From: Beroe forskalii
Lineage: Eukaryota; Ctenophora; Nuda; Beroida; Beroidae
DNA: 64,000 bases
Direction: 5' to 3'
Assembly: GCA_011033025.1 (NCBI GenBank)
Contig: WFMF01000185.1
Coordinates: 204,001-268,000, forward strand
The position numbers and the translations under genes were made by a program. How positions within the stretch are numbered: the first letter of the stretch is position 1; every line of letters starts with the position of its first letter. The notes under the pieces were generated by a model that ran no database searches, was not told where the DNA came from, and was given only the letters and a program-made list of their open reading frames with translations. Positions 1 to 64,000 of this stretch are shown one piece after another.

Positions 1-416
1 GATAAGTGAAATTTTCAAAGTTTTTTCTTGATACTTTATGTTGAATGTAATCATGCTTAGTTCTTTAGACGAATTACTGACTATGGAGTTGGTATCAACT
101 ATATAATTACATGAATCATAGTTTTGAAAGTTCTGATCTGGATCAATGTCATTCATATATTTCTTATCTGTGCAATTGCTTTCATTGTAATTAAAAAAGT
201 CAACATCTTTCAGTTTTTTATATATTTGTTGAAAGTTTTTCATAATTTCAACAGCACATCATCAAAAATATTTTTTGCTGATGATTTTCCATCAAATTTT
301 TTCAGAAACAAACCAAGACAAGAATAGCACAAAAATTGTATTATTTGATGATAACAAAATTTTTCCAATTCATTCGTGTAATTTTTATTGCAAAATATTC
401 TAATTGCAAAAATTAT
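1..416. other. AT-rich sequence, nothing recognised
   Basis: AT-rich DNA with short chance open frames of low complexity. I see no splice-bounded exon, repeat or RNA gene. Confidence 0.5.
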
Positions 417-488
417 TTAAATTTGAGCCGCGCGCGCCGCGCACACCGATCACTGAATGCGCGAAAACTTGGTCATGGTACCCGAAAT

Positions 489-583
489 GAGCCTCGTCGG
501 CCATGGTTTGGCCGACGTGGCTCACTTTTAAAACAATTTGGACCTAAAAATTGATTTCAAAAAATTTTCCCCAAGTGAGCCAC
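489..583. repeat. small inverted-repeat cluster
   Basis: A hairpin built on TCGGCC/GGCCGA lies at about 489-524. An 11-bp inverted pair, GTGGCTCACTT at 517-527 and AAGTGAGCCAC at 573-583, follows. It looks like a very small fold-back element or a degenerate MITE. No target duplication was found. Confidence 0.45.
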
Positions 584-661
584 CTCGGCCACCATACACG
601 TGTGTGCTGTCGATATTACATACCCATGAACTATTTCCTGAAAAGCGCCAATTTAAAGTTT

Positions 662-979
662 TGGGGCCATCCATAAAGGACGTCCGCAAATTTTCGGCCA
701 TTTTAGACCCCTCCCTCCCCCCTTGTCCGCAAACGTCCGCATTTCAGAAACCCCTCCCTCCCCCCAGGACGTCCGCATTTTTCATGAAAATCTTTTGGTT
801 CATCATTTCTGGGCCCGAAATTTCACGATTTTCTGGTTAAATGACCGTCCAATCGGCCAAAATTTCCATAATTTGCGGACGTCCGCATTTGGCCAAACAC
901 CCCCCTCTCCCCTATGTCCGCAAACGTCTGCATTGGTCAGACTCCCCCCTCATTGCGGACGTCCTTTATGGATGGCCCC
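662..979. mobile_element. MITE with about 26-bp terminal inverted repeats
   Basis: The left end GGGGCCATCCATAAAGG (662 onward) returns as its reverse complement ending at 979. The match runs for about 26 bp and includes GGACGTCCGC. The interior repeats the motif GTCCGCA several times on both strands, next to runs of C. TTTT flanks both sides and may be target duplication or chance. There is no coding capacity. A non-autonomous DNA transposon is likely; the superfamily is not determined. Confidence 0.75.
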
Positions 980-1433
980 TTTTGAAATTGAACGTTTCTC
1001 GGTTTCTGTGCCGGCTGTGTGAATGTGATGATCACAAATTACATCATACATGTTAACAGTGTAACACTACAAACAGTTACAGTTACAGTATCACATTGGG
1101 CCATTGGGGGAAAAGCACCACTGCATCGAATGCAAATAATTATCAATTATAATTGGTTTTGGAATTGGACTCATAGTTCATACTATACGTATATTATCGA
1201 ATTTTCATCTGATATTAACTGCCGCGTATAACTGTTTACTTTAGTCTTGTTACTGTAAGGGTTACGGTGCGCATCCTTTTCATTTGAATTTGATTTAGGA
1301 TTTTGTCTCTCGAATTCGATGAAAGACCCTTTTATTTGTCGAACCTTTGTGGGCTTAGGTAATTACTAATTTTCACTCTTTGCCTTACCAATACCTTGCT
1401 TTTCGGTGTTTCCTTCCCCTAACCAGGGGTGTC

Positions 1434-1548
1434 GCAAGGCGCGGCGCGCGCGTAAAACTAGGGATCTGGTTTAGAGCAATCCTAAGCCCGCATAGGTGTG
1501 TGTTTGCTCTAACCAGATCCCTAGTTTTACGCGCGCGCCGCGCCTTGC
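1434..1548. repeat. 46-bp-arm hairpin element
   Basis: Arms at 1434-1479 and 1503-1548 are reverse complements apart from one extra T. They run from GCAAGGCGCGGCGCG through a TAAAACTAGGGATCTGG segment, with a 23-base loop. Near-perfect pairing implies recent origin or ongoing arm homogenisation. Confidence 0.85.
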
Positions 1549-1582
1549 TCCAAACCAGGGCTCTATTTCTGGCGAACAGTTA

Positions 1583-1620
1583 GGACATTTGGCACCAGTC
1601 TAGACTGGTGCCAAATGTCC
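1583..1620. repeat. perfect 38-bp palindrome
   Basis: The sequence from GGACATTTGGCACCAG to its mirror is an exact palindrome without a loop, centred on TCTAGA. It lies 35 bp after the hairpin at 1434-1548. Confidence 0.9.
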
Positions 1621-1779
1621 GAAACGCCGCGCACTGCGAGTCCGATTCAGTAAAAAAACCCTGCGAAACCGCCAATTCTTCGGCACTGGATAAGCTTGAG
1701 TGTAAACTAATGTTATGTATTGTGCAGTGTATTGTGCTGTGTATTGTGCAGTGTATTGCTCCCAGTCCCTCTGTCTGCT

Positions 1780-2710
1780 GTCGAGCCATGTTTAAGAGCT
1801 AAACATTAAATTGCTTTGTGAAAAACATGTTTCCATCACATCGATATCAGTTTGCTCTTTCCTTACTTCCTTACCTGTCATCAATCGAGATATCATTTTA
1901 TCATGTCATTTATCTATTTATGGGTGGTCGAGTAGCTGGGATTAATTCAACTCTTACTTTCATTCGACAGTTCTATCCTGCAATTATTAATTGTGATATA
2001 TCTTGTATGTATGTTGATGCCTAACCCAAATTATAATGCTTCCTTGTCGAGCTATATTTACATGAGTGTTTTAATATTCAACTTAAAGCATTAAATTGCT
2101 TTGTGATATTCCTATTGTGACTTTGTGATAAATAGTTCATGTTTTCATGCTATCAATATCAGCTTGCTCTTTCCTTATTAATACCTGTCATCAATCGAGA
2201 TATCATTGTTTTATGCTTTTATGATCAGCTAACTGGCATGAAGTCAACCCTTACTTTCATTGCCATCTGGCAGTTTTATTGCTGTGATATGTGTAACATT
2301 TCTTGATGCCTTCTATGTAGGTACTACCCAAATTATTACACTTCCTCTGTCGAGCCATGTTCAAACTTTTAAACATTAAATTGCATTAATGTGTTTCATG
2401 CTATCAATATCAGTTTACTCTTTTCTTACCTACCATCATTTGAGATTTAATTTTATCTGCCATGTGTGAGTTATGAGTAGCTTTGATCTTTTGATTAATT
2501 CAACCCTCATGACTTTCATTCAACTGTTTTAGCCCGAAATGCAGTAGGGCCATGGCCCTACTGGCCCACCCACTTCCTACATCGCTGTTTCTTGCTGCTT
2601 GCTAATATAGTAATATGCATATTAGTTTGCCCTCTCCCACCATCAATTGAGATATCATTTTATCATGCCTTAATGTGATTGTGAGTAGCTGGGATTAACT
2701 CAACTGGGGA
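1780..2710 (+). repeat. diverged tandem repeat, about 300-bp unit
   Basis: About four degenerate copies share a block with TCGAGCCATGTT, ACATTAAATTGC, ATCAATATCAG, TTGCTCTTTCC and TCAATCGAGATATCATT in the same order. The divergence indicates an old array. The short open frames here are not conserved between copies. Confidence 0.65.
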
Positions 2711-3420
2711 TCCTCCACGAACGGAGATAAGTGTACTTAAGAAATACTTATGATCGATTTTAAGAGTGCTCATAAATATTCTGTTCACGAAACTTGAGTT
2801 AAAAGATATTTCGCACTTATATTTTTCTTCTTAGGAACATCCTAAATATTTAAGAAGGCCTTTCATAAACCCTTCTTAAGTCTGCGTTACCCTCCATATT
2901 TGATGCGTGAGTCAAACGTGAGCTTAATTGGGGTCTTCCTAACTCACTAAGTGCACTTAACTTTCTTCTTAACTTCACTATATTTAGGTGCATCACTAAG
3001 AGCGGTTTTATCCTTCTTAACGTCTTCTTAGCGTGATCCTAACTCAGGAAAGGGATTCAATTTCAATCAAATAATTATTATATCGCCCCACATTATTGAG
3101 TTAGAACAGTTTATTGGAAATGTTTTCATAGCAGCGATAGGAAATACTATTTTAATTAGCTTATGCTTGGCGTGACACAAAATCAATTATCCTTTCTTGG
3201 CCTCCTGATTGGCTTGTGCACCATGCATGTGATCTGCGTTAAGCTCATTCACGTGACATCCTACAACACTTAAGAAGGGTTTCGTGGACAAGATAATCCA
3301 TCTTAAGGACAATATTGGTTAAGAAGAAAAAGTTTCATGAACAGTCATAACTCGCGTTTCTAAATATGAAAAGTGTTCTTAACTTTAGTCACTTTAACCT
3401 ATATTCTCCAGACCTCGAAA
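2711..3420. repeat. CTTAAG-rich inverted-repeat region
   Basis: Motifs such as CTTAAGAAGGGTTTCGTGGA (about 3270) and the near-complement TTTCATAAACCCTTCTTAAG (about 2861) occur on both strands with many TTCTTAAG words between them. A degenerate fold-back or MITE is the best explanation. Ends were not resolved. Confidence 0.4.
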
Positions 3421-4139
3421 ACGTCAATCTTTTGAGCTGATTTTTTGTCTGAAGACTAGTATAACCCTAACTAAGGTTTTGAGGAAAGTTTTTGAGCCCC
3501 AACCATCTCTCTTCTGCACGTACACATGACCGCAGCTATATAGGACGTTATTTGAAAATCTTTCACCATAACTGTACCTGCTGGACATTATTTCCAAAAA
3601 TGATGTACTATATATAGTACGGGTCTCCATATTAGGGAGTCAATAAGTGGACAATCCGGGGAAATTTAAAATGTTTTCAAAAAATATTGAAGGAAAAAGT
3701 TGTTCCTTATGCAGGCGCTTAATTTCCCTCTCCTGCGCTTGATGTTGACCTAATATCTCAATGCTTATGTTAATGTACGGCAAATCGTCAAAAGTTGTCT
3801 GACGTATATGGCGCACGGTTGCCAGACGTTGTCAACGTCAGTGTCTGACTTATATTTCAAAGAGGCCGAGAGCCAGGAAACCCTACAATGAATAAAAGAA
3901 TCAGCAAACGGTAAGGCATTCGTTACAACAACTGAAAGTATTGGTGTTATAAAATGATACGTAATATAAGGAAAAGGATTGGAACTGAATTATAGTTGCA
4001 CGTTCTATTGCTAAATCATTTTGAGTAATTTTGTGTAGAAAGCAATTAAATGTGCGCATTCACTAAAACATAAATGACGCAAACTCTTATCGTAGCTTTT
4101 TGATTCTTATTTCCTGAATGAGTTTTTAGTTTTGTTGTT
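3421..4139. other. no gene seen; contains one end of a small interspersed repeat
   Basis: Around 3700-3760 is the end sequence ATGCAGGCGCTTAATTTCCC of the GCAGGCGC family (full-length relatives near 16760, 33515 and 40510). Nothing else was recognised. Confidence 0.4.
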
Positions 4140-4639
4140 AAAGCGGCTAAAGTGACTACAGTAATGTTCTGATAGCCGCCCTTTGGGCGAATGATAATTT
4201 TATCTACTAACCACAGTACAGAATTGCTGTACCCTGATCAGTCCATGTCTTAAAGTTAGTAGGTAAAAATAATAAAATGAATTGAAAATCATGCTCATAA
4301 CATGCTCATAGATTTATGCAAGCTTCAAACTGGAATGAATAAGAAAGGTTCAATGAGGTTAATAATAATTTAAGGCCTAAAACCAACAAGTGCTCCAAGG
4401 GGCTAACAAGGGTCATCAGTTGGGCAAGGGTGATTATGAGGCACAAAATGTACCGCACACGGTTTTTCGGCTCCCCTAGCCCATGGAAACCTACACCCCC
4501 GGGAGCCATGGACACAGACAGTGAGCACACTGCACTGCATCCATCCCGAACTGAAACCAAACTCAAAATAAGATGACTCAAAATAAAATCACTCAAAATA
4601 AGATCACTCAAAATTAGATCAGAGACTAATTTTCTGATA

Positions 4640-4656
4640 GGCGCCCTTCGGGCGCC
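4640..4656. repeat. GC hairpin, CTGATAGGCGCCC type
   Basis: GGCGCC with a CTTCG loop and its complement, preceded by TTCTGATA. The same TGATAGCCGCCC-type word occurs near 4170, 34075, 34118 and 34168, so it belongs to a dispersed family of short GC stem-loops. Confidence 0.6.
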
Positions 4657-4692
4657 ATGGTGACTCCTTAGGACTAATACTTTCAAGAATTC

Positions 4693-4731
4693 GGGCCGTG
4701 TCCCCTGGCCTTCGGCCAGGGGACACGGCCC
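4693..4731. repeat. perfect 18-bp GC stem-loop (loop TTC)
   Basis: Arm GGGCCGTGTCCCCTGGCC, a three-base TTC loop and an exact complementary arm. The loop sits in CCTTCGG, the kind of context that makes very stable hairpins. Confidence 0.9.
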
Positions 4732-4735
4732 ATTC

Positions 4736-4775
4736 GGGAGTCACCCTCGGCCCTATCGGGCCGAGGGTGACTCCC
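4736..4775. repeat. second perfect 18-bp GC stem-loop (loop TATC)
   Basis: Arm GGGAGTCACCCTCGGCCC, loop TATC and an exact complement, only four bases after the previous stem-loop. The pair forms a tandem double hairpin. The word GGTGACTCC also occurs beside the hairpin at 4640. Confidence 0.9.
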
Positions 4776-5007
4776 TTAACAGGCTAACCTGCTCGATTCC
4801 GGCGGCTGGAATGACTTGGGCCTAATTTATCAGCCTCGTATATATGATACATTTCTGATAAAGGAAGAAATTGGACATTATTTGGCACGGACGCCGGCCG
4901 TGGCACGCGCACGTGCAACGTGAATACTGGCCTCTGATTGGTTGTTAGCATGGTTACCACAGTTGAGGTAGTATGTTCAAATTTCCTGGGCACTTTCTGA
5001 ACTTGTC

Positions 5008-5070
5008 CATTACTAACCCTCTCATTTGCCTTTTTGTATTCACAAAAAGGCCAATGGGGAGGGAAAAAAT
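5008..5070. repeat. interspersed repeat with GCCTTTTTGT hairpin
   Basis: CCCTCTCATTTGCC followed by a hairpin of GCCTTTTTGT and ACAAAAAGGC, then CAATGGGGAGGGAAAAAAT. The same sequence closes longer repeats at about 34433-34501 and 41427-41490. Confidence 0.7.
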
Positions 5071-5258
5071 AACTTTAATATCAAAGTTTTGATGCTAAAA
5101 GAAAAGATAAACGTATCCAGTCTGAGATAGAGTCCCAAAATGATAAAGGGCAAGGGTGACACAAAAATGAAGGTTCCGTAATTACTATTTACTATGTATC
5201 TTTTCAGTGGAACAAAATACGAAAGGGTTTAATTCTACACTCACTTTTGGTTGTATAA

Positions 5259-5321
5259 TCAAATGATATCAAATTCTCTTGCATCAAGAGGAATGTGAAA
5301 AGAGAATTTGATATCATTTGA
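5259..5321. repeat. 22-bp perfect inverted repeat
   Basis: Arms at 5259-5280 and 5300-5321 (TCAAATGATATCAAATTC and its complement) are separated by 19 bases. Confidence 0.85.
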
Positions 5322-5889
5322 CTTAGGACCATAGAGATAAAAGTATTGAGTTACAAATCGAGAACATTCGATTTTCACTCATGTACAACACTCATGATAT
5401 AAAGATATAAGTCATGTGAGAAGAGACATTGTAGAATTGAAGGACAGAGTAATTATTAACACTAGGACGGTAACTTATGGAAGGCGCATAACCTTCCATA
5501 GTTAATGCAGTAGTTATTGGTCACAGGTCTATTTGACAGTGATTTGACCGTGCGAGTTTGCTGTTAAAATTACTTTTGAATGATGAATGAGCGGGAGGGG
5601 AAAAATTCGATACTTAAATTTTTGCGAAAAAAGGATTTCCCCACCCCCGCAGTAACCTTTTTGCGTACAAAATTCTCAAAACCTGGGGGGATCGTAGCCC
5701 AAAAAAAAGCACAAATAAAGCCCAAGATCCCAAAATTAGGGATTGATGACCTGTGGCAGCTTGAGCTACGAAGAACGAGCCCGACGGCCTAGCTCGTTAT
5801 TGATATGTATCTTCATAAATCATAGGTCAGAAGCATCAGATTGTGAAATAAGTTGAAAGGGTGAAATGGCTCACGAAAGAGGGCATAGA

Positions 5890-6200
5890 TCAGAACAGCA
5901 ACGCCACGAAGACGCCACGGTAGCGCCACGGTAACACCACGGTGACGCCACGGTGACGCCACGAGGACGCCACTGCGGCGCCACGGTGAAGCCACGAAGA
6001 CGCCACGATGAAGCCACGAAGACGCCATGGCAGTGCCACGGTGACGCCACGGTAGTGCCACTGTGAAGCCACGAGGACGCCACGAGGAAGCCACCTAGGC
6101 GCCGGGGCAGTGCCATGGTGAAGCCACCGTGATGCCACGAGAAGGCCACTGTGACGCTGGCCTGTGAACGCCACGAGAAAGCCACGGTAGAGCCACCGTT
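5890..6200. repeat. 12-bp minisatellite GACGCCACGGTG
   Basis: A tandem array of variants of GACGCCACGGTG / GAAGCCACGAAG. It is open in several minus-strand frames (Trp-Arg-His-Arg-Gly type peptides) only because the unit is a multiple of three without stops. It lies inside the 1.7-kb inserted unit, about 170 bp beyond the end of the ORF there. Confidence 0.85.
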
Positions 6201-6370
6201 GTGCCAGGAATAATTTCGATAAGATAATTTAGACAATCATATACACGCATATACACGCACTCATAATAATTTATTCATTAATAAAGAATCATTGACAGTT
6301 TATAATGTATAATATCATTAAATGCAAACATATCTGAATAGCTGATATATAGGTGGAAAAACACTGATGA

Positions 6371-7030
6371 CTAAAGCTTTGCTTGTTCAAAGGCAGCATT
6401 CTTGTACTCGTCCTCTGAAACCCCATCCACAGCAAGCAAGGCATCTTCCAATGGGGTACCAAGGTCAACGAGTTCATCAATCTTGGAGATGAGGAACATA
6501 AGTTCTTGACGGCTTCTTCTGTTCTCAGCAACCCTCCTCCGGTGAGCAGAACAAGGAACCGTTGTAGTCACGATGACCTCTGTTCCACTCCTGGTTTCGT
6601 AGCAGTAGGAATGTTGACACTGCTTGCAGGTGAGGGAAAGTGGCCGGTTCGTGGGCTTCTCCGCGGTGCAGAAGGTGTCCTCGTGTCCAACATCACCACA
6701 GGAAGAGCAGCAGAGTAGTTGGACTCCGACCTCTGATCTGATTGGCTCAACCGTGGTGCAAACAGCTCGGGAGTTGTTGTCCGACTGGCCTGAATCTGGG
6801 ACTGCATCTCCTGTCAGGGGACCTCCTCCGATCTGTCTGTTGATGGTTGCCTTGCCTCTCCCCCGTCGTCCACGTCTTGTAGTTGCTCTCCTGGTACTGT
6901 TGGACGGCACTGCGTCATCCTGGGCCGAACTGGTTCCTGCGACCTCTCGTAGGGGATCGAACTCTGCATGGAGTCTCATTCGGGTTCTGGCGGTTCTGGA
7001 ACGGGTGATAGAAGTGGAAGTCTTGGGCAT
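6371..7030 (-). CDS. basic CCHC zinc-knuckle protein, unknown family
   Basis: An intact single-exon frame of 219 codons from MPKTSTS. An in-frame ATG 12 codons upstream (7066) is possible, but 7030 begins the Ser/Thr/Arg-rich domain. The first third is basic, with TRRATTRRGRRGRGK around residues 45-60. Near the middle is CSSCGDVGHEDTFC, an exact C-x2-C-x4-H-x4-C zinc-knuckle signature. It is followed by CKQCQHSYC and a CSAH, so up to two zinc sites are possible. The C-terminal 50 residues are acidic and helix-forming. Family knowledge says such knuckles bind single-stranded nucleic acid. I do not recognise the family. The neighbourhood (an insertion in a transposon arm) suggests an element-borne protein. 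Residue composition is unlike the surrounding minisatellites, which supports real coding. Confidence 0.6.
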   Translation of the reverse strand: MPKTSTSITRSRTARTRMRLHAEFDPLREVAGTSSAQDDAVPSNSTRRATTRRGRRGRGKATINRQIGGGPLTGDAVPDSGQSDNNSRAVCTTVEPIRSEVGVQLLCCSSCGDVGHEDTFCTAEKPTNRPLSLTCKQCQHSYCYETRSGTEVIVTTTVPCSAHRRRVAENRRSRQELMFLISKIDELVDLGTPLEDALLAVDGVSEDEYKNAAFEQAKL

Positions 7031-7404
7031 GGTAGAGTTGAATTGATAGGAGATTGATTGTAACAATACAGATTGAATGATATTGCCTTTGGTCGGGCGC
7101 GCTTGATATTTGTCCTAATTGGCTCGAATTGCACTATGCATTTACCGATTGATAGGATCATATAACTGCTGACACCCTGATAACGAGAGCTGAATGCGAG
7201 ATGCATTATACCTTGTCTACCGTCATGTGACACTCGTCTCATGACTGATGAGTCATGAGGCATACGCGCGTGTCACATGACGTCATGACGACACGCAAAG
7301 CTGCAAAGGTATGCATCTAGCATTCGGCTCTTGGCACCCTGGCGACATGTGACCCGGTGCAAGGTGCATGTTGTCCCTGCGCTTGCAAATGTTGCTATGT
7401 AGGC

Positions 7405-7415
7405 ATATATAAACT
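7405..7415 (-). promoter_or_regulatory. TATA-like box upstream of the zinc-knuckle ORF
   Basis: On the minus strand TTTATATATGCC lies about 380 bp before the ATG at 7030. Between them, near 7230-7290, are TGACTCATCAGTCATGA and CATGACGTCATG words resembling AP-1 and CRE sites. Function is inferred only. Confidence 0.3.
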
Positions 7416-7563
7416 GTGATAATTCGAGCCTATTGTTTGAGTGCGACGCTCATCTTGTGAGTCATGAGTGCCCTCATTAGAGTACCTAATTAGGCTATTA
7501 TATCTGCATTAGTCGACCGCATTACTCCAAGAGTCTCATGATTGCATGCGATGTAATGTTTCC

Positions 7564-7700
7564 CGAAAGATCCTCAGTGGCCGGGTAATTGCATTATGCA
7601 ATTACCGGCCACTGAGGATCTTTCGTGAGCCATTTCTCTGTAGATTAAAACCACCATATATGCAATTTGCATATATGGTGGTTTTAATCTACAGAGAAAT
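7564..7700. repeat. two back-to-back palindromes at the insertion junction
   Basis: The first (7564-7625) pairs CGAAAGATCCTCAGTGG with its complement around GCATTATGC. The second (7632-7665 and 7667-7700) is an exact 34-bp arm palindrome with one central base, around ATATATGCAATTTGC. The opposite arm of element A has a single linear copy of this sequence, so both palindromes arose here by local inverted duplication. Confidence 0.85.
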
Positions 7701-8165
7701 AGGTAGTTCTTGTAAAGAAAATTGTCCACACTGGGGCTGTAGTCTACGGCAAACCAAACGACCATTCAACGTTTGAGAAGTTTTACTGTAAAAGAATAAA
7801 GGAGCGAAGGTGCTTTGAACTTTTGGAAACCATGCGTGGTAACACTTTTTTGACCCAAAATGTTCTTAAAACAACACTATCACTAATGATGATTGCATCA
7901 CTTTACTTGAGCCCGAGTGTGCAAATTCTGATTCATTAAAACATTCAAAATATAATTCACAACGAAACATCTGACATTTGTTTGAAATGATGGAAATTTT
8001 GCCGGGGTAACATCGCCCACAAATAGTAAGTCCCACACGAACAATATGCCCCTGACACTGTCAGTAACAGTAACAATTCTTGCGCCTATTTTTCGCGCGC
8101 GACGCATAACATGCCCGGGCAAGTTCAGCGGCAGTTAGGGAAATATCGCGAATGTGTCATTAGTA

Positions 8166-10640
8166 CAGTCAAATCTGGCAAAAAATAGCCAAAAAAGTGG
8201 ACAAATTCGACTCCAAGCGATTTTGCGTGGTTTCCATGGTTTTTTGCATGGAAAATCGATCTAACAACTTTCCACCTCTCCGAGTTGTGGAAAAGTGCCA
8301 AAAATCGATTTTAGCCGAGGCTCAGCCGACTGATATGTATAAATCGTATCTCGGCTCCAGGAAGGTCGTAGAGACTTCATCTTGGGCGGGAAAATGTGTG
8401 CAATGGCCATGTTTTATACAACTTGTTAGTAAACATATGCTCTAAAATGCTCACAAACTGAGTTATGGGCCAAAAACCATTTTTGGGGCACCCATGGCTA
8501 ATTTAAGGCTTTTTCGATATCTTGGCTCCAGGAAGGTCATGAGACTTCATCTTGGGCGGAAAATATGCGCAATGAGCATGTTTATGTACAATTGTTATAG
8601 AACAAATGCTCGAAATACTCACGAACGAGTTATGGTCCAAAACCACTTTGGGGCACCCTTGCGGCTAATTTAGGCTATTTCGATATCTTGGCTCAGGAAG
8701 GTCGTAGAGACTTCTTGTTGGGTGGAAAATGGGCGCAATGGCCAGGTTTATACGACATTCATAAAACATATGCTCTAAAATGCTCACAAACCAAGTTATG
8801 GGCAAAAAACCATTTTTTGGGGAACTTTCCACCATGGCCTAATTTAGAGTATTTCAGTATCTTGGCTCAGGAAGGTCGTAGAGACTTCATCTTGGGTGGA
8901 AAAATGTGCGCAATGGCCATTTTATATACGACTTGTTGATAAACATATGCTCTAAAATGCTCACAAACTGAGTTATGGGCCCATAATCATTTATGAGCCA
9001 CCCTCATGGTTTAACGCCAGGGTATTTCAGTATTTCGGTGCCTTGCCTCTTGGCTCAGGAAACATGCAGATATTTGGTTTTGGAGTTTTTGGGTTGTGTG
9101 TGCGCAGTTTATTGACAACTTTTTTTAACAAACTTACCCATAAAATGTTTGAAAGGCCGAATTATGGGCCAAAACTGGTCTCAGGACACCCATGAGGTGA
9201 ATTCCATGCTTCAGCTAAGGAAGGTCGTAGAGAATTCATTTTCGGTGTGAAAATGTGCGCAATGACCATGTTTATATACGACTTGTTAATAAACATATGC
9301 TATAGATTACTCACAAACTGAGTTATGGGCCCATAACCATTTTCGGGCACCCTCATGGTTTAATTCAGGGTATTTAGGCGTCTTGACTCAGAAAAGCCGT
9401 AGATATTTTGATTTGGGTTGGCCCATATATATTGGTTCGCAGCCTTGGCATTCGACTCCTACTAGAGACCGAATTTTTGAGTTGTTGGTATTCCAGAACA
9501 AATCTTTATGAGCAAATCATGACGTATATACGTATATAAGAAACATGACCATTGCATAATGCATATAGTTTTCACACCGAAAATGAATTCTCTACGACCT
9601 TCCTTAGCTAAGCATGGAATTCACCTCATGGGTGTCCTGAGACCAGTTTTGGCCCATAATTCGGCCTTCAAACATTTTATGGTGCAAGTTTGTTGAAAAG
9701 TTGTCAATAAAGTGCGCACACACAACCCAAAACTCCAAAAACCAAATATCTGCATGTTTCCTGAGCCAAGAGGCAAGGCACCGAAATACTGAAATACCCT
9801 GCGTTAAACCATGATGGTGGCTCATAAATGATTATGGGCCCATAACTCAGTTTGTGAGCAATTTAGAGCATATGTTTATCAACAATTCGTACATAAAAAT
9901 GGCCATTGTTACATTTTCCAATTCCAAGATAAGTCTCTACGACCTTCCTGAGTCAAAGATACCGAAATACTCTAAATTAGGGGCCATGTGGGTACCCCTA
10001 AAAAATGGTTTTTGGCCCATAACTCGGTTTGTGAGCATTTAGAGCATATGTTTATTTACAAGTCGTATATAAACATGGCCATTGCGCCCATTTTTCCACC
10101 CAACAAGAAGTCTCTACGACCTTCCTGAGCCAAGATATCGAAATAGCCTAAATTGGGCCATAGGGTGCCCCAAAAGTGGTTTTTTGGCCCATAACTCGGT
10201 TCGTGAGTATTTCAGGCATTTGGTTCATTAACAATTTATTTTATAAACACGCTCATTGCGCACATTTTCCACTTAAGATGAAGTCTCTACGACCTTCCTG
10301 AGCCAAGATATCGAAAAAGCCCTAAATTAAGGCCATGCGGTGCCCCAAAAATGGTTTTTTGGCCCATAACTCGTTTAGAGTATTTTATATTATGTTTATT
10401 CAACAAGTTGTATATAAACATGGCTATTACACATTTTTCCAAGATAAGTCTCTGACCTTCCTGAGCTGAGAGATACGATTTTTACATATCAGTCATGCGC
10501 TCATTAAAATCGATTTTGGCACTTTCCACAACTCGGAGAGGTGTGGAAAGTTACTAGATCGATTTTGCATGAAAAACCATGGATACCACGCAAAATCGCT
10601 TTGGAGTCGGAATTTGTCCCTTTAAATCCAATTTTGACTG
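8166..10640. mobile_element. Tc1/mariner-like fold-back with 170-bp tandem repeats in each arm
   Basis: Ends read TA-CAGTCAAATCTGG (TA at 8164-8165) and CCAATTTTGACTG-TA (TA at 10641-10642). The TA duplication and the CAGT start are as in Tc1/mariner. The arms are reverse complements over about 1.2 kb. Inside each arm about six units of roughly 170 bp carry TATCTTGGCTCAGGAAGGTC, GAGACTTCATCTTGGG, CATATGCTC and GAGTTATGGGCC. The spacer is about 9420-9560. There is no transposase frame. It sits in the left arm of element A and is younger than it. Confidence 0.8.
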
Positions 10641-11715
10641 TACTACATTGGTTGCGTAAGAATCCTTCATTTCCGTTGCATTACAGTACTTTCATTGCTC
10701 AGACGGCCCGTGCACTTATATTCACCTTTTGCATAATTCGACCGTACGTTTCATCTTATTCATCTTATTCACCTTTATGAAAATGTTCAAATGCTACATT
10801 CCAACATTATATTTTGTTGTTTATGTTACTTGATATTTAATCACGTGGGCGGTGGGACTATGAAATCCCCCACAATGTACACTTACAGACGTATCAAATG
10901 TTACTTGTGTATTGTGCAATGATAAGTTATTACAGGCAGCCCTTGAATTGTATGTCGGGTAATACGGACATGGTATCGAGGTTTTGGCAATTAACTAATT
11001 AAGAAACAGCGCATGTAATTGTAACAAAATAAAAAACTATACCTAACGAGTGGACGAGTTTTGTGTGATATTTCATCTCTTTGCAAGCCTCTCTTTGATT
11101 TTCAGCATGATCCAATAACTATCGTACCTACAGCAAGCTGAATTTCAGCACGGCCGTTGATATAAATTTCGGATTTCAGATGTCTCACAATCTCTGGTCT
11201 ATGACTACGTAATATTTGACAATTTTGCAAATTGCAGAGCTTTATGCCACTACTTCCATGCAATTGTGCTCAAACGTAATCCATGCACATTGCACGTGGC
11301 ACATGATCAGTTCATGATTCATCATTGCATGTGATCATTAAATTTCGGAAAGTTTTAATTTCTCATTTTTATATGGTAACAGAGCTATACATCATAATAT
11401 AATGGAGATTGGAGTACGGTACTACACACTAAGTTAACGTAAAATCGACAGAGTATCAAAATGTACATATCGGAGGAGAATGATTGATATGATCACAATT
11501 GCCAGTTTAGAAACCGTCAGTCCACCATAACCCAAAATTCATCGTTGAGGTGGTTTCGTATTGTTGTGGGTTGTTTTGGGTTGTTTTGGGTTGTTTCGGG
11601 CTGTTTCGAAACCATACGAAACAGCACAAAGTGCATAATTCATATTTTGTGTGGAATCGGCTGGTTTCAGGTGGTTTGAATACCCCAATTTACGCAAAAA
11701 ATTTCGAAACTAGTG

Positions 11716-12332
11716 CAAAACGACGTTTATACTAAAAGGTGGAACCACCCGAAACCACCCGAAACCACCCGAAACCACCCAACCCACCCGAAACCACCCC
11801 CGAAACCACCCAACATAACTCCGAAACCACCCGAAACCACCCGAAACCACCCGAAACCACCCGAAACCACCCAACCACCCGAAACCACCCAACCCACCCA
11901 ACCCAGCCAACGGTGGGTTGGGTGGTTTCGGGTGGTTTCGGGTGGTTTCGGGTCACTCACATTTAAGTAAAATTTTGGGTCGTTTCGGGCTGGTTTCGGG
12001 ATGGTTTCGAAATTTTAGCATAAATTGGGAAACTTAAAACACCGAAACCACCCGAAACCACCCAAAACCACCCGAAACCACCCAAAACCACCCGAAACCA
12101 CCCGAAACCACCCAAAATTCATATTTTGGGTTGGTTCGGTGGGTTGGGTCGTTTCGGGTAGTTCCAAACAAAGGTAAAATTTTGCCTGTTTCAAAATTTT
12201 TGCATAGATTGGGAAATCTAACCACCAAATGACCTAAAAACGACCCAACCCACCTGAAACTATCCAAAATCCATATTCTGGGTGGGTTCGGGTGGTTTCG
12301 GGTAGTTCAAATTTAAGTAAAATTTTGGTCTG
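11716..12332. repeat. loop minisatellite CCCGAAACCAC of element A
   Basis: About 11-bp units (CCCGAAACCAC and its complement GTGGTTTCGGG) arranged in blocks of both orientations, separated by short unique pieces containing TTTAAGTAAAATTTTGG. The long frames read Gly-Trp-Phe-Arg-Val-Val-Ser-Gly or Pro-Glu-Thr-Thr-Arg-Asn-His repeats on all frames and are not genes. Confidence 0.9.
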
Positions 12333-13386
12333 TTTTGTTAGTTTCGAAATTTTTTTGTAAATTGGGGTATTCAAACCGCCTGAAACCAGCCGATTCCACA
12401 CAAAATATGAATTATGCACTTTGTGCTGTTTCGTATGGTTTCGAAACAGCCCGAAACAACCCAAAACAACCCGCCAACAATCCGAAACCACCCAAACGAT
12501 GAATTTTGGGTTATGGTGGACTGACGGTTTCCAAACTGGCAATTGTGATCATATCAATCATTCTCCTCCGGATATGTACATTTTGATACTCGTCGATTTT
12601 ACGTGGTGTAGGTACCATTACCCAATCTCCATTATATGATGTATAGCTCTGTTACCAAATAAAATGAGGAAATTTGGTAACTTTCCGAAATTTAATGATC
12701 ACATGCAATGATGAATCATGAACTGATCATGTGCCACGTGCAATGTGCATGGATTACGTTTACGAGCACAATTGCATGGAAGTAGTGGCATAAAGCTCTG
12801 CAATTTGCAAATTCTCAAATATTACGTAGTCATAGACCAGAGATTGTGAGACATCTGAAATCCGAAATTTATATCAACGGCCGTGCTGAAATTCAGCTTG
12901 CTGTAGGTACGATATAAGTTATTGGATCATGCTGAAAATCAAAGAGAGGCTTGCAAAAGAGATGAAATATCACACACAAACTCGTCCACTCGTTAGGTAT
13001 AGTTTTTTTATTTTGTTACAATTACATGCGCTGTTTCTTAATTAGTTAATTGCCAAAACCTCGATACCATGTCCGTATTACCCGACATACAATTCAAGGG
13101 CTGCCTGTAATAACTTATCATTGCACAATACACAAGTAACATTTGATACACGTCTGTAAGTGTACATTGTGGGGATTTCTATAGTCCCACCGCCCACGTG
13201 ATTATATATCAAGTTACATTAACAACAAAATATAATGTTGGAATGTAGTATTTGAACATTTTCATAAAGGTGAATAAGATGAATAAGATGAACGTACGGT
13301 CGAATTACATGCAAAAAGGTGAATATAAGTGCACGGGCCGTCTGAGCTATGAAAGTACTGTAATGCAACGAAATGAAGGATTCTTA

Positions 13387-13766
13387 CACCCGGGTTCCTG
13401 TTACGAGGGAACTCGCGAGAAGGCTCGCAAGAAAACTTACGAGAAATGTTTTCGCCGCAGTTCCTGTACAAAAATTTTCGCGAGAAAAACCACCTTTTTT
13501 CCTCGCGAGAATACTCGCGAGAAATTTGAACACGTTTTTTTGCACATTTTCCTCGCGAGAATTCTCGCAAGGAAAATACGAAAAAGGAATAATTGATTTT
13601 GGATGGAATGTTACACATAATGGGAATATCGAATTATGAGCGTCAATTACGTCCAAGCAAAACAAAAAAACTCGTGTACAGGAACTACGTTGATGAAAAT
13701 CCTGATTTCTCGCAAGTTTTCTTGCAAGTTTTCTCGTGAGTTTTTCTCGTAACAGGAACCCGGGTG
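13387..13766. mobile_element. 380-bp TA-flanked fold-back with CTCGCGAG repeats
   Basis: The terminal inverted repeat CACCCGGGTTCCTGTTACGA is flanked by TA at 13385-13386 and 13767-13768. The other arm of element A lacks it (GCGTAAGAATCC intact). The interior is rich in TTCTCGCGAGAA-like palindromes. It is non-coding, with TA duplication as in Tc1/mariner or related groups. Confidence 0.8.
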
Positions 13767-13909
13767 TAACGCACACAATGACACATTCGCGATATTTCCC
13801 TAACTGCCGCTGAACTTGCCCGGGCATGTTATGCGTCGCGCGCGAAAAATAGGCGCAAGAATTGTTACCGTTACTGACAGTGTCAGGGGCATATTGTTCG
13901 TGTGGGACT

Positions 13910-14146
13910 AAGGTGCATGTAACGTTCGTCGGTCGATCGAATGGAATCGGTCGATCGATCAACTCCATTTGATCGACTCATGTGTTTTTAATGGAAAGTC
14001 TTTAAGCTAGTAGGGAAACAACTAAATATTGCTCATTTAAACACAATTCAAGTCAACAGGGACCATTAAAACACATCATTCGTTCAAATGGAGTTGATCG
14101 ATCGACCAACTCCATTCGATCGACCGACGAACATTACGGGCGCCTT
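13910..14146. mobile_element. 237-bp MITE with GATCGATCGA-rich inverted repeats
   Basis: The left end AAGGTGCATGTAACGTTCGT and right end mirror each other with two differences. The pairing continues through GTCGGTCGATCGAATGGA for about 70 bp. It is absent from the opposite arm of element A, so it is a later insertion. The interior has no frame. Confidence 0.75.
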
Positions 14147-14643
14147 ACTATTTGTGCGCGATGTTACCCTCGGCAAAATCTTCCATCATTTCAAACAAAT
14201 GTCAGATGTTTCGTTGTGAATTATATTTTGAATGTTTTAATAAATCAGAATTTGCACACTCGGGCTCAAGTAAAGAACATTTAAGAACATTTTGGGTCAA
14301 AAAAGTGTTACCACGCATGGTTTTCAAAAGTTCAAAGCACCTTTGCTCCTTTACTCTTTTACAGTAAAACTTCTCAAACGTTCAATGGTCGTTTGGTTTG
14401 CCGTAGACTACAGCCCCAGTGTGGACGATTTTCTTTACAAGAACTACCTATTTTCTGTAGATTAAAAAACCACCATATATGCAATTACCCGGCCACTGAG
14501 GATCTTTCGTGAGCCATTTCACCCCTTTCAACTTATTTTACAATCTGATGCTTCTGACCTATGATTTATGAAGATACATATCAATAACGAGCTAGGCTGT
14601 CGGGCCTGTTCTTCGTAGCTCAAGCTGCCACAGGACATCAATA

Positions 14644-15130
14644 AGTCAATACACGTCTTGTTCCTGATTAACGATTTTAAGTCGAGCTCAGTGTTCAACC
14701 CATGTTAATAGTGATAATATAATAATGCTGTTATTTCTCCGAACCTCGCTCTTGCATTGAATAGTCGTTGTATTTTGCCACAAGAACTTTCTGTTGGTTT
14801 TAAAATTCTTTGAAGATTTATACTCAAACTTTCAACATTTCCTTTCTAGAAGGGTAAATCTGCCGCAAAATTCGCTCTCCAGGTATTATACATATTATTG
14901 ATACACGTATGGATTGGGTCACGCTGAATTTGAGCAGAGCCGTGGACACTGGACATATCCATGAGGAATCTCAATTCCTACTTGCACACGCGAAGTGAAA
15001 TAGCCCATGTCAGTGTCAACTGTGCAACATGGTGGAGGATGGAAGTCACGCTACTGATACTGTACTACAGTTATACCATCCGAATTGGAAACTTTTGCCA
15101 TGGGCTTTCCTTGAATTCACAGTGTATCGG
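14644..15130. other. no gene or repeat recognised
   Basis: Unique-looking sequence between element A and the next block of loop repeats. No convincing exon or RNA was found. Confidence 0.4.
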
Positions 15131-15139
15131 GTTGATTCA

Positions 15140-16322
15140 CGTGGGTTGGGTGGTTTTGTGTGGGTTGGGTGGTTTCAGGTGGTTTCGGGTGGTTTCGGGT
15201 GGTTTCGGTTGGTTTCGGGGCTATATTGGGTGGTTTCGGGTGGGTTGGGTGGTTTCGGGTGGTTCCACCTTTTAGTATCAACGAAAATGTTGTAACAGAG
15301 GTGCTACACTTTTAGACGATAATCAGATTTTCCAACCTTATCCAGACCAATTGAAAAATTTATTGACAGGCAATAGTATCAACAGTCGAAACTGGGTGGT
15401 TTCGGGTGGGTTGGGTGGTTCTGGGAAGGTTGGGTGGTTCTGGGAAGGTTGGGTGGTTCCGGGAAGGTTGAGTGGTTTCAGGTGGGTTCGGTGGTTTCGG
15501 GTGGATTCGGCGGTTTTGGGTGGTTTCGGGTGGGTTGGGTGGTTTCGGGTGGTTTCGGGTGGGTTGGGTGGTTTCGGGTGGGTTGGGTGGTTTCGGGTGG
15601 TTTCAGGTGGTTTCGGGTGGTTTCGGGGCTATGTTGGGTGGTTTCGGGGGTGGTTTCGGGTGGGTTGGGTAGTTTCGGGTGGTTTCGGGTGGTTCCACCT
15701 TTTAGTATCAACGTGCAAAACGAACCAAAATTTTACTTAAATTTGAACTTCCCGAAACCACCCAGAATATGGATTTTGGATAGTTTCAGGTGGGTTGGGT
15801 CGTTTTGGGTCATTTTGGTGGTTAGAATTCCCCAATTTATGCAAAAATTTTGAAACGAGCCAAAATTTTACCTTTGTTGGAACTACTGAAACGACTAACC
15901 CACCGAACCAACCCAAAATATTAATTTTGGGTGGTTTCGGGTGGTTTCGGTTGGTTTCGGGTGGTTTGGGTGGTTACGGGTGGTTTCGGTGTTTTAAGTT
16001 CCCCAATTTATGCTAAATTCGAAACCATCCTGAACAGCCTGAATTCAGCTCCGAAACCAGCCCGAAACGACCCAAAATTTTACTTAAATGTGAGTGACCC
16101 GGAACCACCCGAAACCACCCAACCCACCGTTGGCTGGGTTGGGTGGGTTGGGTGGTTGGGTGGTTTCGGGTGGTTTCGGATGGTTTCGGGTGGTTTTGGG
16201 TGGTTTTCGGGTGGTTTCGGGTGGTTTCGGAGTTATGTTGGGTGGTTTCGGGGGTGGTTTCGGGTGGGTTGGGTGGTTTCGGGTGGTTTCGGGTGGTTTC
16301 GGGTGGTTCCACCTTTTAGTAT
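15140..16322. repeat. fragments of the element A loop minisatellite, inverted orientation
   Basis: GGGTGGTTTCGGG arrays at about 15140-15275, 15391-15712 and 15900-16322 with the same unique spacers as the loop of element A (TTTTACTTAAAT, CCCCAATTTATGC, CACCTTTTAGTAT), read as the reverse complement. A 115-bp foreign segment lies at 15276-15390. This is a second, partial copy of the element interior. Confidence 0.8.
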
Positions 16323-16329
16323 AAACGGA

Positions 16330-16684
16330 GAGATATGTCATTCTGACGATGTGGAAGATTCTCCACAATGTAGTCCCGAATTCCTGTGACACTTCATTCA
16401 AGATGACATCGAGAAACGGTATGGTAGCTGTCATCCCACCACTAGCAAAGTCAAGCTCCTCGAGAAATCAAACACTCTATGACAGTTCATTTGCGGTAAA
16501 AGGACCTAAATTATGGAATAAGGTACCTAGCCATGTGAAAGCTGCAGAAACTTTTGACACGTTTAAATCTAGCTTGTCGAAATTTCTTTCCTTGATACCG
16601 GACGAGCCTCCGGTCGCTGGCTACAGCTGCAGCTGGTCCAACTCTCTGGTAGACTATTTGCCAGCGCGGTGGTCGGAACTCTGA
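16330..16684 (+). pseudogene. LINE ORF2 C-terminal fragment (Jockey/CR1-like superfamily)
   Basis: The frame from about 16349 reads MWKILHNVVPNS, then SFAVKGPKLWNKVPSHVK, FKSSLSKFLSLIPDEPP and a stop at 16682. This follows the usual order of the C-terminal end of non-LTR retrotransposon polymerases in animals (a WK-LHN block, then a GP-LWN-P block). There is no reverse transcriptase domain, so the copy is 5'-truncated and abuts the loop minisatellite. The clade is assigned by resemblance only. Confidence 0.7.
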
Positions 16685-16757
16685 TGACCCTTCCAACTCA
16701 ACGGATAAACCCTACCAAGTTACCTACCAAGTTAGTTATAATTCAAGTACGTTAGAG

Positions 16758-16845
16758 AGGGAAATGAAGCGCCTGCTAAACACGGCAACGGGACAAAAAT
16801 GAATTGAGCATGCAGGCGCAATTCTTGTTGTTGTTGTCCATTTTA
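16758..16845 (-). repeat. GCAGGCGC interspersed repeat, reverse orientation
   Basis: GAGGGAAATGAAGCGCCTGC through GCATGCAGGCGCAATTCTTG: an inverted pair of GCGCCTGC/GCAGGCGC about 50 bases apart. It lies about 75 bp after the LINE stop codon, so it may be the 3' UTR hairpin of that LINE that also exists alone elsewhere. Confidence 0.6.
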
Positions 16846-17468
16846 CCAGGAGAATAGAGGCAATTTTCAGATATTATAATTGTATAATTATCAAATCATA
16901 CAATAGTATAATTAATGTTTATATTATCAAGCCTCTTCACATAGACATGACATCTCCTTGCATCGGTCAGAAGGCAAGTGATTGGAAGGGAAGGGAACAC
17001 AGACAAAGTAACAGGATACAATGAGAGAGGATGTAAATTTTAAGCAGATCTACAAAGAGAAAATGTAAGGAAATAGTAGGGAAGGGATTGTGAAAGGGAA
17101 TGAGGAATAGAAATATATAATTTGGTCTCACCATATTTATTTCTTCTTCTTGAGTTAATTTTTCAGTTGTTCATTCTAAATTGTGAAGCAAATTAATTAT
17201 CTGAATGTCATGTAAATAGTTAAATAAAATAAATAAGAACATTTCTAACACGTTGTCAAACAGTTTTAAACTTACAACACAACACATATTAAATTAACTA
17301 ACTGAGCAGGTAGATGGAGTTCAAGAATGCTCAAGGGGAGTCATGACATGACAATATCATTGGCAAACTGAGGAGTTAAAGCAGAAAGTAAAGCATCTCA
17401 GACATCTATCTACTTCATCATTTTTCATCAATTACGGGTAATATCATATTGATTCCTAACTATGGAGT
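16846..17468. other. no gene recognised
   Basis: AT-rich and purine-rich sequence without repeats above background. Confidence 0.4.
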
Positions 17469-17621
17469 ATGGATGCACCCATTTCATGGGAAAACTGTGA
17501 ATCCCTTATAATAGTCTCACGCACATTTAACATAGCTCCTCTGCGAATAACATCCCTTGATATCCAGTGTCTCTCACATACATTTTATAAAATGCTAAAT
17601 GAAAAACCCGTCTATTACATG
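17469..17621 (+). mobile_element. LINE fragment (same family as 19223-22690), plus strand
   Basis: Matches the reverse complement of about 21270-21400: TCTCACGCACATTTAACATAGC, CATCCCTTGATATC, ACCCGTCTATTACATG. The family continues at 24608-24650 (CTCTATTTGATAAATCCG). The hAT element at 17622-23934 therefore landed in an older LINE copy. Confidence 0.75.
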
Positions 17622-19404
17622 CAAGGATCGACCGAGGCCTCGGCTCGGCCTCGGTTTTCACCGAGGCTCGGCCTCGGTCAGAATTGCCAATCCTCGGAAT
17701 GCCTCGGCCTCGGTCATTTTAAATCCCGATTCTCCTCGGCCTCGGCCGAGTTTTTATAAATTTGCCGAGGATTTTACCGAGGATTTTAAATGAAAATATC
17801 CATATTTGATAACAGGAAAAACCTGAATTTTATTTGAAAAAGGTCCAAAAATAACTAGTAGGATTAATTTGAAAGATCTTGAAACATTTGATGAACTGTG
17901 GCCATCATAGAAGTCAAAAAACTGACGTCCTTTTATTTGACGAGTCTCGTCAAAAATAGGAAAAAATGGGTAGGAAGAAATTTAGTCTATAATCTGATAA
18001 TTAAATTAATAATAGTCTTATCCAAACGTCTGGCTTAAAGGGGCTGCCGGCCAATACCCATGCTTAAGCAGTTATTCAGACTTTTAAAAACTGCCTTGAT
18101 TTTAGTGTGGCCATTGTCATCTAGAAAGTACCTAAATATGCAAAAAAAATTAATGAAATTTCACTTACTCCGAACGTTTGGCTGCCGCCCCAGACCCCTC
18201 CTAAGCATTTAACATTATGTATAGTAGTTAGTAAGTTACTGCTGCGATTTTAATTCGGCAGGTACTGTATTGTAAAATATTGATAAAATCCTATTCAAGG
18301 AGATTCAATTTAATTCACTAGCACTGCACGTCTTAAGTGGCTGCCGTGATTTTTTTCGACCAGTCTCGTCGATAATAGGCAAGAATTGAAGTGAAATCCT
18401 ACTAGGGCACCAATCTAATCTAATCCATAATCTAAACGTCTGGTTCTGGGGGCTGCCGCCTCCAGACCCCCCGCCTAGCTCTGTACTTAAGTTGCTGCTG
18501 TGAATTTTCCTCGACCAGTTTCGTCGAAAATAGGCAAGAATTGAAGTGAAATCCTATTGAGGCACCAATTTAATCTGATCTAAACGTCTGGCTTCTGGGG
18601 GCTGCCGCCCCCAAATCCCTGCTTAGCACCGTAATTTAGTTGCGCCGTGATTTTTCTCCGACCAGTCTCGTCAAAAATCGGCAAGAATTGAAGTGAAATC
18701 CTATTGAGGAACCAATTTGATCTAATCTAAACGTCTGGCAGCTGGCCTTTGGGGACTGCCGCCAACAGACCCCTGCCTAGCCCTGCCTAGCACTGCCGTA
18801 GATTTTCCTCAACCAGTCTGTTTTAAACTTTACAAAACTACTTTAAACAAAAATATACCGAAATTGAGACCTGAAGATACGTCGTAGAACGTCGAAATTT
18901 ATTGTCATTAAAAAACCACATCGTTTCCGTTTGTACGTGTACCACTGAGTCAAAAAAGAATAAATAAAGTACTCATTAATTACAATTATGGGACTCTTAT
19001 TCAACGTCCCGATCCGTGAAATTGTCGAAAATAGGCAAGATTCGAAGTTAATTCCTATTGAAGCACCAATTTTTAATCTCATCCGAATGTCTGGCTTCTG
19101 GGGGCTGCCGCCCCTAGACCCCTGCATAGCACCGTACTTAAGTCGCTGCGGTGATTTTTCTCCGACCAGTCTCGTCGAAAATAGGCAAGAATTGAAGTGA
19201 AATCCTATTGAGGCACAAATTTTTTTTTCTTTTTTTTTCACTCAGAGTGTGGCGAATGATCACTGAGCTCCTTGTTAGGGCGCTCTCACATCCTGTCACA
19301 TTCATCATAGTGATAATGTACTTAAACAGTGACAGTTTTCCCTTGTCTATTGCCTCAGCCTTCATCCCACAAAATCTGAAATACATGAAATAAAAGTAAA
19401 TATG

Positions 19405-19510
19405 AAAAAATTAAATTAAAATAAATTAAAATAAATTAAAATAAATTAAAATAAATTAAAATAAATTAAAATAAATTAAAATAAATTAAAATAAATTAAA
19501 ATAAACTAAA
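19405..19510. repeat. AAAATAAATT microsatellite
   Basis: Near-perfect 10-bp repeats in the 3' region of the inserted LINE, followed on the plus strand by long T-rich tracts to about 19620. Probably expanded from an A-rich LINE tail. Confidence 0.9.
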
Positions 19511-20638
19511 TTTTTCTTTTCTTTTCTTTTTATTTTGTTTTACGTTCTTTTTTTTAACTTTTTTTTCCTTTTTTTTGTGTTTTTTTATACATTTTTCGAT
19601 TTTTTTTGGTTTTTTTGTAATTTCATAAATCGCCTCATCAGCAGACAGCTCCTCACCACGTCAGATGTCACCACCCTGGCAAGCACAAGATATGAAGGTG
19701 TCAGAAAAAGAGATAGAATTCAGGGAGGGAAGAGCAGGAACGAGATAACCGAGAGAGATGAAGAGTATTTAGATCACGGAGTCAGCTTCTCCAGTAGAAT
19801 AACGCGGATATTTGTTCTATCGCCGTTTAACGCGAATTTCGTATATCTAGTATATTCTAGCCAATCTAGAGGCTTAGAGTTTTGAAAGTTCTTACTTATG
19901 TACCATTTAGCAGATAGATTTAGATAATTAATGGTCGGGTCGATATGGTTACATAGCATGAAGAATATCTTATTTCTATCATCATAATAGGCGTCTATGT
20001 TAATCTTAAAGGACGAGTAAAGCGAAATTTAAGGTATATTTAAAAAATCATATTATGATAGGTATCATAATTGAAAGCACTTTAGTCAAAGTCCGATGTT
20101 TCTATTCACTTCCTACCGCACGCTATAGCTAAATCAAAGAGCAATTCTAGGCGCAAAATATGATGCAGTATGGTCCCCAGTATCAAATTACACCCTGAGT
20201 TCACTATGTAAACACAGTATATATATTGCACTGTTATTGGCGGTTTTGATTGATTTTTTCACGCCTCGATTATTAATTAGATTTTTTGGTTTCTTTTATT
20301 GACTCAGAAAATTGAGAATTCCACTAGACGAAACAAAACGGTGTTTAACCACTCATATGGGATAGATAATTATACCAAAACGCAAGATAAATAACATACA
20401 AAGTACATAACATGCAAGGTCGCGTGGATAGGAAGGGGACCAGATTTCGACATCAAGTGCATGTGATGTATGATAAATATATGGAAGGGAATATCTCGTC
20501 TTGTGGGTGTGGTAGAATCTTCGTTTTTTAACGATTAGATTAGAGAATTGCCCTAGATTCTGTGTACAACGTCTCAGAACGATATTTGAACAAAATTTCT
20601 TCGCTTTACTCGTCCTTTAATGAATTTTTGCAGCTTAT

Positions 20639-20848
20639 CTAGGAATAGCTGTGTGTGTGTGGGCATTTTAGGAATATATGTTCTAGAGTTTCTAAGGAGG
20701 TATGGCAAAGACTGCACTGACCATTGTCCGTTGCAATTTTCATTTTGTATCTCATATATTTACAGGTTGATATCCGCATAAATAACTTATATTGAAATTG
20801 AATTAATTTATAATTGTTGGTAATGCCATTGAATGTATTATCTAGCAC
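20639..20848 (-). pseudogene. LINE C-terminal Cys-His motif
   Basis: The minus-strand frame contains CSLCHTSLETLEHIFLKC, the C-x2-C-x8-H-x4-C motif found near the C-terminus of L1/Tx1-type ORF2. It belongs to the same LINE copy as the RT frame and is separated from it by decayed sequence. Confidence 0.75.
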
Positions 20849-21602
20849 TACTGTCCAGTCTATATGTACTTTAGCGAAAGACCAGGAATTAACATATCTC
20901 TATTACATACGAATGAAATGAGTATGTAATAGGATATAAATATTGAGTAGCTTGCTACGAAATATTTATATCTAATTTATCACGCGACACTCGAAGAGTG
21001 GAGCCGTGATAAATTTAGATATGTTATGAATATTTCGCTAAAATATATAATCAGTCGAACGTGTTCTGCATATTTTACAACATGTAGGTTATATGTAGCT
21101 GTGGTTTGGGGATGACTGTGAATAATATTCATCTTGGGGCTATAAATTACATGGGATACAAAGACGCATGATAACTTGGCATGTAATTAGCAAAGATCTA
21201 TTTTATATAATGTTGATGTAGAGAAGATATAACATTGATGCGGTGTCGGATTTATCAAATAGAGCTCATGTAATAGATGGGTTTTTCATTTAGCATCCTT
21301 ATAAAGTGTATGTGAGAGACGCTAGATATCAAGGGATGTAATTCGAAGAGGAGCTATGTTAAATGTGCGTGAGACTATTATATAATCTTTATTAAGGTGC
21401 GTAGTCCATGCTTTGAGTGCAGGCAGATCGTCTGGTGAGGAAGTAACCTGCTTCTCACCGCGGATTTTACCTCCATTAACCGATTTACATATATTTTTAT
21501 TAGCGTCCTTGAAAAATTGCAGGCTATCCTTCTTATCGATTCTGGAAATATCTCTATGCGTCACCATCGGGCAGTTGAATTTTCTAATCGCCATTTTTAT
21601 AT

Positions 21603-22690
21603 CTACATAGGTTTTGGGGTAATAACAGTACTATCTAAATTCCAGCGTTCGCAGAATAGATTGTATGGCATCAGGGTGTTATCATCATCCATGAAATCTG
21701 TAATATACAAGATACCACGTGAAATAAGACCATTGTTCCATAATCTGGAGCCAATATCTGTAATATTATAATTGTTCCAGACACAATGGTTCGTACAACT
21801 GCCCTTAGCAGTAGTTGATTTAGTTTTCCAATCTTGATAGCATTTTAATAAATCCCCAACAATAACATAGCTTGGGTGAGCGAGGGCATTTTCTATCGAG
21901 ATTTCAGGTTCGTTTGGAAATTTTAACTGACTTACTAAAACGTTCTTCCAGTTATGTCTGAATTTCGGATCCAATAATTTTCTAATAAGAGTCAGCTTAA
22001 GACTTATAGTAAACTCTGAAAAATCGAAAAGGCCCAAACCTCCACAACTAGTGCTCCTTTTTACCACCTCCTGTTTAATCTTATCTCGCTTGCAGCCCCA
22101 CAAGAAGTTAAAAGTCATGGTGTCGATCTTCCTGATTAGAGTGACTGATGGATTAATCATGGGTGAAGCTAGGTATGAGAATTGCGCATAGATCAGAGAT
22201 TTTATAATTGTGACTTTGCCCATGAGAGTGAGATCCCTCCTATTCCATATGTTTACCCAAGATTTAGCTTTTGTTATTTTGGCTTCATAGTTCACTTCCA
22301 TAATATCTGTTATAGACATATTATTCGCAAATTGTATTCCGAGTGCAACAAAACTACTTTGAATAAAATCTGGGTTGTAGTTTCTATCCGCGATGTTTTT
22401 TAACAGTTTGGGGTTATCCTTAGCTCTGCCTAGAGGAATGCATTTAGTTTTATCTACATTACATCTACAACCTGAGTACTGACCAAAGTCACTAAGTTCA
22501 AGGAACACCGCCTCCAGGCACTCAATTGATGCATCAATAAACATATCTGTATCATCTGCAAATAAGCTCAGGAGGATATCTATCCCATTAACTTTTATAC
22601 CTTTTATATTCGGGTTTCGCTTTAGTTTCAGCGTGAAAATTTGCGCGACTATAAGAAAGAGAATTGGTGAGAGCGGACTGCCCTGATGTA
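21603..22690 (-). pseudogene. LINE reverse transcriptase, C-terminal two thirds
   Basis: The frame starts inside the RT domain at QGSPLSPILFLI and has the active-site block LFADDTDMF about 45 residues later. A GRCNVDKTKCIPLG block follows, then SFVALGIQFANN, KAKSWVNIWNRRDLTLMGK (thumb region) and NFLWGCKRDK. This order is typical of L1/Tx1-clade polymerases. The frame stops at 21603, but homologous sequence continues in other frames (KAWTTHLNKDYIIVSRTFN near 21370), so the copy is inactive. It carries no endonuclease domain. Confidence 0.85.
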
Positions 22691-23235
22691 GAGGCACAAA
22701 TTTAATCAAATCTAAACGTCTGGCATCTGGGGGCTGCCGCCCTCGACCTCTCCCTAGTCCCTAGCACTGTACTTAAGTTGCTGCCGTGAATTTTCCTCGA
22801 CCAGACCCGTCGAAAATAGACGAGAATTGAAGTGAAATTCTATTGAGGAACCAATTTAATCAAATCTAAACGCCTGGCTTCTGGGGGCTGCTGCCCCCAG
22901 ACCCCTGCCTAGCACTGTAGGGCCTGTGGTACTCACGTTCCTGCCATGATTTTGTCTTTGAAGAGTCTTGTAGAAAGTAGGCAAGAATTGATGTGAAATC
23001 ATACTGAGGCACCAATTTAATCTAATCTAAACGTCTGGCTTGTGGGGGCTACCGCCCCCAGAACCTTGCTAAACATTGTCAACTAGGAAGCAACGTCAAA
23101 CCTAAAACACTGTTAGGCTACAGAAGTGAAAGAGGTCGAAAACTCGAAATTGACAAATGCCCGCAAGACCAAATTTTAAAAGCCTTTGTCTTGTATTATA
23201 GGTATCTTTCTATGCAAAACAATACCTATTACCTA

Positions 23236-23570
23236 CTATAAAGGGTCAGTGGTGTAACTGTAGTGGTATCGATTTGAGCACAGGATCCAAAAATCCTGAG
23301 TTCGAATCCCGGTAAGCACGACTAAGCTAAGGGTGAGAGATTTGTCTCGAGCCTATGCAGCCCGACAGTTCACTCAGCCGAGTGTATAGGAAACTGTGCC
23401 GGAGGGTTAAATGAGGAGATGCCCATTGCAGCATAGTCTCGGGCGAATAAAGTATGGATTACACTTCCTTAACTGCACTGGCTTGATTTCACTTGAATCC
23501 TTCGATTCCTGTCATTGGCCGTACGGCTATTGGAATAAAAGTAAAACCTTCAAAATCAAAAAATATTATA
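23236..23570 (+). mobile_element. tRNA-derived SINE inside hAT copy 1
   Basis: Pol III box A-like GTGTAACTGTAGTGG and box B GAGTTCGAATCCCGG at normal spacing. A body of about 250 bp follows (CGAGCCTATGCAGCCCGAC, CCATTGCAGC, GGCCGTACGGCTATTGG) and an A-rich end. Copy 2 carries the same SINE at the same place, so it was present before the element multiplied. Confidence 0.75.
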
Positions 23571-24651
23571 CTATGCTATATTATGCTCGTTGAGGTCTCA
23601 TACAGATCCCTTGCAGGGAAATGTGCTTTCATTTGTCCAGATAAGATGAATAATAAGTACAAATAATGTACTTATTACAATCCACTGAACAATATCAATT
23701 AGTTTTTGATTTTTCCAACAAATCAGTGCAGTTGTGGTTATCCGTTCAAATTGTTGAAAATATCCACTGAAATCCTCGGCCTCGGCCTCGGTGCAAATTA
23801 GGGCACCGAGGACTCGGCCTCGGCCTCGGTCAAAATTTAAGATCGCCGTTTTCCTCGGCCTCGGTTGAAATTTCAGATTTTCGTTTTCCTCGGCCTCGGC
23901 CTCGGTCAGAAATCTGCCCCTCGGTCGATCCTTGATTACATGCAACAGCAGTTCACATATAACATCACATACCACCTATACCATTAAAAGAACAATATCA
24001 TGTACCCAACTGACAACAGTCCACTTCCCTGCCTTGAAATACAGTATTTAATAACGAATATTGATGATTCGTTACCTTCATAATATCATATTTACTGGTT
24101 AGTATAGTGCTGGTAATTAAACTATTATATCTCCGATTGTTTTTCTTTCAAATATTGATAATTTAAATTGTTTTTGACTTGCAGCAAACTTTCCTTGAAA
24201 CAAATTGACGAATTCAAGTAATTCATTGTGCCCAGATTAGTTGTACCAAGGGTGATGTCCAAGTTCCCACAGGCATTTCCTATAGCCCCAATACAACTCA
24301 ATTTGTCTTTGAAAATTAGATTTCTATATCTGCTGCATAGTTTGCACTTTGTTATTGTGATTATTATAGCTTATTGCAAATCTACTGTTTTCATTTTTTA
24401 CAATAAATAATTATTTCAGATTGTTAGGATATCCTGACTTTTAGTTTTTATAATTTATTAAGTTGTTTTGTTATGTTAATGTTGCTTATTGTAATTGAGC
24501 AATTAATCTGAATCATAATTGAAAATGAGATAATACTAATATATGTTCAATCATGGTGTAATGGCTATAAAATATAAATTACTTGTTTTATTAAATTACT
24601 TGTTTTATTAGCTCTATTTGATAAATCCGACACCACATCAATGTTATATCT

Positions 24652-26110
24652 TGTTACCTGATGACTAACCAAAACTACTGCAGCTAGCATGAAGGCTTCT
24701 TGTGGATAACTAACTGTAAGTTATCTGTGTTGAGTGTAACATTGGTGACAGGAAAACTGTTTTCCTGGTTTGAATCACCAATTGTTTGATTGCTCGTTTT
24801 TTGTTTTGACATCTTTCGTTTTCTCGTTACATTAACTGTTGTTTGTAAACTTCTCACTTTACCACTGATATTGGTCCGTGGATTTTGTGACGGTCCTCGT
24901 ATGGCAATGACTGAGAAGCAAAGAGTTGTGCAACTGGAAGAGAAACTTGCACTTCTTCAGGATGCCCATGAGGAAGAGAAGAAGGAAATGAGAGATACGA
25001 TCAACCAGCTGGAGGATGGGGGATTAGCTGAACGGTTAGCTAAGCTGGAACTGTGGATGGCAGCAGAGGCAAGTAAAACCCCAGCTGGGACAGGAACGAG
25101 CAGCAGACATGTTAGACGTTAGTGGTGAGTTGTCTGGGAGGAGTGAGATGGCTAATGATGAGGATGCTGTGAAAGGGAGGGAGCAGCAGCTGACACTCAG
25201 TTTCGGGGATGATGACACCCTTCCAGGGAGTTTGGAACGGTTTATTTCACATTATGAGCTAGTGAGGGAGATAAACTTAGAAAGGGGTGTAAGAGTGTGG
25301 GCTAAGCCATCTTACCGCGCTCTGATGCTGCGGATGGCACTGAGAGGACCTGCAGCTGATTACCTGGAACAGGAAGCCCGAATGCTAAGCCCTTGGGTTA
25401 AGGATGACGAACTGATATTGGAAAGATTGAGGGCACGATATGTCAAAAATGCAGCAGTGGAGTTGCATATCATCGCCTTCGAGACCGCATCACAGAAGGA
25501 AGGGGAACCACTGGGAGAGTACATGGTCAGACTACAAAGACTGATAGAGAATGCTTACAGAGAGTACCCAGCATTCATCAAACAGGGTCGGGTGGTGTGG
25601 CAGTTCTTGAATGGTGCACGAGACAGAGACGTTAGGGAGGCGTTGATTAAGGATGGCTGGATGAAGGACAGCAAGACCACTAAAAGCTACGAAGAGATAC
25701 TGAAAAGAGCTGAAGCTGTGGTGAATACTAAGAAAGCAGCGAGAGCTACAGGTAAGGTCACTGGTACCACCACAACAGCCGGGAGTGTCAGTAGCACCCA
25801 GTTTCAACCTCAGGCGAGGGGTAACCAAGGAAACCAAGGAGGGGGGAGTAAGAAGAGGCTGACATCAGGGAGTAAAAGGGGTAGCAGGAGCAGCACTCGG
25901 GAGGATGGAAAATGTGTCCAGTCAGGACACCAGCAGAAGCTCACAGTGGGAGGGTGATGACGAAAGAAGCACAGGGATTGACACATCCAGGGACCCAAAA
26001 CCATGGTCGGGTAACATAGCCAAGATGCAAGTGATAACTCCTAACAGGGGAACATCTAACAGGAGGAAGACCCTCACAGAACAGAAAAGAGCTATGGACC
26101 ATAGGGGCGG
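24652..26110 (+). mobile_element. LTR retroelement fossil, Ty3/gypsy-like, gag part only
   Basis: A candidate short LTR at 24652-24741 begins TGTTAC and ends GTAACA, followed by TTGGTGACAGG as possible primer-binding site. Downstream (about 24900-25960) is a gag-type region with a coiled-coil start and a retrotransposon-gag domain (YRALMLRMALRGPAADYL, WQFLNGARDRDVREALI). A basic Gly/Ser-rich tail follows. No pol or second LTR was seen. The element is broken. It sits next to the end of a LINE fragment (24608-24650). Age is not measurable without relatives. Confidence 0.6.
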
Positions 26111-26116
26111 GGGTAA

Positions 26117-26211
26117 GGCAAACTTTGGCAAACTTTGGCAAACACTTTTTTTTTGGCAAACTCCTAAATTTAGGGATTAATTTGCCAAAGTTTGCCAAAG
26201 TTTGCCAAAAA
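26117..26211. repeat. GGCAAACTTT inverted repeat
   Basis: Three CAAACTTTGG units are followed after about 50 bases by three CCAAAGTTTG units. It is a small fold-back that ends the gag fossil. Short GCGTCAAAAA-type repeats follow at 26270-26350. Confidence 0.75.
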
Positions 26212-26359
26212 TTACATGACTTCTCAAAACATTTGTAAGAATTTTTTCACTTGAATAAGTGTCAGATGGTAACGCCAAAAAGCGTCAAAAACGCGCCAAA
26301 AAGTGTCAAAAACACCACAAAGAGCGTCAAAAATGCGACTAAAGCTGCGAAAAAAGTGC

Positions 26360-27085
26360 TGAAATGTTGTCTTAGAGTGTAGAAAAGCGTTTTGTGTGTA
26401 AGTCAGTGTAAGTTATTTTACACATCGGGTTTTAGATGCAACAAAGAAGATGTTTTGGAGAGAAATTCGGGAGAGAAATTCGAGAGAGAAGAAATTTGGG
26501 CAGGATAAAAAGATTAAATTCTACTTGTATTGGTTTGTGAAATTCACTTTATCTAATGTTATTAATTATGAAATAAATATAAAATATATTAGAATACAAG
26601 TTCAGGGGATACAATCCACTTGAAAGTGCTCTACTGATGGAATAAGGAGGCGAGTTATACAATGATACAACACTTTAGTTTCATGGTTGTAACACCAATC
26701 ATCAGCATCGTTAGCTACTTATTAACTTGACATTAATTTTCGCAATATCCATTGGATACCGAGTCAGAGAACTCCATATCAATCAATAACGAAAATTTTA
26801 GAAATATAAAAATAATAATAATAATAAAATATGGTTGCTTATACACAGTACTGAGGAGATAAAATAAATAAATTACTTTAACCCTATGCACAACTGTGTG
26901 GAATACTTCATAAATCATAAAAATGTCAACATGAAAATAAATCATAAATATTTTAATTCCTTGTGAAGACATTATCAATGGTAAACCTTTTGACACTAAA
27001 CAGTTAGGTAAAACAGTTATGAATTTCTACGAGTTAACCATAGCATCTCTTAAACAAGAAAGTCTTTAAGCTACTTGAATGATTT
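26360..27085. other. no gene recognised
   Basis: AT-rich, with a short AAT microsatellite near 26810. Nothing else supported. Confidence 0.4.
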
Positions 27086-27089
27086 CAAT

Positions 27090-27585
27090 GTGTCACATGA
27101 TCTGATGTTGTGAGAGTAGGTTCCATAGTACAGCTGCAGTATAACTGAAGGATCGACATCCCATTTTAGATTTTGGTATGCAAGTCTGTAATGTTGGAGT
27201 TCTACTTCCACTGATATTGTTATAGCTAACAAGCGTTGACAAATAATCTGGGGTCAAACCATTCAATGCCTTAAAACAGTGAGCAGAATCTTGAATTCGA
27301 TCCTCTCAGTCACTTTTAGCCAGTGCAGCTCCTTCAAATGTCAGTTTTAGCATCTCCTTTCAGCCCTAAAACTGTTGCACACGATCGGTTCTGAATATTT
27401 TGAAGAAGTCGTAAATTCTTGGAATGAGTGCCATACAAGGAGTTGCAATAGTCAATTGATGATATCACGAGGGCCTGTACAAGCTGTTGCAGCTGTTCTG
27501 ATGTTAAGAATGGGCGCATTTTGGATATGTTCCTGAGTTTATTGCAGCAGCTGATTTGCAAGCTGGTTCTTGGGTTAAGTTTTGA
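27090..27585 (-). pseudogene. CR1/Rex-like LINE C-terminal fragment
   Basis: On the minus strand: LRNISKMRPFLTSEQLQQLV, ALVISSIDYCNSLYG, LQNIQNRSCATVLG. Then, in other frames toward 27090, FKALNGLTPDYLSTLV and SFSYTAAVLWN. This is the standard order of the region downstream of the RT domain in CR1/Rex-type LINEs. It is degraded and truncated at both ends. Confidence 0.75.
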
Positions 27586-27595
27586 ATTTGCTTAC

Positions 27596-27669
27596 CATCC
27601 TGAGTGTCAGCGTTGGTTCCAAACAACGGACAGGAAGGTGGATAGAAGGATGACAAAGGAGAAGCTCAT
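27596..27669 (-). pseudogene. duplicate of the PAN-gene signal-peptide exon, frameshifted
   Basis: Closely matches 40359-40431 on the same strand, including the GTAAGC donor. It starts MSFSFVILLSTFLSVV, but an extra base then shifts the frame (WNQR, stop). It is one base longer than the 73-base exon. The matching second exon is absent; a CR1-like fragment begins directly downstream. It belongs to the segmental duplication shared with 40-43.6 kb. Confidence 0.8.
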
Positions 27670-27744
27670 GAACTGCGGAACCAAATTATAAGTCACAAAA
27701 TTGTATGATATATTATAATAGTGGTGTTTTCAAATGTGACATCT

Positions 27745-28380
27745 TGTTAAAAATAACCTTGATTGAATCAATCAATATGGGTTGTACTGATATTGTCGAA
27801 ATAATAACGGAAACGGGCCCAAAATGTTTGATCCGCACGGTTTTCAAGAAAAGGGCGGACGTCCTTGACCCGCTGAAGCATCTTACCCTCCACAAGGAAA
27901 CTCAGTGTGGGCATCGAGTTATGAGGGTCCTTTTGAGGCATCAATTCCCTTCCCTGCGCTATATGTTAATATTTCCATTGTTCATTCCCTTCCCTGCGCC
28001 ATATGCTAATATTTCCATTGTTCATTCCCTTCCCAACGTTATATATATGCTAATCTTTCTAATTATCTATTCCCTTCCCAGCGCTATATAATATATGCTA
28101 ATATTTCCATTGTTTGATCGTTCTCTGAGCCACCCTCTCCTGATTGAAAGCAGCCGAGATTGGACTAGGTCATCATATAACGAAGAGAATCATCGGATTG
28201 CTTCCGTCGATATCGAATCCCAGTAAGGGTATACGGCTGAGAGGTCCTCATATGCACGTGGGTTAGGTATTTCTATCGTAGCGATTGCTTTGGTAGAAAT
28301 CACATCCGGGGAATATGGAACTTATACTCCTATAAGCCTACAGAAGCTAGAAGCTGGTGCAGGAGAATTGAATGATCCCT
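27745..28380 (+). repeat. segmental duplication, block 1
   Basis: Closely matches 43028-43640 in the same orientation (ATCAATCAATATGGGTTGTA, CCCAAAATGTTTGATCCGC, TCGTTCTCTGAGCCACCC). Both blocks lie just upstream of partial HACD exon arrays. Each contains direct repeats of CATTCCCTTCCCTGCGC and ATATGCTAATATTTCC. Confidence 0.88.
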
Positions 28381-28642
28381 ATGATATAAATTAGAATTGA
28401 AATCAAATAAAACCTTACTTGTGAAGCTTGAAGTCTTTGGTGATATCAGAGTATCAGAGGCATGTAGCATTTAGCAATCCACATAACCACTTAGGGGCAA
28501 ATTTAAAACGTTCAAATGATACGATAAAGTTTAAAATCAGATTATCGTGTGATTATCGTCATCATAACAACGCCTACATTTGTCAGCATCATTTCCAAAT
28601 TAAGAGGACAATCACAGGAAAAGCTTGCTTTATGGCTTGACA

Positions 28643-29449
28643 CAGTCCTCTATCCCATGCTCCCCCAATTCCCTAACACACCCAACTCCCTAACACCCCC
28701 AACTCCCTAACACCCCCAACTCCCTAACACCCCCAACTCCCTAACACCCCCAACTCCCTAACACCCCCAACTCCCTAACACCCCCAACTCCCTAACACCC
28801 CCAACTCCCTAACACCCCCAACTCCCTAACACCCCCAACTCCCTGATTCCCCCAACTCCCTAATTTTCCAGATACTGGTACTATGCTCTGTCCCTGATCG
28901 ACAAGATCCCGTACGTCTTGGGCTCGCTACTCCTTCTTCACCTTCCTCTATCCCATGCTCCCCCAATTCCCTAACACCCTCAACTCCCTAACACCCCCAA
29001 CTCCCTAATTCCCTTAATTCCCTAATTTTCCAGATACTGGTACTATGCTCTGTCCCTGATCGACAAGGTCCCGTATGTCCTGTCCTGGGCTCGCTACTCC
29101 TTCTTCACCTCCCTCTATCCCATGCTCCCCCAATTCCCTAACAGCCCCAACTCCCTAATTCTCCCAACTCCCTAATTCCCTTAATTCCCTAATTTTCCAG
29201 ATACTGGTTCTATGCTCTGTCCCTGATCGACAAGGTCCCGTATGTCCTGTCCTGGGCTCGCTACTCCTTCTTCACCTTCCTCTATCCCATGCTCCCCCAA
29301 TTCCCTAACACCCCCAACTCCCTAACACCCCCAACTCCCTAATTCCCTTAATTCCCTAATTTTCCAGATACTGGTACTATGCTCTGTCCCTGATCGACAA
29401 GGTCCCGTATGTCCTGTCCTGGGCTCGCTACTCCTCTATCCCAGTATCC
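28643..29449 (+). repeat. partial HACD active-site exon array, first half (4 copies)
   Basis: Exon-like segments start after a CAG acceptor at 28872, 29034, 29201 and 29368 (spacing 162-167 bp). Each reads YWYYALSLIDKVPYVLS and WARYSFFTFLYP, then runs into intron-like CCCCCAACTCCCTAACA repeats at the junction CCTCTATCCCAT. The copy at 28872 has a 5-bp deletion; the copy at 29368 is rearranged at its end. None includes the catalytic glutamate part or a normal donor at the right place. A block of about 17-bp repeats at 28665-28850 precedes the first copy. Confidence 0.88.
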
Positions 29450-29535
29450 CATGCTCCCCCAACTCCCTACCACCACCCCCCCCAATTCCCGTGCTCCCCA
29501 AATTCCCTAACCCCACTAACTCCCTAATTCCCCCA

Positions 29536-32329
29536 CAAGGATCGACCGAGGCCTCGGCTCGGCCTCGGTTTTCACCGAGGATTGGGGTTTCACCGAGGCC
29601 TCGGCCTCGGCCTCGGTCAGAATTGCCAATCCTCGGAATGCCTCGGCCTCGGTCATTTTAAATCTCGATTCTCCTCGGCCTCGGCCGAGTTTTTATAAAT
29701 TTGCCGAGGATTTTACCGAGGATTTTAAAGGAAAATATCCATATTTGATAACAGGAAAAACCTGAATTTTATTTGAAAAAGGTCCAAAAATAACTAGAAG
29801 GATTAATTTGAAAGATCTTGAAACATTTGATGAACTGTGGCCATCATAGAAGTCAAAAAACTGACGTCCTTTTATTTGACAAGTCTCGTCAAAAATAGGA
29901 AAAAATAGGAAAATCTGATAATTGAATTTAGTCTTATCCAAACGTCTGGCTTAAAGGGGCTGCCGGCCAATACCCATGCTTAAGCAGTTATTCAGACTTT
30001 TAAAAACTGCCTTGATTTTAGTGCGGCCATTGTCATCTAGAAAGTACCTAAATATGCAAAAAAAAAATAATGAAATCCTATTGGGAATTCAATTTCACTT
30101 ACTCCGAACGTTTGGCTGCCGCCCCAGACCCCTCCTAAGCATTTAACATTATGTATAGTAGTTAGTAAGTTACTGCCGCGATTTTAATTCGGCAGGTATT
30201 GTAAAATATTGATAAAATCCTATTCAAGGAGCTTCAATTTAATTCACTAGCACTGCACGTCTTAAGTGGCTGCCGTGATTTTTTTCGACCAGTCTCGTCG
30301 ATAATAGGCAAGAATTGAAGTGAAATCCTACTAGGGCACCAATCTAATCTAATCCATAATCTAAACGTCTGGTTCTGGGGGCTGCCGCCTCCAGACCCCC
30401 GCCTAGCTCTGTACTTAAGTTGCTGCTGTGAATTTTCCTCGACCAGTCTCGTCGAAAATAGGCAAGAATTGAAGTGAAATCCTATTGAGGCACCAATTTA
30501 ATCTGATCTAAACGTCTGGCTTCTGGGGGCTGCCGCCCCCAAATCCCTGCATAGCACCGTACTTTAGTTGCGCCGTGATTTTTCTCCGACCAGTCTCGTC
30601 AAAAATCCGCAAGAATTGAAGTGAAATCCTATTGAGGAACCAATTTGATCTTATCTAAACGTCTGGCAGCTGGCCTTTGGGGACTGCCGCCAACAGACCC
30701 CTGCCTAGCCCTGCCTAGCACTGCCGTAGGTTTTCCTCAACCAGTCTGTTTTAAACTTTACAAAACCACAAAACAAAAATTATACCGAAATTCAGACCTG
30801 AAGATACGTCGTAGAACGACGAAATTTATTGTCATTAAAGAACCACATCGTTTCCGTTTGTACGTGTACCACTGAGTCAAAAAAGAATAAATAAAGTACT
30901 CATTAATTACAATTATGGGACTCTTATTCAACGTCCCGATCCGTGAAATTGTCGAAAATAGGCAAGATTCGAAGTTAGATCCTATTGAAGCACCAATTTT
31001 TAATCTCATCCGAATGTCTGGCTTTTGGGGGCTGCCGCCCCCAGACCCCTGCATAGCACCGTACTTAAGTCGCTGCGGTGATTTTTCTCCGACCAGTCTC
31101 GTCGAAAATAGGCAAGAATTGAAGTGAAATCCTATTGAGGCACAAATTTAATCAAATCTAAACGTCTCACGTCTGGCATCTGGGGGCTGCCGCCCTCGAC
31201 CTCTCCCTAGTCCCTAGCACTGTACTTAAGTTGCTGCCGTGAATTTTCCTCGACCAGTCCCGTCGAAAATAGACGAGAATTGAAGTGAAATTCTATTGAG
31301 GAACCAATTTAATCAAATCTAAACGCCTGGCTTCTGGGGGCTGCTGCCCCCAGACCCCTGCCTAGCACTGTAGGGCCTGTGGTACTCACGTTGCTGCCAT
31401 GATTTTTGAAGAGTCTTGTAGAAAGTAGACAAGAATTGATGTGAAATCATACTGAGGCACCAATTTAATCTAATCTAAACGTCTGGCTTGTGGGGTCTAC
31501 CGCCCCCAGAACCTTGCTAAACATTGTCAAAAGGAAGCAACGTCAAACCTAAAGCACTATTAGGCTACAGAAGTGAAAGAGGTCGAAATTGACAACTGAC
31601 CGCTAGACCAAATTTTAAAAGCCTTTGTCTTGTATTATAGGTATCTTTCTATGCAAAACAATACCTATTACCTACTATAAAGGGTCAGTAGTGTAGTGGT
31701 ATCGATTTGAGCACAGGATCCAAAAATCTTGAGTTCGAATCCCGGTAAGCACGTCTAAGCTAAGGGTGAGAGTTTTGTCTCGAGCCTATGCAGCCCGACA
31801 GTTCACTCAGCCGAGTGTATAAGAAACTGTGCGGGAGGGTTAAATGAGGAGATGCCCATTGCAGCGAAGTCTCGGGCGAATAAATTATGGATTACACTTC
31901 CTTAACTGCACTGGCTTGATTACACTTGAATCCTTCGATTCCTGTCATTGGCCGTACGGCTATTGGAATAAAAGTAAAACCTTCAAAATTAAAAAAAATA
32001 TTATACTATGCTATATTATGCTCGTTGAATAATAAGTACAAATAATGCAGTTGAGATCTAGTATTACGATCCACTGAACAATATCAAATAGTTTTTGATT
32101 TTTCCAACACATCAGTGCAGTTGTGGTGATCCGTTCAAATTGTTAAAAATATCCACTGAAATCCTCGGCCTCGGCCTCGGCCTCGGTGCAAATTAGGGCA
32201 CCGAGGACTCGGCCTCGGCCTCGGTCAAAATTTTAGATCGTCGTTTTCCTCGGCCTCGGCCTCGGTTGAAATTTCAGATTTTCGTTTTCCTCGGCCTCGG
32301 TCAGAAATCTGCCCCTCGGTCGATCCTTG
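29536..32329. mobile_element. hAT-like non-autonomous element, copy 2 (2794 bp)
   Basis: Same ends as copy 1 (CAAGGATCGACCGAGG / CCTCGGTCGATCCTTG). The 8-bp target duplication TTCCCCCA lies at 29528-29535 and 32330-32337, inside the intron-like repeat of the HACD array. It contains the CCTCGG subterminal zones, about ten 150-bp units with the GGGGGCTGCCGCCCCC hairpin, and the SINE. It has no LINE insertion. By eye it differs from copy 1 at few positions, suggesting recent spread. Confidence 0.93.
31680..32015 (+). mobile_element. tRNA-derived SINE inside hAT copy 2
   Basis: GTGTAGTGGTATCGA (box A-like) and GAGTTCGAATCCC (box B), then the same body as at 23236-23570. Here the box A region lacks the 5-base insertion seen in copy 1, so this is the better preserved promoter. 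Confidence 0.75.
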
Positions 32330-32355
32330 TTCCCCCAACTCCCTAATTTTCCAGG

Positions 32356-32540
32356 CCGTGGGTCTTATAGAGGCCGTGGGTCTTATAGAGGCCGTGGGTC
32401 TTATAGAGGCCGTAGGTCTTAAAGAGGCCGTGGGTCTTATAGAGGCCTTGGGTCTTATAGAGGCCTTGGGTCTTATAGAGGCCGTGGGTCTTATAGAGGC
32501 CGTGGGTCTTATAGAGGACGTGGGTCTTATAGAGGACGTC
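32356..32540 (+). repeat. 18-bp minisatellite GCCGTGGGTCTTATAGAG
   Basis: About eleven tandem units preceded by a TTTTCCAG acceptor-like sequence and followed by a CAG/GTAACT donor-like sequence at about 32558. One frame reads AVGLIE repeats, another RGSYRG without stops. A degenerate single unit lies near 32710. Probably an expanded piece of the array, not a proven exon. Confidence 0.6.
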
Positions 32541-32559
32541 TGTTGCTGAAATCGTCAGG

Positions 32560-34260
32560 TAACTTACTAACTTATATCTTTATATTAAATTGATGAGTAA
32601 ACTCTGATATTCCTCTTATGTTGCGAACTCGTTTCGCGAAAAAAAGGGTTTTTAATCAATTTTTTTCCAATGATCGACATCAACTTCAGTTCTGAAATTA
32701 AAACCCCACTGAAGACCTTGGGTCTTGAAGAGTTCATGCGTGGATAAAATCGTCTGGTAACTGGGCCATATTGTATTTGTCTTGTAACCAAGGAAAATGC
32801 TTGAAAATCCGGCAACCCTAGATAAGTAGATGCGGAGAGTTCATCGATATACACAAAAAATTAACAGGACCTTGGATGGCAATCATTGGCTCATTCACTC
32901 TTACACTGCAAGGTTCACCAGTTACGACTTTCATTTGAGAATACACCTACCCGATTACTCGATTAAAATCAGTAACTGGTTTAATTACTTCTTACTAACG
33001 CCTATATAACGTGTTATGTTTGTTGTATACCCATACACCTTTATAAGACATTGGATTGTACCCCTATTGTTTGTTAATTGCTAATTAATTGAATCGAATT
33101 GGAAGTGATAATTCATAGAATGGAATGAAAAGCTGTTTATAATCGATGCATACACCTATGCATTTATTAAGACTGAGGGATACAAGTGATACATGAGCAA
33201 TACGTCATTTGTATGTTTTAGGCAATGAAGCAGCAAGTTATTGCTTTATTGGGAAATTGAAATCATTTAATGCTTATTCAACCTCATATTATAAGAATCA
33301 ATACCTATGCAAGCATCAAAATTGCGATAAGTCATTGAACACTTTAAAAATCTGTTATTAAGATGGATTTAGTTCAAGTCCTTCTGCATAGGAGTAATAG
33401 AGCAAAGATTAAGCTTCCAGAAGAAACTCCAATGCCCGAAATGTCAATTTGAAGATCGGATGAATCGATTAATTATTACTTGGTAATCAATTATATATCC
33501 AATCTTAAACAAGAATTGCGCCTGCCGGCACAACTCTTGTTGTCCGTTGTTACCGTATGCAGGCGCTTAATTTCCCTCCCCCATTATCTCTGATATGAAA
33601 GAAAAGAGGAAGAAATAACGAATAACAGATACATCACAGCTTAATCAATGTTTCTTGTACCGTTCACGCATAACTTTGTGGAGGCGCGTAGGTTTCACGT
33701 GTGATCATCAGCTCACGAAAGCCGCGCATGTTACGTTATTCGTTGTAATGATCTGAGATTTCGCGCGAAGCCTTTATTTCATTTCATGTGAGTTTTGTTA
33801 CGTTCGCAGTTTGTTCCTGCGTACTCCTGCGTACGCATTTGCCTACTTATGAAAGTATGAATGGGCTTAACGCTGCTTCTTTGATATGAAAAGGTTAACC
33901 GTTTAATTGTGTTTTTCCTCCAACTCCGAGATGCCAGATGATCATTGATCAGTCCCAATCCTCATGATTCAATGACTTTTAGTTTTTACTTTTGTTGAAA
34001 TAGTTGTTTCTTTTCACTTTTGTTGTTAAAATGTCAGTAATAAAGTAAGAAATGAGTCCTCAGCCTTATGTTTTGATAGCCGCGCCCCCTGGCGGCAAAA
34101 CTTGGTGCTTCATGTTCTGATAATCGCCCTTCTGGCGGCTAAGATAAGTGAATAATGTTCTGATAGCTTGATAGCCGCCCTTGAACTGGCTGAAAGCACT
34201 TATGGCTAAATCACTGGATCATTCTTGAGTGAAGGTCAGACTCAAAGTTTAAGGTTTAAG
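32560..34260. other. no gene recognised; one GCAGGCGC repeat
   Basis: Mostly AT-rich. At 33512-33590 lies a GCAGGCGC family member (AGAATTGCGCCTGCCGGC to ATGCAGGCGCTTAATTTCCC). GC hairpin words of the TGATAGCCGC type occur at 34075, 34118 and 34168. Confidence 0.5.
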
Positions 34261-34269
34261 TTAAAGGTT

Positions 34270-34501
34270 TAAGAATCATGAAAATTGGTGAGGACTGACG
34301 GACGGACACCGGCCGTCATTTTCGCGACTGATAATATAAAGGAGCAATCCGGGAACTTTCAAGAAATTACAGTAGTTGTATTGCAAATCTGGACCTCATA
34401 TACACATATCCCTATTCTCATCCTCCCAAACCACGATCTCTGCCAACCCTCTCATTTGCCTTTTTGTATTCACAAAAAGGCCAATGGGGAGAGAAAAAAT
34501 A
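34270..34501 (+). repeat. 230-bp interspersed repeat (copy 1)
   Basis: GACGGACGGACACC, GATAATATAAAGGAGCAATC, then the closing GCCTTTTTGT hairpin. The related copy is at about 41265-41490. The open frame across it is not conserved between copies. Confidence 0.75.
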
Positions 34502-34537
34502 AATTTATTGAAGCCTATTCATTCCCAAACTACATAT

Positions 34538-35035
34538 GCCTACTGTCCATTGAACGGAGTAATGAAGACAGATGGAACATGTTTTGGATCTTGCTTGCGT
34601 CGTCACAACCCTCCTCTCAGACGACTGATTCCTCCTCCAAAACAGCAGTTTTCGCGTCCTGAGGGGATTACTCGTGACTATTTGAACTGCCTTTCTGTCA
34701 TGAAGACAAGCAGAAAATATTAAGATCTGTTATGAATTTAGAAGTTCTTCAGCAAAAAAACTGGGGAGAAATTCCAATATAGTCGAAATGTCAGATTGAA
34801 GATAAGATAAAGAGATAAGAATAAAATATCAGCACGTTGTATTGCTATCTCCAATCATAAACTACCTATACGTACTGTTCATTGAACGGAGTAATGAAGA
34901 CTGATGGAGCATGTTTTAGATCTTGCTTGCGTCGTCACAACCCTCCTCTCAGACGGCTGATCCCTCCTCCAAAACAGCAGTTCACACGTCCTGAGGGGAT
35001 TACTCGTGACTTTGATACTGCCATGAAAAATTGTG
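34538..35035 (+). repeat. duplicated exon-like segment, unknown protein
   Basis: Two copies, about 34538-34681 and 34870-35035, share one open frame. Copy 1 reads CPLNGVMKTDGTCFGSC, RRHNPPLRRLIPPPK and RPEGITRD; copy 2 has the same frame with a few replacements. Several differences are at third positions (ACA/ACT, CGA/CGG, ATT/ATC), as expected for sequence that was coding. I do not recognise the family and see no clear splice sites. Confidence 0.4.
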
Positions 35036-35049
35036 TTTTTTAAGCAACG

Positions 35050-35625
35050 TTTGCTTTACAAACTTACAATACGGAAGTAGGGAATATCTGACATTTGAAA
35101 TTTAGCATAATGTATGACTACAATAAATAATTAATTAATAAATGAATTGAACAGCAGGAAAATTACCTGCAATACTTGCCTTCCTTTCCATGAAGGCATG
35201 TGACTGGAGTTGGGGCTATGGCTCACCTCCTAGTCGGTTGCCCTGGAGACTGTCCTTAACTGCTTTATCCCTGACAGTTAGGTCTGAGCTGACGAGTCGC
35301 TAGCATTGCACTATGCTAGCAAATTCCACTACTGAACTCACCAGTAGTGGAACGCATCCCAACGCGTTCTATTGGTTTTGTAACTTGTGTGAGTATTTTG
35401 ATGTGTCAAGAGCCTCTATGATATGTCATACAAGTTACATCATCACTAGTGCAGCAAACCAGTAAGGGATCAATATGAATATAATTACTACCTTTCTATA
35501 TACCAACTAACCACCACTATTGCAGGAACCACATTATCTTGAATGTATCCCAACAGCTACATTCGACCACAATATGTGCTCGCATGTGAGCTCAACAACT
35601 TAGTAGGTATCTCCATGTACCCAAT
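35050..35625. other. no gene recognised
   Basis: Unique-looking sequence. The phrase TGTGACTGGAGTT near 35210 recurs near 38560. Nothing else supported. Confidence 0.35.
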
Positions 35626-35629
35626 AACT

Positions 35630-36860
35630 CAAAAGCTCCTTGTGAGCCTAACATCCCAATAGCTCCAGGGGAGCCCAACAACCCAATAGCTCCAGGGGAG
35701 CCTAACAACCCAATAGCTCCAGGGGAGCCCAACAACCCAATAGCTCCAGGGGAGCCCAACAACCCAATAGCTCCAGGGGACAACCCAATAGCTCCAGGGG
35801 GAGCCCAACAACCCAATAGCTCCAGGGGAGCCCAACAACCCAATAGCTCAGGGGAGCCCAACAACCCAATAGCTCAGGGGAGCCCAACAACCCAATAGCT
35901 CCAGGGGAGCTCAACAACCCAATAGCTCCAGGAGCCCAACAACCCAATAGCTCCAGGGGAGCCCAATAACCCAATAGCTCCAGGGGAGCCCAACAACCCA
36001 ATAGCTCCAGGGGAGCCCAACAACCCAATAGCTCCAGGGGAGCCCATCAACCCAATAGCTCCAGGGAGCCCAACAACCCAATAGCTCCAGGAGAGCCTTA
36101 ACAACCCAATAGCTCCAGGGGAGCCCAACAACCCAATAGCTTCATGTGAGCCCATCAACCCAATAGCTCCAGGGGAGCCCAGCAACCCAATAGCTCCATG
36201 TGAGCCCATCAACCCAAGCAAATCACCATGGTCATTGGTTATTGGCAACACCCCACTCTCTTTGTAAGTGGGGTGGGTGGAGAATAACAGTGTTATTCTC
36301 CTCCCCAAGAACCATGGCATGGGTGCCCAACAACCCAATAGCCCAGGGGAGCCCAACAACCCAATAGCTCCAGGGAGCCTAACAACCCAATAGCTCCAGG
36401 GGAGCCCAACAATCCAATAGCTCCAAGGGAGCCCAACAACCCAATAGCTCCAAGGGAGCCCAACAACCCAATAGCTCCAAGGGGAGCCCAACAACCCAAT
36501 AGCTCCAAGGGAGCCCAACAACCCAATAGCTCCAGGGTAGCCCAACAACCCAATAGCTACAGGGAATTCCAACAACCCAATAGCTCCAGGAGAGCCCAAC
36601 AACCCAATAGCCCAGGGGAGCCCAACAACCCAAAAGCTCCATGTGAGCCTATCAACCAAATAGCTCCAGGGGAGCCCAGCAACCCAATAGCTCCATGTGA
36701 GCCCATCAACCCAAGCAAATCACCATGGTCATTGGCTGGCAACACCCCACTCTCTTTTGTAGTGGGGTGGGTGGAGAATAACAGTGTTATCCTCCTCCCC
36801 CAAGAACCATGGCATGGGAGCCCAACAACCCAATAGCTCCATGTGAGCCCAAAAACATTA
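35630..36860 (-). repeat. 27-bp minisatellite, Gly-X-Y pattern on the minus strand
   Basis: Units of CCCAACAACCCAATAGCTCC plus AGGGGAG. On the minus strand one frame reads GSPGAIGLL repeated, that is Gly at every third residue as in collagen. Indels not divisible by three move the pattern between frames many times, so no long Gly-X-Y protein is encoded. A second, about 105-bp unit (CACCATGGTCATTGG to CCAAGAACCATGGC) interrupts the array at about 36215-36325 and 36710-36815, with a relative at 37020-37110. Confidence 0.85.
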
Positions 36861-37114
36861 TAGCTCCATCAAACCAAATAGCTCCATATCTACATTTAGC
36901 CTAACAACTCCAACAGCTCTATGTGAGCCAAATAGTTCCATATGAGCTCAACAACCAAAGCAACTCCCAAGCAATCTAATAACTCACTATTACAAAACTG
37001 CTGCCAGTTATAATCTACCCATATCAGGTCACAGTTTTTGGCAACACTCTACTTTCCTTTCAAAGTGGGGTGGGTGGAGAATAACAGTGTTGTTCTCTGC
37101 CCCAAGAACCAAGA

Positions 37115-38950
37115 CCTGGAAGCCGTTTGCTCCAAACACAGCTGTTTCCAGTGGGCACATGAACAATATGTACTGAATGCAACACCACTGTTACACCATA
37201 TGAAATTTACGTGGTAACTTCATGCATTTAACAAAAAATGCTTGCACCAAAATTTGCTTCCAACCTAGTAGTAGTACAAAATTAAAAAAATACATTACAA
37301 ATTTACCAAATAAAACCAATTTACCTAATCAACATGAATACTATAACCACTTTGTCAATGGAAAAAGACCACAAAATTTATTGATATAACAAAAAATCAT
37401 TGCACACCAACTTCGTTAAACTGGGAAGTTTTAGACTAATTATTCCCTTGTATCCAGTGGATAATGAAAAATGCAGTTTTTAGAAACGAATAACACGCCA
37501 TCACTTATAGAAAACCACACAATTTAAGCTGTCCCAGCATTAAAGTCAACCAAAAAAGCCATTCTGATAGATATCAGACATAAATGTTGGGTGATGAAAC
37601 CTACTTGAGAGTACATCAATGAAACACAAAAAGCTTTTCATACACGCCAAAAAAGATATGAAAAGGACTTTTGATAGTGGATACCTCATCACATGCAGTA
37701 GTAACACCATGGATAATTCATGACAAGAATTCATGAATCTAATGCAACTAACCACACCCTACCGTCAAGGTAATCTGTGAACTGCACAAATCATAAATTA
37801 ACAGAGAAATAGCAAGGTAACTCATAATACATTATTATATACTAAACATCAGCTATAAAATATGGAAGTACTGACAGAAAATCCATCCTTTATTAGGTAA
37901 ACAATGGATAAAACGAAAATGAAACAAGAAATAACTAAATTGTTAAACCATCAAAGTTATGTGAAAAGTAGTAAAAAATAATCTAAGCACGTGGATGCTA
38001 ATGATAGTCGACCAGAGAACACTGCTCAGAGACACTTTTTAGTAATAACATAGTAAACTGCCTCATTCTTGAGCCTGAACAAAACACACACTTTTCGATT
38101 GCAAAAAGGACCTTAAGGACAGGAGCTTTACCTGCAGGAATATACAAAAAAACATACCAAGAAATAGAAACAAAACCAAAAAAGGGTTATTCACTCCTGT
38201 TCGCCCAATAATGAGGAACATGATTATTGCGACATTCTTTCCCATAACTTGTCCCTAGAAATAAAGAAGAATGGAGGAGAAGATTTGGTTGCTTCATCGC
38301 CTCAAAAAAGAAGCAAACTGTATGTATTCGGCTCAAGTTGAACAGACAGATAACTGCTGTTGGGCCATTGGGGCCTATTACCCAATTGGAGAATATAGAT
38401 AAGCGAACAATACTCTGTATAGATATCTGTCCTCTACTATAGATTATTAGTTATGCCAACATATTATCAGCCAAACCGCGACTGTTGCCTTCAGACATGA
38501 GGCCAGAGGCCGTATGGCATAGGCCTCCGCTGGAAGGCATTTTACCTACCTACCTACCTGTGACTGGAGTTTCAGCTTTGATAATTATTGGTTATCTATG
38601 AAGTTTTACTCCTGGTAGAATTTTATTAGAATTTACGTAAATAGTCCGGGTGTTCTATAGTCAACAACTTAGAAATGAAAATATATGGGGTGGTTTACAG
38701 TATATAACTATATAAGATAAGTTAGATTTTAAAGTTGCTAAAAATCCCGTGCCAAAGATTTGGGTAGCCCTCTCACCCAAATTTTTGGTTCACGATCGCA
38801 TATTCTAGCAACTATAAAGCTATAATAACTTATTGATAATCTTATACTGGGTAGTGTTTTACAAATACCAATAAGGACTTGGTTGTAATGCAGCGGTTTA
38901 ATAAAAGAATAAAAGATTAAAGTATTCTTTATTGTAAAACTCATGATATG
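37115..38950. other. no gene recognised
   Basis: AT-rich unique-looking sequence. Short frames lack splice context. An ACCT tetranucleotide run lies near 38545. Confidence 0.4.
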
Positions 38951-38972
38951 AGATAGAACGCGACGGTTTAAC

Positions 38973-39036
38973 CGCTGCGGGGGCTTGCCAGCCCCTGATA
39001 TTATCGGGTACTGTAGTTATTAACTACAGTACCCGA
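38973..39036. repeat. two hairpins, GGGGGCTTGCCAGCCCC and a 16-bp palindrome
   Basis: CTGCGGGGGCTTGCCAGCCCC is followed by TGATATTA and then TCGGGTACTGTAGTTA with its exact complement (39004-39036). The first hairpin and its TGATAT tail recur at about 50250-50282 (GCTTGCCAGCGCCCTGATAT). Confidence 0.8.
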
Positions 39037-39163
39037 TACTACTAGTTAAGTATGTTATCCTTGTAACTCTGTAAAAATATACCTTATCACTTTATCAATA
39101 AATTAATTATTCAATTATATTCATCTGACAATTTCTTTATCTTATATCTCTGTAAAAATATAC

Positions 39164-39740
39164 ATTATTACACGAAATTAAGAGATCACTAAATTAAGGT
39201 GATCGACTTGAATTTCATCTTGATTTAGTGCTCGTTAATTTATACCCTTCTTATTTTCAGTACACCCTCTTTTTCTGTAACCTTGATTTTTTGACAACGC
39301 ATCCAAATTGTCACTAAGTATTGGGCTAAAAAGAATCAAATGATTCGCAATTCAAATTAAAATGAATGATCAGTTCAATTTTGTTCTAATTCTGTTCCTG
39401 GTTCTGTGATCTGATCCATTTCCATTCTCAACAACTTAACAATATCTCTTTAAGTGCTTTCAAGTGTACTCTGTGTTGGTAGAATGTTTTCAGAATCTTC
39501 CTTGACTAAAATCATGTGTATTTATTGCGACTCTCGCTGAATTATAGATTTTTTCCTAAAAATTGTGCAATCGAAATTTCAAACAAACTTACAAAATATG
39601 GAATGAACCACAAAATTAAGCGGGCACTGATATAAGGTTACATGAAATTAAGGTGATGGGTTTTTATTTTCACCTTAATTTGATGCACCTTAATAAAGTG
39701 TAACCTTACTTTCATGATCTCTTAATTTCGTGTAATAAGG
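39164..39740. mobile_element. MITE with TTATTACACGAAATTAAG inverted ends
   Basis: The left end TTATTACACGAAATTAAG and the right end CTTAATTTCGTGTAATAA pair over about 25 bp. Internal AAATTAAGGTGAT words occur on both strands. The flanks (CTTATCACTTTATC, ATTATTCAAT, TTCATCTG) are directly repeated at 39075-39140 and 39735-39790, so insertion happened with or beside a local duplication. Confidence 0.7.
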
Positions 39741-39877
39741 TCCATTATCACTTTATCTTTAATTATTCAATATTCATCTGGCATTATCCTAAATATCAAG
39801 ATTTATTCAGATTGTGACATGAATTATCTCCATATATCATTAGATAATATGAAGTGATAAGCAGGATAGAGACATAC

Positions 39878-40132
39878 CGACACACCCATTGACAGAGTAT
39901 GTTTTATACTGTCCAACTCCGACGGTATTTTTGATACAAACATCCTCTGCTTCTTTGCGGTAGAAGAAGCAGTAAAAGTCAGAGTTGCGTATAATAACCA
40001 CTTCACAGTCGGTAACTTGTATGCACTTTGCCCTGCAGTCTGCTACTGAGGTGCCAGAGTTATAACTAATGTAAACTTCCATATACCGGGGCCCATCACA
40101 GTTACCCTCCCACAGCAACCCACAGGTTTCTC
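39878..40132 (-). CDS. secreted PAN/apple-like protein, exon 2 (partial gene)
   Basis: The exon is bounded by a CCCTCAG acceptor and a GTATGT donor. It continues the frame of exon 1 (phase 1) and reads GETCGLLWEGNCDGPRYMEV, then SVADCRAKCIQVTDCEVV, DFYCFFYR, VCIKN and YSVNGCV. The DC-x3-C-x5-C core followed by an aromatic-Cys strand matches the PAN/apple fold. That fold is a disulphide-bonded module for protein or sugar binding in extracellular proteins. Eight cysteines are visible. Further exons must lie below 39878 on this strand but were not identified. The gene is oriented against the HACD gene. Confidence 0.7.
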
Positions 40133-40358
40133 CTGAGGGATGTTGCTTGCGTTTATACTTTTTATACATAAAGTCAGGTTCTAGTCTATTATTTTGATAT
40201 TAGGATAATACCATAATATTATTATCATGCATTATAACATGCTGTTATTCAAAGTACGAAACTCACTAATCTAATCAGATTTTGTAGTTTGCACTTCGAG
40301 TTCTGGTTCCATTGCAAGCTGGTTCTTGGGTTAATATATAAGTTTTGAAATTGCTTAC

Positions 40359-40431
40359 CATCCTGAGTGTCAGCGTTGGCTCCAATAACGGAAAGGAAGG
40401 TAAATAGAAGGATGATAAAGGAGAAGCTCAT
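40359..40431 (-). CDS. signal-peptide exon of the PAN/apple-like gene
   Basis: ATG at 40431 gives MSFSFIILLFTFLSVIGANA, a textbook signal peptide with cleavage likely after ANA, then DTQD and a GTAAGC donor (phase 1). The acceptor of 39878-40132 joins in frame to give DGETCGLL. The chosen ATG is the first in frame with the hydrophobic core. A mutated copy of this exon lies at 27596-27669. Confidence 0.78.
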
Positions 40432-40508
40432 GAACTGCGGAAGAAAATTATAAGGCATCGACCATTGTTCCGGAGTCTTCGTTGACCAAACGCCGGTCCA
40501 ATGCATGT

Positions 40509-40590
40509 CAACAAGAATTGCGCCTGCACCGACACAATTATTGTTGTTCCCGTAGGCTGTATGCAGGCGCTTAATTTCCCTCCCCCGCGG
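40509..40590 (+). repeat. GCAGGCGC interspersed repeat
   Basis: AGAATTGCGCCTGC to ATGCAGGCGCTTAATTTCCC, the best preserved member of the family also found at 3700, 16758 and 33512. It lies just upstream of the signal-peptide exon. Confidence 0.7.
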
Positions 40591-40599
40591 TGCTTGATG

Positions 40600-41255
40600 T
40601 AACCTTAGCATCATAATAAGATAATACAAAACGCAGTCGTTATAAAGTAATAAGAGTATAAATATTGTTCCGATGCGGGTGCTGCGCGCAAACACCGAGA
40701 ATACGAATTGGCACGTGCCATTTCTTCTAAAATTCCTGCGTGCGCGCTCGTTGTTGTACTCAGTTCGTTGTAGATTTCGCGCCAATTTGTTGAATTGGTT
40801 TACGTTTCACATCAAATTGTGTCACCGTTTATTCACGCGATGTATTTTCTTGAATGTTTATACTAAGGTGATATCACTTTTTATATGATTTTCAAATTTC
40901 GTGCTTTTGTTTTCTGTTTCAATGCTGTCTCTTGTTCCAAAAAGCAATATTCGTCTTTCACAGCGAATAGTATTTCTCAAACTTAATCGAATCCAGCAGA
41001 AAGTCTAATAGTTATGCAGTTTGGTACTAAACCTAGTACAAAACTGAAGCTCTTTTCCCTCCAATCCACCACCCAACTCCCACACCTAAGGTTTTAACTT
41101 TTTAAGACACGAATTCTTCAACAGTCTAATTAAATTTAGAACTTATCATAATTTAGGAGTTCGAGCATGTGGCACGGATGGGCCAGATCAACCTATAAGA
41201 TTTATACTTTGACAACCGACAGCTCCATGAATTAAGAAATTCGTTATTTTGAAGA
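40600..41255. other. no gene recognised
   Basis: Unique-looking sequence with a GC-rich stretch at 40675-40790. It could be promoter for the minus-strand PAN gene; no motif is decisive. Confidence 0.3.
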
Positions 41256-41264
41256 TGTATGTGA

Positions 41265-41490
41265 TATGAGGGGGGGACGGACGGAGGGACGGAAGGACGG
41301 AGGGACATTTTCATGACTGATATTATAAAGGAGCAATCCGGGCACTTTCCAGAAATTACAGTTGTGTATTGCAAAACTGGACCTGCTATGCACATATCCT
41401 ATTTCTCACCCTCCCATACCACGATCTCTGCCAACTCTCTCATTTGCCTTTTTGTATACACAAAAAGGCCAATGGGGAGGGAAAAAATCG
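41265..41490 (+). repeat. 230-bp interspersed repeat (copy 2)
   Basis: GACGGAGGGACGGAAGG, GATATTATAAAGGAGCAATC and the GCCTTTTTGT hairpin, in the same order as 34270-34501. Confidence 0.75.
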
Positions 41491-41807
41491 GATTAAATAT
41501 TCGAATGGCTCTTGTGCCAGTTTAGCATCAGACAAGCGCGAGTCCTACGCTGGTCAAATGCAGACTGGTACACGGCCTGATTTAAACGAGCGTTAGACCA
41601 ATGCCAGGCCTAGTGGAAACGGTTGTTTGCTTAAAATAGTATGATCATTGTGGCGATGAAAGTGAAAATCTGAAAATGAAATTGAATTTTTGATATTATT
41701 TTCAGATATAATTGTCATTTGAATTCACTAAGTTTATAAATGTTTATTTAATGGTGTTGTTTTGCCAAATGCGGACGCATCTTGTAAAAGTTAACCTTGG
41801 TTGAGCC

Positions 41808-43007
41808 TAGGCTTTCCAGTCCGATAATCGAAACCGATAATTATCTCCGATAATTCGTCAAAATAAATTATCGGTTTATCTAGATAAAAATTATTTTTAT
41901 CTAGATAAAGTAGCAAAAAAGCTTGCGTTGAAGAATGCTAGTAAAATTGAAAAATTTCATGAAAAACCCTCACTCTCGGACTGGTTTCAACTTTAACCAT
42001 TCTGAAGGATCACTGCCACCAGTCTAGCATGTCACTGGTACCTTTCTGACCAATCACCAACATAAGTCCGACATACCACAGACACCTATATTTTGATGTA
42101 TAGTTGAAACTATCCTGATGTATCACTGACACTTTTTTTGTGGATAACGGATACCGACACAAATCTGGCACCAGTGACACTATTGTGTCGTGTCACAGAA
42201 CCAAGTCAAATATTTATCATTGAAACTGGCAAGACATATTACTGACACTAACAACCTGCTAGATGACTGAAACCAGTCTGCCGTATCACTGAAACCAGTC
42301 TGCCGTATCACTGACACCAGTCTTCCGTATCACTGACACCAGTCTGCCGTATCACTGACACCAGTCTGCCGTATCACTGACACCAGTCTGCCATATCACT
42401 AACACCAGTCTGCCGTATCACTGACACCAGTCTGCCGTATCACTGACACCAGTCTGCCGTATCACTGACACCAGTCTGCCGTATCACGGACAGAAATCTG
42501 CCGTATCACTGACACCAGTCTGCCGTATCACTGACACCAGTTTGCCATATCACTGGCACCCGTCTGACGTATCACTGACACCAATCTGATGCATGATTGA
42601 TACCTTTTGGATGCATCTCTGACCTAGTCTGCTGTATAGTATTCCTAATACCGTTGTGACGGATTAATGATATCACTGACAAATCAATGATATCAACTTG
42701 ATATGACCTCTTAAACCAACCGGAAGCGCCTTTGGCACCACTATTACGTATCATTGACAATTTTCAGACGTAGTGTTATCACTAACAACAGTTTCACTTT
42801 TCACTAACGCCAGTCAGGTGTATCAACAATCACCATGATATCAGACTGACGTATATTTAGCGAAAGTAACCAGATTGGCTTGGACAGTGGCAAAAAAGTT
42901 TTTAAAAACTGATAGATTTTATCTAGATAAAAGTTTTATCTAGATAAAACCGAAATAATTATCGGTTTATCTAGATAAAAAATTTGTTACCGATAATGGA
43001 AAGCCTA
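41808..43007. mobile_element. hAT-like element with TTTATCTAGATAAA repeats and a minisatellite core
   Basis: Terminal inverted repeat TAGGCTTTCC / GGAAAGCCTA with an exact 8-bp duplication GTTGAGCC at 41800-41807 and 43008-43015. Both subterminal zones contain repeated TTTATCTAGATAAA palindromes and CGATAAT words. The core (about 42000-42600) is a 21-22-bp minisatellite, TATCACTGACACCAGTCTGC. There is no transposase. An 8-bp duplication and a TAGG start fit hAT. Confidence 0.82.
42235..42600. repeat. 21-22-bp minisatellite TATCACTGACACCAGTCTGC
   Basis: About 17 tandem units with a consistent core and decay toward both edges, inside the hAT-like element. There are no spacers between units, so this is not a CRISPR array. 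Confidence 0.9.
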
Positions 43008-43027
43008 GTTGAGCCAACCATATACGA

Positions 43028-43640
43028 AAGCTTTATTGATATTGAATCAATCAATATGGGTTGTATTGACTTTGTCGAAATAATTACGGAAAGGGGCCCA
43101 AAATGTTTGATCCGCATGGTTTTCAAGAAAGGGCGGACGTCCTTGCCCCACTGAAGCATCTTACCCTCTACGACGAAACTCAATGTGAGCATCGAGTTAT
43201 GAGGGTCCTTTTGAGGCATCAATTCCTTCCCTGCGCTATATGTTAATATTTCCATTGTTCATTCCCTTCCCTGCGCCATATGCTAATATTTCCATTGTTC
43301 ATTCCCTTCCCAACGTTATATATATGCTAATCTTTCTACTTTTCTAATTATCTATTCCCTTCCCAGCGCTATATAATATATGCTAATATTTCCATTGTTT
43401 GATCGTTCTCTGAGCCACCCTCTCCTGATTGAAAGGAGCCGAGATTGGAATAGGTCATCATATAACGAAGAGAATCATCGGATTGCTTCCGTCGATATCG
43501 AATCCCAGTGAGGGTATAAGGCAGAGATGTCCTCAGATGCACGTGGATTAGGTAAGTTCTGTCATAGCGATTGCTTTGGTAGAAATCGCATTCAGGGAAC
43601 ACCAATGGTTAATGGTTTATACTTTTATAGTAGCTAAAAG
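43028..43640 (+). repeat. segmental duplication, block 2
   Basis: Partner of 27745-28380, directly after the hAT-like element. It ends at GCTGGTGCAGG, where a 5'-truncated HACD exon copy begins (43651). On the plus strand a good GTAAGT donor occurs at 43552 in block 2 but is GTATTT in block 1. Confidence 0.88.
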
Positions 43641-43650
43641 CTGGTGCAGG

Positions 43651-44282
43651 TACCGTATGTCCTGTCCTGGGCTCGCTACTCCTTCTTCACTTCCTCTATC
43701 CCATGCTCCCCCAATTCCCTAACACCCCCAACTCCCTAATTCTCCCAACTCCCTAATTCCCTTAATTCCCTAATTTTCCAGATACTGGTACTATGCTCTG
43801 TCCCTGATCGACAAGGTACCGTATGTCCTGTCCTGGGCTCGCTACTCCTTCTTCACCTTCCTCTATCCCATGCTCCCCCAATTCCCTAACACCCCCAACT
43901 CCCTAATTCTCCCAACTCCCTAATTCCCTTAATTCCCTAATTTTCCAGATACTGGTACTATGCTCTGTCCCTGATCGACAAGGTACCGTATGTCCTGTCC
44001 TGGGCTCGCTACTCCTTCTTCACCTTCCTCTATCCCATGCTCCCCCAATTCCCTAACACCCCCAACTCCCTAATTCTCCCAACTCCCTAATTCCCTTAAT
44101 TCCCTAATTTTCCAGATACTGGTACTATGCTCTGTCCCTGATCGACAAGGTCCTGTATGTCCTGTCCTGGGCTCGCTACTCCTTCTTCACCTTCCTCTAT
44201 CCCATGCTTCCCCAATTCCCTAACACCCCGAACTCCCTAACACCCCCAACTCCCTAATTCCCTTAATTCCCTAATTTTCCAG
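43651..44282 (+). repeat. partial HACD active-site exon array, second half
   Basis: One 5'-truncated copy at 43651, then copies after CAG acceptors at 43792, 43949 and 44116 (spacing 157 and 167 bp), leading to the full exon at 44283. As in the first half, each stops matching the exon at CCTCTATCCCAT and continues into CCCAATTCCC / CCAACTCCCTAA repeats. Some copies read GACAAG-GTACCG, others GACAAG-GTCCCG. Confidence 0.9.
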
Positions 44283-44405
44283 ATACTGGTACTATGCTCT
44301 GTCCCTGATCGACAAGGTCCCGTATGTCCTGTCCTGGGCTCGCTACTCCTTCTTCACCTTCCTCTATCCCATCGGGGTCTCCGGAGAGTTACTCACCCTT
44401 TACAG
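44283..44405 (+). CDS. HACD: 3-hydroxyacyl-CoA dehydratase (HACD1/2 type), active-site exon
   Basis: The 123-base exon follows a TTTTCCAG acceptor and encodes YWYYALSLIDKVPYVLSW, then ARYSFFTFLYPIGVSGELLT and LY. This matches the RYSFYALSLLD..PYF..WARY.FFI.LYP.GV.GELLT segment of animal HACD1/HACD2. The family's catalytic tyrosine and glutamate are seven residues apart, here the Y and E of YPIGVSGE. The enzyme removes water from 3-hydroxyacyl-CoA in very-long-chain fatty acid elongation and is a multi-pass ER membrane protein. The donor is TACAG/GTTCAT, a weak match; joining to 44901 keeps the frame. Partial copies of this exon lie upstream. Exons encoding the N-terminal half were not found in the window. 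Confidence 0.88.
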
Positions 44406-44900
44406 GTTCATATTCCGCTTCTGTAACTTATATTCAACTTAAATAGATCGAAGTGTAAAATTGTGTTAAAAGAGACGAAATCTATGTTTTTTGTTTGCAA
44501 ATTCTGTCCCTTTCGAGTATTTGCTTATTTGAATTCAATCAATATCAATCTTGAGCCGGCAGTGTGTTTCCCCATGCTCTCTCTAACATCCTAATTTTTA
44601 CCTCCCTAATCCCCAAACTCCCAAATCCCCCAACTCCCTAATCAGCTAATCCCCCAAGTACCTAATTCACCAACTCCCTATTTCCCCAACCCCTATTTCC
44701 TCTACCTCATAATTCCTTAATTCCCCAACTCCCTAACCCCCAACTCCCTAATTCCCCAACCCCTATTTCCTCTACCTCATAATTCCTTAATTCCCCAACT
44801 CCCTAACCCCCAACTCCCTAATTCCCCAACCCCTATTTCCTCTACCTCATAATTCCTTAATTCCCCAACTCCCTAACCCCCAACTCCCTAATTCCCCCAG
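44406..44900 (+). repeat. last HACD intron with 63-bp repeats and a decoy acceptor
   Basis: At about 44562-44580 the sequence GGCAGTGTGTTTCCCCATGC copies the true acceptor and first 17 bases of the last exon, then falls into CTCTCTAACATCC intron sequence. Three units of about 63 bp (CCCCTATTTCCTCTACCTC, CCAACTCCCTAACCCC) fill 44690-44890. Confidence 0.75.
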
Positions 44901-45099
44901 TGTGTTGCCCCATGCCGTTGCTACGGGAATGTACTCCTTCCCCCTTCCCAACAAACTGAACGTTTCCTTCAACTTCCCGGCCTTCCTGATGATCTACATG
45001 TTGGGATACCTCCCAACCCTGCCCCAACTCTACAAGCACATGTTGAGACAGAGACGGAAGGTTCTAGCCCCTACTCCCGATGAGAAGAAAGAGGCTTGA
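44901..45099 (+). CDS. HACD: 3-hydroxyacyl-CoA dehydratase, last exon
   Basis: After a TTCCCCCAG acceptor the exon reads [19 protein letters not shown], then [37 protein letters not shown] and a short acidic tail to TGA at 45097-45099. It matches the C-terminus of HACD1/2: TG-(M/L)-YS-LPNK-NVSF, the last membrane segment, and the [13 protein letters not shown]-like end. The terminal KKEA could serve as a dilysine-like ER retrieval signal (inference). The first codon is split with the previous exon (AG+T). Confidence 0.9.
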
Positions 45100-45500
45100 G
45101 TGAGGGAATCACAGAACTAGGATTTATTGAGGAACAGGTTGCATTCTAAGGCCTCATCATATGAACTATTTTATCGATATAATAATCTTGCTTTTTTATG
45201 ATCTCAGCACTTCAGCATGGTTCCATTAACTTCAGGTTTAACAATTTAACATCTTCTACCACTATCTCTTTTCTGCTCTGTATTGAAATGTTTAACGATT
45301 TAATACTTAGTGTGTAAATTCTTAGTAATTTCTTAGTAATTTCTCTATATTAAGGTAATTTACATTGTGCAATGTGCATGCATGAAAGTGGACGCAGGTA
45401 TGAATATTCAAATACTGATCAGAAACTTGGAAAATACAATAAGCTAGACTTGATAGAAAACATGTATACATATGGAGTGTAGAACTGTAGATGTAGTTAC
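45100..45500 (+). other. presumed HACD 3' UTR and flank
   Basis: AT-rich sequence following the stop codon. No clear AATAAA close to the stop was seen, so the transcript end is unknown. Confidence 0.35.
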
Positions 45501-45513
45501 TGTGTGAGTCAAT

Positions 45514-45645
45514 TCCCGCCCTGGCCAGGGCGGTAACCCCCCGCGGTAATAAAAAAGACTGGCCAGGGTATATATTAGACGAACGAGTGTCACAGGGTGA
45601 TATAATAATATATTTCCGTCCTGGCAAGGACGGCAACCCCCTCAC
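45514..45645. repeat. two CCTGGCCAGG-type hairpins
   Basis: CCCGCCCTGGCCAGGGCGGTAA at about 45518 and the related CCGTCCTGGCAAGGACGGCAA at about 45615, each followed by CCCCC and AGAC/AGAA-A runs. They are members of a small stem-loop repeat family, different in sequence from the TTCGGGC hairpins. Confidence 0.65.
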
Positions 45646-45659
45646 AGTAAGAAAAAACA

Positions 45660-46560
45660 AAACAAAAAAACTTGCGTTTCAAAATAGTGAAGGAAGCGTC
45701 TGAGAGTTTCGAAGCCTATCTTAAACGATCCTACGTCAAATTTTACTCGAAAATCATAAAAGATACAGCTAAGATAGGAGATTGTCATAGGCTATGTAAG
45801 AAGTCTCCCTGCATCGATTTTCTTGCTGTTATGACGTCATCAAAATCGATAAAATCACGATTTTAGCGTAAAAACGTAATTTTGGACCACTTTGAAGCAC
45901 TGTATCTGAAAAGTTTTCTACCGCGTCATGATTTCCCGACTTATGTAGCATCTAGACCTCAAGATTTAGCCACAAAAGATTGGTGGCAAAATGAGGTCGT
46001 GGGAGGCCTCCAAAAATCGAGGATCCTTACTAGGCCATAATATAGCGACTTTCAGCATCTATATCTCAGCTCATCAACATTGCTCCATCTTTTCCAGGCG
46101 TATCAATGATCTTTCTCAATCAAATATCAAGGGTAAAAAGTTTCAAGTCGTCTCGATTTAAGAGAAAGGTGTGGCGGCCCCTCAAAAACGTCAATTTGAG
46201 CCGCGCAAAAAAGTCGAAAATTTGATCAAGTCCAATTTCAGGCCGAATTCCTAAAGTGCAGGGTTGTTGTGCTACATGATAGTGACTGAATCAACATTTT
46301 TATTGACTTGGTACTTGAATAGAACAAGAAATGGCCCATGGAAATGAAGTTCACGTGGACGTTTTGTAGAAATTAGGCAAATTTCAAATTTGAGCCTCAA
46401 GACCAAATTTTCGACTTGATTTGATTGAAATAAGTCACAATGTAATAGAAAAACATGACTCCAGGTCCATATGACAAATTTTTTCACGTGAGTTCACACG
46501 GACGTTTTGTAGAAATAAGGGAAATTACTATTTCAACGATTTTAACGAATGATTTCTATT
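45660..46560. repeat. dispersed repeat with TTCACGTGGACGTTTTGTAG units
   Basis: At 46330-46530 the segment GTTCACACGGACGTTTTG, TAGAAATTAGG and TTTTCGACTTGATT is present twice in degenerate form. It is related to 51230-51420 and 56700-56900 in the RTRAF inverted repeat arms. The first part (TTATGACGTCATCAAAATCG) is of unknown nature. No gene. Confidence 0.55.
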
Positions 46561-47390
46561 TCGAACGCCTAATAACGTATGTTTAGATCATATTAACCTC
46601 TTACAATTAAAAAACGGCGCCCCCGTGACTCTGTGAGGAGGTTGCTATGACGACCGCTTGCGGTTTTGTCTGTGATAAAATCGAAACGGACTTCGTAATA
46701 AGTTCGTTTCGGTTCAGTTCAACAATAAAATTAAAATAAGCTCTAAGGATTGGGGTTTTTCATCGGACTTAGGGAGCCTTGCGAGGGTCACTCGCACGGG
46801 TTGAGTATCAGGTGCACGGCTCTCTAAGTGAAAAGGAATTCGTGAAAAAGAAATAGTGGCCCGTTTTTCAACACTCATCGGTTGCAGTAGGTACGATTAC
46901 AAATTGATTCTCCTCCAGCTAACGGCTAAACTCAGCTATAGTTCGAGGAAATGTTTGAGGAGAAGACTCTCTTCTCCCCTTCTATAAATTATGCGTAGGC
47001 AGCTCTCACTGTGCAGATACTGAGAGAGTGAGAGTTGAGTTGGATGTGATAGCTCTCACATCGATATGTGGCTAAATCAAAGGCAAAGATTATGGGCGTT
47101 TCTAAGGATTTCTGCGAAATGATCGTTATTTGCTGAGTCAGAGTGATGATCCTGCGGTTATTTGAATTTATGAATGCGATGTCACCGTTGGATGTGAGCA
47201 CGTGATGGGCGAGCCTCCTGAACTCAGTATTTCGTACATATTATTATGGCTATCCCTAATTCGGAATTCCTATTATCATGACTAGTCGGTTCCCGTCCTA
47301 CGGACGGCGAATGATGGCAGCCGCATGAGCTAACGGCCACATGTCCCTTTTACAGTGATTTGACCGTGCAAGTTTGGAGGGGAAATTTGA
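46560..47390. other. no gene recognised
   Basis: No splice-bounded exon seen. The end (GTGATTTGACCGTGCAAGTTTG) resembles the sequence near 5535-5560, and both lead into GCGAAAAAAGG-type repeats. Confidence 0.4.
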
Positions 47391-47394
47391 AACT

Positions 47395-47850
47395 TTAATT
47401 TCTGCGAGAAAAAAGCTTCTCACGCCCCCAACGGTAACCCAATATTGCCGACAATATTCTCAAAACCTTTACTCATCATAAAGTCATAAGCAACTCCATA
47501 GCGAAGGAATTTTGAAAAAATTCGAAAATCTTTTTTTTTCGAAAAAAGGGCGTGGCCTTCCACGCCCCTTAGGGTGACCCGATAATTCGGACAAAATTCT
47601 CAAAACTTTAATTCATCATAAGCAACTTGATGGCGAAGGAATTTTGAAAAAATTCGAAAGTTTAATTTTTGCGAAAAAAAGGGCGTGGCCTCCCACGCTC
47701 CTCAGAGTGACCCAATAATTCGGACAAAATTCTCAAAATTTTTATTCATCATAAGCAACTAAATGGCAAAGGAATTTTGAAAAAATTCGAAAGTTTAATT
47801 TTTGCGAAAAAAAGGGCGTGGCCCCCCACGCCCCTCAGGGCGGCCGAAAA
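47395..47850. repeat. tandem repeat, about 115-bp unit with AAGGGCGTGGCC
   Basis: Four units with GCGAAGGAATTTTGAAAAAA, TTCGAAAGTTTAATTTTTGC, GGGCGTGGCC and CGGACAAAATTCTCAAAA. A relative of one unit is at 5600-5690. Confidence 0.85.
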
Positions 47851-47974
47851 AATGTCTCATTATTTTTCTGATTTATTGTAACTTTCTGACAACACGATTG
47901 AAAGATAATTTTGATGCTAACTTGAAAACGAATCGCCATAAATAAATAAATAAATAAATAAATATATATATATA

Positions 47975-48607
47975 GGATAGCCAAAAACAATTGAAAATTG
48001 TTTGGGCTTCGCAGCCACTCCAGTACCAAAAATTATACGATTAAAAATATTGATATGACTTTTAATCGCAGCCCGTCCGTGGCGGTGTGCTTTGGTAACT
48101 AAGAAATGAGCAGAACTTAACATTCAACATCTCACTGCCGTTTGAATCATACCTCTTTTAATTAACTAATGAAGCGTGAGTTAACGCGTAAAGCAAATAC
48201 CTATATTTTTAGCATTCTATTAAGTGTGATTTCACGTGAAAGGGCTTGTAAGCATGCTAAAATTAATCGTACGTTCATCCCTATTTGATGATTCAAATCG
48301 CCAATTTGCAGCGACTCAGATGGTCATAAACATTTAAAACATGAGTCCACTACTTTGATAATGTATGATTTTAAGCCGGTAGGAAACACGCCGTCACACT
48401 TATTATGGTCGGCAGGTTGGAGCGAAAGCATCACGATTGTGAAAATGTTCGACAAAAATGAAGTGGACCAATATATTTTTTCGTAACCAAAGCACACCGC
48501 CACGGACGAGCTGCGATTAAAAGTCATATCAATATTTTTAATCGTATAATTTTTGGTACTGGAGTGGCTGCGAAAACCAAACAATTTTCAATTGTTTTTG
48601 GCTATCC
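47975..48607. mobile_element. 633-bp MITE with about 140-bp inverted repeats
   Basis: GGATAGCCAAAAACAATTG at the left pairs with CAATTGTTTTTGGCTATCC at the right. Pairing continues for about 140 bp (GACTTTTAATCGCAGC, GTGGCGGTGTGCTTTGG). It is inserted at a TATA microsatellite, so the target duplication cannot be read. No coding capacity. Confidence 0.85.
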
Positions 48608-48639
48608 ATATCACTCTTTTTTGGCATAAAACTTACGCA

Positions 48640-49612
48640 ATCAGTTCAAGTTAATGATGCCGTTGGAATTAAGCCGCTATCATTCTTACTTTTTGAGTTA
48701 TAGGCGATAATTACCTTAATTGGCCAATTAACTAATTAAACGGCGGGCAACTGGTACTTAAATTAAACGTGAATCTCGTAATTTTGGCTTTAGTTACTGA
48801 TGCCGTTGGAATTAAGTGGCCATCACTCTTACTTTTTGAGTTATAGGCGATAATTACTTTAATTGGCCAATTAACTAATTGAGCGGCGGGCAACAGGTAC
48901 TTAAATTAAACGTGCATCTAGTAATTTTGGCTTGAGTGACTGATGCCGTTAGAATTAAGCCGCCATCATTCTTAATTTTTGAGTTATAGGCGATAATTAC
49001 TTTAATTGGCCAATTAACTAATTAAGCGGTGGGCAACCGGTACTTAGATCAAACGTACAAATCGTATTTTTGGCTTGAGTTAATGATGCTGTTAGAATTA
49101 AGTTGCTATCATTTTTACTTCTTGAGTTATAAGCGATAATTACTTTAATTGGCTAATTAACTAATTAAGCGGTTGGCAACCGGTACTTAAATAAAGCGTA
49201 CAAATCGTAATTTTGCCTTAAGTTAATGATGCCGTTAGAATTAAGTCGCTATCATTTTTAATTCTTGAGTTATAAGCGATAATTACTTTAATTGGCCAAT
49301 TAACTAATTAAGCGGTTGGCAACCGGTACTTAAATAAAACGTACAAATCGTAATTTTGGCTTAAGTTAATGATGCCGTTAGAATTAAGTCGCTATCATTT
49401 TTACTTCTTGAGTTATAAGCGATAATTACTTTAATTGGTCAATTAACTAATTAAGCGGTTAGCAACCGGTACTTAAATTAAACGTACAAATTGTAATTTT
49501 GGCTTAAGTTAATGATGCTGTTAGAATTAAGTCGCTATCATTTTTACTTTTGGAGTTATACGCGATAATTACTTTAATTGGCCAATTAACCAATTAAGGA
49601 CTTGTCATTTTA
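48640..49612. repeat. tandem repeat, about 145-bp unit, seven copies
   Basis: Each unit carries GATGCCGTTAGAATTAAG, CTTGAGTTATAAGCGATAA, TTACTTTAATTGGCCAATTA and GCAACCGGTACTTAAA. Central copies are very similar; edge copies are more diverged, as in arrays evolving by unequal exchange. Confidence 0.9.
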
Positions 49613-50085
49613 AAATTTGATATGGCCTAATGCACGCACACCATTCTTAAGTTTCATATGCCGTTTAGATTTAGATTCTATCTTTTATGGTTCTCGAGAA
49701 CACTCAAACACTATTTTTATCATCGAGTCGGGTCGGGTCGGGTCGTAGTCCATGTTCTAATTTTTGATAAAATAGCGTTTTTTTGGTAATTTATTGTGAG
49801 AAAACTACGCGGTCGATTTTCATGAAATTTTCAGGGTTTGTTATTCTTGTTATGGACTACGGTTGTACAAATTTTCATGACCAACAGATTAAATTAACAT
49901 GTTAAAAACGCGACTCGAAAAATCGCGATTTTCGCGATTTACTATATTTTTATATAATAGGCGCTGGCAAACGTATTTTTCAATACTTGAAAAACGGTTC
50001 CGCTACGACTCTTAGCACTTCATGCTGGTACTACCAGCTTGTTTGGAGTGTCTGGCCAGCAGTCCCGGCCCTTCTGGCCTGTTCG
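49613..50085. other. no gene recognised
   Basis: AT-rich. A short GGGTC repeat is near 49730 and a palindromic TCGCGATTTTCGCGA near 49920. Confidence 0.4.
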
Positions 50086-50086
50086 G

Positions 50087-50282
50087 CTGACCTTGGCCCT
50101 TCGGGCCGAGGGCATTGGCCCTTCGGGCAGATGCTCTCGGCCAGCATCCCCGGCCCCTTCGGGCGGGGGTAGATTTCTGGATGCCCTCGGCCCTTCGGGC
50201 CGAGGGCATCTGCCCTTCGGGCAGATGCCCTCGGGTTTTTTTTCCGTGGCTGCGGGCGCTTGCCAGCGCCCTGATATATATA
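50087..50282. repeat. cluster of CCCTTCGGGC stem-loops
   Basis: At least five hairpins of the GGCCCTTCGGGCC / GCCCTTCGGGC type with GAGGGCAT linkers, ending in GCGCTTGCCAGCGCCCTG. Frames read through on both strands are artefacts of the GC-rich repeat. Related hairpins are at 4640-4775 and 38973. Confidence 0.85.
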
Positions 50283-50811
50283 TATATTAACAACACGCAT
50301 TATATATAGTAAGATAATGCTATGATCATCTTGTAATTGCATAGCTAGTACTTTGAGCCAGAGGTTTAATATTCGTATATGTCATAATAATACAGATACC
50401 CGGATCGGAAGTCTCTGTATTATTCCCCGGGTCCCCTTTGTCAGTAACACAATAGCAAACCCGGATTCCTAACTCCAAAGACTACTTGACTCCAAGGATC
50501 AATATCCATGGTAAATTTGCAGGATGCCACATGATGCTAATTCGTAGAAGCTAATTTCTAAAGATATTTAAAGGCATATCCATATGCTCCAAATGCTGGA
50601 GCAGACTATGATTATGCATAATCCTTCTATCCTATAACCCGGGAGATACACAGTGCACACTGAGACCGCTGCGAATTGGTGACTTGGTGGAGCTTCCGCA
50701 GCTGCTCACTGCAGCCTGCTGGTCAACTGCAAGTGCATAGCAAATTACAGTTACACATTACAACTTTAAAATTTTAAAATTATTATACGTCTTATAACCG
50801 ATACTCGTAAG

Positions 50812-51159
50812 GGGCCATCCAGAAATGAGCTCATCGAAAATCGGCCTTTTTTGAACATACATACATACTACCTCATCAGTACCTCATCATTTGGGAAAGA
50901 TACATACATACCCCAACCTCATCTCATTATTTCATGATTTATCATCCATGTTACGTCACTCTTTCAATATGAAAGGCTGAAGTGACGTCACTACTTTGAT
51001 TTAAGTTAGATCATCTAACTTTAGGTACTGTACGCGCGTCATCGAAACAAATTCATTCAAAATTGAAATTGGTCCCGTGCTACATTCAGTGTACCGGTAT
51101 GGTCCAATTTTACAATGAGTGGTTGATGTCAAAATTTCGCCTCTACACCCCAAGTGATG
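50812..51159. repeat. GGGGCCATCC start and CATACATACTACCTCATCA repeats
   Basis: It starts with GGGGCCATCCAGAAATGAGC (compare the MITE end at 662). ATACATACATACTACCTCATC and GATGAGCTCATC recur up to and into the left arm of the RTRAF inverted repeat. Possibly the outer part of the same element. Boundaries unclear. Confidence 0.5.
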
Positions 51160-51597
51160 AGCTCATCATTTTGCAAACCTACATACATACTACCTCATCA
51201 CTACCTCATCACTAGATCTGGTTGCTACATTTCAGCACGTGAGTTCACGCGGACCTTTTGTAGAAATTAGGGGATTTGAAGAAATTGATATTCACACGAG
51301 ATTTTCGACTTGATTATGTTGAAATGAGTTCAAATACAACCTATGCACGTGAAATTAGATCTGGTTGCTATATTTTAGCACGTGAGTTCACGTGAACGAT
51401 TTGTAGAAATTAAGAAATAATCAATTCTAGTAATTCCGTTAGAATAACGTAGTTTGGGACTTTGTCTGGGTAAGTTGCGGGTTAGACTTGCGTGTGGGCT
51501 AGTAACGTGGGTTCTGGACACGTGAGGGCAAGTTATGTGGGTCTAAACTGCCTTTGGGCAAGTAACATAGGTTCAAACATACATCTGTCAAGATATC

Positions 51598-51735
51598 ACC
51601 ACCAAAACCGTTGGACGGTTGGTCAGTAACCCCCGCGGGGTTTGGATGTGACAACGGAACCTGAAAAGAGACAAAATGGGCTGATCACATCCAAACCAGC
51701 GGGGTTACTAGACCAACCGTCCAACAGTTTTAATG
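51598..51735. mobile_element. small MITE, CCGTTGGACGGTTGG ends (left-arm copy)
   Basis: AAAACCGTTGGACGGTTGG pairs with CCAACCGTCCAACAGTTTT, and internally TTTGGATGTGA pairs with TCACATCCAAA. Its counterpart in the other arm is 56381-56522. Confidence 0.75.
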
Positions 51736-52163
51736 TAAAAGAATAAATATTTTTAATGATTTATTGACTGTTCTCTAGGTTTGTGCTTTAATAAAACATG
51801 AATAATGGTTGCTGTTGATTGTTAAATAATTGATTTATTATGCGATGATGTATTTTGAACTTACAAAGTACAAATGGGAGAAATTAACTGAATGTATTTG
51901 CGTGTCAAGGGTTTTGTATTTCATATGAGTTTCTCTAATTGAAGCTTTGTCGTTGAATAATGTTTGAAGTTATGACCTTTGTACATTTATTATTATAATT
52001 TCATTAACATAATAAAGCATTTCAAGAGTTTAAGTTAGTGCCTCGTTTAGTTATCAGTAAATGAATGTAAGCAATATTTTGAATATTTCTTGGAAAACGG
52101 AAAAGCTTGAACTTGTCAAAGTATCTTTTAAGAGAGTATCCTTCCCAATCGTAGTATCGTAGG

Positions 52164-52282
52164 ATGTTATCAATACAGCGGAAGCTGAGAACGTTACAAT
52201 ACCACAGTCCTGACCACATCTCCCTAACGAGTGATGAGGATGTGAGGAACATTGTACGGTGGCTAGAGAACCAGAAAATCAG
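52164..52282 (+). CDS. RTRAF: second RTRAF exon 1, plus strand, in the left arm
   Basis: ATG at 52164 gives MLSIQRKLRTLQYHS, PDHISLTSDEDVRN, IVRWLENQKIR and a GTTAGT donor. The protein is identical to the gene-linked exon 1 at 55953-55835; the only base difference is a CTG/TTG leucine codon. It points into the spacer, toward the antisense side of the RTRAF body, so in the present orientation it has no partner exons. It may be silent, give antisense transcripts, or become exon 1 after inversion of the spacer. Confidence 0.8.
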
Positions 52283-52499
52283 GTTAGTGATTAACAATTA
52301 CTGATGATTCAATATACTAGACACTAGTCTCCAATTCAGTTACAATGTTAACATTTCTGCTCCTTCCATATAAAGCAATGAAAGGCTTTAGTTTATTGAG
52401 GTCCTACCATATCCTTTGTCGTAATTACTGAACAGTGAAATATCTAGCTAATAGTAATTACAAAAGTGTACAGCATCAGTACCTAATTACCACAATTTC

Positions 52500-52670
52500 C
52501 TATAGAAATATCGACGCAAACCTCAGCTGTTGCTCGACAACATTCGCTGAATTCCACTGAAGGAGGTTGTTGACGACAATGAATGTAGCGAGGAAGGTTG
52601 GAGCAAAGAGGAGCTGATCTGCGCATAACTTCTTGGCTGCGACCACCATTGTCATCTTACTACCAAATAT
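52500..52670 (-). CDS. MPV17/PXMP2-family protein, exon 3
   Basis: The CTCAG acceptor at 52671 is followed in phase 0 by IFGSKMTMVVAAKKLCADQ, LLFAPTFLATFIVVNNLLQ and WNSANVVEQQLR. This matches the third part of MPV17/PXMP2 proteins (K-DQL-FAP-F-F---LL-G). The exon could end at 52522 with a weak GTTTGC donor. If read through, it stops at 52500 after FASIFL. The family's conserved last third (the WP--N---WP--Q--NF--VP block) was not found. The inner edge of the left inverted-repeat arm begins only about 80 bp away, so the gene seems to be cut there. Confidence 0.8.
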   Translation of the reverse strand: MFGSKMTMVVAAKKLCADQLLFAPTFLATFIVVNNLLQWNSANVVEQQLRFASIFL

Positions 52671-52837
52671 CTGAGGTCATGGGAGTGTTAAGGGAAGGTA
52701 GCTACTGCAAGGACACTGTCAGTCTGGCACTAGCTTTGCGACATAACAAATAAACAAAACATATGTGATAAGCAGTGAGTACTGAGTAGACACCATTACT
52801 TTCTAGATTTCTGAGTGGTAACTGGTAAACTGGTAAC

Positions 52838-52948
52838 CTTGTCAAGGCAGAGATACCACGTTCTGATGGTAGGTGCGATCAGGAACCCACCAATCGCAGT
52901 CATTCTAGCACTCCTCACCCAATCATGCTTCCTCTTTCTCTCTATCAC
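52838..52948 (-). CDS. MPV17/PXMP2-family protein, exon 2
   Basis: An exact 37-codon exon, acceptor CCCAG and donor GTTACC: VIERKRKHDWVRSARMTAI, GGFLIAPTIRTWYLCLDK. This matches the R-ARM--FGF---GP--H-WY--LD block that defines the family. It is in frame with both neighbours (phase 0). Confidence 0.87.
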
Positions 52949-53145
52949 CTGGGAATTACATGATTTATTACAACTGGCAATGCAGGGGTTAGTAACGGGT
53001 ATAAATTGCAAACCGTCACACCGTCATATTGAGGTCCAACTGTAATATCGCATTGAAAATGCAGCAGAAGGCGGATGTTTAATTGTCATGTCACTCCACA
53101 CTGGGGCAGGGTACTTTATTCGGAGATCATTCTAAGAGCCTTACC

Positions 53146-53268
53146 AGGGGCGTGTCGAACTCCTACGTCCGCGGCTTTTTCATGCGCGGCTCACGGCCTG
53201 TGAGCCTGTCATTTAACAGCCAGTAAGCCGCACATTAAAAAGCCGCGCACGTTAGAGTTCTACACCGT
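53146..53268. mobile_element. small MITE in MPV17-like intron 1
   Basis: GTGTCGAACTCCTACGT at one end and ACGTTAGAGTTCTACACC at the other, with GCGGCTTTTTCATGCGCGGC pairing to GCCGCACATTAAAAAGCCGC. Imperfect 55-bp arms; non-coding. Confidence 0.7.
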
Positions 53269-53278
53269 CAATACACAC

Positions 53279-53380
53279 CTGTTGAGCGATGGCATCCCCA
53301 GTGAATAGCATTCCAGCTGTGCTCCACATTCCAGTGAGGAGGGGACGAGTAGCGAGCTCCTTCAGGTACCAGCTCCACAT
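53279..53380 (-). CDS. MPV17/PXMP2-family protein, exon 1
   Basis: ATG at 53380 opens MWSWYLKELATRPLLTGMW and STAGMLFTGDAIAQQ with a GTGTGT donor, 34 codons, phase 0. The W-Y---L---P-LT----G-L---GD-I-QQ pattern is the family N-terminus. Members are four-helix integral membrane proteins of the mitochondrial inner membrane or peroxisome with proposed channel roles. The start lies 578 bp downstream of the RTRAF stop on the same strand; the gap holds E-boxes and X-boxes. Intron 1 contains a 120-bp MITE. The exact subfamily (MPV17, MPV17L2 or PXMP2) is not settled. Confidence 0.85.
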
Positions 53381-53382
53381 GT

Positions 53383-53464
53383 CACGTGATCTTCACAAGC
53401 ATGTAGCACGTGACTGTAACGCGTTGCTAGGCGACACGTGACAAGTAATGCGTTGCTAGACAAC
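53383..53464 (-). promoter_or_regulatory. putative MPV17-like promoter: three E-boxes and two RFX X-boxes
   Basis: CACGTG at 53383-53388, 53407-53412 and 53435-53440. GTTGCTAGGCGAC at 53423-53435 and GTTGCTAGACAAC at 53452-53464 both fit the RFX X-box pattern RYYNYY-N-RRNRAC. All lie within 85 bp upstream of the start codon. Regulation by RFX or bHLH factors is inference from motif fit only. Confidence 0.5.
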
Positions 53465-53957
53465 ACGAGTCTAGGGGCTTTCTTCAAACACTGCACTTTA
53501 ATCGACACATTGTGCTGCTCAGATTTGATTTATGTTAGGAAAAGATATAAGGGAAAATGCTATTATATGATGAAATACCATTGAACCATTCGGCGACCGG
53601 CGTGTGATACTCAGAAGGCTTCAGTGTATTGCAATAGAATGATTCTTCGGTTAACACAATGTGAGGATAAAATGGAAGCAGTTCAAAAACATGCATTTCA
53701 AATTACTGATGAAACAGTATGAATAAAATGGGCTAAAAACAAAATGTAATGAAGATATGGAACAAATATTAGAAAAACCAACAAGACTTTTCAACGTAAA
53801 TGATATCAACTTATTAAATAAACTTTTCGTAGAAGTTGAACATATCGAAATTAATTAATATATTAACATACCCCTAAACCGAAACAAAGTGTTGACATTA
53901 AAATACAGATCTAAAGTATAACTTTAACTTAAACTCCATTAACTGGAACACTGCAGA

Positions 53958-54131
53958 CTACCGTCCTACTTGTCCCAGTGACGTGTCTGTCTTTGGGTCA
54001 GCTGTTTGAGACTGCGCAGCAACGATAGCCTCGTTTATCTGAGTTTGCAGCAACCGTAACTCTTCGATGTGGAGCAGTCGCAGAGCTTTCCCTGCCTCGT
54101 TCAAACTAGGATCACCCAGATCAAAACCTAT
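53958..54131 (-). CDS. RTRAF: RTRAF exon 5 (last)
   Basis: After a CTCCCAG acceptor: IGFDLGDPSLNEAGKALRL, LHIEELRLLQTQINEAIVAA, QSQTADPKTDTSLGQVGR and TAG at 53960-53958. It matches the helical C-terminus of animal RTRAF (GFDTGD--LNEAA-ILRLLHIEELRELQTKINEAIVAVQ, ending DPKTD--LGKVGR). This region takes part in complex assembly. Phase 0 start, 57 residues. Confidence 0.95.
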   Translation of the reverse strand: MGFDLGDPSLNEAGKALRLLHIEELRLLQTQINEAIVAAQSQTADPKTDTSLGQVGR

Positions 54132-54355
54132 CTGGGAGATAGGAAATCTTAGAATTCTTAGAGAAACTGGAGAACCTAAATTGGGAGATAAGACATCTTA
54201 GAATATGTAGGGAAACTATAAACCATTTGCGAAAGAAAGAGCACAACAGCATTAAGGGCTTTCTCATCGAAATCGCAAGTAAATCTCAATCTCATTTTAT
54301 AGTTCGTAGATCAGCTTACAGCACTTCTGTACTGCTGGTTTGTATATAGAAATAC

Positions 54356-54448
54356 CTCCTGCGCTGTCAGTTGCATTTCATCCCCATCTCTCTTCACAGC
54401 ACTGCTACCCAGACGCTTGTCTATCAGGACTCTACACGACTTTAACAC
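54356..54448 (-). CDS. RTRAF: RTRAF exon 4
   Basis: A 31-codon exon, acceptor CTGCAG and donor GTATTT: VLKSCRVLIDKRLGSSAVK, RDGDEMQLTAQE. Corresponds to LKAIRILVQERLT-DAV of vertebrate RTRAF. Phase 0 at both ends. Confidence 0.9.
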
Positions 54449-54753
54449 CTGCAGGGATATTGATGACAAGTTTAAAGTCAAATGATTAAAATGTGGACTA
54501 GAAAATGAAACCATCAAAATTGACAGTAAGGTGAAATGGTGGCTTGCAAAGGAAAGGATGAAGTCAATTATCGACACTCAGTTTACACGATAAAAAGTGC
54601 ATCATAATCTATTAATTAAAATCGATTGAATTGCGCGCGCAGATTAATCATGTGATACGCGCTAGTAACCCAAGAAATACTTTAATGCGCGCTCCGTTCG
54701 AAAGAAGACCCTTTTACTTTCGCAAGTAGATGTTCCACAGGAGTTAGAATTAC

Positions 54754-54886
54754 CTGTAAGTAATCATGATGTGGCGGTATCCTCAGATAATCTCTGATTT
54801 TGTTGACTCCGTTCTTGAACTGGACACTGTTCACATCAAGGGGCGGACACTCGGTGGCATCTAGTGGCTTGCAAGGGACAGTTTCA
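54754..54886 (-). CDS. RTRAF: RTRAF exon 3
   Basis: Acceptor TTTGAG, donor GTAATT. Reads SETVPCKPLDATECPPLDV, NSVQFKNGVNKIRDYLRIP, PHHDYLQ. Matches the PLINLDVNNPDFKAGV--LA-LLQI--HDDYL block of the family. The first codon is split with exon 2 (AG+T). Confidence 0.92.
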
Positions 54887-55066
54887 CTCAAATTACAGTG
54901 GGCAAATACAGTGAGTTCATTAGTGGGTCAACTGATGATATTAATCAGGTTTTGTTGCGTAACCCAATTTATCTTATTTTAGAACCTACAGTTGTACGCA
55001 GTCTGCTGAAGTACTTAACAAGATTTCTGTGTAATCTTCCAGTCTAACATAGCCTGCCACATAGCC

Positions 55067-55069
55067 CCC

Positions 55070-55111
<42 letters not shown>
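55067..55111. repeat. CA/GT microsatellite beside the RTRAF exon 2 donor
   Basis: A C-run followed by about twenty CA units on the plus strand. In the transcript this is a UG repeat starting within 10 bases of the exon 2 donor. Confidence 0.95.
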
Positions 55112-55114
<3 letters not shown>

Positions 55115-55119
55115 ACTAC

Positions 55120-55299
55120 CTCATCGTCTCCTTCTGGTCAGTATACTCGAGTCTGATAGCGTAGTTAAGGAGCCAATCAAGGGCTGCGTTCTGGAACTTC
55201 TCAAAGCTGTAAGGACATCTCATCTCCTTGAGGTAAGAGGCGACAGCACTTCGCCATGAGTCTCCATCAAACTCACTTCTGTCACTGATCTGATAGTAC
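55120..55299 (-). CDS. RTRAF: RTRAF exon 2
   Basis: Acceptor CATCAG (55301-55300), donor GAG/GTAGTG (55119). Reads YYQISDRSEFDGDSWRSAV, ASYLKEMRCPYSFEKFQNA, ALDWLLNYAIRLEYTDQKE and TM. Matches HYKIEDRGNLRNI-SSDWPKFFEKYLRDVNCPF---QEAIDWLLGLAVRLEYGD in vertebrates. Five further copies of its acceptor and first 45-48 bases lie upstream as 59-bp repeats; only the proximal acceptor gives the full exon. A long GT repeat begins in the intron just after the donor. Confidence 0.93.
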
Positions 55300-55610
55300 C
55301 TGATGAGGGGACGCATGAGTCTCCATCAAACTCACCCCTGTCACTGATCTGATAGTACCTGATGAGGGGATGCAAGAGTCTCCATCAAACTCACCCCTCT
55401 CACTGATCTGATAGTACCTGATGAGGGGACGCATGAGTCTCCATCAAACTCACCCCTGTCACTGATCTGATAGTACCTGATGAGGGGATGCATGAGTCTC
55501 CATCAAACTCACCCCTGTCACTGATCTGATAGTACCTGATGAGGGGATGCAAGAGTCTCCATCAAACTCACCCCTCTCACTGATCTGATAGTACCTGATG
55601 AGGGGATGCA
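55300..55610 (-). repeat. 59-bp tandem repeat of the RTRAF exon 2 acceptor and exon start
   Basis: Acceptor/exon starts recur exactly every 59 bp at 55299, 55358, 55417, 55476, 55535 and 55594. Each unit has CCCCTCATCAG/GTACTATC, then GATCAGTGACAGGGGTGAG, TTTGATGGAGACTC, then the next CATCAG. 59 is not a multiple of three, so using a distal acceptor would break the frame. Each unit also has GGTGAGT, a good donor-like word. Confidence 0.95.
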
Positions 55611-55834
55611 GGAGGTAGGGTATGGTAATTTTCTGGGGGGGCTCAATAGTGTTTCTCTCAGCGTATCGGGCTCTCCCGTCTGAGATGCGAATTACGACCT
55701 TAAAGCCAAGGATATGGTAGGACCTCAATAAACTAAAGCCTTTCATTGCTTTATATGGAAGGAGCAGAAATGTTAACATTGTAACTGAATTGGAGACTAG
55801 TATATGGAATCATCAGTAATTGTTAATCACTAAC

Positions 55835-55953
55835 CTGATTTTCTGGTTCTCTAGCCACCGTACAATGTTCCTCACATCCTCATCACTCGTTAGGGAGATG
55901 TGGTCAGGACTGTGGTATTGTAACGTTCTCAACTTCCGCTGTATTGATAACAT
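55835..55953 (-). CDS. RTRAF: RTRAF exon 1
   Basis: ATG at 55953: MLSIQRKLRTLQYHS, PDHISLTSDEDVRNIVRW, LENQKIR, donor GTTAGT. It aligns with MFRRKLTALDYHNP...W-LEDQKIRHY at the start of animal RTRAF (also called C14orf166, CGI-99 or hCLE). RTRAF is a subunit of the RTCB tRNA-ligase complex with DDX1 and FAM98B and shuttles RNA between nucleus and cytoplasm. The five exons sum to 699 bases, 232 residues, close to the 244 of human. This exon sits in the right arm of the inverted repeat. Confidence 0.93.
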
Positions 55954-56380
55954 CCTACGATTGGGAAGGATACTCTCTTAAAAGATACTTTGACAAGTTC
56001 GAGCTTTTCTGTTTTCCAAGAAATATTCAAAATATTACTTACATTCATTTACTGATAACTAAACGAGGCACTAACTTAAACTCTTGAAATGCTTTATTAT
56101 TGTTAATGAAGAGTATAATAATAAATATACATAGATCATAACTTCAAAACATTATTCAACGACAAAACTTCAATTAGAGATACTCATATGAAATACAAAA
56201 CCCTTGACACGCAAATACATTCAGTTAATTTCTCCCATTTGTACTTTTGTAAAGTTCAAAATACATCATCGCATAATAAATCAATTATTTTAACAATCAA
56301 CAGCATCCATTATTCATGTTTTATTAAAGCACAAACCTAGAAAACAGTCAATAAATCATTAAAAAATATTTATTCTTTTA

Positions 56381-56522
56381 CCACCAAAACCGTTGGACGG
56401 TTGGTCTAGTAACCCCCCGCTGGTTTGGATGTGATCAGCCCATTTTGTCTCTTTTCAGGTTCCGTTGTCACATCCAAACCCGCGTGGGGTTACTAGACCA
56501 ACCGTCCAACGGTTTTGTTGGT
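56381..56522. mobile_element. small MITE, CCGTTGGACGGTTGG ends (right-arm copy)
   Basis: Same element as at 51598-51735, with longer, better matching terminal repeats (AACCGTTGGACGGTTGGTC). It was present before the arm was duplicated. Confidence 0.75.
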
Positions 56523-57215
56523 GATATCTTGACAGATGTATGTAGTTTGAACCTATGTTACTTGCCCAAAGGCAGTTTGGACCCACGTAACTTGCCCTCA
56601 CGTAGTCCGAACCCACGTTACTAGCCCACACGCAAGTCTAACCCACGCAACTTACCCAGACAAAGTCCCAAACTACGTTATTCTAACTTGGAATTACTAG
56701 AATTGATATATTTCTTAATTTCTACAAATCGTCCACGTGAACTCACGTGCTAAAATATAGCAACCAGATCTAATTTCACGTGCATAAGTTGTATTTGAAC
56801 TCATTTCAACATAATCAAGTCGAAAATCTCGTGTGAATATCAATTTCTTCAAATCCCCTAATTTCTACAAAAGGTCCGCGTGAACTCACGTGCTGAAATG
56901 TAGCAACCAGATCTAGTGATGAGGTAGTGATGAGGTAGTATGTATGTAGGTTTGCAAAATGATGAGCTCATCACTTAAAACATGATATTCTGTATCATGT
57001 TTTAATATCTGATCATCTTTGAATTTGTCTTGTTGTTATGATTTTGTAATTATTAAATTTAATGCTTTATATGTTTTTCAGTAATTTTGCCCTTTTTACC
57101 TTTTTTGCCCCTTTGAACTTTTGTTTCGAGACCATTCATTTCGCCTCTTATTTACCTTTGAAATTTTGTTAATTTATTCTACTGAGGATATTATTTGTAT
57201 TTGGTAACTTATTAA

Positions 57216-57742
57216 CCCATTATTGCCTAGTGGTTGCATATGCAACCACCAAGTTCAATCGCCCATAAAATTTGCAAATGTTGAGATAGGAAAATGGTTC
57301 ATATTGCGTTTTGTAGGAAATTGGTTAAATTTTCATTTGAGACAGAAATTTCCAGGCTACAGTTTGATATGAAGCTGGTATAACCTGCCAAAGTTGGGTT
57401 AAAAATTTGAAAAATGACCTACTCTAGGGCTCTTCACCTCAAAACTTGAAATTTGCCCCAAATGATTTGGAAATTTTTGTTCCCGATTCAGAATTGGCAG
57501 CTCTACAGCATGAAAGTAATTTCAAGTTAAAATGGAGATTAGTGTGAACATGAGAATGTTTGAAACTATGCTGGTTGCATATGCAACCGCTAGGTGGGGC
57601 CTAGTGGTTGCATATGAAACCGGTTGCGTATGCAACCACCAGGCTACAAGATCTGGCCTAGTGGTTGCATATGCAACCACTGAATTGTGAAATTTTCATA
57701 AATGGTTGCATATGCGACCACTAGGCCCACATTATTTGTTAT
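57216..57742. mobile_element. piggyBac-like MITE with TGGTTGCATATGCAACCA repeats
   Basis: TTAA at 57212-57215 followed by CCCATTATTGCCTAGTGG; the other side ends GACCACTAGGCCCACATTAT near TTAA at 57743-57746 and is degenerate. The palindrome GGTTGCATATGCAACC or its half occurs about six times, mostly as CTAGTGGTTGCATATG. TTAA plus CCC is the piggyBac signature. No transposase. Confidence 0.6.
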
Positions 57743-57744
57743 TT

Positions 57745-58243
57745 AAGCTACATGCAGTCACCATTTTGATATCAACTAAAAATTTAAGTAGAGTTTTAGT
57801 GGTGCATCATGTTTAAAAACATTATTTTTGAGTAAAATGCCGCTAAATTTTGCATCTGGAACTTTGTCATAATCAAATAATTTCATCTGATGTAAGTCAT
57901 TTCATTCTAATATACGTTGGCCATTGCTGCATGAAAACATCAATCTATTGGCCTAACGATTTTATAAGAATAAGCAATGATTTTTGTTCCAGAAGCTTAG
58001 ATTATATTTATAGTTTAGACTCAAGAAAAGATAACTTAACAACACAATTCCTCTAATTGTGTTAGTCAAAATGAGCAATTGTAACCTTTGGTAATAATCA
58101 ATATGATTTTGGATGAAATTGATGGTTCTCAATTACTCTTAATAATTTACAATCAGCAAAACAAAAATCCTTGCTGACCAGTTTATCCTTCCTTTGGCCC
58201 TATGCAATATTCATTCAAGGTTCTGTCCATATACCAAAAATGA
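57745..58243. other. no gene recognised
   Basis: AT-rich spacer between two piggyBac-like elements. Confidence 0.4.
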
Positions 58244-58247
58244 TTAA

Positions 58248-59573
58248 CCCTTAAAGTGCTGGGTGGGCAAAATCTGCCCACAAAAATTTTCAAACATAAG
58301 CAACTCAAAATGTATCAGGTCTTATTGGGCTAGCTGTTTAGTAGCTTCCTAAATCAATCAGGAGAACATATCCCCGACGTTGGAAGCGCAAATTAGTATG
58401 TAAAAGTCGAGATATAAAATTTCGATTTTGTGGGTAAAAATTACCCACCCATATCGCTGATATGGGTGGGCTAAAATTGCCCACACGTGGGCAATTTTTG
58501 CCCAACAATTGGCTGTGGCCAATTTAAGTCCAAGTTGTGGGTCATAAAAAACCCACAAAACACATTGGTCAAAATATACCCACACTATCATATCTTATGC
58601 ATTTTGGTCGGATACCTATTCATTATTTCAATGCAATTCCTTATGTGATTTCTATTCAGTAAGCTGCATTATCATTTTTATTGGTGAGCATAAATTTTTG
58701 ACAATTTTATCATGATTCTGGTCGGGTTAAAATCTGAATTTGTAGAATCTGACTGATATAGTTGCAATAACTAGAGTTTGAAATTTCATTTCATCTCAGA
58801 CATCATGACGTATAAGTATGTACAATGGTAGGATCAAAATTTGGAAAGAAATGTTCGAGAAAATCCTCACAAATATAGGATATGTGCTTTCAAATCATTT
58901 TTGACCATATTATAATCATTTCCCGTGATTGATACATCGTTTATTTAGACAGTTATACTTATTCGCTACTTCCATTCAGAAAATTGTGATAATAAGCGCT
59001 TCTATGAATATATTCTTACTGGCAATGATTTTGTGGGCATATTGTGCCCACAGCTGAGATTTGTGGCAAATATTGCCCAAATATGTGGACGAAACCAACC
59101 CACAGGATCGTGGGCATTAAAAGTCCACACTTTGCTTGGCGTTTAATGTGGACTTCGATCAACAATTTAGCATTCTTCAAGGAGTATTATGTTCAACAAT
59201 AAGCTTCAAATATCAATGTAAACATTTCATTGATATAAGTACAGCTACCTCGATTACAGAACAACTTTTGAATTTGCGTGGACCAAAAAAGCCCACGATT
59301 TCACTGTGGGTAAATACAACCCACAAGCCAATTTTGGCCTGAAAGAATACAAGCTGCTTATAGTAAAATTTCAAAGTCGATTAAAGGTGATGAAAAATGA
59401 CATTTGCGGATATTTTTGATGAGAAAGTGATCAACAAAGGTTATATATTACGCATAGAATGCCAAAACTCAAAATTTCATATTGTATAGAGGGGAAAATA
59501 GGTCTTAAAATATGTGGGCAAATTCTGCCCACCCAGCACTTTACGTAAGTATTTAAGCCCAGCACTTTAAGTG
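58248..59573. mobile_element. piggyBac-like element dotted with GTGGGCA...TGCCCAC pairs (1326 bp)
   Basis: TTAA at 58244-58247 and 59574-59577. Ends CCCTTAAAGTGCTGGG and CCCAGCACTTTAAGTG. The right end has a nested second CCCAGCACTTTA. Along the element are at least eight inverted word pairs such as GGGCAAAATCTGCCC, GGGTAAAAATTACCC, GGGCTAAAATTGCCC, GGGCATATTGTGCCC and GGGTAAATACAACCC. These spacers of 5-7 bases differ while the GTGGG arms are kept. The interior has no transposase frame. Confidence 0.8.
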
Positions 59574-60483
59574 TTAAGAATATGAAGTTATTCAGAGCCA
59601 TTTGAGGCCCAGTGAATCATTGGTTTTCGGACTTCTTGAAAACCTATATTATGAAGATATAAGTAAGGCCCCTTTTCAACAAGGTGGCCGCAACGGTACG
59701 TAAATAAAACGTCTAGTACACAATATAATACGATTCTTAAGAAAATGAACGCATTCTTAGAGAATAAACGCAAATTCAATTAGGCGCAGCGTTTTTATTT
59801 TCTATCCTTGCGTCCATTACTAGTATAAATGGACGCCTCACTCAAACAATAAACGCATTTCTTTGCGACTCTTATTGAAATGAACGCACAGACACGAATT
59901 TGAACGCAGTAGGTATGAGGAGAGGCTTGAACAGCAACAAACGCAATTCAACTCTCTGCAAACGCATTGGTGAGTGACTCTTATTGAAACAAACGCACAG
60001 ACAAGAATCCGAACGCAATAGGTATGAGGAGGGGCCTGAACAAAAACAAACGCAATTCAAATCTCTGTAAACGCATTGGTCAGTGACTCTTATTGAAATT
60101 TGAAACGAACGCACACACAAAAATTTAAACGCAGTAAGTATGGGGCAGAGCTTTTACTGAAACAAACGCGACCTAACACCTCGTAAACGCATCTGTGTGC
60201 GACTCTTATCAAAACAAACGCACAGACAGGAATTTGAACGCAGTAGGTATTAGGCGTGGCTCTTTACGATTATAAACGCAACTTAACACTAGATGAACAC
60301 ATTTCTTTGCCTGTTTATTAAAATGAACGCATTGGTACAAATTTGGACGCAGTATTCATAAAAAGATACACACAATGTAACTGCTTAACTGCATTACTTA
60401 TTATGGAATAAATGGAACTAGAATGTAAGAGTAATTAGATTACACACACTGCGTGCCATAGTAGATGCTACTGTTTAGAAGGG

Positions 60484-61160
60484 GTGGGTTAAATGAGTGG
60501 AAAGGGGTGGCTTATGAGTGAAGAGGGGTGGGTTATGAGTGGAAAGGGGTGGCTTATGAGTGAAGAGGGGTGGGTTATGAGTGGGATATGAGTGGAAAGG
60601 GGTGGGTTATAAGTGAAAGGGGTGGCTTATGAGTGAAGAGGGGTGGGTTATGAGTGGAAAGGGATGGGTTATGAGTGATGAGGGGTGGGTTATGAATGGA
60701 AAGGGGTGGGATATGAGTGGAAAGGGGTGGGTTATGAGTGGAAAGGGGTGGGTTATGAGTGGAAAGGGGTGACTTATGAGTGAAGAGGGGTGGGTTATGA
60801 GTGGAAAAGGATGGGTTAGGAGTGATGAGGGGTGGGTTATGAATGGAAAGGGGTGGGATATGAGTGGAAAGGGGTGGGTTATGAGTTGATTGGGGTGGGT
60901 TATGAGTGAAGAGGGGTGGGTTGTGATTGGAAAGGGGTGGCTTATGAGTGAAGAGGGGTGGGTTATGAGTGGAAAGGGGTGGGTTATGAATGGAAAGGGG
61001 TGGGATATGAGTGGAAAGGGGTGAGTTATGAGTTGATTGGGGTGGGTTATGAGTGGAAAGAGGTGGGTTATGAGTGGAAATGGGTGGCTTTTGCGTGGAA
61101 AGGGGTGGGTTATGAGTGGAAAGGGGTGGGTTATGAGTGAAGAGGGGTGGCTTATGAGTG
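60484..61160. repeat. 21-bp minisatellite GGGTGGGTTATGAGTGGAAA
   Basis: More than thirty units in the left part of the 4.3-kb element. A decayed reverse-complement relative (CATAACCCA, CCAATCAACTCA) lies at about 62820-63090 in the other arm. Minus-strand frames rich in Thr-His-Asn-Pro-Pro are repeat artefacts. Confidence 0.92.
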
Positions 61161-61919
61161 GAAAGGAATTTGAGGGCAATAGGTATGAGGAGGGGCTTGA
61201 ACAAAAATAAACGCAATTTAAATCTCTGTAAACGCATTGGTCAGTGACTCTTATAGAAATTTGAAACGAACGCACAGACAAGAATTTAAACGCAGTAAGT
61301 ATGGGGCAGAGCTTTTACAGAAACAAACGCGACCTAACACCTCGTAAACGCATCTGTGTGCGACTCTTATCAAAACAAACGCACAGACAGGAATTTGAAC
61401 GCAGTAGGTATTAGGCGTGGCTCTTTACGATTATAAACGCAACTTAACACTAGATGAACGCATTTCTTTGCCTGTTTATTAAAATGAACGCATTGGCACA
61501 AATTTGGACGCAGTATTCATAAAAAGATACACACAATGTAACTGCTTAACTACATAACTTATTATGGAATAAATGGAACTAGAATGTAAGAGTTATTAAG
61601 TTATTAGATTTCACACACTGCGTGCCATAGTAAATGTTTACACCGTGCCTTGTATTAGTTGAAACTTTGAGTAAGAGACATCAGAAGAATTTCAGAATTG
61701 CCCAAAAGCTCAAAGATAAGAAAATAAAGGTGTATGCTTCCATCAAGAGTGCACTCCTGCCTATAATTTGTCTGTGGACTACGAAAACACGATTGGGTGG
61801 ATAGCAAAGGTATTGGTATTGGCCATTGCCATTGGGTGAGTATTCCGGTGGGGATTTAGATTTTAGGTTATGTTATAAAAAAGTAGTCTTACGACCTTAT
61901 TGTCTGCTCCAATAACACT

Positions 61920-62345
61920 GTACGCTCAGAGTTTACTGACTAGATTGCTGTGCACTCTGAGTGGACTAGATTGCAGTGCACTCTGAGCGAACTAGATTGA
62001 AGTGCAGTGTGCACTCTGAGTGGACTAGATTGCAGTGCACTCTGAGCGAACTAGATTGCAGTGCACTCTGAGCGAACTAGATTGCAGTGCACTCTGAGCG
62101 GACTAGATTGATTTGATCTCTGAGCGAACTAGATTGCAGTGCACTCTGAGCGGACTAGATTGCTGTGCACTCTGAGCAGACTAGATTGCAGTGCACTCTG
62201 AGCAGACTAGATTGCAGTGCACTCTGAGCAGACTAGATTGCAGTGCACTCTGAGCAGACTAGATTGCAGTGCACTCTGAGCAGACTAGATTGCAGTGTAC
62301 TCTGAGCAGACTAGATGCAGTGCACTCTGAGCAGACTAGATTGCA
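61920..62345. repeat. 26-bp minisatellite GTGCACTCTGAGCAGACTAG
   Basis: About sixteen units (GTGCACTCTGAGC, GGACTAGATTGCA) near the middle of the 4.3-kb element. Variants with GCGAAC, GCGGAC and GCAGAC are clustered, showing local expansion of subtypes. Confidence 0.92.
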
Positions 62346-64000
62346 GTGCACTTCTCTTTTCCAGACTAGTTTTGCTGATACTCGACCGGAATAGATTGCA
62401 ATGTACTCCAATTGCGGACTGGATCTCCAGGTTCTCCATGTCTAGGCTCATCTTAATTCCCACAGAAATAGAAATAGTACAATGTCAGTCAGATTACAGA
62501 AATAATGTGTCAGACTGTCCTTCTACTGAAAAAATCCCCGAAATGATTCAAAAGATAGAAATCCACATAAGATTGTATGCAACAAGAGGTCCTAAATGTA
62601 AACTTTCAAGAAAACTATCTTATTGAAAAGGTAAAAAGGATGGAAAATTGATTGGAAATGAGGTTAAGGAACTGAGATACAAGACCTCCCAATAAAATTA
62701 AGAATAAAGTTCCTAATCCTAACCAATACATCAACTCATAAAAATTTTTCCAAAAATCACAGACAGGAATTTTCCATTCATGTAAGTTCACCCCCTAATC
62801 ATTTATGTATTCACTACCCCATCACTCATGTTGACCCACCCCTCTTCACCCAAACCGGATCCCATCAGTCCATAACCCATATATTCACTGGTTAATCCCC
62901 CCCTTTCCAATCTCTTTTCCCCACCTTTTTTTCTGATTTCCCAGATCCACCCATCCATTAATTATTGTACTCTGCACTCATAACCCAACCCTACCCCAAT
63001 CAACTCAAAATTCCCAATCAACTCATTACCCCATCCTTTCCAAACATATCCCTTACCTTTGCATTCTTTACTCCAAACTCTTACTCTGGTCCATCCTTTC
63101 TACTCACATCAATTTAGTCCACTCATAGTACACAGGCACTCATTGCACTGCAATCCTTCTAAACAGAGGCATCTAATCTGGCACTCAAGTGTAATTAAGT
63201 ACCCCATTCTAGTTCCATTTATTCCATAATAAGTAATGCAGTTAATATGTTACATTGTGTGTATCTTTTATACCGTCCAAATTTGTGTAATATGTTCATT
63301 TTAATAAACAGGCAAAGAAAAATAGTTCATCCTTCGTGTTGTTCATTTAAAATCGTAAACAGGCAAAGAAATACCTACTGCGTTCAAATCTGGTCAATGC
63401 CCTTTGTTTAAATCGTCACATAGATGCCTTTACTACTGCGTTCAAATTCCTGTCTGTGCGTTTGTTTTGTTTCAGTAAAATGCGTTTTACAGTGTTGCCC
63501 CGTTTGTTTCAGTAAAAGTTTAAATTCCGTTTAAATTCTTGTGCGTTTCAAATTTCAATAAGAGTCACTGACCAATGCGTTTACAGAGATTTAAATTGCG
63601 TTTATTTTTGTTCAAGCCCCTCCTCATACCTATTGCGTTCAAATTCTTGTCTGTGCGTTTGTTTTAATAGAATCACTCACCAATGCGTTTGTTGCTGTTC
63701 AAGCCTCTCCTCATACCTACTGCGTTCAAATTCGTGTCTGTGCGTTCATTTCAATAAGAGTCGCATAGAAATGCGTTTATTGTTTGAGTGAGGCGTCCAT
63801 TTATACTAGTAATGGACGCAAGGATAGAAAATAAAAACACTGCGCCTAATTGAATTTGCGTTTATTCTCTAAGAATGCGTTCATTTTCTTAAGAATCGTA
63901 TTATATTGTGTACTAGACGTTTTATTTACGTACCGTTGCGGCCACCTTGTTGAAAAGGGGCCTTAAGTAGGTATAATGATCAATGGGTGCAATTGCGTTC

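Follow-up and report, generated by a model that had tools for sequence, protein, structure and literature searches.

The first exon of RTRAF is present in both arms of an inverted repeat flanking the gene in the ctenophore Beroe forskalii

RTRAF in this contig of Beroe forskalii lies at an inverted repeat that carries the first exon of the gene in each arm, which raises the question of whether the block between the arms can flip and the gene be rebuilt in either orientation, or whether the second exon 1 is a remnant of a past rearrangement. If the block flips naturally, a conserved gene would tolerate an inversion hotspot whose breakpoints bear its own 5′ end; if it does not, the locus would present an orphan first exon left by inverted duplication, a clear case able to mislead gene prediction. 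Self-comparison of the window (the whole analyzed stretch of 64,000 nucleotides) yields an alignment of the two arms that is 1286 columns long and 95.4% identical (bit score 1998), with mismatches in 21 columns and gaps in 38; a spacer of 3291 bases separates the arms. The match between the arms is far above chance level, and a global alignment of them is continuous end to end. Past a short gap lies an unscored 9-base match, GTCGTAATT, which suggests that homology of the arms reaches to about 52426/55690. The initial annotation had placed the feature at 51160-56974, which is correct within ten bases. The locus, with positions counted from the first letter of the window, comprises the following.

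51152-52416, plus strand: left arm, a copy running from the region upstream of RTRAF through exon 1 into intron 1
51598-51740, no strand: short fold-back element within the left arm (ends approximate), which served for polarization
52164-52282, plus strand: coding part of the left RTRAF exon 1, followed by its GT donor (left arm)
52521-53380, minus strand: MPV17-like gene fragment of three exon-like pieces, within the spacer, so named from a consensus of the family
53958-54131, minus strand: RTRAF exon 5, including the stop codon (spacer)
54356-54448, minus strand: RTRAF exon 4 (spacer)
54754-54886, minus strand: RTRAF exon 3 (spacer)
55120-55299, minus strand: RTRAF exon 2 (spacer)
55255-55614, no strand: 59-bp tandem array of 6.1 copies across the exon 2 acceptor
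55708-56976, minus strand: right arm, from the region upstream of RTRAF through exon 1 into intron 1, in one piece with exons 2 to 5
55835-55953, minus strand: RTRAF exon 1, coding part (right arm)
56380-56522, no strand: right-arm counterpart of the fold-back element

The gene predicted in the right arm and spacer is RTRAF, of what we judge to be the animal type. Its five minus-strand exons have GT/AG intron ends and join in phase to give 232 residues, which match the Pfam RLL profile (PF10036) over its full length (profile positions 2-253 of 253; E 4.3e-66) and the RTRAF chain 9i8v_E (E 1.1e-51). Each exon 1 copy has 119 coding bases with a start codon and is followed by the donor GTTAGTG; the copies differ at a single base, a synonymous change, and encode an identical peptide. 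The initial annotation had described a first exon of this kind in both arms, together with exons 2 to 5 in the spacer, and the alignment and the in-phase splicing that completes the protein agree with it on both points. Exon 2, which it put next to the right arm, is indeed on the spacer side of that arm, at a distance of ∼390 to 410 bases from the inner end. On the plus strand, tblastn with the RTRAF protein finds no RTRAF exon besides left exon 1, the other plus-strand hits there having E values of at least 1.

Inversion of the block was simulated with a crossover outside exon 1 (51300/56828) and with one within intron 1 (52350/55774), and both times the plus strand carries exons 1 to 5 consecutively and encodes the same protein. 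The RTRAF architecture would thus survive inversion, and the proposal that a flip restores the gene on the other strand holds on paper. The flip logic stands, but neither the occurrence of inversion nor a protective role of the layout is supported: the left-arm changes are one-sided, and a flip of the spacer would invert the apparently truncated second gene fragment too.

The global aligner places 46 events between the arms, 31 substitutions (17 transitions and 14 transversions) and 15 gap events. Thirteen of the gap events, each of 1 to 3 bases, fall in the left arm. The right arm has two, 8 and 7 bases long, which look like units tandemly duplicated in the left arm; a sign test gives P 0.0002 for the short gaps (13:0) and P 0.007 for all of them (13:2). 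Corresponding gap counts are 10:9, 16:13, 3:10, and 4:2 for four other inverted pairs and 2:5, 5:6, 1:0, and 2:2 for four direct pairs; we note that one of these inverted pairs also leans (3:10), which counts against the reading of the left arm as a decaying copy. Differences were polarized using repeats inside the arms (the two fold-back element halves, 30-bp units, and a 57-bp duplication), with alignments read by eye. This yields 12 polarized differences (15 of the 46 events), 11 of them derived in the left arm and one, at 51602, in the right (P 0.006); four of the 11 left-derived changes fall within ten bases, and when these are counted as two the ratio becomes 9:1 (P 0.02). The left-derived call at 51544 is supported by two of three sister units, and the polarized set excludes two ambiguous fold-back differences (5 events, in C/G runs) and 26 events that have no comparison repeat. 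Relaxed selection alone is insufficient for this asymmetry, because the polarizing repeats are presumably unconstrained in the right arm. The one-sidedness points to a defunct copy, or to a left arm that was badly assembled, more than to arms that keep trading roles.

The differences are also unevenly distributed, with 24 of the 31 substitutions and 12 of the 13 left-arm gaps within the 590 bases of 51421-52010 and nearly clean stretches on either side (36 events inside versus 10 in the 675 bases outside; Fisher P 1.4e-5). With neighboring substitutions merged, the counts are 28 versus 10 (P 0.0008). This clustering weighs against a simply decaying copy; a stretch of poor consensus sequence could produce it, as could gene conversion of the arm ends, and the near-identity of the outer 268 bases of the arms, which are 99% alike, could be a trace of conversion.

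Purifying selection on left exon 1 was considered separately, and the unchanged peptide was rejected as evidence for it, near-identity being expected without selection. One substitution or none in 119 bases has a P of 0.21 at the rate of the arms (inner rate, 0.57), and the absence of any amino acid change has a P of 0.11 (inner rate, 0.33), with three quarters of sites counted as nonsynonymous.

The explanation that we favor as probable is an ordinary inverted segmental duplication, which may be what remains of a staggered-break inversion, with a nonfunctional relic on the left and RTRAF expressed from the right arm. Such a duplication would have copied ∼1.3 kb, from upstream of RTRAF through exon 1 into intron 1, to the other side of a block made up of RTRAF exons 2 to 5 and the MPV17-like fragment. 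A small inversion with staggered breaks may have been the source; such breaks would leave each end of the block with an inverted copy, and inverted duplicates are present on both sides here. The right arm would drive expression of RTRAF, and the left copy would be a relic without function, gathering small deletions and substitutions.

A damaged left arm could also be an artefact of assembly, in which allelic RTRAF 5′ ends, or a single copy of low quality, ended up inverted at a false join, or error-rich reads filled part of the left arm. The clustering of 12 of the 13 left-arm deletions, several within homopolymers, is consistent with such an error, as is the rate outside the patch, where 10 events in 675 bases amount to ∼1.5%, in our judgment a plausible allelic range. 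We nevertheless regard an artefact as doubtful: it requires two independent joins to different sequence, the window has no N, a 3.3-kb spacer carrying its own genes rules out a simple missed-adaptor palindrome, and the window holds further inverted repeats. Capture of both genes by a transposable element with long terminal inverted repeats is highly improbable. The outer ends of the arms are sharp, and we read the ends of at least one further inverted repeat of the window as element-like, but the arms hold a host exon 1 and its upstream region, comparison of the flanks for duplications of 2 to 12 bases finds no target-site duplication at the outer arm ends, and a Pfam search of the six spacer frames returns RLL in two of them but neither a transposase nor any further family (E ≤0.1). 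This candidate was rejected on the latter two grounds.

That the arms recombine occasionally, so that the spacer flips, RTRAF is rebuilt either way, and its neighbor reverses direction, we consider unlikely, although several observations fit. Flips simulated on both sides of exon 1 keep the same protein, inverted repeats flank the block, the 99% likeness of the outer 268 bases is as expected from partial gene conversion, and among human inversions, most of those that arise through highly identical inverted repeats were found to recur (PMC6748972). Arms that swap roles would be expected to share changes, however, whereas those seen are one-sided (13:2 for gaps and 11:1 for polarized differences), although the arm ends are nearly clean, and the arms, at 95.4% overall, fall short of highly identical. 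A more elaborate version would give each arm a usable promoter and exon 1 and make RTRAF a self-preserving, invertible gene, rebuilt both ways. A flip would then alter nothing but the direction of the block, MPV17-like neighbor included, and its surroundings, and in each state two promoters would face each other; we think this version quite unlikely.

The RTRAF locus has parallels among known rearrangements. In the recurrent FLNA-EMD inversion of mammals a gene block is flanked by inverted repeats, as is likewise the case at the RTRAF locus. Close precedents are two human inversions that exchange first exons: HsInv0030 swaps the first exon and promoter between CTRB1 and CTRB2, with expression differences possible (PMC6748972), and HsInv0241, which sits between duplicated segments, swaps the first exon of AQP12A and AQP12B and apparently alters only the relative position of the genes (PMC3961182). 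They resemble the RTRAF locus in the exchange of first exons by inversion, but they involve two genes and an inversion shown in people, whereas here there are one gene, one orphan exon, and a simulated flip. Staggered-break inversions in Drosophila subobscura leave an inverted duplicate on either side of the inverted block, and some of these duplicates hold a truncated gene copy that gains point and length mutations (PMC5080602). The likeness lies in these duplicates; the D. subobscura inversions, in contrast, are large and were shown by comparing inverted with noninverted chromosomes, whereas the RTRAF block spans a few kilobases and is seen in one arrangement. The RTRAF locus resembles these kinds of rearrangement already in print, any inversion of its own being hypothetical, and an ordinary origin is most likely. 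No paper joining RTRAF with an inverted repeat was found in the open-licence PMC literature, and no relative was confirmed among viral contigs (7 pattern matches) or genome contigs (32), in collections of viral and bacterial or archaeal sequences from which little was expected.

The second gene fragment in the spacer resembles proteins of the MPV17 family. Its three pieces match the N-terminal part in tblastn with consensus strings for the family (E 1.2e-6, 1.0e-5, and 0.011), and the name comes from these strings because Pfam gives the fragment no family, either joined or in the spacer frames. The C-terminal part was not found by tblastn with the family consensus over the whole window, nor by Pfam in the three minus-strand frames of 46500-52520 and the three plus-strand frames of 56900-60400. 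The left arm repeats ∼1 kb of upstream sequence, and the promoter was thus possibly copied; facing promoters, with convergent transcription and double-stranded RNA over RTRAF as suggested in the initial annotation, are a possibility on this layout. Transcription of the MPV17-like fragment could terminate ahead of left exon 1 at a minus-strand AATAAA (52397-52392), and three further ones lie beyond that exon, so that the case for antisense RNA over left exon 1 is weakened, although such RNA is still possible.

The 59-bp array spans the start of exon 2 and part of the intron before it. On the minus strand, CAG followed directly by GTACTATCAGATCAGTGA occurs six times at a 59-base spacing, repeating the exon 2 acceptor sequence. 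Since 59 is not a multiple of three, use of the upstream acceptors would shift the frame, except for the acceptor three units away.

Several smaller repeats lie at or near the arms. The palindrome TGATGAGCTCATCA is found near the outer ends of both, and a short palindrome (AAAACATGATA...TATCATGTTTT) lies at 56977-57005, immediately outside the right arm. The left flank contains, at 50814-50889 and oriented like the left arm, a short copy of the arm outer end (ATGAGCTCATC ... ACATACATACTACCTCATCA). Inverted repeats are not rare in the window, since the RTRAF arm pair, although the longest, is one of four with arms of >800 bases; self-comparison gives these others.

10656-13387: inverted repeat with arms of >800 bases
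8194-10623: inverted repeat with arms of >800 bases
59664-63965: inverted repeat with arms of >800 bases

The first two belong to a nest of inverted repeats at 7667-16327 (10656-13387, 8194-10623, 7667-14484, and 11724-16327), and TACAGTCAAA, which we take to resemble a mariner-type end, is common to both flanks just beyond the ends of 8194-10623. The repeat at 59664-63965 has 82% identical arms beginning TAAGGCCCCTTTTCAACAAGG, with tandem arrays inside, and by its appearance looks like a nonautonomous element.
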